This document shows positions 1 to 64,000 of a stretch of 64,000 nucleotides of DNA, in pieces. A program made the position numbers and the translations under genes. The notes beneath the pieces are model-generated. The model was not told where the DNA came from and searched no databases. It was given only the letters and a program-made list of their open reading frames with translations. Source of the DNA: Pseudomonas iranensis (GTDB lineage Bacteria; Pseudomonadota; Gammaproteobacteria; Pseudomonadales; Pseudomonadaceae); NCBI RefSeq assembly GCF_014268585.2, contig NZ_CP077092.1, positions 124,001 to 188,000 on the forward strand, in the 5' to 3' direction. The stretch's first letter is position 1; each line of letters starts with the position of its first letter.

Positions 1-489
1 CCGGACTATCGCGCCAGCTACGCCGAACCCTTCGACTCGCCGCTGCACTTTTCGGCCAAGGACAACGCCTTCGCCTTCGACCGCCACTGGCTCGAGCAGC
101 CGCTGCCGCTGGCCGACGCGATCACCCATCAGGCCATGGCCGAGCGCTGCCGCAAACAGAATCTGGAGTTCACCGGACGCCAAGCCTGGCTGGGGCGGAT
201 TCGTCAGTTGCTCAGCGCACAATTGAATGCCGCGCCGGGACTGGAAGGTCTGGCACAGCAGATGAAGTGCTCACCGCGCACCCTGCGCCGGCATTTGAAA
301 GACATGGGCAGCAGCTATCAGGAACTGCTCGATGAACTGCGCTTCGAACGGGCCAAGCAGATGTTGTGTGAGGATCAGCTGCCGATCTATCGGATCGCCG
401 AGACGCTGGGCTTCAGCGAGACCGCGAGTTTCCGCCATGCGTTTGTGCGCTGGAGTGGCGTGGCGCCGAGTCAGTTCAGACCGCATTGA
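1..489 (+). CDS. AraC-family transcriptional regulator, C-terminal part (cut by window edge)
   Basis: The frame is open from the first base, so only the last 162 residues are visible. The C-terminal ~90 residues form the two helix-turn-helix motifs of an AraC/XylS DNA-binding domain (LEGLAQQMKCSPRTLRRHLK, then IYRIAETLGFSETASFRHAF and the closing GVAPSQFR). The upstream part (HWLEQPLPLADAITHQA) resembles the arabinose-binding-like domain of the OruR/ArgR-type subgroup in Pseudomonas. It lies 155 bases before an acetylpolyamine amidohydrolase gene on the same strand, so control of polyamine use is a reasonable inference. The family is certain, the ligand is not. Confidence 0.9.
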   Translation, partial: PDYRASYAEPFDSPLHFSAKDNAFAFDRHWLEQPLPLADAITHQAMAERCRKQNLEFTGRQAWLGRIRQLLSAQLNAAPGLEGLAQQMKCSPRTLRRHLKDMGSSYQELLDELRFERAKQMLCEDQLPIYRIAETLGFSETASFRHAFVRWSGVAPSQFRPH

Positions 490-542
490 TGGCTGCTCCA
501 GGCATGAGCCTGCATGAACAAGGGGCGAATTGCGGTCAGAGG

Positions 543-570
543 TTTTGGCCATATCGATCCCCTTTTGGCC
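543..570 (+). promoter_or_regulatory. Direct repeat TTTTGGCC x2, candidate AraC operator
   Basis: TTTTGGCC occurs at 543-550 and again at 563-570, exactly 20 bases apart, in the same orientation, 75 bases before the amidohydrolase start. AraC-family dimers commonly bind direct repeats about two helical turns apart. The adjacent AraC gene makes it the obvious candidate ligand. No experiment supports it. Confidence 0.4.
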
Positions 571-644
571 GCTCTCGACGTTCTCCGTTTCAAGTTGCGC
601 CGCAACACTGGACGTCACCGAATCAGCCTTGCGGAGAACAACAA

Positions 645-1670
645 ATGCTGACGATCTACTCAGACGATCACCACTTGCATCATGGCCGCTGCGAACTCAT
701 CGATGGCCAGCTCAAACCGTGCTTCGAGATGCCGTCGCGTGCCGACCATGTGCTGCAACGCGTGCAGAAGCAAAACCTCGGTGCGGTCGAAGCGCCGAAG
801 GATTTCGGCCTGGAGCCGATCGCGCGCATTCACAGCCGTGACTATCTGGAATTTTTCAAAGGTGCATGGCAACGCTGGAGCGAGTTCAACACTGACGGCG
901 ACTTGCTGCCCTACACCTGGCCGGCGCGCACGCTGCGTGCGATCAAACCGACCAGCCTGCACGGCCAGCTCGGTTATTACAGCTTCGACGGCGGCGCGCC
1001 GATTACCGCCGGCACCTGGCAAGCGGCCTACAGCGCGGCGCAAGTGGCGCTTACCGCGCAGGCTGAAATCCAGCGTGGCGCACGCGCGGCCTTCGCCCTG
1101 TGCCGTCCGCCGGGACATCACGCCGCCAGCGACTTGATGGGCGGTTATTGCTACCTCAACAACGCCGCCATCGCCGCTCAGGCCTTTCTCGATCAGGGCC
1201 ACAAGAAAGTCGCGATTCTTGACGTCGACTACCACCATGGCAACGGCACCCAGTCGATTTTCTACGAACGCAGCGACGTCCTGTTCACTTCGATCCACGG
1301 CCACCCGGAAGCGGAGTTTCCGTTCTTCCTCGGCTACGACGACGAGCGCGGCGAAGGCGCCGGTGAAGGTTTCAATTTCAACTATCCGCTGCCGGCCGGT
1401 TCCGGCTGGGATGTGTGGAGCGCGGCGCTGGATCAGGCCTGCGACGAGATCGATCGCTATGGCGCCGACATCATCGTTGTCTCTCTCGGGGTCGACACGT
1501 TCAAGGACGACCCGATCTCGCAGTTCAAACTCGACAGCCCGGATTACCTGGCCATGGGCAAGCGCATCGCCGCCCTCGGCAAGCCGACCCTGTTCGTCAT
1601 GGAAGGTGGCTACGCGGTGGAAGAAATCGGCATCAACGCAGTGAACGTGCTGGAAGGTTTCGAACAATGA
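645..1670 (+). CDS. aphA: Acetylpolyamine amidohydrolase (class II histone-deacetylase fold)
   Basis: 341 residues. It should hydrolyse acetylated polyamines (acetylputrescine, acetylcadaverine or similar) to free polyamine and acetate with a zinc centre. Hallmarks are CRPPGHHA near residue 155 (active-site histidine pair), DVDYHHGNGTQ near 195 (zinc ligands), SIHGHPEAEFPFFLGY and a C-terminal MEGGY. The ATG at 645 was chosen because MLTIYSDDHH is the normal start of the family; the reading frame is open further upstream, but that sequence is not protein-like. The stop overlaps the next ATG by four bases (ATGA), coupling it to a polyamine-binding protein. The gene pair resembles PA1409-PA1410 of P. 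aeruginosa, so the symbol is given by analogy. Confidence 0.88.
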   Translation: MLTIYSDDHHLHHGRCELIDGQLKPCFEMPSRADHVLQRVQKQNLGAVEAPKDFGLEPIARIHSRDYLEFFKGAWQRWSEFNTDGDLLPYTWPARTLRAIKPTSLHGQLGYYSFDGGAPITAGTWQAAYSAAQVALTAQAEIQRGARAAFALCRPPGHHAASDLMGGYCYLNNAAIAAQAFLDQGHKKVAILDVDYHHGNGTQSIFYERSDVLFTSIHGHPEAEFPFFLGYDDERGEGAGEGFNFNYPLPAGSGWDVWSAALDQACDEIDRYGADIIVVSLGVDTFKDDPISQFKLDSPDYLAMGKRIAALGKPTLFVMEGGYAVEEIGINAVNVLEGFEQ

Positions 1671-2761
1671 AAAAGCGACTGATCGCCTCGGCGCTGTGCG
1701 CGGCCCTGCTGAGCGCTGGCGCCCACGCCGAAGAACGCACGCTGCGCGTCTACAACTGGTTCGACTACATCACGCCCAAGGCGCTGGACGACTTCAAGGC
1801 ACAGAACAGCCAGACCAAACTGATCTACGACATCTTCGACACCAACGAAGCGCTCGAGGCCAAGCTGCTCACCGGCAACTCCGGCTATGACGTGGTGGTG
1901 CCGTCCAACGTGTTCCTCGCCAAGCAGATCGAGGCCGGGGTGTTCCAGCCAATGGATCGCAGCAAGTTGCCGAACTGGAATCATCTCGATTCGAAACTGA
2001 TGAAGCTGATCGAGGCCAACGACCCGGGGAACAAGTTCGCCGTGCCGTACATGTACGGCACGATCCTGATCGGCTTCAACCCGGCCAGGATCAAGGCAGC
2101 ATTGGGCGATAACGCGCCCGTGGACAGTTGGGACCTGATCTTCAAAGAGGAAAACATCAGCAAGCTCAAGCAGTGCGGCGTCGCCCTGCTCGACTCGCCG
2201 TCGGAAATTCTGCCGCTGGCTCTGCAACACCTCGGCCTCGACCCCAACAGCAAGAAGCCAGCGGATTACGCCAAGGCCGAAGCGCTGCTGATGAAGATCC
2301 GCCCTTACGTGACCTACTTCCACTCCTCCAAATACATGGCCGACATTGCCAACGGCGACATCTGCGTGGCCGTCGGTTATTCCGGCAGCTTCTCGCAGGC
2401 GGCCAACCGCGCCAAGGAAGCGAAAAACGGCGTGGTGGTCGATATGCGCTTGCCCAAAGAAGGCGCGCCGATCTGGTTCGACATGCTCGCGATTCCCAAA
2501 GGCGCGAAGAACACCGAGGACGCCTACACCTTCATCAACTACCTGCTGCAACCGGCGGTGATTGCCCCGGTCAGCGATTTTGTCGGCTACCCCAATCCGA
2601 ACAAGGACGCCACTGGCCTGGTCGATCCGGCGATCCGCAACAACCCGAACCTGTACCCGACCGACGCGGCAATGAGCACGCTCTACACCTTGCAACCGCT
2701 GCCGCGGGATGCCGAACGGGCGCGCACGCGGGCCTGGACCAAAATCAAATCCGGGACCTGA
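1667..2761 (+). CDS. Periplasmic polyamine (spermidine/putrescine) ABC binding protein, PotF/PotD family
   Basis: 364 residues with a clear signal peptide (MKKRLIASALCAALLSAGAHA, cleavage near 22). The mature protein begins RTLRVYNWFDYITPKALDDF, the signature start of the PotD/PotF solute-binding family, and keeps YDVVVPSN and the IWFDMLAIPKGAKN ligand-pocket region. It starts inside the amidohydrolase stop, so the two are cotranslated: one captures acetylated or free polyamines, the other deacetylates them. No permease or ATPase gene follows, so it must share a transporter encoded elsewhere. A strong terminator follows directly. Confidence 0.9.
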   Translation: MKKRLIASALCAALLSAGAHAEERTLRVYNWFDYITPKALDDFKAQNSQTKLIYDIFDTNEALEAKLLTGNSGYDVVVPSNVFLAKQIEAGVFQPMDRSKLPNWNHLDSKLMKLIEANDPGNKFAVPYMYGTILIGFNPARIKAALGDNAPVDSWDLIFKEENISKLKQCGVALLDSPSEILPLALQHLGLDPNSKKPADYAKAEALLMKIRPYVTYFHSSKYMADIANGDICVAVGYSGSFSQAANRAKEAKNGVVVDMRLPKEGAPIWFDMLAIPKGAKNTEDAYTFINYLLQPAVIAPVSDFVGYPNPNKDATGLVDPAIRNNPNLYPTDAAMSTLYTLQPLPRDAERARTRAWTKIKSGT

Positions 2762-2780
2762 CACCCGCCCCTTGCACGGA

Positions 2781-2805
2781 GACCCGCACATGCGGGTCTT
2801 TTTTT
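2781..2805 (+). terminator. Rho-independent terminator of the polyamine operon
   Basis: GACCCGCA-CA-TGCGGGTC forms an 8-bp perfect stem followed by seven T residues, 20 bases after the binding-protein stop codon. Confidence 0.93.
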
Positions 2806-2901
2806 GCCTGGCAGATCTATGTACCGCACGCCCAAGCGGCGCGCCTTTTACCTTGCGCTGATCCGTCGCCCTTCCGGCGCGCCGACAGAGCAGGAATCGC
2901 C

Positions 2902-5900
2902 ATGCCCGAAATCCCTAAAGCCAGTGCCGTCGATATCGTCACCCAACTGGTCACCGGCCCTTCGCTTCGCGAAGTCGCTACGAAAACGCTGCGCCAGTCC
3001 CTCAGAACCCTGTATCCGAACCTGGACATTGACCCGCGCCTGACCATGGTCGTGCAGCCTGCGTGGATCATCGAGGGCGAGGAAGTCGTCTCCGGTCGCC
3101 CGAAGGTCGAATCGCTGACCGATGCACTGGTGCGTCTGGGTCTGTCCGGCACGACCGTGACGTACCTTGATGGTGAAGATTATCTGACCCAGCAACCCGG
3201 TTGGCCGGCAGCCGTGAAACTGCCGGTGCGGATCGATGCCATCGGGTTGCTGCTCAATGAACTGGCACCGCTACTGTTCATTGCTTACAAGGAACAGCAC
3301 GTTGATTACTGGGACGAGTTCACCTATCCCGGGCAGCCGCGCTGGCAACAGCTGTCGCAAGCGTTGCGCAACTTGTGGCAGCCGGATTCAAGCCTTGGCT
3401 GGGACGCCGATCAGATCGCCATGGCTCTGGCGGTGTACACCGAACCCGATCCGCAACAGCGGCTGGCGCCCGCCCCATATGCGGTCCGAGCATGCCTGAT
3501 TGATCTTGACCGGGGAGACGGCGATCAGCGGGAGCACTGTGCCCTGCTCGACACAGCGGTCCTGATCGGCACGGTTGCACAGCGCACGCTGATCCTCACC
3601 TACGCCGTGACCCAGGGTTTTCAGCACTTCGACTCGCTGCAAGAGCTCGGCGCAGATCTGCTGCAACGTTTCGGTTCAACTACAGCGGGCGAAGACCTCA
3701 AATGGCGACTGGTCGAACCCCAGGGCAATTTCTTCGACCATCAGGCCTGCGCCCTGATCTCACTGGAGGCCGACGCTCTGGGCGAGATCAGTTTTTTCCA
3801 GGATTCGCCGCTCAACCGGGTCTATCCGCATACCGGCACGGCCGGCAAACCCGCGCAACCGCCAGCGCGCCTGGAACCACACTTCGAACGTCTGCGTCCG
3901 ATGCTGCCGGACTGGCTGAACGACGCTTTGCCCATGGACCAGACCCGCTACAGCCGACACCTGCTGAACCTGACAACGGTGCATCACGAAAACCACGGCA
4001 AGTCCTTTCAGGATGAGGTCGTCAGCCTGCAGACCTTCGCCCGTAACGCCCTCAAGCAGCAGCTGCTCAAGGAACAGCCAGGCGCGAAAGACATCAAGAT
4101 CGATGACATTGAAATCACCATCACCAGCCTGGTGGTCTGGGGCACGTTCGTGTTGCCGGGTCACACTCAGACGCAAACCCTGACCCTGCTGGAACTGGCC
4201 TTGCAAAACCTCGCAGGACTGCCACTGGGCAACAAGACCGTGCGCTACAAGAGCGGCGGCGCCTTGCCCGACTGGATGACGGTGGCCTGCCTGGAAAAGC
4301 TGGTCAGCACTGTCGACATTGGCAAGACCTACCCGGCGCACTTGAAGGCGCTGCTGATCGACGACGCAGAACAAGCATCGGCGCTGCAAACGCTGTACAC
4401 CAGCCAGCTGCGCATCGAGCTGCCGCTGCTGGCGTTGCAACACAAGATTCAGCACAAGGCCGGCATTGATGAAACGGGTTATCGATACGTAGTGGCAGCA
4501 CTGGCCACGACGGATGCGGAACGCCATGTCGACGGCGAGGAAATCGTCATTCGGCCGTTGGCGTTCATTGCTCGTCGCAGCAGCTCGACCGCTGACCGCG
4601 TCGCCAACATGTACGTCATCGGTCCGCGCGAAGCGAACAAAGGGCCATGCGTGCTCTATCGCCCGTTGTTCGACATGGCACTGCTGCAATATCCGGGGCA
4701 CGCCAATCTGCTCTATGCGATCCAGCACTCGCGGCATTTGCGCGACTCGGTATTGGCCTGGCTGCCGGACGACGTACGCTTCAATTACAGCCAGTTCGTC
4801 TTTACCGCGAGGCTGCCGTCGGTGTGGACGATCCCGCAATTACTGGTCAATCCCACCACCGCGCTCGATATGTCCGGCCCCGTCGAGCTGGGCACTGAGG
4901 TGATAGCCCGCGATGTACCGGCGACGTTGCATGAAAACAACGTACAGGCCCTCATTACGCAGGCCGACCGGCAATCGGTCTCCGATGCCGAGGCTCGCTG
5001 GGCAACGCTCAAACAGGGTGGCTGGTTGATGCTCAACGCCGCCCTGCCATTCCTGGGCCGCAGCGTCGGCGCGGCAGCGTGGATCTGGCAGATCATGGAC
5101 GACTTGCAGGAAGTCACTGACGTGGCCAATGAATCGTCCGGCAAGATCGCCTGGACCGCGATTGCCGACATCCTTCTCGCGTTGGGCATGGTCCTGGCGC
5201 ACCGTGCGGCGGTCAGCGCCGCACCGGAATTGAAATCCATCGCTGCGATAGAGGAACCAACGACCACGGTGAATCCCGTCGGCAAGGTTGTCAAAGCGTT
5301 GCGCCTGCCAGACCTGGCCAGCGGCGAGTTGCCCAGCGCCCACACCACGTCCATCGACATCGTCACCGCACTGAAACGTTCCCCGGCAGCGCTTGCCGCG
5401 CTTCTCGACGCGTTCAAGGTCGACAAACCCAAAGGCCTGGGCGCAGCCGCCCGCGAAGGTGCGCATCGAGGCCTGTATGAACTTCAGAAAAAATGGTTCG
5501 CACAGGTTGGCGAGCGGTGGTTCGAAGTCACGCGCAATGAGCAGGGTCAGGTACAGATCATCGATTCAGGCCGGCAACCACAACGTACCGGCCCGACACT
5601 GGCGCGTACCGCCGGCGGTGAATGGGTCATAGATCTGCGTCTGCGCCTGCGTGCTGGTGGTCTGGAGAGCGTTCGCCGGGTAGCGCGAGGAAGCCGGGAG
5701 AAAGATGCGAAAGCTTTATACGACAAAAACATCGTGTTCGAAAAAATCCTGCCGACCAGGCAAACCCGTCTCGAAGCGGATCGCACCGCTCTGCGCGATG
5801 CGTCCTCACAGGATCAGGTAGAGGCTCGCAGGCGTTATATCGACACCCTGGAAGCGCAACACAAGGAATACGCAGCCAACATCCAGTTGATCAAGGAGCT

Positions 5901-7506
5901 CAATCTCAAGGAGCCCATTCCCAACTATCGCACCGTGATGAGCGAGCGCCTGCAGATGCAGCTGCTCATTGGGCATGAATGGCTTGAGCAGCATTCAACG
6001 GATTTTCAGCGGCGCGTCCTGGCGATGCAGACCATGGCCGGCGTCGACACCGGATCAGGATCAGATGCATCTGTTCGGCCTTACCTGGAAATGTCTGATA
6101 TCACCGAAGGCATCATCGAAAAAATGGAGGCGGCACAGAGCTGCTTCAATGACATGACCCTGTTGGGAAAAGAAGCCGTCGAGGCAATGCGCGACTATAA
6201 GGACGCCTGGCCGGATTACTCGGTGACCGAGCTCAAGCAATTGCAGATCAGTCTGGGTCAGGAAGTCTGCATCAAGCCCGGCGACACCCAGCTCCACACG
6301 GACGCCTATCATGCACTGGCCAACGTGATCGCCGATGCCGCGCTCAATATCCAGAGTTCGCTTGACCTGAGCGCTGATGAAAGCCTGAGCAATCTGCGAG
6401 ATCGCATCGACGCCCTGAGTAACGTCAGCGAACAGTTCTCCGCCGTCGACCGGCGCTTCGATGATCTGCTCATCGAGTACCCTGAACACATTTACCTGGA
6501 CCGACTCAAGCGAGTGCAGACGCGCGTGCTCGCGTTCAAGGCCAGCGCTGACAGCAAACTGGCCGAGCTGCTGCGCTACCGGCATCTGCTGGTGCCGCAG
6601 GCCGGCTCGTCGCGACCCTCGGCGTCATCCTCGAATCGACGGATCATTCAGACCCGATCAAGGGGGACGCTGGTTGGCGAACGAAAAAAGAGTCTCGACG
6701 GACATGACACCGATCTGATCGAAGTACGCTCCAGCCTGACAGGCGTCATCGCTACGTTCGAAGAGCAAACCCCCGGTCTCTGGGTGGAGCAACGCACGGC
6801 GCCAGCGACACCGCCGACAGTCGCGGTCAGCCTGAGTAACGCCGTAACCGAAGGTCAGGCGCTGATTGACGGTCTGGCCGCATTTCACCGGCGCATCGAG
6901 GCGCGCCTCAAACGTGGCTCGCGGATTCCCGTGGAGGTCGAAGAGGAATATCACAACCAGGCCGCGCTGCTGCGCAAAGCCAATGCCGCGATCGATGAGG
7001 CGCTGACCGCCAGCAACCTCACCGCCAGCCTGCGTGAACCCTCTGAAACGCTCAACCACGCGCTCGACAAAGCGGCAAAGACGCTGGAGGAAAAAGGCAC
7101 CAGCACGCGTATCCGGCTGGTCAAGCAGCAACCGCCGACGGCGGCCGGGGTCCAGTGGCTCAAGGACAAGGGGGAAGTGAAGATCTCCAAAATCCTGACC
7201 CGACGTCGTCTGCGCCGCCATGAGCATGACTTTCTCGACGAATATGAGGTTCGTGATGCTCACACCGCCAAGGTCCTTTGCTACGCGCACTTCCACTACA
7301 GCAGCGTCGGCGCCGCCCTTGGAGCCTTCGTGCGCGGACACATGAAAACAGTCGCTCAACAACGAATGGGTGGCGCTTACGCGCCGGGTCTTCTGGATAA
7401 TCAGGCGCTGATCCAGATCCATCGCAGCGAGATTTCCAGTCGCTCGGCCGAGGCACTGTTCTTCACTCCCGCCACGCCTGTCGCAACCGCGTCAGCGCCG
7501 TTCTGA
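2902..7506 (+). CDS. Giant dermonecrotic-toxin-like protein (DUF6543-type)
   Basis: 1534 residues. The start at 2902 has a fitting ribosome site (CAGGAA) and opens MPEIPKASAVDIV. The first ~650 residues, with YPNLDIDPRLTMVV near 38 and DQTRYSRHLLNLTTVHHENHG near 350, look like the DUF6543 'dermonecrotic toxin domain' proteins common in Pseudomonas. Around residues 705-775 a hydrophobic stretch (MLNAALPFLGRSVGAAAWIW ... WTAIADILLALGMVLA) could insert into membrane. Later parts are charged and probably coiled-coil (about 950-1010, 1100-1260, 1300-1420). No signal peptide and no secretion partner gene are visible nearby. It is a single-gene unit whose 3' end overlaps the convergent MocR gene by 44 bases. 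Function as a contact or injected toxin is inferred from family annotation only; I cannot identify a catalytic motif. Confidence 0.65.
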   Translation: MPEIPKASAVDIVTQLVTGPSLREVATKTLRQSLRTLYPNLDIDPRLTMVVQPAWIIEGEEVVSGRPKVESLTDALVRLGLSGTTVTYLDGEDYLTQQPGWPAAVKLPVRIDAIGLLLNELAPLLFIAYKEQHVDYWDEFTYPGQPRWQQLSQALRNLWQPDSSLGWDADQIAMALAVYTEPDPQQRLAPAPYAVRACLIDLDRGDGDQREHCALLDTAVLIGTVAQRTLILTYAVTQGFQHFDSLQELGADLLQRFGSTTAGEDLKWRLVEPQGNFFDHQACALISLEADALGEISFFQDSPLNRVYPHTGTAGKPAQPPARLEPHFERLRPMLPDWLNDALPMDQTRYSRHLLNLTTVHHENHGKSFQDEVVSLQTFARNALKQQLLKEQPGAKDIKIDDIEITITSLVVWGTFVLPGHTQTQTLTLLELALQNLAGLPLGNKTVRYKSGGALPDWMTVACLEKLVSTVDIGKTYPAHLKALLIDDAEQASALQTLYTSQLRIELPLLALQHKIQHKAGIDETGYRYVVAALATTDAERHVDGEEIVIRPLAFIARRSSSTADRVANMYVIGPREANKGPCVLYRPLFDMALLQYPGHANLLYAIQHSRHLRDSVLAWLPDDVRFNYSQFVFTARLPSVWTIPQLLVNPTTALDMSGPVELGTEVIARDVPATLHENNVQALITQADRQSVSDAEARWATLKQGGWLMLNAALPFLGRSVGAAAWIWQIMDDLQEVTDVANESSGKIAWTAIADILLALGMVLAHRAAVSAAPELKSIAAIEEPTTTVNPVGKVVKALRLPDLASGELPSAHTTSIDIVTALKRSPAALAALLDAFKVDKPKGLGAAAREGAHRGLYELQKKWFAQVGERWFEVTRNEQGQVQIIDSGRQPQRTGPTLARTAGGEWVIDLRLRLRAGGLESVRRVARGSREKDAKALYDKNIVFEKILPTRQTRLEADRTALRDASSQDQVEARRRYIDTLEAQHKEYAANIQLIKELNLKEPIPNYRTVMSERLQMQLLIGHEWLEQHSTDFQRRVLAMQTMAGVDTGSGSDASVRPYLEMSDITEGIIEKMEAAQSCFNDMTLLGKEAVEAMRDYKDAWPDYSVTELKQLQISLGQEVCIKPGDTQLHTDAYHALANVIADAALNIQSSLDLSADESLSNLRDRIDALSNVSEQFSAVDRRFDDLLIEYPEHIYLDRLKRVQTRVLAFKASADSKLAELLRYRHLLVPQAGSSRPSASSSNRRIIQTRSRGTLVGERKKSLDGHDTDLIEVRSSLTGVIATFEEQTPGLWVEQRTAPATPPTVAVSLSNAVTEGQALIDGLAAFHRRIEARLKRGSRIPVEVEEEYHNQAALLRKANAAIDEALTASNLTASLREPSETLNHALDKAAKTLEEKGTSTRIRLVKQQPPTAAGVQWLKDKGEVKISKILTRRRLRRHEHDFLDEYEVRDAHTAKVLCYAHFHYSSVGAALGAFVRGHMKTVAQQRMGGAYAPGLLDNQALIQIHRSEISSRSAEALFFTPATPVATASAPF

Positions 7507-9016
7507 TCGCAGGCTCCGGCACGGCGGCAAAACCCAGCACCAGTCCCGCGCGCTGATCCATGGCCGTGGACGAATCCGGTAGCCAGTAACTGCTCAAGCC
7601 GTTGATCTCGACATCGACATCAGCGGCTTGCGCGATCAGTTGTTGCTCGCGCTCGACGCTGTCGACCGGCACGGTCAGGTGCAACCCGGCAGACACGGCA
7701 GGCAGCCGGCCGACACCGGCGATCACAGTCGGCCAGCCTTCGAGCAGGCAATTGCGCCGACTCAGTGCCGCCCGACGCATGCGGCGGATATGCCGCTGAA
7801 AATGCCCGGCGGCCATGAATTCGGCCATCACCGCTTGCGTGCTGACTTCCGAATGCCGCACATCGACGGCGCGGCGTTGCGCGAACGCATCGACCAATGC
7901 TGGCGGCAACACCAGGTAGCCAAGACGCAGCGCCGGAAAGGCGACTTTGCCAAATGTGCCGACATAGAGCACGCGGCCCTGGCGATCCAGTGCTGCCAGT
8001 GGCGCGAGCGGTGCGCCGGTGTAGCGGTATTCGCCGTCATAGTCATCTTCGACGATCCAACCGCAGACACGTTCGGCCCAGGCGAGTAATTCAAGACGCC
8101 GGGCGAGGCTCATGACCACACCGGTCGGGTACTGATGCGAGGGTGTGACGTAGGCCACACGGCAGTCAGTGAGTCCAGCCATTGCGCTGCAATCAATGCC
8201 GTCGCTGTCCACCGCCACCCCATGCAATTTCGCCCCCGCTACAGCGAAGGCATGTCCGGCGGCGCGATAGCCCGGATTCTCGATCACCACGCCGTCCCCA
8301 GGCTCGACCAGCAGCTGTGCACAAAGGCTGATGCCCTGCTGCGCGCCACTGGTGATCACAATTTGCTCAGCCGTGCACTGCATGCCGCGCGAACTGCGCA
8401 AATACGCAGCAATCATGCCGCGCAGCCGCGCGTCCCCGGCCGGGTCGCCGTAACACAACTGCTGTAGATCCGGTTTACGCCAGAAAGCCGCGTTGAGCTT
8501 GGCCCAGACCTCGAACGGAAACAGATCGAAGGCCGGCACACCCACCCGAAAAGCCCGCGGCGGACCGCTCGGTGGTCGCGGCAAATGATGCTTTTCAATG
8601 CGGGAAAATCCGTCACTGTGGATAACTTTGCTGGATGGATTCACAGGTAAATCCAGCCAGTTTGTGGATAAGGCTGTGGGTAAGCCTGTTGACAAGCCTG
8701 TGGATGAATTTGTGGATAGTTTTTTCTCAGGCGTGGATGCGTGAGCCAATTGCGCCACGTAAGTACCGTCGCCCACGCGCCCTTCGATAAAGCCCTCGGC
8801 ATACAACTGATCGTAAGCGCGCACCACGCTGTTGCGGGAAATGCCCAGCGCCGAGGCCAGATCTCGGCTGGCCGGCAATCGCGTGCCACTGGCCAGACGC
8901 CCATCCAGCACCCGCAGGCGCAAAGACTGATAGAGCTGGCGACTCAGACCTTGGCGGCGATCAAGCTCGATACCGGCCGGATTGAAAGGCATCGACAAGG
9001 GTGGCAAATCAGGCAT
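7463..9016 (-). CDS. MocR-type regulator: GntR DNA-binding domain fused to class I aminotransferase fold
   Basis: 517 residues. Residues ~15-85 are a GntR winged helix (GTRLPASRDLASALGISRNSVVRAYDQL). After a linker of ~60 residues comes an aminotransferase-like domain with the substrate/PLP motifs TSGAQQGISL, VTPSHQYPTG, EDDYDGEYRY and the lysine motif GTFGKVAFPALRLGYL, so PLP binding is likely retained. The start MPDLPPLSMPF is preferred over a GTG/ATG ten codons upstream. The linker carries a 12-bp tandem repeat (see repeat entry). It is divergent from a paiB-like gene, 93 bases away, which is the usual arrangement for a MocR regulator and its target. PLP- or amine-linked regulation is an inference. 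Confidence 0.9.
   Translation of the reverse strand: MPDLPPLSMPFNPAGIELDRRQGLSRQLYQSLRLRVLDGRLASGTRLPASRDLASALGISRNSVVRAYDQLYAEGFIEGRVGDGTYVAQLAHASTPEKKLSTNSSTGLSTGLPTALSTNWLDLPVNPSSKVIHSDGFSRIEKHHLPRPPSGPPRAFRVGVPAFDLFPFEVWAKLNAAFWRKPDLQQLCYGDPAGDARLRGMIAAYLRSSRGMQCTAEQIVITSGAQQGISLCAQLLVEPGDGVVIENPGYRAAGHAFAVAGAKLHGVAVDSDGIDCSAMAGLTDCRVAYVTPSHQYPTGVVMSLARRLELLAWAERVCGWIVEDDYDGEYRYTGAPLAPLAALDRQGRVLYVGTFGKVAFPALRLGYLVLPPALVDAFAQRRAVDVRHSEVSTQAVMAEFMAAGHFQRHIRRMRRAALSRRNCLLEGWPTVIAGVGRLPAVSAGLHLTVPVDSVEREQQLIAQAADVDVEINGLSSYWLPDSSTAMDQRAGLVLGFAAVPEPAIRTALTRLRQAWRE
8663..8722 (-). repeat. Five-unit 12-bp tandem repeat encoding a 4-residue linker repeat; units resemble DnaA boxes
   Basis: Units begin at 8663, 8675, 8687, 8699 and 8711 (+ strand TGTGGATAA, TGTGGGTAA, TGTTGACAA, TGTGGATGA, TGTGGATAG, each followed by three bases). 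On the coding minus strand they read LSTN-LPTA-LSTG-SSTG-LSTN in reverse order of the listing, inside the MocR interdomain linker. The first unit is a perfect DnaA-box consensus (TTATCCACA on the minus strand), three others differ at one base. A further perfect box at 8617-8625 lies outside the 12-bp phase. Confidence 0.85.
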
Positions 9017-9109
9017 GGCGAATGGACCTATGAAATGGCTCAGCAATGGCTCTTACAACGGACCAATAGCCTGCCTAGGATGCAGGCATTCGCCAAGGAA
9101 AATCTGTCC

Positions 9110-9733
9110 ATGTACACGCCACGCGCCTTTGCCATCGAAGACTTGTCCCAATTGCACGAACTGATCCTCGCCACGCGCCTGGCCATTCTGGTCAGCCACG
9201 GCGAAAGCGGCCTGCAAGCCAGCCACGTGCCGGTGCTGCTGCATCGCGAGCAGGGTGAATACGGCACGCTCTACGGCCATCTGGCCAAAGCCAATCCGCA
9301 GTGGAAAGACCTGCGTGACGGCGCCGAGGCCATGCTGATCTTTGCCGGCCCGGACGCCTACGTCAGCCCGGGCTTCTATCCGAGCAAGGCCGAGCACGGC
9401 AAGGTCGTGCCGACCTGGAACTACATCGCCGTGCACGCCTACGGTCAGGCCGAGACCTTCAGTGATGGCGGCCGCTTGCTCGACATCGTCAGCACCCTCA
9501 CTGACCGTCACGAAGCGGGCCGCGCCCAGCCATGGTCGGTGGACGATGCGCCAGCCGAATACATCGACGCCATGCTCAAGGCCATCGTCGGTTTTGCCAT
9601 TCCCATCGACCGCCTCGAGGGCAAACGCAAGCTCAGCCAGAACCGCAGCGCCGAAGATATTGCCGGGGTGCGCGAAGGTCTCGCCGCCAGCCCCGACGCC
9701 AATGATCAAACCCTCGCCCGCTTGATGCGCTAA
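9110..9733 (+). CDS. FMN-binding split-barrel protein of the PaiB family
   Basis: 207 residues. MYTPRAF at the start, SHVPVLLHRE near 47, GHLAKANPQW near 64, FAGPDAYVSPGFYPSK near 85 and VPTWNYIAVHAYG near 106 are the defining PaiB motifs. PaiB proteins are FMN-binding split barrels; Bacillus PaiB is described as a transcriptional repressor acting with the acetyltransferase PaiA. Here two GNAT acetyltransferase genes follow closely (10 and 12 bases), so a similar PaiA/PaiB-like pairing is conceivable. The start ATG at 9110 is the one that gives the conserved N-terminus; the open frame extends upstream through antisense MocR sequence and is ignored. Confidence 0.88.
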   Translation: MYTPRAFAIEDLSQLHELILATRLAILVSHGESGLQASHVPVLLHREQGEYGTLYGHLAKANPQWKDLRDGAEAMLIFAGPDAYVSPGFYPSKAEHGKVVPTWNYIAVHAYGQAETFSDGGRLLDIVSTLTDRHEAGRAQPWSVDDAPAEYIDAMLKAIVGFAIPIDRLEGKRKLSQNRSAEDIAGVREGLAASPDANDQTLARLMR

Positions 9734-9743
9734 GGAAATCCGC

Positions 9744-10190
9744 ATGACTCAGATCGATATTCGCCCGGTCAGCGCCAACGACCACGCCGCTTGGCTGCCG
9801 CTGTGGCAGGCGTACCTGCGCTTCTACAACACGGAACTGCCGGACGCTGTCACCCAAAGCACCTGGCAGCGTTTTCTCGACCCGAACGAACCGACCCACG
9901 CCGCCCTCGCCTGGGCCGATGGCAAAGCATTGGGCATGGTGCATTACATCTATCACCGCTCGAACTGGAGCATCGAAAACTCCTGTTATCTGCAGGATCT
10001 ACTGGTGGTGCCCGAGTCCCGTGGCACCGGTGTCGGTCGGCTGTTGATTGAGCATGTCTACGCTACCGCCAAAGCCGATGGTTGCTGCAAAGTCCACTGG
10101 CTGACCCATGAAACCAACGCCACCGCGATCCAGCTCTACGAGCGCATCGCTGAACGCCCGGGCTTCATCCAATTTCGCAAGGCACTGTAA
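9744..10190 (+). CDS. GNAT-family N-acetyltransferase
   Basis: 148 residues. A typical compact GNAT: IDIRPVSANDHAAWLPLW (beta 1), YLQDLLVVPESRGTGVGRLL near 85-104 with the acetyl-CoA pyrophosphate-binding R/Q-x-x-G-x-G/A loop (RGTGVG), and HWLTHETNATAIQLYERI. A Shine-Dalgarno (AAGGAAA) overlaps the stop of the paiB-like gene, so the two are cotranscribed. The substrate is unknown; a small amine or amino acid is plausible from the PaiA analogy. Confidence 0.88.
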   Translation: MTQIDIRPVSANDHAAWLPLWQAYLRFYNTELPDAVTQSTWQRFLDPNEPTHAALAWADGKALGMVHYIYHRSNWSIENSCYLQDLLVVPESRGTGVGRLLIEHVYATAKADGCCKVHWLTHETNATAIQLYERIAERPGFIQFRKAL

Positions 10191-10202
10191 GGAGACGCGC
10201 AC

Positions 10203-10874
10203 ATGACCGCTTCACTCGCTGACTGGAAAGGCGTCCCCGCCCCTTCCACCACCCTCCTCGAAGGCCGTTTCATCCGCCTGGAAAAACTCGACCCGGCGCG
10301 CCATGCCGAGCAGCTTTACGCCGCCCTCCAAGGGCCGGGTGCCGATCCGAAGCTCTGGGATTACTTGCCTTACGGTCCGTTTCGCGAGCGCAGCGCGTTC
10401 AACGACTGGCTGAACAATCATGCGGCCAACAGCGACCCATATTTCTTCAGCGTCATCGACCGCGCGACTGGTCAGGTGCAAGGCATCCTCAGCCTGATGT
10501 CGATCGTCCCGGCGCAGGGCCGCATCGAAATCGGCCACGTCACTTTCGGTGCGCCAATGCAACGCTCGCCGAAAAGCACCGAGGCGGTGTACCTGCTGGC
10601 CAAGTATTCGTTCGAGCTGGGTTACCGGCGCCTGGAGTGGAAGTGCAACAACGGCAACGCCCGCTCCAAATACGCGGCCGAGCGTCTGGGCTTCAGTTTC
10701 GAAGGCGTGTTTCGCCAGCACATGGTGGTCAAGGGGCAGAACCGCGACACCGCGTGGTATTCGATTCTGGATGCGGAATGGCCGGCGATCGGTGCTGGGT
10801 TCGAGCGCTGGCTGAGCGATGAAAACCAGACGCCTGATGGCCAGGTGAAAGGCTTGGCCGAGTGCCGTAGCTGA
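10203..10874 (+). CDS. RimJ/RimL-like GNAT N-acetyltransferase
   Basis: 223 residues of the RimL/YjcK subfamily: LEGRFIRLEKLDPARHAEQLY at the start, YFFSVIDRATGQVQGILSLM, IEIGHVTFGAPMQRSPKSTEA, then LGYRRLEWKCNNGNARSKYAAERLGFSFEGVFRQHM, which carries the conserved N-x-x-S-x-x-A-A-E-R-L-G-F motif. It has its own good ribosome site (AAGGAG) 12 bases after the preceding acetyltransferase and is the last gene of the paiB unit. Substrate unknown. A REP pair follows immediately. Confidence 0.88.
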   Translation: MTASLADWKGVPAPSTTLLEGRFIRLEKLDPARHAEQLYAALQGPGADPKLWDYLPYGPFRERSAFNDWLNNHAANSDPYFFSVIDRATGQVQGILSLMSIVPAQGRIEIGHVTFGAPMQRSPKSTEAVYLLAKYSFELGYRRLEWKCNNGNARSKYAAERLGFSFEGVFRQHMVVKGQNRDTAWYSILDAEWPAIGAGFERWLSDENQTPDGQVKGLAECRS

Positions 10875-10890
10875 TCATCACAAAGCCCCT

Positions 10891-10977
10891 GTGGGAGCGA
10901 GCCTGCTCGCGAAGGCGCTGTGCCAGTCACTGAAATATTGACTGACTGACCGCTTTCGCGAGCAGGCTCGCTCCCAC
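10891..10977. repeat. REP pair, arms facing inward (forward then reverse)
   Basis: Arm GTGGGAGCGAGCCTGCTCGC+GAA at 10891-10913 and its reverse complement at 10955-10977 with a 41-base spacer, sitting between the end of the acetyltransferase gene and the convergent end of the homocysteine methyltransferase gene. Confidence 0.95.
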
Positions 10978-10994
10978 AATTGGCGGGGTCTTTC

Positions 10995-11912
10995 TTAACG
11001 ACGCAGTTCTTGCGCCAGCACCGCAATGTGCTCCGGGCCGATCCCGCAGCAACCACCCAGATGACTGGCGCCGCGCTGTTGCCAGTCCAGCGCCCAGTGC
11101 AGATACCCCGGCGGATCGAGATCGTCACGCAACGGGTCGAGCCCGTCGTTGGCCGTGGCTTCTTTCGGTTGCGGAGGAAACGCGTTGGCATACGCGCCGA
11201 TATTGATCGTGACGCCGAGACGCTCAAAGGTTGCGCGCGCCGCGTCGATGGCCGCGCCAATCACTTCGGGCTGACTGCAGTTGAACAGCAGGGTTTCGAC
11301 GCCGAGTTCAGCCGCCAGCGCAGCCGCTTCGGCTACCGGCTCACCGGAGCGCAGGCGTGGCACTTCATCGGTGTCTTCATCCTTGAGGGTGAACGACAGC
11401 CAGAACGGTTTGCCGTCCTTCGGCAACCCGGCGTGAATGGCCCGCGCCTCGATAATCGAACTCTGGGTTTCCGCCAGCCACAGATCAACATGCGAGGCCA
11501 GCCCATTGATCAGCGGCGTCAGCAGCTCGCTCACGCGATCCGCTTCGAACAGATCCGGACGATACGAACCAAACAGCGGCGGCAACGAACCGGCAACACG
11601 CACTGACTTGCCGGATGCCTGCACCGCCCGCCGTGCCAACTCCCCCGCCAGTGCCGCAAGCGCCTGGCCTTCAGCCGCAAAGCGCGCTTCGCCAATGTGA
11701 AATGGCACCACCGCGTAACTGTTGCTGGTGATCACGTCCGCGCCGCTGTTGATGTACGCGGCATGCACCGCCTCGACCGCCTGCGGCGCTTCACTCAGCG
11801 CCAGTGCCGACCACTCCGGTTGGCGAAACGGCGCGCCGGCGCGTTGCAACTCGCGGCCCATGCCGCCATCGAGAATGACCCTGTTTGCTGCGCCCATATG
11901 CTTTTCACTCAT
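10995..11912 (-). CDS. Homocysteine S-methyltransferase (MmuM/Hmt type)
   Basis: 305 residues. It transfers a methyl group (usually from S-methylmethionine) to homocysteine to make methionine. Seen: ILDGGMGRELQRAG at the start, SNSYAVVPFH, AGSLPPLFGSYRPDLF, LWLAETQSS, and the zinc cysteines NCSQPE near 220 and GGCCGIGP near 290, both intact. The first ATG in frame (11912, MSEKHMGAANR) is used; a GTG seven codons upstream and an ATG five codons downstream are alternatives, and no start has a strong ribosome site. It is divergent from an amino-acid ABC binding protein/permease pair, suggesting uptake and use of a methylated sulphur amino acid. Confidence 0.88.
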   Translation of the reverse strand: MSEKHMGAANRVILDGGMGRELQRAGAPFRQPEWSALALSEAPQAVEAVHAAYINSGADVITSNSYAVVPFHIGEARFAAEGQALAALAGELARRAVQASGKSVRVAGSLPPLFGSYRPDLFEADRVSELLTPLINGLASHVDLWLAETQSSIIEARAIHAGLPKDGKPFWLSFTLKDEDTDEVPRLRSGEPVAEAAALAAELGVETLLFNCSQPEVIGAAIDAARATFERLGVTINIGAYANAFPPQPKEATANDGLDPLRDDLDPPGYLHWALDWQQRGASHLGGCCGIGPEHIAVLAQELRR

Positions 11913-12009
11913 ATGCTTATGAAAATAACTCACTATCAGAGTCGTTCTTATAACTATTTAATACGCACCACTCGGTTAATAACAACCTCTTTTTCAACAG
12001 GAAGCGACT

Positions 12010-12828
12010 GTGAAACTCCAACCGCTATTGGCCCTGGGCCTGACCATTCTGGCCTCCACCCAAGCCTTCGGCGGCGCAACGCTGGATCGTGTCGAACAGA
12101 AAAAAGAGCTGGTCGGCGTGCTCATGGAAAGCTATCCGCCCTTCTCGTTTCTCAATGAGCAGAATCAACTCGACGGTTTCGATGTCGACGTTGCCAAAGC
12201 GGTGGCGGACAAGCTTGGCGTCAAACTGCGTCTCGAAACGCCGTCCTGGGACGTGATCGCCGCCGGCCGCTGGAGCGGGCGCTACGACATCTGCATCTGC
12301 TCGATGACCCCGAGCAAGGCCCGCGCCGAAGTGTTCGACTTCCCTGTCGAGTATTACGCTTCGCCAGCAGTGATCGTGGTCAACGCCAAGGACGATCGCA
12401 TTCACAGCGCCAAGGACCTGAGCGGCAAAAAGGTCGGCCTGACCAGCGCCTCCAGCTACGAAAGTTATCTGAACAAGAACCTGGTCATCGAAGGCGCCGA
12501 GGATACGCAGTTGCAGTATCCGTTCGAGGATGTGCAGATCGCTCCGTACGACACTGACAACGTCGCCTTCCAGGATCTGGGCCTGGGCGCCGGCGTGCGC
12601 CTGGATGCGATCCTCACCAATCTGGTCACCGCGCAGCCGCGCCTGAACCAGGACCAGCGCTTCAAACTGGCCGGCGAACCGCTGTACTCGGAACCGAACT
12701 CGGTGGCCATCGAAAAGGGTGACCCGCAGTGGGACGCCAAGGTACGCGAGGTGTTCGCGCAACTGAAACAGGACGGCACCCTGAGCAAGCTGTCGCAGAA
12801 ATGGATCGGCGCCGATATCAGCCAATGA
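12010..12828 (+). CDS. Amino-acid ABC transporter periplasmic binding protein
   Basis: 272 residues, GTG start with AGGAAG ribosome site just upstream. Signal peptide MKLQPLLALGLTILASTQAFG. The mature part has the cluster-3 solute-binding pattern: LVGVLMESYPPFSFLNEQ, LDGFDVDVAKAVADKLG, WDVIAAGRWSGRYDICI, then GKKVGLTSASSYESYL and the closing LKQDGTLSKLSQKWIGADI. Stop and next start overlap (ATGA), coupling it to the permease. Being divergent from a homocysteine methyltransferase gene, S-methylmethionine or a related compound is the likeliest substrate; that is inference. Confidence 0.88.
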   Translation: MKLQPLLALGLTILASTQAFGGATLDRVEQKKELVGVLMESYPPFSFLNEQNQLDGFDVDVAKAVADKLGVKLRLETPSWDVIAAGRWSGRYDICICSMTPSKARAEVFDFPVEYYASPAVIVVNAKDDRIHSAKDLSGKKVGLTSASSYESYLNKNLVIEGAEDTQLQYPFEDVQIAPYDTDNVAFQDLGLGAGVRLDAILTNLVTAQPRLNQDQRFKLAGEPLYSEPNSVAIEKGDPQWDAKVREVFAQLKQDGTLSKLSQKWIGADISQ

Positions 12829-13661
12829 CTTCCTTTCCGACCCCGCCACAGCCACCGCAACCGGTGGCTGAAACACGCCTGCAAAAGCTCTTTGGTTTCC
12901 GTACGCGCCTTTACCTGACGTGGGCGGCGCTGTTCTGCCTGTTCGCCGGATTTTTTCTCAGCTTCGATCTGAAGTTCGCGATCATCCTCGACAAGCTGCC
13001 CAACCTCGTTGGCCTGAAGCTGGCGCCGAACGGCTTCCTGCAAGGCGCAGCGCTGACGCTGTTTCTCTGCGCCTGCTCGATCATCGCCTCGTCGCTGCTC
13101 GGTTTCATCACCGCGCTGGCGCGCCTGTCGAACAGCGCCGTGGCATTTGGCATCGCCAGTTTCTACACCTCGTTCTTCCGTGGCACGCCACTGCTGATCC
13201 AGATCCTGCTGATCTACCTCGGCCTGCCGCAACTGGGCATCGTCCCCGGCGCCATCGTCGCCGGCATCATTGCCCTGTCGCTGAACTATGGCGCCTACCT
13301 GAGCGAAATCTTCCGCGCCGGCATCCTCGGCGTCGATCACGGCCAACGCGAAGCATCCCTGGCGCTGGGCCTGCGCGAAAGCGTGATCTTCTGGCGCATC
13401 ACCCTGCCCCAGGCCATGCGCACAATCATTCCGCCGACCACCAACCAGTTCATCTCGATGCTCAAGGACTCGTCGCTGATCTCGGTAATGGGTGTCTGGG
13501 AAGTCATGTTCCTCGCTCAGTCCTACGGGCGCTCAAGTTATCGCTACATCGAAATGCTCACCACGGCGGCGATCATCTACTGGCTGATGTCGATCGGGCT
13601 GGAGCTGATTCAGGCACGGATGGAGCGGCATTACGGCAAGGCGTATGTGCGGCGTGGCTGA
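12825..13661 (+). CDS. Amino-acid ABC transporter permease (HisM/GlnP type)
   Basis: 278 residues with about five membrane segments. FLQGAALTLFLCACSIIASSLL begins the permease domain, FRGTPLLIQILLIYLGLP follows, and the cytoplasmic EAA loop reads REASLALGLRESVIFWRITLPQA. The N-terminal ~25 residues are proline-rich and probably cytoplasmic. It overlaps the binding-protein gene by four bases. No ATPase gene is adjacent, which is unusual for a complete system; the ATPase must come from elsewhere. The gene ends just before the convergent hipB. Confidence 0.9.
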   Translation: MTSFPTPPQPPQPVAETRLQKLFGFRTRLYLTWAALFCLFAGFFLSFDLKFAIILDKLPNLVGLKLAPNGFLQGAALTLFLCACSIIASSLLGFITALARLSNSAVAFGIASFYTSFFRGTPLLIQILLIYLGLPQLGIVPGAIVAGIIALSLNYGAYLSEIFRAGILGVDHGQREASLALGLRESVIFWRITLPQAMRTIIPPTTNQFISMLKDSSLISVMGVWEVMFLAQSYGRSSYRYIEMLTTAAIIYWLMSIGLELIQARMERHYGKAYVRRG

Positions 13662-13668
13662 AGCGTAT

Positions 13669-13947
13669 TCAAACGGTGTCCCGACGTATCCGCACAACGC
13701 CCATTTTCATGCCGAACGGGCGGAACACCGCGTTCAGCGACTTCAGCGTCTGATTGCCTTCGCCATGTTCGATATGCACCAGCGTGCGCACTGAAATCTT
13801 GCACATCTTCGCGAACTGAGTCTGATGCAGACCGGTGACTTCGACCCGTAAACGGCGCACGGCGTCACCGATTTCCAGAGTGCCTTCGGCCAGTGATTGC
13901 TGAATGCTTTCGATGAGCGCCGTGCGCTCGAGGACGGTCAGACTCAT
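13669..13947 (-). CDS. HipB-like antitoxin (Xre-family helix-turn-helix)
   Basis: 92 residues. The helix-turn-helix is TQFAKMCKISVRTLVHIEHG near residues 45-65, followed by NQTLKSLNAVFRPFGMKMG, the usual end of HipB-type regulators. The ATG at 13947 overlaps the hipA stop by four bases (ATGA) and is preferred over a GTG four codons upstream. The order is toxin first, antitoxin second, the reverse of E. coli hipBA. It should neutralise HipA and repress the operon through the palindromes upstream of hipA. Confidence 0.82.
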   Translation of the reverse strand: MSLTVLERTALIESIQQSLAEGTLEIGDAVRRLRVEVTGLHQTQFAKMCKISVRTLVHIEHGEGNQTLKSLNAVFRPFGMKMGVVRIRRDTV

Positions 13948-15293
13948 TGCAGGTCCCACTCTTTCAAACGTTGCTCGAGGTTTTTCAGATGAACGCTCGG
14001 GTGATTCATGGTTCTGGCGGGCAAACCGCTGGCCGCAAGAATATCCGGCAGTGCGGCCAGACGGCGGGCATCCGCGCGCAGGCCTTCGAACAGCGCCGAG
14101 GCATCCAGCCTCGCCAACGAATCGTGCGGATCTGCGCTATCGGCCAATACGCGGCAGACACCTCGCCAATCGACATCGCCCGCCCGCTCCAACTCTCTTG
14201 GCCATTTGGTCGTACGAGTCACGCCTTCGTCATCCATGACCATCGGGGCGAGGTCATAAATCGGCGCGAGCTGGAAAGCGTTCTCTTGCCGGATGATCGC
14301 CGTGTTACGACCGTGGTTATCGGAGTTTCCGAGGATTTTATTGATCAGGTCGCGACGCAGATAATCGGCGACGAGGACGGGAATCTGGCTGGCCTGACCC
14401 GCTTTGCGCCAGAGCCCGGCGAGCATGCGGATCACTTCCAGATGATTCATGGCGCTGCCTGGCGTCGTCACTTCTGCCAGCGAATAAATCGATTCGACGG
14501 CAAAACGCGACACCGCCCCATCTTTCACTTGCCGATCAAAACGCCGCATCCACAAACTCGGTTTGTTCGCCTCTTCCAAGGCCAGGCCTTCTGCCGCGAC
14601 CGTTTCGATGCCCAATGTCTGCAGCGCTTTGTAGTAATGGAATTCGCTGCGCAGGATGTCTTGGTCGGTCTGCCCGCCCCTGTTTCTGGCAAATTTCACG
14701 AACCAGTGCTGTCGCACTTCTTCATCGTCCAGTACCGCATCGGGATACAGAAGCCCGGCGCTGTTCTCTGCCAGTAATAGCTTCGGCGCTTCACCACCTG
14801 CCCCCGTCGCGCCACCGATGGCCGCGCCTAGCTCGTAGGCATATTCAAGAAAGCGGTTGTCGCGGCTAATGACCTCCTCGCGCTTGAATCCGATCGGCTT
14901 TCTTTCATCGACTGCTTCCGCCGATTCCTTTATTCGCATGTTGCCAATGGGAGCTGGTGTACTGCGGCCCAGCAGAAACAGATCGGCGCTGATCTCGACG
15001 GGTCTTTCCTGACCCAGGCGGGCGAGCAGAAACCGCTTGGCTGCGCCTGCCGGTGCGATGTCGTGGACAAAGGCTGGCGTCTTCGCGCGCCGACCTTCCC
15101 AATCCAGCGGGTACAGGGCACTCACGGCTTGGGAAAAAGGCGACCCGATCGACTCGATGTTTTCCACCAGATAGCCCGCTTCATAACCAAAACTGCAGCG
15201 GCTTTCGAAGCCTTTTTCCGGATCATCGAAGTCAAGAATCATCGCGTCGTGCCATTGCCCGGCGGTGAAGATCTGAAGCGTCAGTTCGTACAT
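13944..15293 (-). CDS. hipA: HipA-like serine/threonine kinase toxin
   Basis: 449 residues, the usual HipA size. N-terminal HipA subdomain ~1-110, then the kinase-like core: HWFVKFARNRGGQTDQDILRSEFHYYKAL (ATP-binding lysine and glutamate region), LWMRRFDRQ, DLINKILGNSDNHGRNTAII near 335 (catalytic Asp/Asn loop) and APIYDLAPMV (metal-binding DL motif). All key motifs look intact, so an active toxin is likely. HipA kinases phosphorylate tRNA synthetases (GltX in E. coli) and cause growth arrest; the target here is unknown. It is the first gene of the hipA-hipB unit, behind a four-palindrome array. Confidence 0.9.
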   Translation of the reverse strand: MYELTLQIFTAGQWHDAMILDFDDPEKGFESRCSFGYEAGYLVENIESIGSPFSQAVSALYPLDWEGRRAKTPAFVHDIAPAGAAKRFLLARLGQERPVEISADLFLLGRSTPAPIGNMRIKESAEAVDERKPIGFKREEVISRDNRFLEYAYELGAAIGGATGAGGEAPKLLLAENSAGLLYPDAVLDDEEVRQHWFVKFARNRGGQTDQDILRSEFHYYKALQTLGIETVAAEGLALEEANKPSLWMRRFDRQVKDGAVSRFAVESIYSLAEVTTPGSAMNHLEVIRMLAGLWRKAGQASQIPVLVADYLRRDLINKILGNSDNHGRNTAIIRQENAFQLAPIYDLAPMVMDDEGVTRTTKWPRELERAGDVDWRGVCRVLADSADPHDSLARLDASALFEGLRADARRLAALPDILAASGLPARTMNHPSVHLKNLEQRLKEWDLQ

Positions 15294-15305
15294 GTTGATT
15301 CCATG

Positions 15306-15444
15306 TGCATTTTAATGCATTTCAACGAGGAAGGATCTCTTACACATGCAATATAGTGCATTCAAATAAGCCCATGCACCGCAAAATCTGCAACAAAATG
15401 CAGATTAACTCTCGCGATCGGATTTATGGCTGCAAAATAATGCA
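15306..15444 (-). promoter_or_regulatory. Four-operator array TGCA-N6-TGCA upstream of hipAB
   Basis: TGCA-N6-TGCA, with an AT-rich N6, occurs at 15306-15319, 15347-15360, 15389-15402 and 15431-15444. Start-to-start distances are 41, 42 and 42 bases, four helical turns, so all sites face the same side of the helix. The first lies 13 bases before the hipA start. HipB proteins bind several such palindromes cooperatively; that HipB is the ligand here is inference. Confidence 0.75.
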
Positions 15445-15473
15445 GATACGCGATTGAGGTCACGCCGTCATTA

Positions 15474-15606
15474 GTAGAAAGCCGTAGGAAAAAGAACGGA
15501 TGACGCTGCGCAAAAGCGTCGTTTGCCCAGCCCGCTGAGAGTTTTTCTACAGAGCCATCCGATGTCGCCTGCGTGGATGCGCGAAGCGGCCGACATCGGT
15601 TTTTTT
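15474..15606 (+). ncRNA. Structured leader with intrinsic terminator before the autotransporter; possible attenuator or riboswitch
   Basis: GTAGAAA (15474-15480) can pair with TTTCTAC (15544-15550), closing a domain that contains a GACGCT/AGCGTC hairpin (15502-15520). Next, CCGATGTCG (15559-15567) pairs perfectly with CGACATCGG (15591-15599), followed by seven T residues: an intrinsic terminator on the plus strand 47 bases before the autotransporter start. An alternative CATCC/GGATG pairing (15556-15560 with 15575-15579) would compete with it. The upstream gene runs the other way, so this terminator can act only on the autotransporter's own leader. I do not recognise a known riboswitch class. 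Confidence 0.5.
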
Positions 15607-15652
15607 CGGGCAGCAATAGAGTTGGGTCTTCTCGATAAGGAGGTCGAACTTG

Positions 15653-17860
15653 ATGCCCACTCAAAACCTATTCGCACCAAAACACCTGGCTCTGGCTATT
15701 TCACTGGCGCTCGGTGGCGTAGCACTGGCTAACGCCGAGCAATCCACTGAAGCAATAGAGCAGCCCCCAAGCGTGGAAGCGACGGAGCAGCTCGAAGCCA
15801 ACCCCAAACAACAGGCGATGGAACGGCTCCAGGGTTTTCTCCACGACGCGAGCACCGTTCCGATCACCTTCACGACACCGGAAACCGTGTTCAAAGGGAC
15901 TGACGTCAACGACTTGATTACCCTCACAGACGGCGCAAGCTTCACTGGCCGGCTGGATGGCGGCAAGGGCGATAACGTGTTGTTCCTGAATGCTGCGGAT
16001 GGCGGCGCGTTGAACGACACGCGCAACTTCAATGGGTTATTCGTCGCCCAAGGCAACTGGACGCTGAGCTCAAAGGGTGATTTTCATGAAGGCGTCCTGG
16101 TCAACAGCGGTGGGGCAATGACCAACCTTGGCAGCATCAAGGGTGATGTGTATGTCCAGAATGGCGGCAGTTTCGCCGGTAAAGGCACGGTGGGAAATCT
16201 TGAGGTGGGTGGGCTGCTCACCGTCAATGCAGCGCTTGGCGCACCTCGAGTGAAGGGTAATTTGCACTTGGCGCCTGGTGCCGAATTGGCTTACGAGGTC
16301 ACTCCCGCTGGTGGTCAGACGATCAAGGTCGACGGCACAGCTCAGCTTGACGGCGCCACCCTGAAAGTCGTCGCGGCGGGTGAATATCCGCAGAGCAGCC
16401 AATACAAAATCATCGAAGCCCGTGAGGTGAAAGGCGAGTTTGGCCGGATCGAGAACGATCTGGCGTATATGACGGCCACGGCTCAATACAACAAGAAATC
16501 GGTTGGGCTGACTTACGCTCGAAATGATGTACCGCTTGAAAGCTTCGCGCCTACAGAAAATGCAGAAGCACTTGCAGGCAGTATTATCGGGCAAGAAGCG
16601 TTAACTCCACCCGATGCACCGGCCTCAGCACCTACATCGCCAACGCCCGCTCCAACTTCAGTTGCAGCGGTGATCGAATTGCCAGTGCCAGTCCTGACCT
16701 CAGTCGCAGACTCAATTGAAGACTCCGCGCCAGCGGCATTATCGATACCAAACGAAAGCGTGGCTGCGCAAACCGGCGAAACTGCTGCACAACCCGCGCC
16801 TGAGCTTGCAAAACCTGCTAACGCAGCCGTCGCCGCATTGCTGATCAGCGACAAAGCCACGGCGCCCATCGCCCTCGACCAACTCGCAGCCGGCAGCAAC
16901 GCCAACCTCGCCAAAGCCACGCTGAGCAGTATCACGCCGGTCAGTACGAGCATGCTCTCGGCGATGCGGCAGCTGGACAACCGTTCCGGCTCTACTGACG
17001 GCTCGCGCAGTTCACCGCGTCAGGCCGCAGGCAACGAAGACTCCGGGCGGGTGTGGATTCAGGCGTTGGGCCACGGCGGCAAGGTTGATCGCGACGCTGA
17101 CGGCATCCTCCAACATGCCACGCAAGGGCTGGTCGTGGGCGCTGACTGGCGTCTCGATGAGCACTGGCATGTCGGCGTGCTCGGCGGCAAATCGCAGACG
17201 AAATTCGATGCCCGCCAGTACGACGGCGACCTCGATAGCTGGCACTTGGGCGCCTACGCCATGCGTCAGGATGGCCCGCTGTCACTGCGCCTCGGCGCGA
17301 CCTACGCCAGCCATGACGGCAGCAGCAAACGGCGGGTCGCGTTCAAGGGTTTCAGCGATCGTCTCAAGGGCAACTACGACGCCCATACTCAACAGGCATT
17401 CGCCGAAGCCGGGTTCAATCTGGGCCGGGATAGCGTCACCCTCGAGCCCTACGCCAGCCTCGGCTATCAGCGTTATCAACGCGACAGCTACAACGAAAAG
17501 GGCGGCGACGCGGCACTGAAAGTCTTCGGGCAGACTCGCGACAACTTCAGCAGCACCTTTGGCCTGCGGCTTGCGCAGATCAATACGCTGGATAACGGCA
17601 TGCATTTGACCCCGCGCTTGAGCGCAGGCTGGAAACATACCTTCGGCGAGATCGACAGCGACACCCGCCAGCAACTGCGCAAGGGCGGCAAGCGCTTTGA
17701 AGTGACCGGGGCGGCACTGGATCGGAACAGCCTCGCGGTGGATGCGGGGCTCGACCTTGGTCTTTCGGCGGCGCACACACTGGGCGTGGGCTTAACGGGT
17801 GAGCTGGGTAATGACAGCCGATCGTATGGCGTGGCGGGTCAATGGCGCATGGCGTTCTGA
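15653..17860 (+). CDS. Type Va autotransporter with short passenger
   Basis: 735 residues. A strong AAGGAGGT lies eight bases before the ATG at 15653. Signal peptide ~1-29 (HLALAISLALGGVALANA). The passenger (~30-290) has short beta-repeat turns (FNGLFVAQGNWTLSSKGDF, GSIKGDVYVQNGGSFAGKG) like a pertactin-type helix. Residues ~300-430 are a Pro/Ala/Ser-rich linker. The beta-barrel (~465-735) starts SGRVWIQALGHGGKVDRDAD and ends QWRMAF with the required terminal phenylalanine. The passenger shows no protease or lipase motif, so adhesion or aggregation is more likely than catalysis. Expression may be gated by the terminator-bearing leader. Confidence 0.9.
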   Translation: MPTQNLFAPKHLALAISLALGGVALANAEQSTEAIEQPPSVEATEQLEANPKQQAMERLQGFLHDASTVPITFTTPETVFKGTDVNDLITLTDGASFTGRLDGGKGDNVLFLNAADGGALNDTRNFNGLFVAQGNWTLSSKGDFHEGVLVNSGGAMTNLGSIKGDVYVQNGGSFAGKGTVGNLEVGGLLTVNAALGAPRVKGNLHLAPGAELAYEVTPAGGQTIKVDGTAQLDGATLKVVAAGEYPQSSQYKIIEAREVKGEFGRIENDLAYMTATAQYNKKSVGLTYARNDVPLESFAPTENAEALAGSIIGQEALTPPDAPASAPTSPTPAPTSVAAVIELPVPVLTSVADSIEDSAPAALSIPNESVAAQTGETAAQPAPELAKPANAAVAALLISDKATAPIALDQLAAGSNANLAKATLSSITPVSTSMLSAMRQLDNRSGSTDGSRSSPRQAAGNEDSGRVWIQALGHGGKVDRDADGILQHATQGLVVGADWRLDEHWHVGVLGGKSQTKFDARQYDGDLDSWHLGAYAMRQDGPLSLRLGATYASHDGSSKRRVAFKGFSDRLKGNYDAHTQQAFAEAGFNLGRDSVTLEPYASLGYQRYQRDSYNEKGGDAALKVFGQTRDNFSSTFGLRLAQINTLDNGMHLTPRLSAGWKHTFGEIDSDTRQQLRKGGKRFEVTGAALDRNSLAVDAGLDLGLSAAHTLGVGLTGELGNDSRSYGVAGQWRMAF

Positions 17861-17879
17861 TGCATTAAGCACGCCTCCT

Positions 17880-17967
17880 GTGGGAGCGAGCCTGCTCGCG
17901 AAAGCGCTGGATCATGCAAAGATGCTATTGGCTGACCTGGCGCATTCGCGAACAGGCTCGCTCCCAC
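17880..17967. repeat. REP pair, arms facing inward
   Basis: Forward arm 17880-17902 and reverse arm 17945-17967 (one base differs: AACAGG for AGCAGG), 42-base spacer. It lies between the convergent ends of the autotransporter and pyruvate carboxylase genes. Confidence 0.93.
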
Positions 17968-18011
17968 ATGTGATCCCTGGCAATGACCTGACAAGGTCGA
18001 AAATTACAGGC

Positions 18012-18036
18012 AAAAAAAGGGGAGCACATGCTCCCC
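18012..18036 (-). terminator. Intrinsic terminator of the pyruvate carboxylase operon
   Basis: Read on the minus strand, GGGGAGC-ATGT-GCTCCCC is a perfect stem followed by seven T residues, 33 bases after the oadA stop codon. Confidence 0.92.
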
Positions 18037-18069
18037 CGAGGTTTAAAGCGTTGGATCGCGACTGTTATC

Positions 18070-19878
18070 TCAGCCTTCGATCTCGATGAGGATTTCGCCC
18101 GGGTTGACCCGGTCGCCCTTGGCCACATGAATCGCGGTGACCTTGCCGGCAATGGCGGCCTGGACTTCGGTTTCCATCTTCATCGCTTCGGTGATCAGTA
18201 CCGCCTGGCCAGCCTTGACGGTGTCGCCCTCCTTGACCAGCACATCGACGATGTTGCCGGGCATGGTGGTGCTGACATGGCCTGGTGCCGAGGCCTGTTT
18301 GCGTTTGCTGCTGCCGCCGCCAACGAATTCGTTGAGCGGTTCGAACACCACTTCTTCCGGCATGCCGTCGATGGACAGATAGAAGTGGCGCTTGCCTTCA
18401 GCCTTGACGCCGACACCGGTGATGTCGACGCGATAGGTCTCGCCGTGGACGTCGATGACGAACTCGGTCGGCACGCCTTCGCCGCCCGCCGAGGCAACGG
18501 CGCCCGCTTCCGGGATCGGCAACAGCACTTCCGGCGTGAGGGTGCCGGCGGCACGCTCCTCGAGGAACTTGCGGCCGATGTCCGGGAACATGGCGAAGGT
18601 CAGTACGTCTTCTTCGGACTTGGCCAGTGCGCCGATATCGGCACGCAACTTGGTCATTTCCGGCTTGAGCAGATCGGCCGGGCGCACGTCGATGACGTCT
18701 TCGCTGCCGATCGCCTGACGCCGCAGCTTTTCATTGACCACGCCCGGCGCCTTGCCGTAACCGCCCTGCAGATACAGCTTCACTTCGTTGGTGATGGTCT
18801 TGTAGCGCTCGCCGGCCAGCACGTTGAAGAACGCCTGGGTGCCGACGATTTGCGAGGTTGGGGTCACCAGCGGCGGGAAGCCGAGGTCTTCACGCACGCG
18901 CGGGATTTCTGCGAGCACTTCGCTCATGCGGTTCAGAGCGCCCTGCTCTTTCAACTGGTTGGCGAGGTTGGAAATCATCCCGCCCGGCACCTGGTTGACC
19001 TGCACACGGGTGTCGACGGCGGTGAATTCGCTTTCGAACTGGTGGTACTTCTTGCGCACGGCATAGAAGTACAGGCCGATTTCCTGGAGCAGTTCCAGAT
19101 TCAGGCCGGTGTCGTACTCGGTGCCCTTGAGCGCGGCGACCATTGATTCGGTGCCCGGGTGGCTGGTGCCCGAGGCGAAGCTGGAGATTGCGGTGTCGAT
19201 GTGGTCGGCACCGTTTTCGATCGCCTTGAGCTGGCACATGGCGGCCAGACCGGCGGTGTCGTGGGAGTGGATGAACACCGGCAGCGACTGCTCGGCTTTC
19301 AACGCGCGCACCAGTTCACCGGTGGCGTATGGAGTCAGCAGACCGGCCATGTCCTTGATCGCCACCGAGTCGCAACCCATGGACTCCATTTGCTTGGCCT
19401 GGGTGACGAAAGCATCGATGGTGTGCACCGGGCTGGTGGTATAGGCGATGGTGCCTTGCGCATGTTTGCCGGCCGCCTTCACCGCTTCGATGGCCACGCG
19501 CAGGTTACGCACATCGTTCATCGCATCGAAGATGCGGAACACGTCGATGCCGTTCACCGCTGCCTTGGCGACGAAAGCTCTGACCACGTCATCGCTGTAG
19601 TGGCGATAGCCGAGCAGATTCTGCCCGCGCAGAAGCATTTGCAGACGGGTGTTGGGCAGCGCCGCACGCAGTTGGCGCAGGCGCTCCCACGGGTCTTCCT
19701 TGAGAAAGCGCACGCAGGCGTCGAACGTCGCGCCGCCCCAGCATTCCAGCGACCAGTAGCCGACCTTGTCGAGCTTGTCGCAGATCGGCAGCATGTCTTC
19801 GGTGCGCATGCGGGTGGCGAGCAGCGATTGGTGAGCGTCGCGCAGGATGGTGTCTGTTACGAAGATTTTCTTGCTCAT
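18070..19878 (-). CDS. oadA: Pyruvate carboxylase subunit B (carboxyltransferase plus biotinyl domain; oadA-like)
   Basis: 602 residues. The carboxyltransferase barrel begins VTDTILRDAHQSLLATRMRTEDM, with ECWGGATFD and FIHSHDTAGLAAM. The C-terminal biotinyl domain has the modified lysine in EAMKMETEV near residue 560. With the biotin carboxylase gene upstream it forms the two-subunit pyruvate carboxylase that makes oxaloacetate from pyruvate, the anaplerotic enzyme of Pseudomonas (PA5435-type). There are no membrane decarboxylase subunits nearby, so the oxaloacetate-decarboxylase name is historical. Start MSKKIFVTD with GAGGAA eight bases upstream. It follows the partner by 11 bases. Confidence 0.95.
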   Translation of the reverse strand: MSKKIFVTDTILRDAHQSLLATRMRTEDMLPICDKLDKVGYWSLECWGGATFDACVRFLKEDPWERLRQLRAALPNTRLQMLLRGQNLLGYRHYSDDVVRAFVAKAAVNGIDVFRIFDAMNDVRNLRVAIEAVKAAGKHAQGTIAYTTSPVHTIDAFVTQAKQMESMGCDSVAIKDMAGLLTPYATGELVRALKAEQSLPVFIHSHDTAGLAAMCQLKAIENGADHIDTAISSFASGTSHPGTESMVAALKGTEYDTGLNLELLQEIGLYFYAVRKKYHQFESEFTAVDTRVQVNQVPGGMISNLANQLKEQGALNRMSEVLAEIPRVREDLGFPPLVTPTSQIVGTQAFFNVLAGERYKTITNEVKLYLQGGYGKAPGVVNEKLRRQAIGSEDVIDVRPADLLKPEMTKLRADIGALAKSEEDVLTFAMFPDIGRKFLEERAAGTLTPEVLLPIPEAGAVASAGGEGVPTEFVIDVHGETYRVDITGVGVKAEGKRHFYLSIDGMPEEVVFEPLNEFVGGGSSKRKQASAPGHVSTTMPGNIVDVLVKEGDTVKAGQAVLITEAMKMETEVQAAIAGKVTAIHVAKGDRVNPGEILIEIEG

Positions 19879-19889
19879 TCTTGTATTCC

Positions 19890-21305
<1,416 letters not shown>

Positions 21306-21442
21306 TTGGAGGTTCCCTTGAGCCGGTGGCACCACGACCTGCTGGAGCCAGGTCGACGCGTGACCAAATGTTTCAATTCAGTCGCAGGTCCACACTAGCG
21401 CCGCTGAGGGATTAACAAAAATGAATAAAAATTGGGTCAGGC

Positions 21443-21458
21443 ATAAGTAAACACTTAT
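21443..21458. promoter_or_regulatory. Inverted repeat ATAAGT-N4-ACTTAT, candidate PycR binding site
   Basis: A 6-4-6 perfect inverted repeat in the pycA-pycR divergent region, 38 bases before the pycR start. Regulators of this family usually bind imperfect T-N11-A palindromes in exactly this position. Binding is inference. Confidence 0.45.
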
Positions 21459-21495
21459 AGTCGGAACATCCGTGTGCCTTGAGAGCCTGAATAAA

Positions 21496-22458
21496 ATGCG
21501 TAAGTCATTGATGCGTATGACATTGCGTCAGTTGCAGATCTTCAATGAGGTGTGTGATCTACGCTCCTACAGCCGCGCCGCCGAGGAAATGTCCCTCACA
21601 CAACCGGCCGTGAGCCTACAGATTCGGCAGCTTGAAGAGCTGATCGGTCAGCCGCTGTTCGACTATGTCGGCAAAAAACTCTACATGACCGAGGCGGCGG
21701 AAGCGCTTCAGCGTGCCAGTCGCGACATTTTCGGGCGGCTGGAAAACCTCGATATGCAACTGTCGGACATGCAGGGTTCGCTGCAGGGTCAGCTGAAACT
21801 GGCAGTGGAATCGAGCGCCAAATATTTCGTGCCGCATCTGTTTGCTGCGTTCAAGCGCCAGCATCCGGAAGTCAATTTGCAGCTGACCGTGGTCAACCGT
21901 GGCCAGGTCATCCGCCGCCTCTCGGACAACCGCGATGATCTGGTGATCATGTCGATGGTGCCGCAGGACATGGGCCTGGAATTTCTGCCGTTTCTCAACA
22001 ATCCGATTGTCGCCGTGGCGCGCCCGGATCACCCGCTGGCGCACATGGGCCCGTTGCGCTTGCAGGATCTGGAGCCGTATACGCTGCTGATCCGCGAGAC
22101 GGGTTCTGGCACGCGTCTGGCCTGCGAGGAATACTTCAAGGAAAAGCGCGTGCACTTCACCCAGACCCAGGAGGTAGCGTCCGCCGAAGCCCAGCGCGAA
22201 TGCGTGGTGGCGGGTCTGGGCCTGGCGCTGCTGACGCGCCACGCCCTGAACCTGGAGCTGGCGACCGGCGGCTTGGTCGAGCTGCCGGTCGAAGAGTTGC
22301 CGCTGCTGCGCAGCTGGTGTCTGGTGCAGGCCAAAGCCAAGCGGCTGTCACCGGTGGCGCACGCCTTCCTGGCGTTCATCCGCAGCGAGCGGGCGCAGAT
22401 TATTGCGTTGGTTGAGCGTTTCGACGGGAAGCTGCGGGCGTCGCCTGCCAGTGCGTGA
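21496..22458 (+). CDS. pycR: LysR-family regulator of pyruvate carboxylase (PycR)
   Basis: 320 residues. Winged helix near residues 8-65: LRQLQIFNEVCDLRSYSRAAEEMSLTQPAVSLQIRQLEELIG, then a substrate-binding domain (LKLAVESSAKYFVPHLFAAF, AQRECVVAGLGLALLTRHAL). Divergent from pycA-oadA, the same layout as PA5437 (PycR) and PA5436-PA5435 in P. aeruginosa, so control of the carboxylase operon is strongly implied. The start ATG 21496 (MRKSLMRMTLRQL) is one of three close options (21511 and 21517 also possible); none has a clear ribosome site. Confidence 0.9.
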   Translation: MRKSLMRMTLRQLQIFNEVCDLRSYSRAAEEMSLTQPAVSLQIRQLEELIGQPLFDYVGKKLYMTEAAEALQRASRDIFGRLENLDMQLSDMQGSLQGQLKLAVESSAKYFVPHLFAAFKRQHPEVNLQLTVVNRGQVIRRLSDNRDDLVIMSMVPQDMGLEFLPFLNNPIVAVARPDHPLAHMGPLRLQDLEPYTLLIRETGSGTRLACEEYFKEKRVHFTQTQEVASAEAQRECVVAGLGLALLTRHALNLELATGGLVELPVEELPLLRSWCLVQAKAKRLSPVAHAFLAFIRSERAQIIALVERFDGKLRASPASA

Positions 22459-22603
22459 TCTCGGGAAAATCGCCGATCTCGGCCTGAAGCTGGCGAAGTT
22501 GGAAGCGATCTTCGATTGCGCGGCGAAATTCCATGCGGCGCTGATCTTCCTGCTGACGACGGGTTTTCGCGGCGCTGTTGCGTTCTTCGTAGGGCTGAGC
22601 CAT
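22400..22603 (-). CDS. Small conserved Pseudomonas protein (PA3496-like)
   Basis: 67 residues, very charged: KTRRQQEDQRRMEFRRAIED followed by FQLRQLQAEIGDFPEITHWQ. This resembles the short 'PA3496 family' proteins that Pseudomonas genomes annotate as putative envelope-integrity factors; I recognise the pattern but cannot confirm it. No signal peptide. Its 3' end overlaps the convergent 3' end of pycR by 59 bases. It could be a chance frame, but the composition is unlike the antisense shadows around it. Confidence 0.5.
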   Translation of the reverse strand: MAQPYEERNSAAKTRRQQEDQRRMEFRRAIEDRFQLRQLQAEIGDFPEITHWQATPAASRRNAQPTQ

Positions 22604-22723
22604 TTCGAGTCTCCCAGGGCGAGTACGGGAGTTTCACGATAGGCGTGGGGGATGACGGTTTGGCTGCGCGGGGATGACAATGTGATGAAATGTGCGCAGG
22701 GATGTGCTGTTGTTGAAGACGCT

Positions 22724-22816
22724 TTCGCGAGCAGGCTCGCTCCCACATTTGATCCCGTTATGACCCAGAGTTTGTGTTCTCGGGAGGTCCCCTGCGGGAG
22801 CGAGCCTGCTCGCGAA
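22724..22816. repeat. REP pair, arms facing outward (reverse then forward)
   Basis: Reverse arm 22724-22746 and forward arm 22794-22816 (starts GCGGGAGC instead of GTGGGAGC), 47-base spacer that differs from the spacers of the other outward pairs. Placed between the small ORF and the RpiR regulator gene. Confidence 0.9.
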
Positions 22817-22836
22817 CAAGGTTGGAACGACCTTGC

Positions 22837-23703
22837 TCAATCATCCAGGGCTTTCACGGCTTTTGGAGACAAACGCAAACTGCGCAGACTGCGCTTGACG
22901 CTCTTGAGGTGATTGACCAGGCTCGGCCCGCGCGCCATGGCCACGCCCATCGCCAGCACGTCGATCACCACCAGGTGCGCGATTCGCGAGGTCAGCGGCG
23001 TGTAGATCTCGGTGTCTTCGTGCACATCGATCGCCAGATTGACGGTCGACAGTTCGGCCAACGGCGTCTGGCTCGGGCACAGGGTGATCAGCGATGCCCC
23101 GCTCTCGCGAACGAGGTTAGCGGTGATCAGCAAATCCTTGGAGCGCCCTGACTGGGAAATACAGATCGCCACATCGGTAGGCTTCAGCGTCACAGCCGAC
23201 ATCGCCTGCATGTGCGGATCGGAATACGCCGCCGCGGTCAGCAGCAAACGGAAGAACTTGTGCTGTGCATCCGCGGCCACCGCACCGGACGCTCCAAAGC
23301 CGTAGAACTCGACACGCTGCGCCTGGGACATCAACGTCACCGCACGCTGCAACTCCACCGGGTCGAGCTTCTCGCGCACTTCCATCAGGGTGTGCAGCGT
23401 GGTGTCGAAAATCTTCAGGCTGTAGTCGGCGACGGAGTCGTCTTCGTGGATCGCGAACTGGCCGAAGCTGGCGCCGGCGGCCAGGCTTTGCGCCAGTTTC
23501 AGTTTGAGATCCTGAAAGCCGGAACAACCGATGGCGCGGCAGAAGCGCACGATGGTCGGCTCGCTGATGCCGACGCTGTGAGCCAGGTCGGCCATGGAAC
23601 TGTGCATCACTGCCGCAGGGTCAAGCAGCACGTGGTCGGCGACCTTGAGCTCCGACTTGCGTAACAGGTGACGTGACTGGGCAATGTGTTGCAGCAGATT
23701 CAA
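22837..23703 (-). CDS. RpiR/HexR-family transcriptional regulator
   Basis: 288 residues. N-terminal helix-turn-helix (MADLAHSVGISEPTIVRFCRAIGCSGFQDLKLKLAQSLA, ~35-75) followed by a SIS sugar-phosphate domain (VEFYGFGASGAVAADAQHKFFRL, ICISQSGRSKDLLITANLVRESGASLITL). Close to HexR, which senses 2-keto-3-deoxy-6-phosphogluconate, but this looks like the second paralogue that sits between pycR and zwf/uvrD in other pseudomonads. A TTG start at 23703 (LNLLQHIAQSRHLL) gives the normal family length; a longer frame to 23853 is open but not protein-like. A HexR-type palindrome lies 40 bases upstream, pointing to autoregulation. Confidence 0.82.
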   Translation of the reverse strand: MNLLQHIAQSRHLLRKSELKVADHVLLDPAAVMHSSMADLAHSVGISEPTIVRFCRAIGCSGFQDLKLKLAQSLAAGASFGQFAIHEDDSVADYSLKIFDTTLHTLMEVREKLDPVELQRAVTLMSQAQRVEFYGFGASGAVAADAQHKFFRLLLTAAAYSDPHMQAMSAVTLKPTDVAICISQSGRSKDLLITANLVRESGASLITLCPSQTPLAELSTVNLAIDVHEDTEIYTPLTSRIAHLVVIDVLAMGVAMARGPSLVNHLKSVKRSLRSLRLSPKAVKALDD

Positions 23704-23742
23704 GGGGCTGGACTCTTCTTGTGGGCAAGGATGTAGCAAGCT

Positions 23743-23757
23743 TGTAGTTATACTACA
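23743..23757 (-). promoter_or_regulatory. HexR-type operator TGTAGTTATACTACA
   Basis: A perfect 15-base inverted repeat (TGTAGT-TAT-ACTACA) 40 bases upstream of the RpiR-type regulator start. It resembles the TGTAATTAAATTACA-like consensus reported for HexR proteins in gammaproteobacteria. Likely autoregulatory; it could also block read-through from the GGDEF/EAL gene upstream. Confidence 0.6.
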
Positions 23758-23830
23758 TGAATGGGCATTTTGCCTGCTCAATGCGTAACTCAATGTCCCG
23801 GCATCAGGCACGCTGAGGAGCATGTAGCCC

Positions 23831-26704
23831 TTACTGCGGGTTTTTCTGATCACGCAAAAGCCCGGCCAGACAAGCAGCGTCTACCGGCCGGCTGATCAGA
23901 TAACCCTGCACCTCGTCGCAGTGTTCGGCGCGCAGAAATGCCAGCTGATCCTCACGCTCGACGCCCTCGGCCACGACTTTCAGGGCCAGCCCGTGGGCCA
24001 TGGCGATGATCGCGCGAGTGATCGCTGCGTCCGCACTGCCCTCGCTCAAGCCGCGAATGAACGCCTGATCGATCTTCACGTAATCCACCGGAATGCGCTT
24101 GAGGTAACTCAACGACGAATACCCGGTACCGAAATCATCGATCGCCAGTTTCACTCCCAGATCGCGCAGTTGCTGGAACGTCGCAATGATGTGTTCGACG
24201 CTGTCGAGCAAATGACTTTCGGTCAGCTCCAGCTCGAGGTAGTGCGGCGCCAGCCCGGTTTCTTCCAGCACCTGCCGGACCAGACTGACCAGTTTGCCCT
24301 GGCGCAGCTGATGCACCGACAGGTTCACCGACACGCGGATCGGCGCCAGGCCCTGACGCTGCCATTCGCACGCTTGCCAACACGCCTGGCGCAAAACGAA
24401 TTCACCGATCGGCCCGATCAGACCGGTCTCTTCGGCCAGGCCAATGAAATCCGCCGGCGGCACCTGGCCCATGCCCGGATGATCCCAGCGCACCAGCGCT
24501 TCAGCGGCATTCATGCGGCCGGTTTGCAGGCACAGTTTCGGTTGGTAGAACACCGTCAGTTGCTGTTCTTCAATGGCTCTGCGCAGGTGGTTTTCCAGCT
24601 GCAAACGTTCGAGTGTGCTGGCTTGCAGACTGTCGGTGAAGAACTGGAAATTGTTGCCGCCCAGATGTTTGGCATGCTGCATGGCCATGTTCGACTGGCT
24701 GACCAGCGCCGAGATCTCACGCGCGTTGTCCGGCAACAGGCTGATGCCCATCGAAGCGCTGACCACCAGTTCATGCCCGTCAACGCTCAGCGGCAAACGC
24801 AGCTTGGCCGACAACCGCGTCGCGACCCGTGCGAGGCTCGACAGATTGCCGTAGGCATCGAACAGCACGGCAAATTCGTCACCGGACAGGCGCGCAATGG
24901 TGTCGGCTTCCGGCAAGGCATTGACCAGCCGCCGGGCCATCTTCTGCAGGAGCTGATCGGCGACTTCATGGCCGAGACTGTCATTGAGCAATTTGAAGCG
25001 ATCGAGATTGATGTGCAGCAGCGCCAGACTGCGGCGCCCGCCCTGGCGCACCCGCTGATGGGCTTCGTGCAGACGCTCGCGGAACAGTGACCGGTTGGCC
25101 AGGCCGGTGAGCTCGTCGTAATGGGTCAGATAGCGCAGGCGTTCTTCCGAGGCCCGCCGCGCCGAGAGATCGGCGAAGAAGCCGACGATGTGGCTGACAT
25201 TGCCACGGCTATCACGCACGGCATTGAGTTGCAGCCACTGCGGATACAGCTCGCCGTTCTTGCGGGTTTCCACGAGTTCGCCCTGCCAACTGCCGTACTG
25301 CTCCAGCGCATGACGGATCGCCACGTAGTGACGACGGGCATCGCGGCTGCACGGCAACTCGACGACGTTGCGCCCGAGCATGTCGTCTATCTCGTAACCG
25401 GTAACCCGGCTGAAAGCCTGGTTGATCGCGATCAGCGCGTATTCCGGGTCAAGAATCACGATGCCTTCGCTGGCCGCTTCGAACACCGTCGCCGCCAGCC
25501 GCTGCTGCTCTTCGAGGCTTTTGCTGGCGCTGATATCGCGGCGAGTGCCGACCATGCGAATCACCCGGCCGTTGGCGCTGCGTTCTACGGCGCGGCCACG
25601 GTCCTCGATCCATACCCAATGGCCGTCGCCGTGGCGCAGGCGATATTCGACCTGATAATCCTCGGTGCGCCCCTTCAGATGCTCGACCAGGGCGAACTTG
25701 AGTGACGGCACATCTTCAGGATGCAGTCGTGGCTTGAGGTCGCGCAGCAGCGCGGTGACGTATTCCGGGGCGAGGCCGAACAGTTCCTGAATCTGTGTGT
25801 GGTGGACTTCGTCGGTCTGCAGGTTCCAGTCCCACAATCCGAGCTCACTGGCCTTGAGCGCCAGCGCCAGGCGCGCTTCGCTTTTGCTCAGGGCCTGATT
25901 GGCGGCATCCAGTTCGCGGCTGCGCTGGGCCACGCGATCTTCCAGATCGACCTGCGCTTCACGCAACTGCGCCTCGGCACAGCGGCGCTGTTCGATCTCT
26001 TTGCCCAGCTCCTGATTGAGTTGTTCGCTGCGCGTCTGCGCTTGCTGCAAATGCTCGATCAGGTGCTGATTCTGGAAACGCCGAAGCAATCCACGGTCGA
26101 TCAGCCGATTGACCTGCCACGCCACCACGCTCAACGAACCGAGCAGGATCAGACCCAGCCAGCCCCAGCCCCGGGCCTGATCGTCGCCGCCCCAGAACAG
26201 GTAGCCGATCGCTGGCAGCAGGCACGGCAAGGTAAACGAGAGGAACGCCGGCAGGCTCACCGCGTAGGCGACACTGGCCGACAGCGTTGCCGCGCCGATC
26301 AGGCCGAACACCCAGGCTTGCTGCATGAAGTTGTCAGCGGGTACCAGAGCGATGCCGGCTCCGGCCAGCGTCAGACCGGTCATGGTCGAACCGAGCAGGA
26401 ACATGCGGAACCAGATCGGCTGGGCCTGACGATCGGGAATCGCCGAATCGAACGCGGCTACCTGAATCACCCGCAGCGCGACCAGCGACAGCAGCCACAC
26501 CAGCCAGACGCTGACCACGAAGTAGCGCTGCGGGCTCCAGAGCAAAGCGGCGCAGACCAGACCATTGATCAACATGAACAGCGTGGGCAACAACGAGCCC
26601 TGATACAGCAGACGCGTGCGCTCCACCGCCATTTCGACGGCATAGTGCTTGCGGATCACCCGGGGGTCCACGGAGGGCCCCGACAGTTCGGCGCTGAGGA
26701 TCAT
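23831..26704 (-). CDS. Membrane GGDEF/EAL protein with two PAS domains (c-di-GMP signalling)
   Basis: 957 residues. Five or six membrane helices (~40-200; LLPTLFMLINGLVCAALLW to LIDRGLLRRF), a coiled-coil (~220-300), two PAS domains (LKASELGLWDWNLQTDEVHH; ATVFEAASEGIVILDPEYALIAINQAF), then a GGDEF domain and an EAL domain. The GGDEF active site reads SGDEF, with Ser in place of the first Gly, so cyclase activity is doubtful. The EAL site keeps EALVRW, NLSVHQL, ELTESHLLD and DDFGTGYSSLSYL, so phosphodiesterase activity is likely. Start MILSAELSGP at 26704; the in-frame extension upstream is antisense to nothing recognisable. Resembles PA5442. Confidence 0.9.
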   Translation of the reverse strand: MILSAELSGPSVDPRVIRKHYAVEMAVERTRLLYQGSLLPTLFMLINGLVCAALLWSPQRYFVVSVWLVWLLSLVALRVIQVAAFDSAIPDRQAQPIWFRMFLLGSTMTGLTLAGAGIALVPADNFMQQAWVFGLIGAATLSASVAYAVSLPAFLSFTLPCLLPAIGYLFWGGDDQARGWGWLGLILLGSLSVVAWQVNRLIDRGLLRRFQNQHLIEHLQQAQTRSEQLNQELGKEIEQRRCAEAQLREAQVDLEDRVAQRSRELDAANQALSKSEARLALALKASELGLWDWNLQTDEVHHTQIQELFGLAPEYVTALLRDLKPRLHPEDVPSLKFALVEHLKGRTEDYQVEYRLRHGDGHWVWIEDRGRAVERSANGRVIRMVGTRRDISASKSLEEQQRLAATVFEAASEGIVILDPEYALIAINQAFSRVTGYEIDDMLGRNVVELPCSRDARRHYVAIRHALEQYGSWQGELVETRKNGELYPQWLQLNAVRDSRGNVSHIVGFFADLSARRASEERLRYLTHYDELTGLANRSLFRERLHEAHQRVRQGGRRSLALLHINLDRFKLLNDSLGHEVADQLLQKMARRLVNALPEADTIARLSGDEFAVLFDAYGNLSSLARVATRLSAKLRLPLSVDGHELVVSASMGISLLPDNAREISALVSQSNMAMQHAKHLGGNNFQFFTDSLQASTLERLQLENHLRRAIEEQQLTVFYQPKLCLQTGRMNAAEALVRWDHPGMGQVPPADFIGLAEETGLIGPIGEFVLRQACWQACEWQRQGLAPIRVSVNLSVHQLRQGKLVSLVRQVLEETGLAPHYLELELTESHLLDSVEHIIATFQQLRDLGVKLAIDDFGTGYSSLSYLKRIPVDYVKIDQAFIRGLSEGSADAAITRAIIAMAHGLALKVVAEGVEREDQLAFLRAEHCDEVQGYLISRPVDAACLAGLLRDQKNPQ

Positions 26705-26960
26705 GGGCAACGTTCTTGTTCTTATAGGAGGGCGTGCGCCCGAAACGTGCACGGAGCATACACAAGCCGATCCCGATGCCAAACTGCTGCGGATGACAAT
26801 TGCAGGGAAATTTTCCGCCGCTTGCGCACCGCTGCAACCCCTCAGGCGAGACGGGCCGAAGCCTGCAGCCAGTGACCGACCGGTCGTCATCGGCAGCACA
26901 TTCATCGGCTAATGCAACGCACGGTTTGCCCGGGCCTGCGGCGCACCCTAGAATGCCCCG

Positions 26961-29144
<2,184 letters not shown>

Positions 29145-29163
29145 TCACCGGCACTCAACCCAT

Positions 29164-29250
29164 GTGGGAGCGAGCCTGCTCGCGAAAGCGCTGTCACATC
29201 AAGCAATCATTTGCCTGACACGACGCCTTCGCGAGCAGGCTCGCTCCCAC
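29164..29250. repeat. REP pair, arms facing inward
   Basis: Forward arm 29164-29186 and reverse arm 29228-29250, 41-base spacer. It occupies the first third of the 300-base gap between uvrD and the Tim44-like gene; in the rest of that gap I see only a likely promoter region. Confidence 0.95.
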
Positions 29251-29444
29251 AGGTTATGCGGCGCAAGTGCATCAATCCCTCTGAACCTATCGCCTTTTCC
29301 TACAGACAAAAGTACATCGGCTGATTGCCTCGCCAAGCTGAACGCGACCTGTCAGGCAAAAGCCCGAAACACTCTCTCGCTAGCCAGTAACACTTCAGCT
29401 GTGCAACATGGCGCGCGTGTCTCCACAAAACGGGAATACCCTTT

Positions 29445-30320
29445 ATGAAACGTTTTCTTAGCATCGCCATGGCGTTGTGCATCGGCCTGACGATGAGCCT
29501 CGACGCCAACGCCAAGCGCTTTGGTGGTGGCAAAAGCGCCGGCGCTGCGCCGACGCACCAGACCAGCCAGATGGCTCCTTCTTCTCCAGGCGTGGGCGGC
29601 GCAGCAGCGACCGCTGGCGCTGCCGGTGCTGCTGGCGCCGCGGCCAAGGCCGGCGGTGCGTCGCGCTGGCTCGGCCCATTGGCGGGCATCGCCGCCGGTG
29701 GCCTGCTCGCGTCGATGTTCATGGGCGACGGCTTCCAGGGCATGCAGATCTTCGACATCCTGATCATGGCGCTGATCGCGTTCGTGATCTTCCGCTTCAT
29801 CGCCGCCCGTCGTCGCAAGCAGCAGGAGCAATTCGCTCCGGCCGGCGCGCCGATGCAGCGTGAAGTGTTCGAGCAGAAGCCTGCCGCCATGGGTTCGATC
29901 TTCGGTGGTTCGGCTGCTCCGGCTGCCGCCCGTCCAGTGATCAACGCACCGGCCTGGTTCAACGAAGAGCGCTTCCTTGAAGCTGCGCGCAGCCACTTCC
30001 AGTCGCTGCAGCAGCACTGGGACGCCAACGAAATGGACAAGATCGCCGAGTTCGTGACCCCGCAAATGCTTGAGTTCCTCAAGCGTGAGCGTGCGGATCT
30101 GGGCGACGGCTTCCAGTCGACCTACATCGACAACCTGCAGGTGCAGCTGGACGGCGTCGACGATCGTGCCGACAAGACCATCGCCACCCTGACCTTCACC
30201 GGCGTGTCGAAAACCTCGCGTTTCGACCAGGGCGAAGTGTTCAGCGAAAGCTGGAACATGGAACGTCCGCAGGGCGACAACCAGCCTTGGCTGGTCGCCG
30301 GTATCCGCCAGAACGGCTGA
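29445..30320 (+). CDS. Tim44-like domain protein
   Basis: 291 residues. Signal-peptide-like start (MKRFLSIAMALCIGLTMSLDANA), a Gly/Ala-rich low-complexity stretch (~45-75), a membrane helix (IFDILIMALIAFVIFRFIAA, ~102-122), then the Tim44-like domain (FNEERFLEAARSHFQSLQQHWDANEMDKIAEFVTPQMLEFLK to the C-terminus), related to the lipid- and protein-binding fold of mitochondrial Tim44 and MRP-L45. Widespread in pseudomonads next to uvrD; its role is not known. A terminator follows. Confidence 0.85.
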   Translation: MKRFLSIAMALCIGLTMSLDANAKRFGGGKSAGAAPTHQTSQMAPSSPGVGGAAATAGAAGAAGAAAKAGGASRWLGPLAGIAAGGLLASMFMGDGFQGMQIFDILIMALIAFVIFRFIAARRRKQQEQFAPAGAPMQREVFEQKPAAMGSIFGGSAAPAAARPVINAPAWFNEERFLEAARSHFQSLQQHWDANEMDKIAEFVTPQMLEFLKRERADLGDGFQSTYIDNLQVQLDGVDDRADKTIATLTFTGVSKTSRFDQGEVFSESWNMERPQGDNQPWLVAGIRQNG

Positions 30321-30350
30321 TCCCTGCTGCGCTTCACTTGCGGTAACAGA

Positions 30351-30374
30351 ACCCCGGCCTCGGCCGGGGTTTTT
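30351..30374 (+). terminator. Rho-independent terminator after the Tim44-like gene
   Basis: ACCCCGGCC-TC-GGCCGGGGT stem (9 bp) followed by a T run, 30 bases after the stop codon. Confidence 0.93.
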
Positions 30375-30456
30375 CATTTCACGGTTGCATCTATGGCGAG
30401 CTACTGTATAAACCGGCCCATATAAACCGCGCCATTCAAGCAAGAGGATCCCGGAC

Positions 30457-30864
30457 GTGGAAGAAATCATCGAACAACTGCGCGAAGCCAACGAACCCGT
30501 GCCGGTTCCATTGGAATTGCCAGACGAAGACCAATTGGTGGAGATCGAAGAAGAACTCTTCATCAACATTCCGTTCGTCTTCAAAGAGTTTTTGCTGACC
30601 GTCAGCGACGTGGTCTATGGCAGCCTCGAGCCGGTGACCGTCACCGACCCGCAATCGCACACCTATCTGCCGGACGTTGCCGCCAATGCCTGGGACGCCG
30701 GCGTGCCGCGCGACCTGATCCCGATCTGCCAGGACGGCGACGACTACTACTGCGTTGAAGAAGACGGCACCGTGGTGCTGTGGTCCGGCGAAGAAGAGCT
30801 GATCACCGAAGAATCATGGGAATCGGTGTGGCACTGGGCGCGGGACGTCTGGCTGGAAAGCTGA
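30457..30864 (+). CDS. SMI1/KNR4 (SUKH) family protein
   Basis: 135 residues, very acidic. GTG start at 30457 with AGAGGA upstream. LPDEDQLVEIEEELFINIPFVFKEFLLTVSDVVYGSLEP is the typical SUKH N-terminus, and PRDLIPICQDGDDYYCVEEDGTVVLWSGEE is the central beta-sheet signature. SUKH proteins often act as immunity proteins against polymorphic toxins, but this one has no toxin gene beside it and is a conserved single gene in pseudomonads, so a housekeeping role is equally likely. Confidence 0.82.
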   Translation: MEEIIEQLREANEPVPVPLELPDEDQLVEIEEELFINIPFVFKEFLLTVSDVVYGSLEPVTVTDPQSHTYLPDVAANAWDAGVPRDLIPICQDGDDYYCVEEDGTVVLWSGEEELITEESWESVWHWARDVWLES

Positions 30865-30885
30865 TCCGCCACACGCCCCGGCAGG

Positions 30886-32649
30886 TCAATGCCCCGACGA
30901 CTCCTTATGGTTGTCGAGGGTTTCCAGCAGCGCCACCTGCATGCGCGTATGCACGCGGATGAACCAGCGCCAGAGCAGCGCCGCCACGGCGGCCGCGACG
31001 ACGGCGATCAGCACCAGCAGCTTGTTGGTCGGCAGGATACTGGCCGACAAGGCTGCCAACAGCAGGAAAATCACCAGCAGCGAGAGAATCGGGATCACTT
31101 CGGCGATCACCCGGCGCACTCGCTGCGTGTGACGCCCGGCCATCTCCGGCTTGACGCCCATCTCCGCCAGCAGCATCGACAGCGCCTTGAGCTTGCGATA
31201 AGCCGCGATCAGAAATGGCAGCGAGACCAGCAACGCCCCGCCCCAGATCAGTGCCTTCTGCCAGCTCGGATCGCTGATCCAGTCCTGCAGCCACAACGAG
31301 ATGCGCTCGGCGAAGTATGCGCCGGCAAAAAAGATCGCAATCACCAGAGCCAGATTGACCCCGACCTGCAACAGGATCCGCCGGATCATCGACGCCAGCA
31401 GCGCACCCTCGCCCTGCGGTTGAATACTGCGCAACCATTCGCCATACATGCCGAGCACCCGCCCGAGCCGCTTGGGCACAGCGGCCGAGAGCTTGATCGA
31501 CAACGGATCCGCCGCGCGAATCAGGTACGGCGTCAGCAGTGTGGTGATCACAGACACGGCTACGGCGACCGGGTAGAGGAAGTTGCTGGTCACCTGCAAG
31601 GTCATGCCCAGCGCGGCGATGATGAAGGAAAATTCGCCAATCTGTGACAGACCCATGCCGACTCGCAGCGAGGTCCGTCCGTCATTGCCGGCGATAAACG
31701 CACCGAGGCCGCAGGACAACATCTTGCCCAGCACCACGGCCACGGTGATCACCGCGATCGGCCAAGCGTATTCAATGAGAATCAGCGGATCGAGCATCAG
31801 CCCGATGGCGACGAAAAAGATTGCGCTGAACAGGTCGCGGACCGGCTCGACCAGCCGTTCGATTTTCAGCAATTGCCGGGACTCGGCCATGATCGCGCCG
31901 ATCAGGAAAGCCCCGAGCACCATGCTGTATTCAAGCTTGACCACCAACAGGCAGAAGCCGAAACACAGGCCGAGCACGGTGATCAACAGCATCTCGTTGC
32001 TTTCGAATTTCGCCACATAAGCCAGCAGACGCGGCACCAACAGAATGCCGATGACCAGCGCGACGATCATGAACAGCGACAGCTTGCCGACCGTGGAAAA
32101 CACTTCACCCGAACTCACCGTGCCGCTGACGGCGATGCTCGACAGCAGCGCGATGATGCCGATGCCAAGGATGTCCTCGACAATCAGCACACCGAAGATC
32201 AACTGCGCAAAGCGCTCGTTCTTCATCTTCAGGTCATTCAGCGCTTTGACGATGATGGTGGTGGAGGAGATCGCCAGAATCGCGCCGAGGAACAACGAAT
32301 CCATGGTGTTCCAGTCGAACCAGCGGCCGATTTCGTAGCCGATCCAGATCATCAGGATGATTTCGAGAAACGCGGCAATGAACGCCGTGGCGCCGACCTT
32401 GAACAGCTTGCGCAGGCTGAACTCCAGGCCAAGGCAGAACATCAGGAAGATCACCCCGAGTTCGGCCAGGGTCTTGATGGTTTCTTCGTCGTGAATCAGG
32501 CCGAACGGCGGCGTATGCGGGCCGATGATGAAGCCGGCGACGATGTAGCCGAGCACCACCGGTTGCTTGAAACGATGAAACAGCACGGTTACCACCCCCG
32601 CGACCAGCATGATCACTGCCAGATCCTGAATGAAACTGATGGCATGCAT
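30886..32649 (-). CDS. CPA2-family cation/proton antiporter (KefB-like) without an RCK domain
   Basis: 587 residues. The first ~385 residues are a Na+/H+ exchanger domain with a dozen membrane helices: FKQPVVLGYIVAGFIIGPHTPPFG, FLMFCLGLEFSLRKLF, FGVLIVEDILGIGIIALL, SQIGEFSFIIAALG. KefB/KefC would continue with a soluble TrkA-N domain; here the last ~200 residues instead contain four more hydrophobic helices (LALVIAIFFAGAYFAERISL, ALLVSLPFLIAAY, LSLLVIFLLLAALSASIL, LLVLIAVVAAAVAALLW). Start MHAISFIQDL with AAGGAG upstream. Ion specificity (K+ or Na+) cannot be read from sequence. Confidence 0.85.
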   Translation of the reverse strand: MHAISFIQDLAVIMLVAGVVTVLFHRFKQPVVLGYIVAGFIIGPHTPPFGLIHDEETIKTLAELGVIFLMFCLGLEFSLRKLFKVGATAFIAAFLEIILMIWIGYEIGRWFDWNTMDSLFLGAILAISSTTIIVKALNDLKMKNERFAQLIFGVLIVEDILGIGIIALLSSIAVSGTVSSGEVFSTVGKLSLFMIVALVIGILLVPRLLAYVAKFESNEMLLITVLGLCFGFCLLVVKLEYSMVLGAFLIGAIMAESRQLLKIERLVEPVRDLFSAIFFVAIGLMLDPLILIEYAWPIAVITVAVVLGKMLSCGLGAFIAGNDGRTSLRVGMGLSQIGEFSFIIAALGMTLQVTSNFLYPVAVAVSVITTLLTPYLIRAADPLSIKLSAAVPKRLGRVLGMYGEWLRSIQPQGEGALLASMIRRILLQVGVNLALVIAIFFAGAYFAERISLWLQDWISDPSWQKALIWGGALLVSLPFLIAAYRKLKALSMLLAEMGVKPEMAGRHTQRVRRVIAEVIPILSLLVIFLLLAALSASILPTNKLLVLIAVVAAAVAALLWRWFIRVHTRMQVALLETLDNHKESSGH

Positions 32650-32927
32650 GGCGTGGGCTCCTTGATGACGAGGCGCGCGGACAGACGTCAGACATTCTGC
32701 GCGAGCAGGGTAAAAATCCGCTTTTAATGTAGGAATTGCCCTTGGGCAGGGCTTTTGCAGGTTAACACCGCGACTTCGCTCTGGAAGCCGGTGCAATATA
32801 TGGAAACAGATCGCTACCAGCGTGACGGCGGCCCGCCGCGCGGCGTCCCGATAACGGTGCTTTTTGAAAAGCCACCAGGTGCCCGCAGAGGCGCTTCCTG
32901 CAATCAGCCTTGATCCGTGAGAACGTT

Positions 32928-33410
32928 ATGGAACCCGGAAACGCCCAGCTGTCGATGACGGTACTGATGACCCCCGACATGGCCAACTTCTCTGGCAATG
33001 TCCACGGCGGCACCCTGCTCAAATACCTCGACGAAGTGGCCTACGCCTGCGCCAGCCGTTATGCCGGGCGCTACGTGGTGACCCTGTCGGTGGATCAGGT
33101 GATTTTCCGCGAGCCGATTCATGTTGGCGAACTGGTGACGTTCCTGGCCTCGGTCAACTACACCGGCAACACGTCGATGGAAGTTGGCATCAAAGTGGTC
33201 ACCGAAAACATCCGCGAACGCTCGGTGCGCCACACCAACAGCTGCTTCTTCACCATGGTCGCGGTGGATGATCAGCGCAAACCGGCCGCCGTGCCACCGC
33301 TGCAACCGCAGAACAGCGAAGACAAGCGCCGCTTCATGCAGGCGCAGCAGCGCCGGCAGATTCGCCAAGAGCTGGAAAAGCGTTATCAGGAAATCAAGGG
33401 CGACGCCTGA
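32928..33410 (+). CDS. Acyl-CoA thioesterase, hotdog fold (YciA/BFIT type)
   Basis: 160 residues. MTPDMANFSGNVHGGTLLKYLDEVAYACASRYAGR carries the hotdog helix and the catalytic Asp (LDEVAY); VDQVIFREPIHVGELVTFLASVNYTG and TNSCFFTMVAVD complete the fold. Hydrolyses acyl-CoA to free acid and CoA; chain-length preference unknown. ATG 32928 (MEPGNAQLSM) chosen; a TTG six codons upstream is less likely. The C-terminal 35 residues are a charged helix (FMQAQQRRQIRQELEKRYQE). Single gene, followed by a REP pair. Confidence 0.9.
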   Translation: MEPGNAQLSMTVLMTPDMANFSGNVHGGTLLKYLDEVAYACASRYAGRYVVTLSVDQVIFREPIHVGELVTFLASVNYTGNTSMEVGIKVVTENIRERSVRHTNSCFFTMVAVDDQRKPAAVPPLQPQNSEDKRRFMQAQQRRQIRQELEKRYQEIKGDA

Positions 33411-33435
33411 AACGGATAGCGCTCAATTGATCGCT

Positions 33436-33501
33436 TTCGCGAGCAGGCTCGCTCCCACATCTGGAATGCATTCTTCCTGTGGGAGCGAGCCTGCTCGCGA
33501 A
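33436..33501. repeat. REP pair, arms facing outward
   Basis: Reverse arm 33436-33458 and forward arm 33479-33501, 20-base spacer containing TGGAATGCATTC, between convergent thioesterase and pdxY genes. Confidence 0.95.
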
Positions 33502-33517
33502 TAAAGACGACTCGGTC

Positions 33518-34390
33518 TCAGAGACTGATCGCTGTAGCCTCGAACTTCACCCGCGGATGCGCAATGCGATCCTGCGCCCGCACCAGTTGCAGCTCATAAC
33601 TGGCGCACGCCTGGGTTTCCAGCAACACCTCATGCACTGCTGCTGCGGTGAATTCGAATGCCGCCAGCAGGCTTTCGCCCAGCAACACCCGCGCCAGGAA
33701 CAGACCAGAGGTCAGATCGCCGACGCCCACTGGCTGACGTGGAAACGCCAGCAATGGACGGCGCAGATGCCAGCTGCCCTCGGCGGTCACCAACAACATT
33801 TCGAAGCCATCCGCCGGTTTGCCCGGATAATCCAGATGCTTGACCAGTACCGCTTTCGGCCCGCGCGCCAGCAGCGCCCGTGCCATCGCCAGGCAATCGA
33901 ACAGCGACTGCGGCTTGCGCCCGGAAAAACTGTCCAGCTCCAACTGGTTCGGGCACATGATGTCCGCCACGGCCGCGGCCTCATCCAGGAGGAAGTCGCT
34001 GACCTCGGTGGGCACGCTGCAGCCTTTCTCCGGATGGCCCATCACCGGATCACACAGATACAGCATCTTTGGATTGACCGCTTTGATCCGCGCCACACCG
34101 CTGAGAATCGCCCGTCCCTGCGCGGCGCTGCCGAGGTAACCGGAGAGCACCGCGTCGCAATTGCCCAGCTCGCCAATCGCAGCGATGCCTTCGATCAGCT
34201 CGGGAATCTGCCGCGGTGCCAGCACTTCACCGGCCCACTGACCATACTGGGTGTGGTTGGAAAACTGCACGGTGTTGAGCGGCCAGACGTTGACCCCGAC
34301 CCGCTGCATCGGAAAAACCGCAGCGCTGTTGCCGGCGTGGCCAAACACCACGTGGGACTGGATGGCGAGCAGATGAGGCGTACGTTTCAT
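33518..34390 (-). CDS. pdxY: Pyridoxal kinase PdxY
   Basis: 290 residues. Ribokinase-like fold: [44 protein letters not shown] at the N-terminus, [15 protein letters not shown] near 120, [13 protein letters not shown] and the anion-hole motif [17 protein letters not shown] near 220 with the catalytic Asp. It phosphorylates pyridoxal with ATP in the PLP salvage pathway. ATG 34390 (MKRTPHLL) preferred; an ATG three codons earlier (34399) is possible. Corresponds to PA5516. Confidence 0.95.
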
Positions 34391-34501
34391 TCGGGTCATT
34401 CCGTAAAACGATTGAAATTCAAGCCGCGCAGTATGCGACGAAACACAGCCTGTACGACAGACCGGCGAGACAGTTAAGCTGACGCCATCTTTTGGAGTTC
34501 G

Positions 34502-34921
34502 ATGTCGATGCTGACCCTGGAAAACATCTTCGTGCTGATGCTGTTCGCCGCCGCTGGTGCCTGGCTATGGCACAACCACGGCTTGCGCGAGCGCGCGCTG
34601 GAGCGGGTCAAACAGCATTGCACCAATGTTGGCGTTGAACTGCTGGACGGTAACGTCGCGCTAAAAAAGATCGGGCTGATCAGGGATGCCAACGGTCGCC
34701 GACGACTGGCGCGGGTCTACAACTTCGAGTTCACCGTGACCGGCGAAAGCCGCCACAACGGCACCGTCACCCAGTTCGGCGCGCACAGTGCGCAGATTGA
34801 ACTGGCGCCCTACCCGGCGCCGTTCGACGACACGCCGCCGGTGGTCGAAGTGCACAAGCCTCGCGCCGAAGTCATCGAGCTGAGCCAGTGGCGCCAGGAA
34901 CATACCAAGTGGAAGCCTTGA
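34502..34921 (+). CDS. DUF3301 family protein, single membrane anchor
   Basis: 139 residues. One N-terminal helix ([20 protein letters not shown]) followed by a basic cytoplasmic domain: [32 protein letters not shown] and [24 protein letters not shown], the DUF3301 signature. Function unknown. GGAG precedes the ATG at 34502; an ATG two codons later is also possible. Lies convergent with the CobW-like gene, 6 bases between their stop codons. Confidence 0.85.
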
Positions 34922-34927
34922 GCTGAC

Positions 34928-35893
34928 TCACTGAATCCGGCATTCAGCCAAACCGGCTTGCAGCTGTTCGATGTTCTGCGGTTCAGCGAAGATCAGCTCG
35001 ATTCTTGAGTCTTTTCGCCATTCGCTGGCTTGCCAACTCAGCTCGGCATGCTCCAGCGCATTGCCCGCAACCCAGCCATCCGTGCTGTGGATAACCAGTT
35101 TCGCCCGCTTCCAGTCAAGCGCGCTCAGCCAATAGGCGATGCGTACTTGATCAAATACCTGCCGCGGATGCCAGCGCCAACCGATGCTCCACCCACCCTC
35201 CTGCGCCTGACTCAGGCAAATCGGTTCGGCCGGATCGCTCCAGACCGCTGGCAGCTGTGCCAATCCAGTGGGCAGCGGCAGATGCCCTGCGCCTTCGTTT
35301 GCTTTTGCTTTCAGACCCGGCAGCTCGCTCAGAGGCAGTTGCGCTTGCTGCGTCCAGATCAGCCTGACGGGCGGCAACTGGCTGGCGATTTTCTCTCGAA
35401 CCGCTTCATCGAGATCTTCGGCCTTGTTCAACAACAGCAAACCCGCGCTGGCCAACGCTTGCTGCTGAGCGTCCGGCAGGGTTCTACCCGCGTGCAGTGC
35501 CTGAGCGTCCAGAACCAGCACACATGGCTGAACCGCCAGCACGCCCAGCCACGGCGCCTCGTTCAATTGCTTGAGCAACTGCGCCGGATGGCCCAGCCCG
35601 GATGGCTCGATAAACAGTCGATCCGGTCTGGCCTTGCGCAGCAGGCGGCCGAGGCCGATCTGGAATGGCGCGCCATTGACGCAACACAGGCAGCCCCCGG
35701 CCACCTCACCCAGTGCGATACCATCGGCGTCATTCGTCAGCAATGCAGCATCCAGACCGATCTGGCCGAACTCGTTGATCAGCACCGCCCAGCGCTCGTC
35801 CGCAGGCCGTTGCGCCAGCAACTGGCGAATCAGGCTGGTCTTGCCGGCGCCCAACGGGCCGGCGATGACGTGGGTCGGAATGTTCTGCAACAT
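34928..35893 (-). CDS. CobW-like G3E GTPase (putative metallochaperone)
   Basis: 321 residues. P-loop GPLGAGKTSLIRQLL (~12-26), switch EFGQIGLDAALL, the metal-binding CxCC motif GGCLCCVNG near 75, FIEPSGLGHPAQLL, and the guanine motif LLNKAED near 155. The CobW C-terminal domain follows (WRWHPRQVFDQVRIAYWLSAL). G3E GTPases with CxCC deliver zinc or other metals. Start at 35893 (MLQNIPTHVIAGP) excludes a non-protein-like extension. It stands near the zinc genes but I find no Zur-like site in its 40-base upstream gap. Confidence 0.88.
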   Translation of the reverse strand: MLQNIPTHVIAGPLGAGKTSLIRQLLAQRPADERWAVLINEFGQIGLDAALLTNDADGIALGEVAGGCLCCVNGAPFQIGLGRLLRKARPDRLFIEPSGLGHPAQLLKQLNEAPWLGVLAVQPCVLVLDAQALHAGRTLPDAQQQALASAGLLLLNKAEDLDEAVREKIASQLPPVRLIWTQQAQLPLSELPGLKAKANEGAGHLPLPTGLAQLPAVWSDPAEPICLSQAQEGGWSIGWRWHPRQVFDQVRIAYWLSALDWKRAKLVIHSTDGWVAGNALEHAELSWQASEWRKDSRIELIFAEPQNIEQLQAGLAECRIQ

Positions 35894-35933
35894 GGCGGGT
35901 ACTTTCTGCGGACAGTTATTGAGGAGATCGAAG

Positions 35934-36290
35934 ATGCGCTGGTCGGGATGGTCGTTGCTGTTGGCGCTGCTGTCGAGTGAAGCGTGGGCCGAGGCCTGCG
36001 TGGTGCACACGCAGGGCGAACGGCTCGACGTCAAAGTCTGTCAGCAGAACCGGACGATTCCGCAGAAATTGTTCAATGACGGCTTCTGCCAACCGACGCT
36101 GGCCGGGCAGAAGGTCGAGGTGCAATACGTCGACCAGTGCCCCAGCGGCGCTTTCGGCGTGTGCAGCAACGCGCAAGTCGCCAATATGCCCTATCGCCAG
36201 GATATCCACTATTACGGCGTGGCCACTGACGCTGCGTATCTCAAGCCGTATTGCGAAGGCCAGAGCCAGGGCGCCTGGCGCAAGCCCTGA
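35934..36290 (+). CDS. Small exported cysteine-containing protein, unknown function
   Basis: 118 residues. Signal peptide MRWSGWSLLLALLSSEAWA, then a short domain with six cysteines (ACVVHT, KVCQQN, GFCQPT, QCPSGAFGVCSN, PYCEGQ), suggesting disulfides in the periplasm. Good ribosome site (GAGGAG). Divergent from the CobW-like gene with only 40 bases between starts, and convergent with the DUF1826 gene. I recognise it only as a conserved Pseudomonas hypothetical. Confidence 0.7.
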   Translation: MRWSGWSLLLALLSSEAWAEACVVHTQGERLDVKVCQQNRTIPQKLFNDGFCQPTLAGQKVEVQYVDQCPSGAFGVCSNAQVANMPYRQDIHYYGVATDAAYLKPYCEGQSQGAWRKP

Positions 36291-36293
36291 ATT

Positions 36294-36944
36294 TCAGCCG
36301 AGCCAGTCGAGGGTCAGCAGCAGACGGCGCTCACCGGGCGCCGGTTGCGGCGAACGATGGATCAGGCCGAAGCCTTCATTGCCGTGCCATTTTTCGCCTT
36401 TGAGCAACGCGACGTCGCCGCTGTTGAGCTGGCGAATCGACGCTGCACCTTGCGGTTCGGCATCGGCCTGGCCAAGTTGCAGGCGATCCATCGCGCCCTC
36501 CTCAAGCCATTGGCTGCCGATGCCAGCGTAAGTAGTGATCAAGCGCACCGGCACGTGATCGACGTGGAAACGCGGACACATGGCCTTGTCCAGCACACGC
36601 AAACGCACGCCGATACGCCGCGCACCGAGCAGGCAGGCGAAGGCACTGATCAGCCATTTAAAATCGCTCACGAAACCTTCGAAACCTTGCAGATCACGCA
36701 GCCCTGCAGCCAGACCGGCGAGATCCGGTTCGGCATCTTCGTCGGGCAATTCCAGACACAGCGACTCGGCCAAGGGCTCGTTGAGTGACAGCACCAATTG
36801 CGCAAAATCGGCAATGTGCACGGGTAGCTGGCGCTGCCAGACGGCGAGATTGGTCTGGTCTTCCAGGATTCGCGTCAACGTTTGCGGTGTCACACCCTGG
36901 TGCTGCTGACGGGTAAGAAGCGACTGATCTTGGAGTGCGAGCAT
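36294..36944 (-). CDS. DUF1826 family protein, zigA operon
   Basis: 216 residues. CPRFHVDHVPVRLITTYAGIGSQWLEE and LLKGEKWHGNEGFGLIHRSPQPAPGERRLLLTLDW show an HxD...H arrangement reminiscent of a cupin or 2-oxoglutarate dioxygenase core (inference). Its start codon overlaps the zigA stop by one base (TGATG), so it is translationally coupled and should be induced with zigA under zinc shortage. DUF1826 genes are commonly found beside zinc-regulated COG0523 GTPases. Biochemical role unknown. Confidence 0.78.
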   Translation of the reverse strand: MLALQDQSLLTRQQHQGVTPQTLTRILEDQTNLAVWQRQLPVHIADFAQLVLSLNEPLAESLCLELPDEDAEPDLAGLAAGLRDLQGFEGFVSDFKWLISAFACLLGARRIGVRLRVLDKAMCPRFHVDHVPVRLITTYAGIGSQWLEEGAMDRLQLGQADAEPQGAASIRQLNSGDVALLKGEKWHGNEGFGLIHRSPQPAPGERRLLLTLDWLG

Positions 36945-38149
36945 CAGGCGGCCTCTTCGTGCCAAGGGCCGAATGGATCAGGCAGCGAACGCCAGCCTTC
37001 TACACCCATGGCCATTTCTTCGTCGGTCAGCAGACAGGCATCGAGTTCGGCGGAGAGCTGTAGGAAATCTATGTTCTGACCGATGAAAACCAGCTCCTGG
37101 CGGCAATCTCCTACGCTTGGAATCCAGTTTCCCATGATCGCCTGGGCGCTTTCCTGATCTTCGGGCCATTGATTCTTTGGCACGAAACGCCACCAGCGAC
37201 CGGCGAATCCATGACGCATCAAGCCACCGGCCTGGGACCAGCTACCGGCATCGGTGGGTTTGCTGGCGAGCCAGAAGAAGCCTTTGGAGCGCAGCAGCTT
37301 GCCGTTCAGCCAAGGCCGATCAATGAAGCTGAAGAAACGTTGCGGGTGAAATGGCCGGCGCGCGCGGTAGGCCGTCGAGGCGATGCCGTATTCCTGTGTT
37401 TCCGGGACGTGCTCACCGCGCAATTCCTTTAGCCATCCGGGCGCTTGTGCGGCCTGATCGAAATCGAAACGATCGGTGTTGAGGATTTTTTCCAGTGGGA
37501 TTTCGCCCATCACCATTGGAATGATTTCAGCCTGGGCATTGAGGCGCTTGAGGATGGCGGTGAGTTCTTCACGCTCGTGCTGGCTGATCAGGTCGATTTT
37601 GCTGATCAGCAGGACGTCGGCAAACTCGATCTGCTCGATCAACAGATCGGTGATGGAACGCTCGTCTTCTTCACCGAGAATCTCGCCGCGAGAGGCGAGG
37701 CTTTCGGCCGCCTGGTAATCGAGCAGGAAATTCACACCGTCGACCACGGTGACCATAGTATCGAGGCGAGCAATGTCGGCGAGGCTTTGCCCCTGTTCAT
37801 CGCGGAAGGTGAAGGTTTCAGCGACCGGAAGCGGTTCGGAAATGCCGGTTGATTCGATCAGCAGGTAATCGAAACGATCCTCGCGAGCGAGTTTGCTGAC
37901 TTCTTCAAGGAGGTCTTCACGTAACGTACAGCAGATACAGCCATTGCTCATTTCGATGAGTTTTTCCTCAGCGCGGTTCAGGCTGACATCACGCTGGACT
38001 TCACTGCCATCGATGTTGATCTCGCTCATATCGTTGACGATCACCGCAACGCGCAAGCCGTCTCGGTTACGTAGTACGTAATTCAAAAGTGTACTTTTTC
38101 CCGCGCCGAGAAATCCTGAAAGTACGGTGACGGGCAATTTGGCTGACAT
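36944..38149 (-). CDS. zigA: Zinc metallochaperone GTPase ZigA (COG0523)
   Basis: 401 residues. P-loop [16 protein letters not shown] (~10-25), EINIDGSEV, the CxCC zinc site [13 protein letters not shown] near 70, [18 protein letters not shown], and the guanine motif SKIDLIS. C-terminal CobW domain [15 protein letters not shown] with GFFWLASKP and a late HEEAA. These proteins are made under zinc starvation and hand zinc to essential enzymes. Start [12 protein letters not shown] with AAGGAT eight bases upstream; the longer open frame is rejected. A perfect Zur-box palindrome lies 123 bases upstream. First gene of the zigA-DUF1826 pair. Confidence 0.92.
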
Positions 38150-38271
38150 TGGATAATCCTTATAAATGGCAGCCGATTTGCGCTTTGAGGTGCGCTTGGC
38201 GTGTTGCGCTTCATTTAACCGGGTCAAAGAAGGCATACGATTGATCGGCAGCTCAGGCTGGTTGCTGCCTA

Positions 38272-38286
38272 TGTTATAGTATAACA
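38272..38286. promoter_or_regulatory. Zur box TGTTATAGTATAACA between zigA and a small exported-protein gene
   Basis: A perfect 15-base palindrome (7-1-7) matching the GTTATA-N-TATAAC core of proteobacterial Zur sites. It lies between divergent starts at 38149 and 38355 and could repress both when zinc is sufficient. Confidence 0.85.
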
Positions 38287-38354
38287 ACTCGAGCTTGCCA
38301 GTCCGACGCAGGAGATTTCGCAAATTGCCGCACCACCGATCGTGGAAACTCGCG

Positions 38355-38732
38355 ATGAACAATGCTCTGAAATACTTGCTTTTGAGCTTTGCTACGTCGC
38401 TGGCCGGTCAAGCCCAAGCGCAAATGCCGGCGCTCGCGCACTGCACACGCAGCGCTAATCTGCTGGCCTGTGTAGACGCCGACGGCAATGCCTATAGCGT
38501 CAATACGGTAGGTTCCACGCTTTACCTGCGCGGATTCGAGAAGGACGGCCATCGCTATTGGGCGCAGACCAACAGCCGCTTCGGCCAATTAACCTTTTTT
38601 ACCGGGATTGCCTCCGATGGCGAGGCTTGGGTTGGCTACACCCGTCGTGTCGGCTGGACGACCATCAACCGTTTTTCCAGCTCGGGAGGGAGCAGCGCCA
38701 GATTCACTTGCAGCCGGATGACGGGCTGCTAG
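38355..38732 (+). CDS. Small exported protein, probably Zur-controlled
   Basis: 125 residues. Signal peptide [22 protein letters not shown]; the mature part has [53 protein letters not shown], and a C-terminal pair of cysteines, so it is likely periplasmic with disulfides. Its start is 68 bases after a perfect Zur box shared with divergent zigA. I do not recognise a family; expression under zinc shortage is the only clue to its role. Confidence 0.72.
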
Positions 38733-38770
38733 TGAAAACCTTTTCATGAAAAAAGCATCGCTGAATGGAT

Positions 38771-38785
38771 TGTTATAATGTAACG
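38771..38785 (+). promoter_or_regulatory. Zur box TGTTATAATGTAACG upstream of folE2-znuCBA
   Basis: Near-palindrome GTTATA-A-TGTAAC, one pair off perfect in the arms, 30 bases before the folE2 start. Confidence 0.82.
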
Positions 38786-38815
38786 TAAATAGAGATCAAC
38801 ACGACGGTCTCAACC

Positions 38816-39712
38816 ATGAATGCTCTTACTCTCCCGGATATCGCCGCCCAATCTGCGCGTCAGGCACTGCCACTCGATTGGGTAGGCATGCGTGGGATTG
38901 CTCTACCCGTTGTGCTTGAAGGCCACCGCCTCAGCGCCAGAGTCGACGCTGGCGTGAGTCTCGATGATGGTGAAGCGCGTGGCATTCACATGTCGCGCTT
39001 GTATCTGGCACTCGAAGCCCTCGAACAGCGAAGCCTTTCTCCCGCTCTATTGCACCAAATACTCGGGTGTTTTTTGGCAAGCCACCAAGGCTTATCCGAG
39101 TGCGCATATCTGAATATTCACACCGAATTGTTGCTGAAGAGACCCGCCTTGGTCAGCCCCTTGGCTGGCTGGAAATCCTATCCGGCGACGATTTCAGCAA
39201 GCCTGAAACAGCAAATGTTCCACGTGGAACTAAAAATTGAACTGCCCTATTCCTCGACATGCCCGTGCTCCGCAGCCTTGGCAAGGCAATTGATCCAGCA
39301 GCAGTTCGTCGATGATTTCGCCAACAAGTCTCTGCAACACGCGGATGTCTTGGCATGGCTCGGCTCAACCAAAGGGATCGTAGCGACACCGCACAGCCAG
39401 CGCAGCTATGCGCAACTGCACCTGCATCTCGACAATTTCATCGACGAGCTACCGCTGACCGCGATCATCAATGACGCTGAAGCAGCCCTCGGCACCGCCG
39501 TGCAGACCGCAGTGAAGCGCCCCGACGAGCAAGCCTTCGCACTCGCCAATGGGCAAAACCTGATGTTCTGCGAAGACGCCGCGCGCCGCCTCAATCTGGC
39601 ACTGCAGCGCACGCCCGGCATCAACCAATTCCACATCCGCGTGATCCACGCCGAAAGCCTGCATGCCCATGACGCCGTCGCCGAAAGCAGCTGGCGACGG
39701 GAGCAAAAATGA
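38816..39712 (+). CDS. folE2: GTP cyclohydrolase FolE2 (type IB, zinc-independent)
   Basis: 298 residues. LPLDWVGMRGIALPVVLEG at the N-terminus, ARGIHMSRLYLALE, and the conserved metal/substrate cysteine motif SSTCPCSAALARQL near residue 150. It makes 7,8-dihydroneopterin triphosphate for folate and queuosine, replacing the zinc enzyme FolE when zinc is scarce; other metals can serve. A Zur box lies just upstream, and the stop overlaps the next start (ATGA), so it heads the znuCBA operon. The gene contains a parS-like palindrome at 39217-39230. Confidence 0.95.
   Translation: MNALTLPDIAAQSARQALPLDWVGMRGIALPVVLEGHRLSARVDAGVSLDDGEARGIHMSRLYLALEALEQRSLSPALLHQILGCFLASHQGLSECAYLNIHTELLLKRPALVSPLAGWKSYPATISASLKQQMFHVELKIELPYSSTCPCSAALARQLIQQQFVDDFANKSLQHADVLAWLGSTKGIVATPHSQRSYAQLHLHLDNFIDELPLTAIINDAEAALGTAVQTAVKRPDEQAFALANGQNLMFCEDAARRLNLALQRTPGINQFHIRVIHAESLHAHDAVAESSWRREQK
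39217..39230. other. parS-like palindrome GTTCCACGTGGAAC inside folE2
   Basis: A perfect 14-base palindrome identical to the core of the Pseudomonas ParB-binding site parS. It sits in coding sequence (FHVE codons of folE2) and is flanked by T on both sides, exactly as the second copy at 48613. Confidence 0.85.
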
Positions 39713-40377
39713 TCCGCTGCCAATCCTTGGTATGGGGCGCACCCGGCCAACCGCTGACGACGCCTTTGAGTCTTGAGTTCGAAAGCGCCAGCCTGACCGC
39801 AATCATCGGCGCCAACGGCTGCGGCAAAAGCAGTCTGCTGAAAGTCATCGCCGGTTTGCAGAAGCCCTTGGCCGGCAAGGTGGAAATGGCTGTTCCACGC
39901 CAAAGCGGCATTTCCTTTCTGCCGCAACAGCAACATTTGGATCGGCAGTTTCCAATCAGCCTCGAAGAGCTCATCGCCGCAGGTTTCTGGGGCCGTCGGC
40001 TCTCGACACAGCTGCGCACGCAGCGACTGAAAAACGCATTGGAAGACTGGCATTTGAGTGGGCTCGAACAGCGTCCGTTGATGGCCCTGTCCGGCGGTGA
40101 GCTACAACGTGCCCTGCTCGCGCGACTGAGCCTTGCTGACGCCCCGGTGCTGTTGCTGGACGAACCGCACGCCGCACTCGACGAACTCGGCCAGCAATTG
40201 CTCTGGCAACACATTCACCACTGGCACGCCGAGGGCCGGACACTGCTTGTGGTCTGCCATGACCTGGCGGCTGTCCGCCAACACATTCCGCATACCCTGC
40301 TGATCAAAAACGGCCACTGCGTGTACGGAACCAGCCGAGAACTGATCCAGCCAACACCGCACATGCAGGTCGCCTGA
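39709..40377 (+). CDS. znuC: Zinc ABC transporter ATPase (ZnuC-like)
   Basis: 222 residues. Walker A IIGANGCGKSSLLK (~33-46), Q-loop SFLPQQQHLDRQF, signature LSGGELQRALLARL near 130, Walker B VLLLDEPHAALD and the switch histidine LVVCHDL. It starts inside the folE2 stop and its own stop overlaps the permease start (TGATG). Drives zinc import with the two genes after it. The classic Pseudomonas znuA-zur-znuC-znuB locus is organised differently, so this is probably a second, Zur-controlled system; the symbol is functional. Confidence 0.85.
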   Translation: MIRCQSLVWGAPGQPLTTPLSLEFESASLTAIIGANGCGKSSLLKVIAGLQKPLAGKVEMAVPRQSGISFLPQQQHLDRQFPISLEELIAAGFWGRRLSTQLRTQRLKNALEDWHLSGLEQRPLMALSGGELQRALLARLSLADAPVLLLDEPHAALDELGQQLLWQHIHHWHAEGRTLLVVCHDLAAVRQHIPHTLLIKNGHCVYGTSRELIQPTPHMQVA

Positions 40378-41246
40378 TGCTCGCCACCGTCAGCCATTTC
40401 TGGCAGCCGTTCAGCGAATTCGTGTTCATGCGCCGCGCCTTGCTCGGCGGCCTGGTGCTGGCATGCAGCACGGCGCCCTTGGGTGTTTTTCTGATACTCA
40501 GGCGTATGAGTTTGATCGGTGACGCCGTCGCCCACGGCATTCTCCCTGGTGCAGCGCTGGGATTCTGGTTTGCCGGTTTGAGTCTTCCCGCACTCACCCT
40601 CGGTGGCTTGGGAGCCGGGCTGAGCATGGCCGGACTCGCGGCCTGGATCACCCGGCGAACGGGGTTGCGAGAAGATGCCAGCCTCGCCGCGATCTATCCG
40701 ATCTCACTGGCCAGCGGCGTTTTGATCCTTGGCATCGCCGGCAAGCGCCTCGACCTTCTGCACTTGCTGTTCGGCTCAGCGTTGGCCGTAGACGGGCCGA
40801 CACTGACCGGCATGCTGTGGGTCTCGGCGGTCAGCCTCATGGCGATGGCGGCGATCTACAAACCTCTGCTGCTGGACACACTGGACCCATTGTTCTTGCG
40901 CACGGTCAGTCGCCTCGGGCCGCTGGCTCATGGCGTGTTCCTGACTCTGGTCGTGCTGAATCTGGTGATCGGCTTTCAGGCCATCGGCGCACTGATGGTA
41001 GTCGGCCTGATGATGCTTCCGGCTGCTGCGTCGAGATTTTGGAGTCGCCGCCTACCGCTACTGATCGCCATCGCCGCGGTCATGGGCTGCGTGTCTGTGT
41101 GGCTCGGCTTGCTGCTGTCGTTCTACTACTCGCTGCCCAGCGGCCCGGCCATCGTGCTGGTCACGGGGGTCGGCTATCTGCTGTCGGTGGTGTTCGGACC
41201 GGTTCACGGTTTGCTGCGCCGCCCGCCTTTGCTCACATCCCAATGA
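40377..41246 (+). CDS. znuB: Zinc ABC transporter permease (ZnuB-like)
   Basis: 289 residues, about eight membrane helices of the ABC-3 family: RALLGGLVLACSTAPLGVFLILRRMSLIGDAVAHGILPGAALGFW near the start (the AVAHGILPG loop is a family hallmark), LEDASLAAIYPI-like cytoplasmic loop and FQAIGALMVVGLMMLPAAASRFW near 205. Sits between the ATPase and binding protein genes and shares their transcript. Confidence 0.88.
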   Translation: MLATVSHFWQPFSEFVFMRRALLGGLVLACSTAPLGVFLILRRMSLIGDAVAHGILPGAALGFWFAGLSLPALTLGGLGAGLSMAGLAAWITRRTGLREDASLAAIYPISLASGVLILGIAGKRLDLLHLLFGSALAVDGPTLTGMLWVSAVSLMAMAAIYKPLLLDTLDPLFLRTVSRLGPLAHGVFLTLVVLNLVIGFQAIGALMVVGLMMLPAAASRFWSRRLPLLIAIAAVMGCVSVWLGLLLSFYYSLPSGPAIVLVTGVGYLLSVVFGPVHGLLRRPPLLTSQ

Positions 41247-41257
41247 GGTGTTTCCCG

Positions 41258-42133
41258 ATGCGCGCTCTACTCGTGCTGTTCAGCCTGATGCTGTCGATGT
41301 CCTTGTCAGCCGCCGAAAAACTGCCGGTGGTCACCAGCTTCAGCATCCTTGCCGACATGGTTCATCAGGTCGGCGGCGAGCACGTTGAGATCACCAACAT
41401 GGTCGGCGCGGACGCCGATGCGCACACCTACGAGCCGACACCGGACGATGCCAAGGCGTTGCTCAAAGCCAAAGTGATCATCAAGAACGGCCTCGGTTTC
41501 GAACCTTGGCTGGATCGCCTGGTGACCAGCACCGACAGCAAGGCAACGGTGATCAGTGCCAGTCGCGGGGTGATTCCACGTTCGCTCGATGAAGATGGCG
41601 AAACCGTTCCGGATCCACACGCCTGGCACAATCTGGCGAACGCTGAGTTGTACGTCGCCAACATCACCAAGGCGCTGATCGCCGCCGACCCGGCCAACAA
41701 GGCTGACTACGAGCGCAACAGCCAGACCTACCTCAAGCAGATCTATGCCCTGCTCGCCGAAGCCAAAAACAAACTCGGCGCGCTGCCGCCGGGTAATCGC
41801 AAGATCGTCACCAGCCACGATGCCTTTGGCTATCTGGGTCAGGCCTATGGCATCGACTTTATCGCGCCACAGGGTTTATCCACCGAACGCGAACCCTCCG
41901 CCGCCGAAGTGGCTGCGCTGATCAGGCAGATTCGCCAGGCCAAGGTCAAAGCGGTGTTCATGGAAAACATCAAGGACGCGCGCCTGCTCAAGCAGATCGC
42001 GGATGAAAGCGGCGCGCACATTGGCGGCACGCTGTACTCGGATGCACTGGCGGCGAGCGGACCGGCGAGCACCTTTACCGGACTGTTCGAATACAACCTC
42101 AATACGCTGTACAAGGCGTTGAGTCAGCCATGA
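41258..42133 (+). CDS. znuA: Zinc ABC transporter binding protein (ZnuA/TroA-like)
   Basis: 291 residues. Signal peptide MRALLVLFSLMLSMSLSAA, then the cluster A-I metal-binding fold: VVTSFSILADMVHQVGG, GADADAHTYEPTPDDAKAL (first ligand His), DPHAWHNLANAEL (second), KIVTSHDAFGYLGQAYGI (third) and a late GGTLYSDAL with the aspartate ligand. There is no long His-rich loop, unlike ZnuA of E. coli, so manganese or a broader range cannot be excluded; the Zur box favours zinc. Last gene of the folE2-znuCBA operon. Confidence 0.88.
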   Translation: MRALLVLFSLMLSMSLSAAEKLPVVTSFSILADMVHQVGGEHVEITNMVGADADAHTYEPTPDDAKALLKAKVIIKNGLGFEPWLDRLVTSTDSKATVISASRGVIPRSLDEDGETVPDPHAWHNLANAELYVANITKALIAADPANKADYERNSQTYLKQIYALLAEAKNKLGALPPGNRKIVTSHDAFGYLGQAYGIDFIAPQGLSTEREPSAAEVAALIRQIRQAKVKAVFMENIKDARLLKQIADESGAHIGGTLYSDALAASGPASTFTGLFEYNLNTLYKALSQP

Positions 42134-42155
42134 CTTGAGGTGCACTTCCGATCTA

Positions 42156-42203
42156 TTCGCGAGCAGGCTCGCTCCCACAGTTGGAATGGGTTCCAACTGT
42201 GGG
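42156..42203. repeat. REP arm with a decayed partner
   Basis: A complete reverse arm at 42156-42178 is followed by CAGTTGGAA-TGGG-TTCCAACTG and GTGGGCG. The spacer resembles that of the outward REP pairs at 33.4 and 53.3 kb, and the second arm has degenerated after GTGGG. Confidence 0.8.
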
Positions 42204-42216
42204 CGTCGCAGAGGGT

Positions 42217-42735
42217 TTAAGCGCGGGGTTTTACCGTGCCGCAATCCTGACCCAGCCACACCGCACGGGTTTCGAGACTGCCCTTCTGGTTGATGCCGAT
42301 GGCGTTGAAGGTGCCATTGGCAACGGTGGTGAATTCGCGGTCACTGAGGAATGTCGCCACGCCTGTGCCCTGGGCTTTCGGGCAGCTGAAGCGGAATTTC
42401 CACTGGTTGCCGGTGCGCTCGGTGATTTGCTGCTTGCAGCCCGATTGCGGGTCGGCCAACGGGATGTCGTTGGTCGCAACCTGCTGCGGCGTCAGGCAAG
42501 CGCGGATGCCTTTGCCGCCGATGTTGATGCCGTTCTTCTCCAGCGCCGCGCGCTGCTGCGGGGTGATCTGGCCTTGAATCTGGCCAAGGATCGATTGCAC
42601 ATCCATGGCCTGATCATCGACCTTCAGATTGCTCGAAGACATTTCCCACAACCCCGGCTGCAGCATTTGCGCCTGCGCAACCACCGGTAATGCCAAACCC
42701 AGGCCCAGCGCCAAACCCAGCAGACGAACGTTCAT
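42217..42735 (-). CDS. DUF3617 family exported protein
   Basis: 172 residues. Signal peptide MNVRLLGLALGLGLALPVVAQA; mature part MLQPGLWEMSSSNLKVDDQAMDVQSIL, then IRACLTPQQVATNDIPL, CKQQITERTGNQWKFRFSC and GTGVATFLSDREFTTVANGTF, the DUF3617 pattern with four conserved cysteines. Periplasmic, function unknown. Single gene. Confidence 0.85.
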   Translation of the reverse strand: MNVRLLGLALGLGLALPVVAQAQMLQPGLWEMSSSNLKVDDQAMDVQSILGQIQGQITPQQRAALEKNGINIGGKGIRACLTPQQVATNDIPLADPQSGCKQQITERTGNQWKFRFSCPKAQGTGVATFLSDREFTTVANGTFNAIGINQKGSLETRAVWLGQDCGTVKPRA

Positions 42736-42866
42736 CGAGTAACTCCTGATCAGTTGTGGCCGTTAGACGCCGGCCGGTTGCGTCGGTTCATGCACCGATT
42801 AAATGGAGACATTCGCCGCAGAACATGGTCTGTTAAGCATTGCATCTCACGGAGCAAGGCTGCCCC

Positions 42867-44306
42867 ATGGATTTTTTCGGACCGCACATTTTCGGTTACC
42901 TGATCGCCCTGTTGCACACACTCGGTTCGATCGCTGCGATCCATGCGGTGCTCACCGTGCGCACTGCGCAAGGCTCGATCGCTTGGGCATTGTCGCTGAT
43001 CTTCATTCCCTACCTCACGCTTATTCCATATCTGGTATTTGGTCGCAGCACCTTCGATGGCTACATCAAGGCGCGGCGCCAGGCCAACGAGCAGATGCGC
43101 CTGGCCATCTCAGAATTGAACTGGCGCCCATGGGTTGAAGAAGCCCTGGCCGCTCGCGCGTCGAGTGCCTACGCCTCACTGCGCGCAATGCCGAAACTGG
43201 GGCGCATGCCGTGCCTGGCGAACAACGAGGTGCAACTGCTGGTGAACGGCACCGCGACTTTCGATGCGATTTTTCAGGCGATCGCACAAGCGAAGGAAGC
43301 CGTGCTGATCCAGTTCTTCATCATTCACGACGATCGGCTGGGCCAGCGTTTGCGTGATTTGCTGTTGAAGAAAGCCGCCGAAGGCGTGTCCATTCATTTG
43401 CTCTATGACCGCATTGGCAGCCATGCCCTGCCCCATCATTACGTGCAGGCGCTGCGTGATGCCGGCGTCGAGGTCAAAGCCTTTGCCACGCGCAGCGGCT
43501 GGCTCAACCGCTTTCAGGTCAACTTCCGCAACCACCGCAAAATCGTTGTGGTCGATGGCGTAGTCGGCTTTGTCGGCGGGCATAACGTCGGCGATGAATA
43601 CATGGGTGAGAAGCCACCATTGGCGCCGTGGCGTGACACCCACGTCAAAGTCCGCGGGCCGGTGGTGGCCTGCATGCAGGAATCGTTCGCCGAAGATTGG
43701 TTCTGGGCTGCTCGTACTCTGCCGCCGTTGATCCTTCCGGATACATACCCGGAGGATGGCGTGCTTTGCCAATTGCTCGCCAGCGGCCCGGCGGATGCCT
43801 ACGAAACCTGCTCGCTGTTTTTCGTCGAAGCCATTCACGCAGCAACGCAACGCGTATGGATCACCAGCCCTTACTTCGTCCCGGACGAAGCGGTGTTCGC
43901 GGCATTGAGGTTGGCGGTGTTGCGTGGTATCGATGTGCGCCTGCTGTTGCCGTCACGGCCTGATCACCGCATTGTCTATGCCGCGTCCAGCCTGTATGCC
44001 TTCGAGGCGGTGCGTGCCGGCGTGCGGGTGTTCCGCTATCGACCGGGTTTTCTGCATCAGAAAGTGGTGTTGATCGACAGCGAAATCAGCGCCATCGGCA
44101 GCGCCAATCTGGACAATCGCTCGTTCCGCCTGAATTTCGAAGTGATGTTGCTGACCGTCGACAGCGAGTTCGCCGCCGCCGTGGAACACATGCTCAATGA
44201 CGATTTCGCCCTGGCCGATGAAGTGGCCAAAGAAGAAAGCCGGGAGATCCATCGCCTGCAACAGGTCGGCATGCGGATCGCCCGGCTGATTTCGCCGATA
44301 CTCTGA
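42867..44306 (+). CDS. cls: Cardiolipin synthase (ClsA type)
   Basis: 479 residues. Two N-terminal membrane helices ([45 protein letters not shown]), then two phospholipase D catalytic motifs: [25 protein letters not shown] (HxK near 220) and [24 protein letters not shown] (HxK near 400). Condenses two phosphatidylglycerols to cardiolipin. ATG 42867 with GGAG/AAGG upstream; an in-frame TTG nine codons earlier is less likely. Faces the CFA-type gene tail to tail. Confidence 0.95.
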
Positions 44307-44316
44307 GCGCCCCGTT

Positions 44317-45504
44317 TCAGGGGTGGTAGATGTCGTCGCGGGTCCAGGGCAGTTCGTGGCTGCCATCCGGATGCGCTTTCACGGCGAGGATCTGATGCAG
44401 GTTGATCCAGCCCCGGGCAAAGGCGTACGCGCAACCGGCCAGATACAGACGCCAGATACGCAGTGCTTGCTCAGGCACCAGTTTCGCCGCAGCTTCGAGG
44501 TTATCCTCCAGTCGCTCACTCCAGTGATCGAGCGTGCGCGCGTAGTGCAGGCGCAAGCTTTCGACATCGACGATTTCCAGCCCGGCTTCACTGATCTCGG
44601 CTGAGATCATAGCCAGATGCGGTAGCTCGCCGTTAGGGAACACGTATTTTTCAATGAAGTCGCCAGCGCCCCGTCCAACCGGGCGGCCATCGGTGTGCTT
44701 GGCGGTGATGCCGTGGTTCATCACCAGGCCGCCCTCCTTCACCGCGCCGAACAGCGTTGCGCAATACTCGGCGAGATTGGCATGACCAACGTGTTCGAAC
44801 ATGCCGACGCTGACAACCTTGTCGAAGCGGCCGTCCTGCGGCAGATCGCGGTAGTCGACCAATTGCAGTTCGACCTGATCTTCCAGACCTTCGGCCTTGA
44901 CCCGCTCCTGCGCCAGCGCCAACTGTTCCTTGCTCAAAGTAATACCGAACACCTTTACGCCGAACTCTCGCGCCGCATACCGCGCCAGACCGCCCCAACC
45001 ACAGCCGACATCCAGCAGATACTCGCCTGGCTGCAAGCGCAGCTTGCGGCACAAATGACGGAATTTGGCTTGCTGCGCCTGCTCGAGGGTTTCGCTACCG
45101 GTTTCGAAATAGGCACAGGAATACACCATGTCGCTGTCCAGCCACAGCTGGTAGAACGCATTCGACAGGTCGTAGTGATAGGAAATGGCCTTGGCGTCGG
45201 TGTCTTTGTCGTGATGCGCACGCACCGGCTGACTCTCTTCGTCTTCGTCGAGCAGCGCATTGCTCAATTCATCGCAAACCCGGATGACCTCGCTGATCGA
45301 GCCCTCCAGTTCCAACTTGCCTTCGACGAACGCCGCACCCAGCGCATCCAGGCTTGGGTGGGTGAATTGAGTAACCATCTGCGGATCCTTGACGACGATG
45401 GTTACGCTGGGCGTCGGCCCTAGATTGAACTCGTGGCCGTCCCAGAGTCGCAGGCGAAGCGGTAACTGCAGATTCTGTAAGGCCGGTGGAAGTTGCGCGA
45501 GCAT
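44317..45504 (-). CDS. Cyclopropane-fatty-acyl-phospholipid synthase family methyltransferase
   Basis: 395 residues. AISYHYDLSNAFYQLWLDSDMVYSCAYF is the CFA synthase lipid-side motif; LLDVGCGWGGLARYAA near 170 is the SAM site; FDKVVSVGMFEHVGHANL and the active-site region near 355 (IWRLYLAGCAYAFARGWI) follow. It resembles PA5546, one of the CFA-type paralogues. Whether it makes cyclopropanes or another lipid methylation is not decidable. Convergent with cls, 10 bases apart. Confidence 0.88.
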   Translation of the reverse strand: MLAQLPPALQNLQLPLRLRLWDGHEFNLGPTPSVTIVVKDPQMVTQFTHPSLDALGAAFVEGKLELEGSISEVIRVCDELSNALLDEDEESQPVRAHHDKDTDAKAISYHYDLSNAFYQLWLDSDMVYSCAYFETGSETLEQAQQAKFRHLCRKLRLQPGEYLLDVGCGWGGLARYAAREFGVKVFGITLSKEQLALAQERVKAEGLEDQVELQLVDYRDLPQDGRFDKVVSVGMFEHVGHANLAEYCATLFGAVKEGGLVMNHGITAKHTDGRPVGRGAGDFIEKYVFPNGELPHLAMISAEISEAGLEIVDVESLRLHYARTLDHWSERLEDNLEAAAKLVPEQALRIWRLYLAGCAYAFARGWINLHQILAVKAHPDGSHELPWTRDDIYHP

Positions 45505-45681
45505 GGAAAATCCCCCCTTGTTTCAGACGTCTGATCTGAGGGTAGACCAACCTGGAAAAATAGCAGGCTATCGATTCGATCAGCCTTGTCTATCGTGATC
45601 GGCACATCGGCTGAACGCCACAGACGACGCGCCTTACGATAGATGACTGCCTGCGCACTCGGCGGTTCGATGAATTTTCTT

Positions 45682-47592
45682 TCATTTATCCCGAGGGTCG
45701 AGCCTGAGCAATGGCTCCTGAAAGCGCAGCAAACGTCCGGCGTTGCCCAACACCAACAGGGTGCTCAGGTTATGCAGCAGCGCCGCGATCATCGCCCCGG
45801 CCGCACCAAGCCAGCCGAACGCCGCGAAGACCACGATGGCCAGCGTCCAGCCGAGGCCGATAATCACGTTGACCTGCAAAGTACGCCGGCACTGACGACT
45901 CAAGCGCACGCAAGTACCGAGGCGACGCAAGTCGCTGCCGATCAACACGATGTCCGCCGACGCCAAGGCAATGTCGGCCCCGCCAGCGCCCATCGCCACG
46001 CCGACCACGCCGGCCTTGAGCGCGAGTGAATCGTTGATGCCGTCGCCTACCACCATCGGACGAAAGCCGTGATCGATTTCCTTGAGCACGCGATTGAGTT
46101 TGTCCTCCGGAAGCGCTTGCGCCTGGACTTCGTTCAGCCCGACTTCCAGCGCCAACGTTCGCGCAACGCTCTGGCGATCGCCCGTCAGCAGGAGCTGGCG
46201 TCCCAGCCCCAGTTCACGCAATTCGCTCAAGGCAAAGCCCGCCTCCGGTTTGATGCTGTCGGCGAGCAAAAGCCAGGCGAGGAATGCACCGTTCAAAGCC
46301 AGGCCGGCAATCGGGCCATCGTGCTCAGGAACAAGGGTGGTTGTGATACCCAGTTGCGCGAACAACTCTGGACGACCGAGCGCAGCTTCGCCCCTCTCTG
46401 TCGTCGCCACTACGCCCAGGCCTTGGCGCTCATGGATGTTGGTCAGAGGCCAATAGGCTTCCTGATCAACCAGCCCAGCGAGTGCTCGGCTCACCGGATG
46501 ACTGCTTGCCGCGCCAAGACTGGCGGCCAGTGTCTGCACTTCGGCGGTGTCCGCATCCAGGCTGTCGATCGACTGCAAACGCAAGGTGCCGTACGTCAGC
46601 GTGCCGGTCTTGTCGACCACCAGCGAGGTCAGATCGGCGAGTTCTTCGAGGAACGCCGAGCTGCGAATCAGAATCCCGTGACGCGCGGCGACGGCGACAC
46701 CGGCAATCGCCGTGGCCGGCGCCGACAGCACCAACGCACACGGACACGCCGCCACCAATACCGCGAGCATCGCCTGTGCATCATGGGTGACGAACCAGGT
46801 CACCGCCGCCAGCAACAAGACCAGCACCATGTAGCTGCCGGCATAGCGTTCTAGCAATCGCGTGATCGGCGGTTTCGAGCGCTCGGCGTTTTGCATCAGG
46901 GCGATGACTTTGCCCAGGGTGGATTCGTCGCCGGTGCGGGTGACTTCGACGCGCAGCAATCCATCGAGGTTGATTGCGCCGCCGAACACCAGCATGCCGA
47001 CGCCAGCTTCCACCGGTACCGACTCACCGGTAATCGAAGCGGTATCAAGGCTCGCCTGCCCTGATAACACACGACCGTCCGCCGGCACCCGATCACCGGC
47101 CCGCACCTCGACAATATCGCCAGCACTGAGCGTGCCGTTGTCCACTTCGATGATCGAACCGTCCGCTTGCAGCTTGCGCGCATGGCTGCGGGTCAGCCGG
47201 CCAAGCGCATTGATCGCTTCCTGGGAACCGATGACGCTACGCTCTTCCAGCACATGGCCAAAGATCATGATGATTGGCAACAACGCCGCGGTGAGCAGAT
47301 CACCGGTCGCCCAAGCGCCGAGCATGGCCAGCGCAATCAATTGATCGGTGATGCCGTGCAGGCTTGGGTAACGCAGGCTGTACCACGCCGAACGCATCAC
47401 CGGAACCGCTACCAGCAACGAGGCGAAACCGAGCAGCAACTGGCTGACACCGGTTTGCTCCGGGAGCATCCAGCGCCAGAGCAAACCCAGACCCAGCAAC
47501 CCGAGCGCAAGCATCGCCAGGGTCAATTGGCGCGCGGCGCGACGTTGTTCGGCCGAGGACAACAGACTCGGAGCAGCGGTGGTCGCCGTCAT
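45682..47592 (-). CDS. hmtA: HmtA-like P1B-type metal ATPase (zinc/copper)
   Basis: 636 residues. No N-terminal heavy-metal-associated domain and no His-rich tail. Motifs: TGES near 188-191 (actuator), CPC near 283-285 in a membrane helix (metal site), DKTGTLTYG at 327 (phosphorylated Asp), SSHPVSRAL (nucleotide-binding HP), and VVGDGINDSLALKAG. In P. aeruginosa the related HmtA (PA2435) is reported to import zinc and copper rather than export them. Here it is the last gene of a four-gene operon with three SPFH proteins behind a Zur-like site, which fits zinc uptake. Start overlaps the preceding stop by four bases. Confidence 0.85.
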   Translation of the reverse strand: MTATTAAPSLLSSAEQRRAARQLTLAMLALGLLGLGLLWRWMLPEQTGVSQLLLGFASLLVAVPVMRSAWYSLRYPSLHGITDQLIALAMLGAWATGDLLTAALLPIIMIFGHVLEERSVIGSQEAINALGRLTRSHARKLQADGSIIEVDNGTLSAGDIVEVRAGDRVPADGRVLSGQASLDTASITGESVPVEAGVGMLVFGGAINLDGLLRVEVTRTGDESTLGKVIALMQNAERSKPPITRLLERYAGSYMVLVLLLAAVTWFVTHDAQAMLAVLVAACPCALVLSAPATAIAGVAVAARHGILIRSSAFLEELADLTSLVVDKTGTLTYGTLRLQSIDSLDADTAEVQTLAASLGAASSHPVSRALAGLVDQEAYWPLTNIHERQGLGVVATTERGEAALGRPELFAQLGITTTLVPEHDGPIAGLALNGAFLAWLLLADSIKPEAGFALSELRELGLGRQLLLTGDRQSVARTLALEVGLNEVQAQALPEDKLNRVLKEIDHGFRPMVVGDGINDSLALKAGVVGVAMGAGGADIALASADIVLIGSDLRRLGTCVRLSRQCRRTLQVNVIIGLGWTLAIVVFAAFGWLGAAGAMIAALLHNLSTLLVLGNAGRLLRFQEPLLRLDPRDK

Positions 47593-48638
47593 TGACTGGC
47601 TCCTTGAATGATCAACCGGGAATCGTCTTTCGGATTGACGGTGGTGACCGACCCGGCCTGATCAAGGATCTTCGGTATGCGCTCGCGATACAGACGCAGG
47701 AGCATTTGCGGGTCGGCAGACGTAGCCAGACTCGAGACGGTTGCGGTATCGGTCGAGGCTTTTGCAAGACGCTCGCCCGCCTGCGCGTGAGCCACCTGGA
47801 GCGTGCGGTCTGCCTGTTCGTTGGCCGACTGGGTAAGTTTTTCGGCATCGGTGCGCGCGTTAGCCACAGCTTTGTCAGCCTGCTGACTGGCGGTCAGAAC
47901 CGCATTGAAGGCACTGACCGCCGGCTCCGGCAGACTTGATTGCACATCCACCCGCGACACCTCGATGCCGATGCCCTGCCCGCTCGCCTTCAGTTCAGCG
48001 AGACGCGCGTTGATGCCTTGCACCAGATCACCGCGCAATCGCTCACGGCGCTCGGCCGCCTGATTGTCGGCGCCGATCAATTCCGGGCGAGCGACCAGAA
48101 TGGTGTCGAGATCTCGCGCGGCGGTCAGGACCACGGCGCTGCGCGTCACTAGCTGATCGAGAGCTGGCAGCACATGCTCGCCTTGCAACACGAATTCGTA
48201 CGGATCGGAGACTTGGTAAAACACTCGCACGTCCAATTGCACTACGCCGGCGTCACCGGTCAATAAATAACCAGACCCGGCGAGTGCATCGCTCAATGGC
48301 GTTGCGAAGGACGCCACCCGGTCAGCCTTCAACGCTTCGTCACTGCGCAACAGATTTTCCACTCGACGCTCGATCACCCGATCCGCCGCCGGCAGCAGAA
48401 CCACCTGCTCAAAAGGTTGCGGCCATGCCCATAACAGTCCGGCATTCTGAACGCGATCCAGCGCACCGAAGTGCAGTACTACTGCGCGCTTTTGCGGATC
48501 AATCTGCCGGACATTGGAGAATGCCCATGCCAGCGCCGCCAGCACCGTGATCGCATACAGCGCGATAAAAGCCAGACGCCCCGCCTGAATCCACGGACTG
48601 TTCAACGCATGTGTTCCACGTGGAACTTCTTCGCTCAT
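47589..48638 (-). CDS. SPFH-domain membrane protein (HflC-like), third of the SPFH operon
   Basis: 349 residues. A short cytoplasmic start (MSEEVPRGTHALNSP), one membrane helix (LAFIALYAITVLAALAWAFSN), then an SPFH domain (VRQIDPQKRAVVLHFGALDRVQNAGLLWAWPQPFEQVV), and a long helical region (ADKAVANARTDAEKLTQSANEQADRTLQVAHAQAGERLAKA) typical of prohibitin/HflC assemblies. It overlaps genes on both sides by four bases, so stoichiometric expression with the other SPFH proteins and HmtA is expected. A parS-like palindrome falls in its first codons. Confidence 0.85.
   Translation of the reverse strand: MSEEVPRGTHALNSPWIQAGRLAFIALYAITVLAALAWAFSNVRQIDPQKRAVVLHFGALDRVQNAGLLWAWPQPFEQVVLLPAADRVIERRVENLLRSDEALKADRVASFATPLSDALAGSGYLLTGDAGVVQLDVRVFYQVSDPYEFVLQGEHVLPALDQLVTRSAVVLTAARDLDTILVARPELIGADNQAAERRERLRGDLVQGINARLAELKASGQGIGIEVSRVDVQSSLPEPAVSAFNAVLTASQQADKAVANARTDAEKLTQSANEQADRTLQVAHAQAGERLAKASTDTATVSSLATSADPQMLLRLYRERIPKILDQAGSVTTVNPKDDSRLIIQGASQ
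48613..48626. other. parS-like palindrome GTTCCACGTGGAAC at the start of an SPFH gene
   Basis: Second perfect copy of the Pseudomonas parS core in this window, 9.4 kb from the one in folE2, with the same T on each side. It encodes VPRGT in the N-terminus of the SPFH protein. Confidence 0.85.
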
Positions 48639-49678
48639 GGCTGCGATCCGGCTTTGTTGTCGAGCGTCGGTGGGCCGTCGACCAATACGCGGAAAGGTGC
48701 GGCATCGGTGCGCAGAATCAATTTGGTGTCCGGCGTAACGATGGTGCCGAGGGTATCGAGGGAGCGCAGCAGGTTGTAAAGCTGCGGCGAGCTGGCGTAG
48801 GCGCGACCATAAATCTGCGCAGCCTCGACTCGCGATTGCGCTTCAATGTCAGCGGCTTTCACCGTCGCATCAGCCTGGACGATTCGCGCATCGCGCTCGG
48901 CGGCGGAACGGATTTGCGCCGCTTCGCGTTTGCCAACAGCCGTGCGTTCGGTAGCAATGGTTTCACGCTCGGCACGCATGCGGTCGACCGTGGCGCTGAG
49001 CGTGACCGAGGGCAAAGTCAGCCGCTCGATGCCGACCTGCACCACGCGCACGCCATATGTAGCGAGCAACTGTTGATCGATCTGCTGACGCAACTGCGTT
49101 TCAAAATCGCCGATGCGCACTTGTTTGGCATCAGTGTTGACCAGATTGGCCAGATCGAAACCGCTGGCCGTGGTCTCCAGTGCTGAGCCGACAAAGGTGC
49201 GAATCTGCCGCGCTGCTTCGTCCGGCTGATTCTGCACGGCACGCATGAAACGCTGCACGTGTTCAGGATCACCCTGCACCTGCCACGCGACGTAGGCCTG
49301 AACGATGATGCGCAAACCATCCTTGGTGCCGACGTCCTGCAAACCACTTGAGGTGGTACGTAGACGCAAGTCCACCGGGATCGCCGCTTCGAACGGTGCC
49401 GGCCAGCGCCAATTCAACCCGGGATCGAGCAAGACCCGCGACGGACTACCGAAACGGGTGATGACCGTGGCTTCACCGGAGCGCACTTGCACCAGACTCG
49501 CGGCGGCAATGGCAAACGCTACCAGCAACGCAGCCCAGCCCATACGCCGCCAGGGAAATGGTCCAACTTCTGGCACCTCGCCGTGATGGTGGTGATGACC
49601 ATGATGATGGTGATGCCCGCCGTGGCCGTGATCGTGGCCGCTGTGGTCTTGAACGTCATGAACAGGCGACTGGCTCAA
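48635..49678 (-). CDS. SPFH-domain membrane protein with histidine-rich N-terminus (HflK-like)
   Basis: 347 residues. Residues 7-32 contain 15 histidines (HDHGHGG then two runs of five), a likely cytoplasmic zinc-binding tail. One membrane helix follows (MGWAALLVAFAIAAASLVQV), then an SPFH domain (RSGEATVITRFGSPSRVLLDPGLNWRWPAPFEAAIPVDLR) and a helical region (RMRAERETIATERTAVGKREAAQIRSAAERDARIVQADA). HflK is the closest textbook relative, but HflK has no such His tail. Overlaps both neighbours by four bases. The His tail is the best direct sequence evidence that the operon handles zinc. Confidence 0.87.
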   Translation of the reverse strand: MSQSPVHDVQDHSGHDHGHGGHHHHHGHHHHHGEVPEVGPFPWRRMGWAALLVAFAIAAASLVQVRSGEATVITRFGSPSRVLLDPGLNWRWPAPFEAAIPVDLRLRTTSSGLQDVGTKDGLRIIVQAYVAWQVQGDPEHVQRFMRAVQNQPDEAARQIRTFVGSALETTASGFDLANLVNTDAKQVRIGDFETQLRQQIDQQLLATYGVRVVQVGIERLTLPSVTLSATVDRMRAERETIATERTAVGKREAAQIRSAAERDARIVQADATVKAADIEAQSRVEAAQIYGRAYASSPQLYNLLRSLDTLGTIVTPDTKLILRTDAAPFRVLVDGPPTLDNKAGSQP

Positions 49679-51636
49679 TGGGTGGCTCCTGGTTGAGCGG
49701 TGGTGCGGGGGGACGACGGATCAGTCGGCAGTGTGAAAGTACGCAGATCGATGGTTGGCGCATTTGCGCTGCCGCCGATTCGATGGTCGAGTATCACCAA
49801 CTTGGCTTTACTCATGCCCTGACTGAGCTGGCTGAGATATTGCTCCAGCACGAAGGCCTGGCCAGCACTGGCGAAGGCTTTCTGTTCGGCGCTGAATTTC
49901 AGGTCGGCGGTTTGCGCGGCTGCATTGATCTCCCGCGCATTGGCCGTAGCCTGATCCCGCGCCGTACTCGCCTGCAACTGCGCCTCGTTAGTGGCCTGCG
50001 CAGCCGCCCCGCGTTCACGAGCGATCAACGCCTGCGCGCCGATCTGCGCCGCTTGCACACTGTGATATGCATTCGCCGCGCCGGCCGGTGGATGAATCGC
50101 TTCGACGACTGTGGCGAGGATTTCCACGCCACTGTTCAATCTGTTCAGATCGCTTTGCACTGCGCGACCGATTTCCTCGGCCAGCCCTGCCCTGTCGTCG
50201 CCGAGCAAACCGTCGAGGGTGCGCGAGGCAAAATCGTGAACCAGGATGCGGCTGGCAGTGCTGCGAATCAGTGTCGGTACATCGGCGCTGTTATAAGTCG
50301 CGGCGAGTGCCGCCTCGTCGTTCAAACCGATGCGATAAACGAAGCGCACGTCCATATTGACGATTTGCAGGCCCTGTTGCGCGCCGCGGCTGCTGGCGAT
50401 GACCTGGGACTTGTCATTAACGTGGCTGGCGTCCCACAAACGGTTGGCGGTCAGCGGCGCCGGGCCTTCAGCGGAGTCGGACTGCACGGCGATTGGCTTG
50501 TCGCCGACACTGGTTGCCAGTTCATGAACCACACCGTTTTCAACGGAGATCACACGCCCCAATGGCCAGGGCAAACCGGCATGTAAACCCGGGCCGAACA
50601 CCTGTACCGGTTTACCGAAGCGCTCGTAGATGCCGCGACCGTGCAGGGGAATTTCATGTACGCCGGTCAGCAGCCAACCGCTCAGGGCGACCACTGCCAA
50701 CACCGGCAACAAGGCCCGGCGCATGTAACTGAAGGCCCAGATCTGCCGCAGATCGATGCCGAACCGATTGTGCATTTCATGCTGCAACGCCAGCCACGGC
50801 TGCGGCGGCCAGCGCAGCATATCGGCGATAAAACTGCGCGCCAGCAGGGTCGGTTCGAGTTGTTCACGCCGCGGGCTGAAGACAGACAGTAACGCGCGCA
50901 ACAGCAGTTCGCCGGCAACCAACATTGGCACGACTGCGCTGAGCACCGCCACGCGTACCGGCCAGACTGCGCTTTCGCTGACAAACAACAGACATAGCGC
51001 ACCGACCAACAGGGTGATGATCACCACCCGGGTCAGTTGTGCCAGCGCAGCCGCTTCCGGCCATTGCGCCGGCGGTTCCTGCGCCAGTTGCCGCTCCAGC
51101 ACCAGCAGGGCAAACGCCAGCAACAACGCCAATGCCCCACCGATGCTCGCCGACAGCCCCAAGGCCGCCGCAGGCAACGTGAGATTCCACACCTGCTCAA
51201 TACCAAGCAGAACCAGCAACGCCCAGCCGCCGAGCCACAACGTCGGCGCACCGATTTGTCCAAGCAGATGGCGGCTCTGCTGACTCAATCGCTCCAGCAG
51301 CCTTTCGTACCAGCCCTCGGCTGCAGCGCCCTCCTCCACAACGGTCGGTTGCGAAGCTGGCGGATGCATCACCCGCGCGCGCCAGTGCGTCACCCACCAC
51401 GCCGATTGCAGACCGGCGACCAGCACCAGCAACGCCGCGCTCTGATTGACCAACAACGGCAACCACAGGGACTGCGGCGCAAACAGGCCGACGAAAAACG
51501 CCAGCACCCAGCCCAAACCGACCAATGCGCCAAGTCCATAAGCCAGCCGACGTAATTCGCGTGACTGCGCAGCTGCTTGCTGAAAGCGCGGCAATCCGTT
51601 GACTGGCGTGGCGTCCAACTCAAGATCGACTTGCAT
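49675..51636 (-). CDS. Large polytopic SPFH protein, first gene of the SPFH-HmtA operon
   Basis: 653 residues. About seven membrane helices in the first ~310 residues (LAYGLGALVGLGWVLAFFVGLF; SLWLPLLVNQSAALLVLVAGLQ; TLWLGGWALLVLLGIEQVW; GLSASIGGALALLLAFALLVL; VVIITLLVGALCLLFV; VAVLSAVVPMLVAGELLL; ALLPVLAVVALSGWLL), then an SPFH domain (IPLHGRGIYERFGKPVQVFGPGLHAGLPWPLGRVISV) and a helical tail (AAAQATNEAQLQASTARDQATANAREINAAAQ). Ordinary HflK/HflC have a single membrane helix, so the polytopic N-terminus is special. A Zur-box-like palindrome ends 33 bases before its start. Confidence 0.85.
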   Translation of the reverse strand: MQVDLELDATPVNGLPRFQQAAAQSRELRRLAYGLGALVGLGWVLAFFVGLFAPQSLWLPLLVNQSAALLVLVAGLQSAWWVTHWRARVMHPPASQPTVVEEGAAAEGWYERLLERLSQQSRHLLGQIGAPTLWLGGWALLVLLGIEQVWNLTLPAAALGLSASIGGALALLLAFALLVLERQLAQEPPAQWPEAAALAQLTRVVIITLLVGALCLLFVSESAVWPVRVAVLSAVVPMLVAGELLLRALLSVFSPRREQLEPTLLARSFIADMLRWPPQPWLALQHEMHNRFGIDLRQIWAFSYMRRALLPVLAVVALSGWLLTGVHEIPLHGRGIYERFGKPVQVFGPGLHAGLPWPLGRVISVENGVVHELATSVGDKPIAVQSDSAEGPAPLTANRLWDASHVNDKSQVIASSRGAQQGLQIVNMDVRFVYRIGLNDEAALAATYNSADVPTLIRSTASRILVHDFASRTLDGLLGDDRAGLAEEIGRAVQSDLNRLNSGVEILATVVEAIHPPAGAANAYHSVQAAQIGAQALIARERGAAAQATNEAQLQASTARDQATANAREINAAAQTADLKFSAEQKAFASAGQAFVLEQYLSQLSQGMSKAKLVILDHRIGGSANAPTIDLRTFTLPTDPSSPRTTAQPGATH

Positions 51637-51668
51637 AACACCCCGAAAATGTAGGCTCTGCGTTCATA

Positions 51669-51685
51669 GCGTTACGATATAACGC
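51669..51685 (-). promoter_or_regulatory. Zur-box-like palindrome upstream of the SPFH-HmtA operon
   Basis: GCGTTACGATATAACGC: outer GCGTTA/TAACGC arms match perfectly, the inner positions are CG-A-TA. It lies 33 bases upstream of the first SPFH gene. Less perfect than the site at 38272 but the same layout (GTTAnn-N-nnTAAC). It is also 161 bases before lpd on the other side. Confidence 0.75.
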
Positions 51686-51846
51686 AAACTGTGAAATATT
51701 CGTACACAATTACGCTTATTCAAGGATGCCGCAGCTGTCGCTTGCCTGAAGCCTTGACCGAAATGTTCGGCGCAGCTCATATTACGCACATAATTTTTAT
51801 CGCGACTAATCTTGGCTATCCCCATCGAGCAATCTGGAGCAAGCGC

Positions 51847-53247
51847 ATGAGCAACTATGACGTAGTGATTCTGGGCGGTGGCCCCGGCGGTTATAACGCA
51901 GCGATCCGCGCGGGCCAGCTCGGGCTCAAGGCCGCCTGCGTCGAAGGACGTGCGACCCTCGGCGGCACCTGCCTGAACGTCGGTTGCATGCCGTCCAAAG
52001 CCTTGTTGCACGCCTCAGAGCTGTACGCCGCTGCGGTGGGCACGGAGTTCGCCAATCTCGGCATCGAGGTCAAACCGACGCTGAACCTTGCGCAGATGAT
52101 GAAGCAGAAGGACGAAAGCGTCGCCGGCCTGACCAAGGGCATCGAATTTCTGTTTCGCAAGAACAAGGTCGACTGGATCAAGGGTTGGGGTCACATCGAC
52201 GGCCCGGGCAAAGTCTCCGTGACCGACGATCAGGGCAACAAGAGCGAGCTCAGCGCCAAGGACATCATCATCGCCACCGGCTCCGAACCCACTCCCCTGC
52301 CCGGCGTCGAGATCGACAACCAGCGCATCCTCGATTCCACCGGCGCACTGTCGTTGAGTGAGGTGCCCAAACATCTGGTGGTCATTGGTGCCGGGGTGAT
52401 CGGCCTGGAGCTGGGTTCGGTGTGGCGGCGACTCGGCGCGCAGGTCACCGTGGTCGAATACCTTGATCGCATCTGCCCCGGCGTCGATGGCGAGGCCGGC
52501 AAGACCTTGCAGCGCTCGCTGAGCAAACAAGGCATTGCCTTCAAATTGAGTTCCAAGGTCACCAACGCCACCAGCTCAGCTACAGGCGTGCAACTGAGCG
52601 TCGAGCCTGCCGCCGGTGGCACGGCTGAGCTGATCGAAGCCGATTATGTGCTGGTGGCCATCGGGCGCCGGCCATACACCCAGGGCTTGGGGCTGGAGAA
52701 CGTCGGCCTGAGTACCGACAAACGCGGCATGCTCGCCAACAAGCAACATCGCACCGAAGCGGCTGGGGTCTGGGTCATCGGCGACGTCACGTCCGGCCCG
52801 ATGCTCGCGCACAAGGCAGAAGATGAGGCCATGGCCTGCGTCGAGCAGATCCACGGCAAGGCCGGCGAGGTCAATTACGCGCTGATCCCCAACGTCATCT
52901 ACACCCAACCTGAACTCGCCAGCGTCGGCCAGACCGAGGAACAGCTCAAGGCCGAGGGCCGCGCCTACAAGGTCGGCAAGTTTCCCTTCACTGCCAACAG
53001 CCGGGCGAAGATCAATCACGAAACCGAGGGCTTTGCCAAAGTCCTCGCCGACGAGCGCACGGACGAAGTGCTTGGCGTGCATCTGGTCGGGCCGAGCGTG
53101 AGCGAAATGATCGGTGAGTTTTGCGTGGCGATGGAATTCAGCGCGTCAGCCGAGGACATTGCCCTGACCTGCCATCCGCACCCGACGCGTTCGGAAGCGT
53201 TGCGTCAGGCAGCGATGAATGTCGAGGGGATGGCGACTCAGATGTAG
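51847..53247 (+). CDS. lpd3: Dihydrolipoyl dehydrogenase
   Basis: 466 residues. FAD site MSNYDVVILGGGPGGYNAAIRAGQLG, redox disulfide GGTCLNVGCMPSKALLH near 42-52, NAD site VVIGAGVIGLELGSVWRRLGAQVTVVE, second FAD motif VWVIGDVTSGPMLAHKAEDEA, and the dimer-interface active site CHPHPTRSEALRQAA near 445. Reoxidises lipoyl-E2 of 2-oxoacid dehydrogenases. Standing alone without E1/E2 genes, it fits the third paralogue of Pseudomonas (PA4829-like), hence the tentative symbol. ATG 51847 gives the family N-terminus. Confidence 0.92.
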   Translation: MSNYDVVILGGGPGGYNAAIRAGQLGLKAACVEGRATLGGTCLNVGCMPSKALLHASELYAAAVGTEFANLGIEVKPTLNLAQMMKQKDESVAGLTKGIEFLFRKNKVDWIKGWGHIDGPGKVSVTDDQGNKSELSAKDIIIATGSEPTPLPGVEIDNQRILDSTGALSLSEVPKHLVVIGAGVIGLELGSVWRRLGAQVTVVEYLDRICPGVDGEAGKTLQRSLSKQGIAFKLSSKVTNATSSATGVQLSVEPAAGGTAELIEADYVLVAIGRRPYTQGLGLENVGLSTDKRGMLANKQHRTEAAGVWVIGDVTSGPMLAHKAEDEAMACVEQIHGKAGEVNYALIPNVIYTQPELASVGQTEEQLKAEGRAYKVGKFPFTANSRAKINHETEGFAKVLADERTDEVLGVHLVGPSVSEMIGEFCVAMEFSASAEDIALTCHPHPTRSEALRQAAMNVEGMATQM

Positions 53248-53268
53248 GTTCCAAACCTTGCCGCCGTC

Positions 53269-53333
53269 TTCGCGAGCAGGCTCGCTCCCACTTTGGAATG
53301 CGTTCCCCATGTGGGAGCGAGCCTGCTCGCGAA
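53269..53333. repeat. REP pair, arms facing outward
   Basis: Reverse arm 53269-53291, forward arm 53311-53333, 19-base spacer with TTGGAATGCGTTC, between convergent lpd and the Lrp-family gene. Confidence 0.95.
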
Positions 53334-53347
53334 TGGCGCCACCCGGT

Positions 53348-53821
53348 CTACAGCGGCAGATGCCCCAACGGCAACGCCCCCGGCGCTTTCACTGTGTGAA
53401 TGGCAAAGTTGCTGCGAATATCGCTCACACCCGGAAGCTTGAGCAGATGGCCGCTGACAAAGCGGTCATAAGCGCGCAAGTCAGGCACCACTACCTGCAA
53501 CAAAAAGTCCGATTCGCCGGACACCAGAAACGCTGAGACCACCTCAGGCAGCGCAGTAACAGCGGCATAAAAAGCCTCGGCGCGTTTTTCGTTGTGCCGC
53601 TCAACCTTGACCCCGACAAACACCGTCAGCCCCAGCCCGACTTCATCTCGATCCAGATTGGCCTGGTAGCCTCGGATCACCCCCGCCTCTTCCAGCATGC
53701 GCACCCGGCGCAGACACGGCGAAGCCGACAGGCCGATTTCTTCCGCGAGCTCGACATTGCTCAAGCGCCCGTTGCGTTGCAGCGCGGCGAGAATCTTGCG
53801 GTCATAGGCGTCGAGTTTCAT
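53348..53821 (-). CDS. Lrp/AsnC-family transcriptional regulator
   Basis: 157 residues. Helix-turn-helix LDAYDRKILAALQRNGRLSNVELAEEIGLSASPCLRRVRMLEEAGVIRGY (residues 3-52), then the RAM ligand domain (VGLGLTVFVGVKVERHNEKRAEAFYAAVTALPEVVSAFLVSGESDFLLQVVVPDL). Divergent from a LysE-type amino-acid exporter 145 bases away, so it probably controls that exporter in response to an amino acid, as Lrp/AsnC regulators often do. Confidence 0.92.
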   Translation of the reverse strand: MKLDAYDRKILAALQRNGRLSNVELAEEIGLSASPCLRRVRMLEEAGVIRGYQANLDRDEVGLGLTVFVGVKVERHNEKRAEAFYAAVTALPEVVSAFLVSGESDFLLQVVVPDLRAYDRFVSGHLLKLPGVSDIRSNFAIHTVKAPGALPLGHLPL

Positions 53822-53966
53822 CTTTGGCAGATCCCGATAGTCTGACGGTTGAAAACCAGCAGGTTATGCCAAAGCTGTGGACAATTGAAGCCGACTACGC
53901 AAGCACCTGCCCTGCCCTCTCGCTCTAGACTGGCCCGAGCAAATCAACAACGAAAGGGGGTGTGAT

Positions 53967-54596
53967 GTGGCAAGTCTGTGGCTGTTCGTTCTGACGCTGG
54001 CTGTGGTTCTGCTACTGCCGGGACCGGATATGATCCTGCTGTTGCAAACCGGTGCGCGGCAAGGTCGAGCTGCGGCGCTGGCCACCGCGCTGGGCCTGGC
54101 CATCGCCCGCGCCTGCCACGTGGCACTGGCGGCATTGGGGCTAGCGGCGCTGTTCAAAACGGCGCCGTGGACGTTTGACGTCGTGCGCATCGCCGGCGCG
54201 GCCTATCTGATGTGGATCGGCATCCAGTGTTTTCGCAGCTCGCTGGTGCCGAGCCTGCAAGCCCAAGAGCAGGCACCTGCCCACCGCCAGTGGCGCGGTG
54301 CGATCCGTCGCGGTTTGCTGACCAACCTGCTTAATCCCAAGGCGTTGCTGTTCTGCTCGGTACTGTTGCCACAGTTTATCGTCAGCGGCGGCGCGCCGGT
54401 GCTGACACAGTTCGCCATGCTCGGCCTGGTGCTGGTCAGCGTCGGCCTGCTGTTCGACAGTGTTGTCGCCATGACCGGCGCGGCACTGGGCCGTTGGCTG
54501 CAACACAGTCCAACCGCCCAGCGCGCTCAGCAATGGCTGTTCGGCAGTCTGTTGATTGGCTTCGCCGTACGCCTGAGCTTCATTCAACAGGCCTAG
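53967..54596 (+). CDS. LysE/RhtB-family amino-acid exporter
   Basis: 209 residues, six membrane helices. LWLFVLTLAVVLLLPGPDMILLLQTGARQGRAAALATALGLAIA carries the family's PGP motif; IAGAAYLMWIGIQCFRSSL and RRGLLTNLLNPKALLFCSVLLPQFI are also hallmarks. GTG start at 53967 with AAAGGGGG upstream. Exports an amino acid such as homoserine, threonine or a branched analogue; substrate not predictable. Its stop overlaps that of the convergent gene by four bases. Confidence 0.9.
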   Translation: MASLWLFVLTLAVVLLLPGPDMILLLQTGARQGRAAALATALGLAIARACHVALAALGLAALFKTAPWTFDVVRIAGAAYLMWIGIQCFRSSLVPSLQAQEQAPAHRQWRGAIRRGLLTNLLNPKALLFCSVLLPQFIVSGGAPVLTQFAMLGLVLVSVGLLFDSVVAMTGAALGRWLQHSPTAQRAQQWLFGSLLIGFAVRLSFIQQA

Positions 54597-56728
54597 CCTT
54601 TGCGCACCTTGCGCTGACGACGGGTGATCAGCAGTAGCGCAGCAACAGCGACCAGGATGACCGCGACGATCTGCACCGGCCACTTGTACGGCCGCAGTGT
54701 TTCACGCACGGCATCGGTCACCTGGGTGACGTAGCGCTTGTCGGCATTTTCGAAGTCCGGATACGGGCATTGATTGCCGAAGTCTTGCGCCCACGGCACA
54801 TAAGGGCCTTCCTTGACGTAGCGCTGATACAGCGCACTCTGGTCTTCAAGGCTGCTGTTCCAGCCGGCGGCATTGCACAACACCGCAGCAAACGCCTGAC
54901 TGGTGTGCGGCAAATTATCGGCGGCGCGACTGGCCAGTGCCGTGGCGACAAAACGATAGTGATAACGCAGATCCGGTTGCGCGGCGCTGGCCTGCTGGCG
55001 CTGCACTTCCGCCGCTGAAATCAGCGGGCCGACATCCAGCTTCGTGCTCTCCAGCGTGTAATTGCCGCCGAAGGTGGCGTAATCAGGCGCCATCTCATAA
55101 CCGAGGATGTCCATGCCCCACTCCCGGGCCGTCCACGCGGCGTTGTACAACGCACTGGCGCGTTTGCTCGGCCACCACGCCGACTCGGCCTTGAGCCGTT
55201 GCTCGCCATAGAGCCGGGCCTTGTGTTGCAGATCATCACTGGCGAAATAACCGACCGCTTCCTCGTAACGGCCCCCACGCAGCAAGCGCCGACCGAGCAG
55301 ATTGCGCAGATTGGCGGCCACCGACAGCGGCACATAGTTGTCGCGCTCCTGCTGCGTCAATGGCGGCGGCGCCGGCACATTCTCATCGACGTACTGCTTG
55401 AGCTCATCGACTGTCAGCACCCGCTCGGCAAGGGTGGCGGCATCGAACCAGTAAAGGCTGTTGCTGCGATACAGCTGCACGAACGCTTGCAGGTATTCGC
55501 CGCGTTGCAGCGCCAGGATCGCGCTTTCGCCGTCGACCCGGCATTTTGGCTGCACCGTTTCAAACGCCCAGTCCGGCGTGCGGCGATAGCCCCAGTCTTC
55601 ATTCTGCGGAAAGGCTTGGGCGGCTTTGGCGTAGGCGGCGGCAGCGGCAGTCGTGTCGCCGTCACGCACTGCCAGTTTTGCGCGCAGCCACCAGGCCAGT
55701 CCGCCTTCCCCGGCGTTTACCAGAAAGGCCTTGGCAGACGCGTAGTCGCCCTGTTGATAACTCATCGCCGCCAGTCGATCGGCATTGTCGAGGCTGCCAC
55801 GGGTGCTGTTTTGCAAGAGTGTGACGAGTTTCTTTTCATTCGGCGGCTGCTCACCGAAAGACCAGCCCTGACGGCTGACCAGCGATGCCGTGACCAGTTG
55901 CTGCACCGCTGGCTGCTGCAGCAGTTTGGCCAGCTGAGGTTCCGGCAATTCGGCCAGCTCGTTCATCAGTTGCTTGAGCGAGGTGTAACCGACGGCCGAA
56001 CCGTGCAGGTTCTGTGCTTCGTACAGTTCGATGGCGCCGCTCCAGTCGCCCGCGCTGCGCAACGCCCGCGCCTCTTCACCGAGGCTGGCAACGCCCAGTT
56101 CCAGCGGATCGCTGAAGCCGTCGATGCTCAGTTGCCGGGCCTGGCGGAAGGCATCGCGCGCTTCTTCCAGCGCTTCGATGCGATCGTGCGCCTCGTTGCT
56201 CATGGCGAAGGCGATGCGCCCGAGGGAATACGCCGCCCACGTGCTGCGCAACGGGCGCTGGTCTGCCGGCAGCGCCAGCACCTTGTTGAAATACTCCGTG
56301 GCCAATTGATGATCGCCGGTGGCAAAGGCCACCGCGCCGGCGACGTACAAACGGATTTCCACCGGCAGACCGGCGCCCTGTTCCTCGGCCTGATGGGCAT
56401 CGCTGAGCCCGCGCAGGCGCTTGACCACAGCGTATTGCTCGGCGCTCAGGCCCACCTGCTCAGCCTGTTCGCGCGCCAGCTCAGCCGCGTTGTCTTCGGC
56501 ATAGTCGTTGGGGTTATGGGTCGCCGCTGTGACATTTTTCAGCCCGGCAATGGTTTTACCCAGGCGACTGATTTCGAAGCTGAAACTGCCTTCGGGCAGA
56601 TCGGCCAAGGTCTGCGCGCGGTTGTCGAGCAGGCGCATCGGGAAGTCCGGGCCGCAGGCCAGCGCCGACCCCAGCGGCAGGCTGAGGCTCAGGCAAAGCA
56701 GATGGCGGGGCCAGTTACGGGTCAACAT
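54593..56728 (-). CDS. Large exported TPR-like protein of unknown function
   Basis: 711 residues. Signal peptide MLTRNWPRHLLCLSLSLPLGSALA, then many helical repeats rich in alanine and charged pairs (DHQLATEYFNKVLALPADQRPLRSTWAAYSLG; AAAAYAKAAQAFPQNEDWGYR; RRLLRGGRYEEAVGYFAS) that look like degenerate tetratricopeptides. A C-terminal membrane helix (WPVQIVAVILVAVAALLLI) and basic end RRQRKVRKG suggest inner-membrane anchoring with the repeats in the periplasm. Its start lies 14 bases inside the lipoprotein gene upstream, so the two are cotranslated. I do not recognise the family. Confidence 0.75.
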   Translation of the reverse strand: MLTRNWPRHLLCLSLSLPLGSALACGPDFPMRLLDNRAQTLADLPEGSFSFEISRLGKTIAGLKNVTAATHNPNDYAEDNAAELAREQAEQVGLSAEQYAVVKRLRGLSDAHQAEEQGAGLPVEIRLYVAGAVAFATGDHQLATEYFNKVLALPADQRPLRSTWAAYSLGRIAFAMSNEAHDRIEALEEARDAFRQARQLSIDGFSDPLELGVASLGEEARALRSAGDWSGAIELYEAQNLHGSAVGYTSLKQLMNELAELPEPQLAKLLQQPAVQQLVTASLVSRQGWSFGEQPPNEKKLVTLLQNSTRGSLDNADRLAAMSYQQGDYASAKAFLVNAGEGGLAWWLRAKLAVRDGDTTAAAAAYAKAAQAFPQNEDWGYRRTPDWAFETVQPKCRVDGESAILALQRGEYLQAFVQLYRSNSLYWFDAATLAERVLTVDELKQYVDENVPAPPPLTQQERDNYVPLSVAANLRNLLGRRLLRGGRYEEAVGYFASDDLQHKARLYGEQRLKAESAWWPSKRASALYNAAWTAREWGMDILGYEMAPDYATFGGNYTLESTKLDVGPLISAAEVQRQQASAAQPDLRYHYRFVATALASRAADNLPHTSQAFAAVLCNAAGWNSSLEDQSALYQRYVKEGPYVPWAQDFGNQCPYPDFENADKRYVTQVTDAVRETLRPYKWPVQIVAVILVAVAALLLITRRQRKVRKG

Positions 56729-57899
56729 GCGAACCTCCTTGATCAATATGTGCACAACGCGCCCAACCGACAGCGCGCTGTCCGCCCGCCGGCAAGCGGC
56801 CGTCACGCAGGCGGGTGAAGGTAAGCAGATTGGCACTTTGTTGCAACGAGTAACCGGCGAGCGCATCGGCACCTGCACAATCCTGCGTCTTTAGGGTGAT
56901 TTGCGCGGGCCACGGGCTGTCGAGATTGCCGCGGTTATCGAGCTGGATGTCATAGAGACCGCCCTGCTCCTTGAATGACAGGCGCAACTGACCGTTCAAC
57001 ACATCGCCGCGAGCCACGGCGCGCAAAGTAGTCAGGCTCCAGGCGCGACGATCGTTGGCCAGCGGCAGGCGGAACCAGATCAAACCGGTCAGATGCTCAG
57101 GCGGATCCTCCCGCAAGGTCTTGGCCAATTGGCTGAGTTGCTGCGGATCGGCGAGCAACTCCCGGCGCTGCCCGCCGCGCTCCAGTTGCACTTCGCTTTC
57201 CACTACCGGCGCGCCACCGTCATCGCTCAACAGCGCAACGCCGTAGGCCGGCAGCGCCAGATAGAACGGTTTGTCGCTGATACGTGCCCAGGCCTTGGCC
57301 CATTTCAACGCCTGCTCGGGATCGAACAGACCCAGCCGCGGATCGCTCACGGCGTGGACTTGCAGCACGCTGCTGTCGACGCTTCGCAACAGCGCCGGCA
57401 ACTGCGCGCTATCGAGCCAGGCCGGTAGCGCGGTGATGCTCAAAGGCAACGATGGCGGCAAGACCGCACGCAAGTGTTTGAGGAATTCAGCGTACACGGG
57501 CAGCCGTGCATTGCCGGCATCGTGGTCGATTTCGATACCGTTCAGCGTGAGACCTTGCGCTTGCCAATCGGCAATGACCTGCAGAATCTGCTCGGTGACC
57601 TGCTGCTGGTCCAGCGACTGCAACTGGCCATCGAGGCGAATCACTGCGATCAGAGCGCGACCATCAGCTTTCAACAACGCCGGATCAACCCGTGCCCTGC
57701 GCCACCGCTCGCCGGGAAAGGCCTGCAATGCCAGTACGCGCAGGGTGGAGAAATCATGGCGACTGTCGCGCAATGCCGGTTCATGCGCAGGTGTCCATTG
57801 GCGTTGCCAGACGTAGAGTTGCTGGTCGAGGGCCGGCGCGACGTGTTGCTCGCAACCTGCCAGCAAGACGCTAAGGATCAGACCCGCAATAGACCGCAT
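56715..57899 (-). CDS. DUF3142-type lipoprotein
   Basis: 394 residues. Lipoprotein signal MRSIAGLILSVLLAGC with the lipobox LLAGC. The mature part resembles DUF3142, a glycoside-hydrolase-like barrel: QQLYVWQRQWTPAHEPALRDS, ALIAVIRLDGQL, GLTLNGIEIDHDAGNARLPVYAEFLKHLR (IDHD is barrel-strand-like), LSITALPAWLDS and LTGLIWFRLPLANDRRAWS. Substrate unknown; action on a cell-surface glycan is a guess from the fold. Starts at 57899 and overlaps the following gene. Confidence 0.72.
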   Translation of the reverse strand: MRSIAGLILSVLLAGCEQHVAPALDQQLYVWQRQWTPAHEPALRDSRHDFSTLRVLALQAFPGERWRRARVDPALLKADGRALIAVIRLDGQLQSLDQQQVTEQILQVIADWQAQGLTLNGIEIDHDAGNARLPVYAEFLKHLRAVLPPSLPLSITALPAWLDSAQLPALLRSVDSSVLQVHAVSDPRLGLFDPEQALKWAKAWARISDKPFYLALPAYGVALLSDDGGAPVVESEVQLERGGQRRELLADPQQLSQLAKTLREDPPEHLTGLIWFRLPLANDRRAWSLTTLRAVARGDVLNGQLRLSFKEQGGLYDIQLDNRGNLDSPWPAQITLKTQDCAGADALAGYSLQQSANLLTFTRLRDGRLPAGGQRAVGWARCAHIDQGGSHVDP

Positions 57900-57940
57900 A
57901 CCTTGAAAATCCCTGAAGCCACAGGGCTGCAAGGTTACAC

Positions 57941-57978
57941 AAAACACGGAATGAGCGAGCCTGCTCCCTCACGCCGTG
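57941..57978 (-). terminator. Hairpin terminator between the polysaccharide operon and the DUF3142 gene
   Basis: On the minus strand, CACGG..TGAG.GAGC pairs with GCTC.CTCA..CCGTG (three nested perfect segments), followed by TTTTGTGT. The core resembles a REP arm, so this may be a domesticated REP. It lies 10 bases after the acyltransferase stop. Confidence 0.6.
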
Positions 57979-57987
57979 ATGAGTCGA

Positions 57988-59139
57988 TCAGAACGCCGCC
58001 TCAGAAGACGTCTTAGGCGTTCGAGACGTACCAAGACGTTGTACGAGCGCAGTACCGCGATTGCGCATAGGCATTTCGATGAAGCGGTAATTCAATTCGC
58101 TGAGCAGCGCAATCAATCCGAACGCCAGCAGCAAGGCGACGAGTGGATGATCTGCAGGACTCGGCAGGCCCGCTTCCTGCAAACGGAAAGTAACTTCACG
58201 TACCAGGAAATACACGGGAATATGAATCAGGTAGATGCCGTACGACCGACTGCCCACCCATCCCATCAATTGCTGCAAGCGCCCGGCCGATAACAGGTAA
58301 TCCTGATTGTAAGAGGCGACCCACACCAGCAAGGCACTCAATGAAGCGATAGCGCCAACGCGAAAGTGACTCGCGGAAAATCCATCGGTGGCCAGGTAAC
58401 TCATCAGCGTTGCGACGACAATCAGCGCTGAGATTCCGGCCCCGTTGCGACTCAGAAACAGTGGCTGCCAACGCCGGTAACTCGGTTGAGCGCTCCACAT
58501 TGCCAACAGTACGCCAAGGGCCAGCGCGTCGGTTCGAACGACCATCAGCAGCGGCGTTCGCACCGCCAGCAGCTGCACTGCGACCAGCGCCAGCAGCACC
58601 CAGACCAAATGTCTTCGGCACAGCAGAATCAGCAACGGAAACAACAGATAAAACTGTTCCTCCAGGGCCAGACTCCAGTAGACGAAACTGCTGCCATATT
58701 CGTAGCGGAAGAACGCATCGGCAAAGCGGAAATTGGCGTACTGCAACACTCCTGCGAGCGTCGCCTGCAGATTGGCCTGCAGCGTGCCGAACGCCCCGGA
58801 GCGATTGAAAAACATGCACATCAGCAGCACCAGGGCCAGCCACAGCCAGGCCGAAGGCAGCAGGCGAAAAGCGCGGCGTAGCCAGAAATTGCGCGTTTGT
58901 TCCCAGTATTGCTGACGGGTGCTGCAATTACGCAGCGCAGGAATCAGGCTGCGGGCAATTACGAAGCCGGAAATGGCGAAAAACAGGTCAACGCCCCACC
59001 AGGGTTGTGCCCAAGCATGAATGGCATCGAGCAATGGCACCGGATCGCGGAACAGATTGCCCGCCAGGTGATGGAACAGCACTCCGAGCACGGCAATGGC
59101 ACGCAGCACTTCGATGTCCATGATGCGTTTACTGCTCAT
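57988..59139 (-). CDS. Acyltransferase family 3 (OafA/YrhL-like) membrane protein
   Basis: 383 residues, about ten membrane helices. IEVLRAIAVLGVLFHHLAGNLF near the start has the conserved R..A...V...H; WWGVDLFFAISGFVIARSLI and YWSLALEEQFYLLFPLLILLCRR are the other family signatures. Such proteins acetylate or otherwise acylate O-antigen or exopolysaccharide sugars. Last gene of the 58-63 kb operon; its ATG lies 11 bases inside the preceding methyltransferase gene. Confidence 0.9.
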   Translation of the reverse strand: MSSKRIMDIEVLRAIAVLGVLFHHLAGNLFRDPVPLLDAIHAWAQPWWGVDLFFAISGFVIARSLIPALRNCSTRQQYWEQTRNFWLRRAFRLLPSAWLWLALVLLMCMFFNRSGAFGTLQANLQATLAGVLQYANFRFADAFFRYEYGSSFVYWSLALEEQFYLLFPLLILLCRRHLVWVLLALVAVQLLAVRTPLLMVVRTDALALGVLLAMWSAQPSYRRWQPLFLSRNGAGISALIVVATLMSYLATDGFSASHFRVGAIASLSALLVWVASYNQDYLLSAGRLQQLMGWVGSRSYGIYLIHIPVYFLVREVTFRLQEAGLPSPADHPLVALLLAFGLIALLSELNYRFIEMPMRNRGTALVQRLGTSRTPKTSSEAAF

Positions 59140-60067
59140 CCGGCATCTCCGCATCCAGCGGTTTACGCGCAATGATCACCTGACTTTTGGGCATGAACTG
59201 GTCAAGCACCTGTTTGATCGCAAGTCCGTCGGGCCGGTCGAGCATCTCTTCCCAGGTTCTCGCCCACCCACCCATCAGATGAGGAAAAGGCGCGTGGATC
59301 CGATCACGCACCGCACCGCCCGGATCCTTGCCGGCCGCTTTTTCGCTGGCCCAGAAAAAGATCATCCCCATCACCCAGAAAAACCCCGTCGCCTGCCGAT
59401 GCTCAATGATCAGTCCGGCGTCTTCGACCAGTGCGGCAAAGCGCTCTGGAGTGAAGATCTGCACGTGGTTGGGCGACTGGTAATAACTCTGCGGAGCGAT
59501 ACCTTTTTGCAAGTGCTCGCCAACCGGGGCGGGGACACTGAGCAGGTACAACGCACCGGGACGCCCCATACGCGCCAGTTCGGCCATGAACGCCTCGGGT
59601 TCGTCGACGTGCTCCAGCACCTCCATGCACACGACACGGCTGGCGCAGCCGTCGGCCAACGGTAACGGCAAGGTGTTGCTGACCAGTCCCAGATTCGGCC
59701 GGGTGCTGCGGTCTTCGACCTGCCGTGCCAGCTCGCGCACTTTGTCGTGTTCACTGTCGGTGAAAATCACCGATGCGCCCTGGCGTACGGCAAACAATGT
59801 TGCGGCGCCCTCGCCGCAACCGACGTCGAGCAAGGTGTCGTCAGGCGTAATGGAAAAGCCCTTGAGCAATTCGCCGCTGTCATTGAGAAACCAGCCGTCC
59901 AGCACGGCATCACGTAAACCGACATCGCGGGGCGACCAGACAAATAAAGGCTCGGGTTCAGCGTCTGGTGTCGACTCAGTCACCGGTTCCGCTATCGGTT
60001 CAGCCACTGGTGGCGGTTGCGAAGATTGCGCTTGGGCAAACAATCGATGAAGCAATCTGCGAATCAT
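59129..60067 (-). CDS. SAM-dependent methyltransferase of the polysaccharide operon
   Basis: 312 residues. A Pro/Glu-rich N-terminus (PPPVAEPIAEPVTESTPDAEPEP, ~20-42) precedes the Rossmann methyltransferase: DDTLLDVGCGEGAATLFA (SAM motif I, ~80), VVCMEVLEHVDEPEAFMAEL (motif IV region), GALYLLSVPAPVGEH. Similar to class I enzymes that methylate sugars or cap O-antigen chains. Start ATG overlaps the previous stop (ATGA). Confidence 0.85.
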   Translation of the reverse strand: MIRRLLHRLFAQAQSSQPPPVAEPIAEPVTESTPDAEPEPLFVWSPRDVGLRDAVLDGWFLNDSGELLKGFSITPDDTLLDVGCGEGAATLFAVRQGASVIFTDSEHDKVRELARQVEDRSTRPNLGLVSNTLPLPLADGCASRVVCMEVLEHVDEPEAFMAELARMGRPGALYLLSVPAPVGEHLQKGIAPQSYYQSPNHVQIFTPERFAALVEDAGLIIEHRQATGFFWVMGMIFFWASEKAAGKDPGGAVRDRIHAPFPHLMGGWARTWEEMLDRPDGLAIKQVLDQFMPKSQVIIARKPLDAEMPDEQ

Positions 60068-61368
60068 GCGCCGATAACCTCCGTCGCCATTTCGGCGCGG
60101 ACTTGCAGCAGGCTCGCCAGAAACGCCCGTAATCGCTGCTCGGCCACCGCTTGACTGCAAAACGCCTCGAGACTCACGACAGCCTGTGCCGACATGGTGG
60201 CGTAACGCTGGAGATCGTTTTGCGCGACGTCGTAACTGGCAGTGTAAGCGGCACAGATCGAAGCCCAGCTCGTTGCGTAGCGCAAGGTTCGATAGGCCGA
60301 ACGCGGGTCGTGAGGCCAGGCCGTGAATTGCTCGGTTGCCTCGATCAGAAAAGCGTTATCGGCATTCATATAGTCGATCATTGCCGTGGTGCACGGTGCC
60401 ACCGCCGGCTTGCCGCACGACATGAATTCCATCAGCGGCAGGCACTGGCCTTCGCCGTAGGATGTATTGACGACGTAGCGTGTCGCCTGCACCAGACGCT
60501 CGTAATCCGCATCTGCCAGATAGCCGTAGATAAGCACGATGCGGCAGCGATAAGGCTGGTTCTTGTAAAGGTGATGGAGGATGTCGGTGAGGGCTTCTTC
60601 GGCATCGTGATGGGTGAGTTTCAGCACCAGGGTTGCATCAGCGTTTTCCCGCATAGCGGCACAGAAGGCACTGATCATGTCCTCCCAGTTCTTGCGCCCG
60701 TCCCGGGGGTTGAACACCGAGGTGTACACCACACCTGCAAGCACCAACTCTTGCTCGGTGACCGGCGCGAGGAAATCGATTCCACACCCACGGCGCAACG
60801 GCACAGGAGCGAAAGCATCCAAGGCGATCTCGCGACTGTCGACCACCAGGCCTTTGATTTTCAGCCGTACTGAATCGACGTCCGGCTGCCCCTGCAATTG
60901 AACGCCGCGCGCTGCGAACCGATCCCAAACCGGCGCGGGGACGGCGACTATCGGGTACTCGACAGACATCGCTTTGCGCACGGCATCGACCGTATAACTG
61001 GAGTGCGTGATCGCGGCACCGCAGGCGGCAAGTACTGTGCGCCAGTCGTTCAGCGGATCGCCAGCGAATGGCTCATCGGGAATCGTACTGAACTCCCAGG
61101 CAAAGACCGGCAAGGTCGGACACGCCAGATGCACCGGGGTGCGATGCGGTGGCGAGAACGACAGAAATACGCAAGGCTCGCCACGTGACTGGCACTCTGC
61201 ATACAACGCATCGACTTCGCTGTTCGGGTCCATGACCTCGATCACCCGACCCAGACGTTCGAGCACTGGCCGATACTCCTTGAGCACGAAGTAATAGCTG
61301 TACTCCGAGCGCCCCAGATTGCGGCTGATGGTGTGCTGGTTGGTTTCCGAATGGATGATGATCAGCAT
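60064..61368 (-). CDS. Glycosyltransferase (GT4-like), second copy of a related pair
   Basis: 434 residues. The C-terminal half has the GT-B donor site: VVYTSVFNPRDGRKNWEDMISAFCAAMRENADATLVLKL, CRIVLIYGYLADADYERL, TSYGEGQCLPLMEFMSCGKPAVAP (E-x7-E region). The N-terminal half (VLKEYRPVLERLGRVIEVM, FVFAWEFSTIPDEPF) is homologous to the same region of the neighbouring larger enzyme. Probably adds a sugar to a surface polysaccharide; donor and acceptor unknown. Overlaps both neighbours. Confidence 0.87.
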   Translation of the reverse strand: MLIIIHSETNQHTISRNLGRSEYSYYFVLKEYRPVLERLGRVIEVMDPNSEVDALYAECQSRGEPCVFLSFSPPHRTPVHLACPTLPVFAWEFSTIPDEPFAGDPLNDWRTVLAACGAAITHSSYTVDAVRKAMSVEYPIVAVPAPVWDRFAARGVQLQGQPDVDSVRLKIKGLVVDSREIALDAFAPVPLRRGCGIDFLAPVTEQELVLAGVVYTSVFNPRDGRKNWEDMISAFCAAMRENADATLVLKLTHHDAEEALTDILHHLYKNQPYRCRIVLIYGYLADADYERLVQATRYVVNTSYGEGQCLPLMEFMSCGKPAVAPCTTAMIDYMNADNAFLIEATEQFTAWPHDPRSAYRTLRYATSWASICAAYTASYDVAQNDLQRYATMSAQAVVSLEAFCSQAVAEQRLRAFLASLLQVRAEMATEVIGA

Positions 61369-62942
61369 GGGGCGTTATCCGTGACCTGGGCAACGTGACC
61401 GGACTGTAGTTCGAGCCTGAAAAAATCCTCGACGCGCTTTTGCAGAACCGCGATCGCGCTGAAATGCTCCATGCGCTGCGCGGCAGCCAACGACATTCGC
61501 TGATAAGCCTGAGGCTGTGTCGTGGCCATCCGGTAACTGTCTTCGTAGGCTTTTTTCAAGGAGCCCCAGTCTGGCCGGTGACGATGCGCACGAAACAGCA
61601 TGCGCGGGTCGTGGGGCCACGTGCACGCCTCAACGCTGGATTCGACTACGAACGCCACGGACTCATCGATATAGTCCTGCATCGCCGTGTGGTCGGGAGC
61701 GATCACCGGCTTGCCGCAGGCCATGAATTCCATCAGCGGAAGGCACAGACCTTCACAATGCGAAGCATTGACGTAAAAACTCGCCGACTGGTAAAGCCGC
61801 GCATATTGCGCATCGTCCATGTAACCGTGAATCATCACGACCCGGCAGGAAAAAGGCGCCAGTTGCGCAAGTGGCGTCATCAAGTGTGCATAGACGGCCG
61901 CCAGGTCGCTCTGGGTAAATTTCATTACCAGTGTGGCGTCGGACGTGTCACGAAAAGCTGCGCAGAAAGCGGTGAGGATCTGCAGCCAATTCTTACGCCC
62001 GTCCTCCGGGCGAAACACCGATACGTAGACGACACCGTTGACCTCGGCTTGAACCTGCAATGAGGTGTCCGGCATATCTCGCGGTGGCGGTTGCACTGCC
62101 ACTGGCAAAGGTTGAGGACCGGCGATGCCGGGCAGATGCCTGGCAAGCCAGTCATGCCAGGAATGCCGGAGCAAATCGCGGATCCCCTCCCAGTACCAAT
62201 TCTGCAAAAACCACACCCGCGGCACCGGGGGTGTCTGATCATGCCCGGCATTGAGCAGCCACAGGCGCAGGTAATGTTTTGCGATGACGAAGCGTCGTTT
62301 CCACGTCAGCGGTGGTGGTCGCGAGGCCTCCAGCTGAGCTTCAATTTCCGCCAGCTCTTCGGCGGTGAGCGGCTTGGGCAGCAGATTATCCGGATGCAGA
62401 TTCATCTGGCGGGAATCGAAAATGCACCCCTTGAGTGTCAACGTCGTACCTGTGTTGACCGGTGTGCTGAGGTGCTGCTTACCGATGGACGCAAGCTCCT
62501 CTCCGAGTGGGGCGGGCAATACCAGCACAGGGAAATCCTCTCCCATCGAGCGACGAATCGCTCTGGCGGTATGGCTGGACAGCGTGATCACGCGGCCATG
62601 CCTTGCCAACATGCGCGTCCAGTCATGACCCGGGTCATCGCTCCACTGTTCATCGGGAATCGAATCGTACTCCCAGGTCACGACGCAAATGGTCGGGCAC
62701 TGGAGGTCAATCGCGGTTTTTTGTGGTCGGGTGAATGAGAGGAAAACACTCTCTTGGCCGACGGCGCGTAACTGCCGAAAAAGCGGGTCAACCTCTGCGA
62801 CAGTACTCACCACATGAACTAGCCCGACAGTTTCGAGCAATGAACGGTAAGCCTTCAATACGAAGTAATAACTGGCGTCGGGATGGCCGAGACTTTCCCT
62901 GATGGAGTGTTCGTTGATGTCCGAATAAAGAATGAAATTCAT
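61362..62942 (-). CDS. Glycosyltransferase (GT4-like), larger copy with an inserted segment
   Basis: 526 residues. Donor site VVYVSVFRPEDGRKNWLQILTAFCAAFRDTSDATLVMKF, CRVVMIHGYMDDAQYARL and ASHCEGLCLPLMEFMACGKPVIAPDHTAM align with the 434-residue neighbour. It differs by an insert of about 90 residues (~200-290, LTWKRRFVIAKHYLRLWLLN ... ARHLPGIAGPQPLPVAVQPP) rich in Trp, Arg and Pro, possibly a membrane- or partner-binding element. First gene of the operon, start MNFILYSDIN, and divergent from rmd. Confidence 0.87.
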   Translation of the reverse strand: MNFILYSDINEHSIRESLGHPDASYYFVLKAYRSLLETVGLVHVVSTVAEVDPLFRQLRAVGQESVFLSFTRPQKTAIDLQCPTICVVTWEYDSIPDEQWSDDPGHDWTRMLARHGRVITLSSHTARAIRRSMGEDFPVLVLPAPLGEELASIGKQHLSTPVNTGTTLTLKGCIFDSRQMNLHPDNLLPKPLTAEELAEIEAQLEASRPPPLTWKRRFVIAKHYLRLWLLNAGHDQTPPVPRVWFLQNWYWEGIRDLLRHSWHDWLARHLPGIAGPQPLPVAVQPPPRDMPDTSLQVQAEVNGVVYVSVFRPEDGRKNWLQILTAFCAAFRDTSDATLVMKFTQSDLAAVYAHLMTPLAQLAPFSCRVVMIHGYMDDAQYARLYQSASFYVNASHCEGLCLPLMEFMACGKPVIAPDHTAMQDYIDESVAFVVESSVEACTWPHDPRMLFRAHRHRPDWGSLKKAYEDSYRMATTQPQAYQRMSLAAAQRMEHFSAIAVLQKRVEDFFRLELQSGHVAQVTDNAPC

Positions 62943-63360
62943 GGCATTCCACAATGAAACCGCCTTCCCGGCAGCTTCACCCTAGTGACGGCCAAGCGTA
63001 GAACCTGATCGATCTCGGTTCTTCGTCTCAAGTCTCGTCTTGTTCTTGTTTTAGTGGTCGGTCTCACCTTTTCGCACAACGAGCCGGAACATCCCTGGCA
63101 AGCGTGATGAGGGCCATTCTAAACACATCCATCGCGAGTCCGGGAACCGCCGGGCGAGAATAAATCGGACTATGCTGACGAGAACTGATCAGTCACGGTT
63201 TGCCCGGTTGAAATTGCCGAGCAATTGGCACAGATTGGCAACCAAACAACTACAACAACGGCTTCGCCTGCTGTTTCACCGGATGTTTCCTCCGGTCTGA
63301 CAGGGCTTTCCTCAAAGCGTGCAAGGAAAGCGGCGCGAGTCATGACCAAGGGGTCGCTGT
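62943..63360. other. Divergent promoter region between the glycosyltransferase operon and rmd
   Basis: 418 bases without a convincing gene. It is T/C-rich near 63015-63075 (repeated GTCTC/GTCTTG/TTCTTG motifs) and must hold the promoters for both directions. A sigma-54-like string at 63225-63240 has the wrong spacing. AAGGGG at 63348-63353 serves as the ribosome site of rmd. I see no terminator, operator pair or known leader RNA. Confidence 0.6.
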
Positions 63361-64000
63361 TTGAAAAAACGTCTGTTCGTCACGGGCCTCAGCGGCTTCG
63401 TGGGACAACACATTCAGTCTCGTCTGGCGTCGCCGGGCTCGTCGTGGGAGCTGCTGCCTGCCGCATCGGCCTACGACCTTACGAACGCCGACAGCCTCAT
63501 CGACCTTTGGCCTGAGTTGCCGGATGCAGTCATTCATCTGGCCGGCCAGACCTTCGTGCCGGAAGCCTTTCGTGACCCGGCCCGCACCTTCGATATCAAT
63601 CTTTTCGGCACCCTCAACCTGCTGCAGGCGCTCAAGGCGCGCGGCTTTTCCGGCACTTTCCTGTACGTCAGCTCCGGCGACGTTTACGGGCAAGTCGCCG
63701 AAGAGCATCTGCCAATCACCGAGCAACAACCGCCGCTGCCGCGCAATCCGTACGCGGTGAGCAAACTTTCAGCGGAGTTCCTCAGTTTGCAATGGGGCCT
63801 GAGTGAAGGCTGGGCAGTGCTGGTGGCGCGTCCGTTCAACCATATCGGCACCGCGCAGAAAGACAGCTTCGTCATCGCCAGCGCAGCCCGGCAGATCTGC
63901 CGTATCAGACAGGGTCTGCAAGCGCCGCAATTGCAAGTCGGCGATATCGACGTTACGCGGGATTTTCTTGATGTCAGCGACGTGATCGCAGCGTATTTCG
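63361..64000 (+). CDS. rmd: GDP-6-deoxy-D-mannose reductase Rmd (cut by window edge)
   Basis: 213 codons visible, continuing past the edge. LKKRLFVTGLSGFVGQHIQ at the N-terminus is the NAD(P) Rossmann site, WPELPDAVIHLAGQTFVPEAFRDPARTF, FLYVSSGDVYGQV and PRNPYAVSKLSAEFLSLQWG (catalytic Tyr/Lys) follow; all closely match P. aeruginosa Rmd (PA5454). It reduces GDP-4-keto-6-deoxymannose to GDP-D-rhamnose, the sugar of A-band-type common polysaccharide. A TTG start at 63361 seven bases after AAGGGG is the best fit; no in-frame ATG is available nearby. Confidence 0.92.
   Translation, partial: MKKRLFVTGLSGFVGQHIQSRLASPGSSWELLPAASAYDLTNADSLIDLWPELPDAVIHLAGQTFVPEAFRDPARTFDINLFGTLNLLQALKARGFSGTFLYVSSGDVYGQVAEEHLPITEQQPPLPRNPYAVSKLSAEFLSLQWGLSEGWAVLVARPFNHIGTAQKDSFVIASAARQICRIRQGLQAPQLQVGDIDVTRDFLDVSDVIAAYF

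Follow-up and report, generated by a model that had tools for sequence, protein, structure and literature searches.

Three SPFH proteins and an HmtA-type P1B ATPase are encoded by four overlapping genes in the window (the whole 64-kb stretch of DNA analysed). We establish here the order of these genes, the Zur-like site preceding them, their co-inheritance and the predicted folds of their products, and from these we infer a physical association between the SPFH proteins and HmtA. That, when zinc is scarce, the three SPFH proteins form an HflKC-like assembly which encloses or gates HmtA is, in our judgement, an even call. The operon and its zinc-related neighbourhood comprise the following features:

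51669-51685, minus strand, Zur-like operator GCGTTATATCGTAACGC, a perfect 6-5-6 palindrome with a core match of 9/10
49675-51636, minus strand, SPFH-1 gene, 653 aa, ATG start, Band_7 domain after seven hydrophobic segments, HflK-like
48635-49678, minus strand, SPFH-2 gene, 347 aa, TTG start, HflC-like, one TM helix, His-rich N-tail
47589-48638, minus strand, SPFH-3 gene, 349 aa, ATG start, HflK-like, one TM helix
45682-47592, minus strand, hmtA gene, 636 aa, ATG start, HmtA-type P1B ATPase
34931-42133, unstranded, zinc-starvation island with CobW, DUF1826, ZigA, FolE2 and an AztABC-like zinc ABC transporter

Each pair of neighbouring genes overlaps by exactly four bases, as a preliminary description of this DNA had it; the overlap sequence that it gave throughout, ATGA, does not hold for the first overlap (SPFH-1/SPFH-2), which is TTGA. 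Its count of three SPFH proteins and one P-type ATPase agrees with the profile matches, three to Band_7 and one to the heavy-metal P-type ATPases. The palindrome that it placed upstream of the operon is present, with 32 bases between GCGTTATATCGTAACGC and the SPFH-1 ATG at 51636. A sigma-70 scan of 45450-51860 retrieved two promoter-like sites, against 1.5 expected; both are on the plus strand, and none coincides with the minus-strand operator.

Perfect 6-5-6 palindromes are common, with 18 in the window, and plain palindrome statistics were therefore dropped as operator evidence; the operator was judged instead by its core match and conservation. In the 64 kb, no more than three sites agree with GTTATNNNATAAC, which we take to be the Zur core consensus, at 9/10 or better, compared with 1 in one shuffled window. 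The other two (38273-38285 and 38772-38784) are both inside the zinc-starvation island, which lies 3.5 kb beyond hmtA. The earlier reading is supported in that the four genes form a single operon that follows a Zur-like site and has zinc genes in its vicinity. A Paraburkholderia plasmid copy of the operon lies 3.5 kb away from a zinc ABC transporter. The core by itself is not specific, since GTTATNNNRTAAC gave 12 matches genome-wide on both strands (any fully palindromic site being entered once per strand), while its reversed control gave 8. Upstream of the operon, however, a core of at least 9/10 was found in 89 of 108 related loci, with 0.8 expected from shuffles, although 80 of the 108 loci come from a single scan whose matches were all Pseudomonas, so that these counts are not independent. 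The Zur-like core before the first gene makes the operon of the window a candidate member of the Zur regulon.

Zinc regulation of this cluster is not new. The matching cluster is PA2434-PA2439 of Pseudomonas aeruginosa PAO1, which we matched to the genes of the window through their annotation and gene order; PA2437-2439 correspond to PA14_33110/33080/33070 and to PaFlo7/6/5. Our comparison draws on the available parts of PMC4542158, PMC11761036, PMC8531726, PMC10393844, PMC8456098, PMC12407830, PMC2636767, PMC9431628 and PMC13086221. In these, a znuA mutant had PA2434, PA2435 and PA2437-PA2439 raised between 5.6- and 14.4-fold (Pederick 2015), and the PA2439 promoter was shifted by Zur in EMSA (Ducret 2021), so that the response to zinc starvation and the binding of Zur to the first promoter, both predicted for the window, have already been published for P. 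aeruginosa. A proteomics preprint likewise reports HmtA and PA2437-2439 raised without zinc, significantly for PA2438 and PA2439. Counting against the enclosure named above, hmtA mRNA itself was low throughout and not repressed by zinc (Ducret 2021), and a 2022 review singles hmtA out from the other uptake promoters bound by Zur. The P. aeruginosa cluster resembles that of the window in its three SPFH genes with hmtA; it also has the induction by zinc starvation and the Zur-bound first promoter that are predicted here. As far as the available text goes, its SPFH genes are viewed as FtsH modulators or as unassigned flotillins. The slight phenotypes on deletion of the three in PA14, with about 20% less biofilm and attenuation in Galleria listed, also count against the enclosure, although the main text of that paper, as available, names zinc once, regarding FtsH. 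Among the literature matches listed, mostly non-subscription papers, none tied the SPFH trio to HmtA function. Compared with this literature, in the parts available, what is added here is the constant association with HmtA in the sampled genomes, the CDF-like region of SPFH-1 and the conservation of the SPFH-2 His tail.

By profile, all three proteins fall in the SPFH/Band_7 superfamily, with Band_7 Pfam scores of 74.8 (SPFH-1), 116 (SPFH-2) and 71 bits (SPFH-3) against a cut-off of 23.6, and the best solved relative of each is HflK or HflC. FtsH is a zinc protease, and the trio could be a zinc-starvation HflKC that modulates FtsH, HmtA being only co-regulated. This proximity to HflK and HflC speaks for such a role, as do one paper that terms the P. 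aeruginosa proteins FtsH modulators and the proteomics preprint, which points to a link with FtsH (HflB). Nevertheless, the trio is below both NCBIfam equivalog cut-offs (159.4 bits for hflK, 134.4 bits for hflC), the best scores being 56.3 (SPFH-1, hflK), 96.4 (SPFH-2, hflC) and 90.4 bits (SPFH-3, hflK), and the genome holds two more SPFH genes, which we read as its own hflK/hflC pair. Modulation of FtsH would also leave unexplained why the trio is constantly paired with one ATPase in the sampled genomes, and we regard it as distinctly unlikely.

That pairing is an argument for a joint machine. With ortholog thresholds set in this analysis, SPFH-1 and HmtA occurred in identical sets of 87/149 Pseudomonas genomes, coincided in 11/398 Pseudomonadota and in two further paired scans (1/151 and 5/99), and were found on the same 10 of 72,556 plasmids, which also carry the 10 close SPFH-2 plasmid matches. 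The two genes were thus both present or both absent in every sampled genome, the opposite of the finding named beforehand as refuting, namely SPFH genes mostly without hmtA. All four genes kept the same order and strand in 108/108 loci selected by SPFH-1, 12 of them outside the genus Pseudomonas, and in three of three additional loci. Distance matrices of the four proteins correlated pairwise at r 0.88-0.98 (32 loci). In E. coli, the SPFH-2 DNA of locus L160 was unmatched in 20,395 records. This distribution suggests that HmtA acts within a protein cage or together with one, and not by itself. The sampled genomes and plasmids are related to each other, and linked inheritance of an operon can also arise when its genes are regulated and transferred jointly.

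The same loci bear on a looser arrangement, in which the SPFH proteins form a general microdomain of zinc-starved cells and are co-expressed with HmtA without a specific complex. SPFH proteins are generally tied to microdomains in the literature available to us, and 86/108 loci are flanked by the lipid genes cls and cfa. These genes were not found in the flanks (mostly 3-8 kb) of the other 22, comprising all 12 loci outside the genus and 10 within it, and were hence rejected as parts of the system, whereas HmtA is in every locus. Nor would a scaffold of general function depend on a specific pump, and we find this arrangement rather unlikely.

Two motifs characterize the membrane part of the ATPase:

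46738-46746, minus strand, HmtA CPC, residues 283-285 (M4), in 34/34 rows
45769-45774, minus strand, HmtA His607-Asn608, M6 (LHNLST), in 33/33 rows with letters, one row being short

The score against TIGR01525 (516.5 bits, cut-off 346.25) and the CPx motif in M4 identify HmtA as a predicted P1B-type ATPase. In ZntA/CadA exporters, an Asp in M6 has a role; this residue is not found in HmtA, which has His607-Asn608 in its place in all 33 rows with letters. At these columns chain 7qbz, which we take to be sCoaT of the P1B-4 type, has HE, chain 4umv has DT, and the nearest HmtA paralog in the genome (L155) has ADMG at the M6 position. No metal-binding domain precedes the first TM helix, in accordance with the tail-less ATPase described earlier. 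HmtA probably transports zinc inward, as published for PAO1; the evidence, as described in the 2022 review, is a single overexpression study (Lewinson 2009).

SPFH-2 carries a His-rich tail:

49583-49660, minus strand, His-rich tail, SPFH-2 residues 7-32, 15 His

The count of 15 His is as first described. At least seven His occur among the first 45 aa in 106/108 loci, and the tail is His-rich in 107/108, the 107th being L118. It is absent from a Klebsiella plasmid copy (L139) and from L161 and is therefore not needed everywhere. Since the tail is predicted to be on the cytoplasmic side, a zinc acceptor or sensor is more likely than a periplasmic collector. A cytoplasmic tail also fits a cis-side donor, and HmtA might then export, removing a competing metal (copper, cobalt) or loading the periplasm, with the tail as its feed. 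The M6 and GH.LE columns of HmtA resemble chain 7qbz, and many of the 120 relatives listed are named Zn2+/Cd2+-exporting ATPase. Zur control, on the other hand, is typical of uptake, and the published overexpression data favour import, per the 2022 review; we consider export very improbable.

SPFH-1 differs from its two partners in its large membrane part, which has seven hydrophobic segments, matching the estimate of about seven helices made at the outset:

50866-51588, minus strand, SPFH-1 six-helix membrane domain, residues 17-257 (AlphaFold2, VIA-align, Foldseek)
50005-50637, minus strand, SPFH-1 Band_7 domain, residues 334-544 (profile match)

Modelled alone with AlphaFold2, the N-part gave pLDDT 87.7 and pTM 0.83; in the SPFH-1 model, the region of the SPFH domain was poor. 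VIA-align comparison of models placed CDF zinc transporters as the nearest solved structures to the six-helix domain. In Foldseek, the best CDF match had E 0.1, probability 0.98 and TM 0.40, and 0/317 matches reached E 0.001. In the models, the six helices that precede the final one look CDF-like, the resemblance being weak by Foldseek. The membrane part matched no Pfam family at E 0.01. Unlike the CDF transporters YiiP and ZnT, six SPFH-1 N-parts gave no cation-efflux match even at E 10, at which two of them had five weak, unrelated, sub-cut-off matches in total. The acidic and His residues of the canonical metal site, which we take to sit in TM2 and TM5, are not conserved in a 34-row alignment: no Asp, Glu or His is dominant (at least 27/34 rows) in TM2, and only Glu194, at the helix edge, and Arg203 are in TM5. 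Separately, five His of the SPFH part are invariant in 34/34 rows, and at none of these positions does the HflK of this genome have His (one is opposite a gap); the enrichment is modest (Fisher p 0.014) and a lead only. One invariant His is in a GLH stretch presumably found in other SPFH proteins too.

In the enclosure that we favour, low zinc would release Zur from the operator and the operon would be made. Two HflK-like and one HflC-like SPFH proteins may then build, at the inner membrane, an HflKC-like ring or dome on its periplasmic side, enclosing or gating HmtA as HflKC does FtsH, while HmtA moves zinc, probably inward. The CDF-like part of SPFH-1 could serve HmtA as a membrane docking or lipid-ordering partner rather than as a pump, and the cytoplasmic tail of SPFH-2 might replace the metal-binding tail missing from HmtA, as zinc acceptor or occupancy sensor. 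The assembly would share with E. coli HflK-HflC its HflK-like and HflC-like subunits and an inferred membrane-enzyme partner, but it would differ in having a third kind of subunit, in the seven hydrophobic segments of SPFH-1 and in a metal P-type ATPase in place of FtsH. The view that SPFH proteins have no established role of this kind was too strong: a preprint, in the part available, gives FtsH enclosure by HflK/C as known and describes human stomatin enclosing aquaporin-1 and UT-B. Stomatin is thus a precedent for an SPFH dome round a membrane transporter, although its dome is cytosolic and no operon is involved. The same preprint gives all SPFH proteins a single membrane segment, in contrast to SPFH-1.

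More tentatively, and here we lean against rather than for, HmtA may never be stand-alone but may drive a membrane nanocompartment of four proteins. Its hetero-oligomeric SPFH dome, with the CDF-like domain of SPFH-1 built in and the cytoplasmic His tail of SPFH-2, would enclose HmtA and control metal access to it, and the system would spread among alpha-, beta- and gammaproteobacteria with plasmids among its carriers. If HmtA is enclosed or gated as proposed, bacterial SPFH assemblies would gain a dedicated transport client beside FtsH, and puzzling results from studies of HmtA alone (import in an exporter family, mRNA not repressed by zinc) would be explained. Zinc starvation would be the relevant condition for the phenotypes of PaFlo5-7 deletions, and the operon would offer a small, inducible and partly plasmid-borne system for probing the function of SPFH cages.

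The SPFH trio and the P1B ATPase HmtA lie on one strand of the window, with a zinc-starvation island downstream. The genes concerned are as follows.

The window itself covers bases 124001-188000 of a single contig of 6.07 Mb.

Features of the operon and its downstream setting
49675-51636, minus strand, SPFH-1
48635-49678, minus strand, SPFH-2
47589-48638, minus strand, SPFH-3
45682-47592, minus strand, hmtA
42840-45504, cls (cardiolipin synthase-like) and cfa (cyclopropane fatty acid synthase-like), separating hmtA from the zinc island, named from sequence
34931-42133, zinc-starvation island, 3.5 kb from hmtA: AztABC-like, FolE2, ZigA, DUF1826 and CobW

The preliminary description had an ATGA overlap at every joint; all joints are indeed four bases long, with ATGA at the second and third and TTGA at the first. 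Band_7 matches number five in the whole genome: the operon trio and two genes at 812-813 kb, which we read as the genome's own hflK/hflC pair. The closest named relative among the SPFH-1 matches found was that of Pseudomonas siliginis (95% identity).

SPFH-1 and HmtA were searched for separately in whole genomes, and the two sets were identical in all paired scans. Among 149 Pseudomonas genomes, SPFH-1 matched at E 0.001 in 92 and, after removal of weak matches, in 87, the very 87 with HmtA at E 1e-120. The difference consists solely of five genomes (G006, G014, G070, G079 and G140) whose SPFH-1 matches were weak and partial (E 7e-8 or worse). Identical sets were likewise retrieved from 398 Pseudomonadota (11 genomes; SPFH-1 at 1e-30, HmtA at 1e-90) and, at 1e-40 and 1e-100, from 151 G254-family genomes (G254 alone) and 99 G344-family genomes (five of them); these samples overlap, and their counts are not to be added together. 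Across 72,556 plasmids, SPFH-1 (1e-10) and HmtA (1e-60) retrieved the same 10 records, seven of them Rhizobium and some near-identical. All 10 plasmid SPFH-2 matches above 60% identity fell in these records; the remaining 22 SPFH-2 records were below 60%, the best among the matches listed reaching 29.4%. When 369 further genomes from the class were screened with SPFH-1 only, the window's genome was the sole match. The E thresholds were our own choice, and in this genome they sit in a real gap, since the next-nearest P-type ATPase has 35% identity (E 3.8e-79); 3 to 12 candidates were scored per genome, so a divergent solo HmtA could escape.

Gene order was compared in 108 loci: the window, 80 out of 229 genome-contig relatives, 20 selected whole-genome stretches and 7 of the 10 plasmid stretches. 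All 108, and the three loci fetched later, carry the four genes in one order on a single strand; since loci were picked by SPFH-1, the finding is the constant presence of the other three genes. Under our start-codon rule, four-base overlaps occur at the first, second and third joints in 98, 92 and 94 of the 108 loci, respectively. Pairwise distances of the four proteins in 32 loci were correlated at 0.88-0.98. Split genes were found in L083 (SPFH-3), L096 (HmtA), L118 (SPFH-2) and L131 (SPFH-1 and SPFH-3), where a stop or frame change may reflect either sequencing error or decay. The plasmids come from Rhizobium, Paraburkholderia, Burkholderia ubonensis and Klebsiella aerogenes; those from the last two are typed as conjugative.

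By profile, the best solved structure was HflK for SPFH-1 and SPFH-3 and HflC for SPFH-2 (E 1.4e-13, 2.9e-17 and 4.3e-25), yet none of the three reaches the NCBIfam equivalog cut-offs. SPFH-2 has at least seven histidines within its first 45 residues in 106/108 loci. In L118 the tail is visible, the automatic count having fallen on the wrong piece of the split gene. The tail is absent from the Klebsiella plasmid copy L139 and from L161, a relative in the G344 family, which provide a natural control for its function. Homology to HflK and HflC, whose membrane topology gives a basis for orientation, together with arginines immediately preceding the helix, predicts a cytoplasmic His tail and a periplasmic SPFH domain. 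In SPFH-1, most Arg and Lys residues lie in the long loops that join helix 2 to 3 and helix 6 to 7, a distribution that fits the same orientation. Histidines 352, 371, 405, 515 and 525 in its SPFH part are invariant (34/34 rows), stand at positions where this genome's own HflK has no His, and constitute a possible metal site.

HmtA contains CPC in M4 (34/34 rows) and LHN(L/F/V/M)(S/G)T in M6 (33/33 rows with letters). The latter aligns with LVHEGST of 7qbz and LADTGAT of 4umv, which we take to be sCoaT (type P1B-4) and ZntA; being unlike both, it indicates an ion site of neither type. Transport direction cannot be told from sequence. Many of the 120 relatives listed for the Paraburkholderia HmtA are labelled Zn2+/Cd2+-exporting ATPase by a source, against the reported import.

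In the window, the Zur-like core lies within a perfect palindrome (51669-51685) ending 32 bases before the first ATG, that of SPFH-1. Upstream cores scored 9 or 10 of 10 in 89 of the 108 loci, 8 in 14 and less in five; simple shuffles predict 0.8 loci at 9 or above, but the count measures conservation and not independent evidence, because the loci are related. Among 21 loci checked for strict palindromes, the rhizobia-type L120, L136 and L138 share the perfect palindrome GATACGTAATAACGTATC upstream of SPFH-1, which may be their own, alphaproteobacterial Zur site. L159, from the family of G344, possibly the Enterobacteriaceae, has GTTATAAAATAAC. No good Zur-like site was recognised upstream of L137, L139, L140, L141 or L142. 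The only other cores in the window scoring at least 9 are at 38273 and 38772, both inside the zinc island, the second 31 bases ahead of folE2. Each component of the island's AztABC-like zinc ABC transporter falls under its AztA/B/C equivalog cut-off, and ZigA is a zinc metallochaperone GTPase. The genes cls and cfa were found flanking 86/108 loci and none of the 12 outside the genus. On the Paraburkholderia sprentiae plasmid (L140), the operon has a zinc ABC transporter, a GTP-binding protein and a PCu(A)C copper chaperone close by.

For one species, P. aeruginosa, both the components and their regulation are already known. Expression of PA2434-PA2439, the hmtA cluster, goes up when znuA is mutated, and a weak Zur site is predicted there (Pederick 2015). 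Zur shifts the cluster's first promoter, yet hmtA mRNA remained low and showed no repression by zinc (Ducret 2021). Proteins of the cluster increase without zinc in a proteomics preprint, and its SPFH trio, PA2437-2439, is part of the zinc-starvation response to N-acetylcysteine. Deleting the three genes in PA14 produced slight effects; that paper, whose parts covered here do not name hmtA, calls the trio conserved among Pseudomonadales, yet places it in only 2/10 other Pseudomonas reference genomes, whereas SPFH-1 is in 87/149 here. Our analysis adds the fixed four-part set, its occurrence on plasmids of three classes, the conserved His tail and the CDF-like domain (the six-helix membrane part of SPFH-1, whose AlphaFold2 model is nearest CDF zinc transporters, though weakly so by Foldseek at E 0.1). 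That the trio was never seen here without one pump is most simply accounted for if the trio and HmtA work together physically, as we infer.
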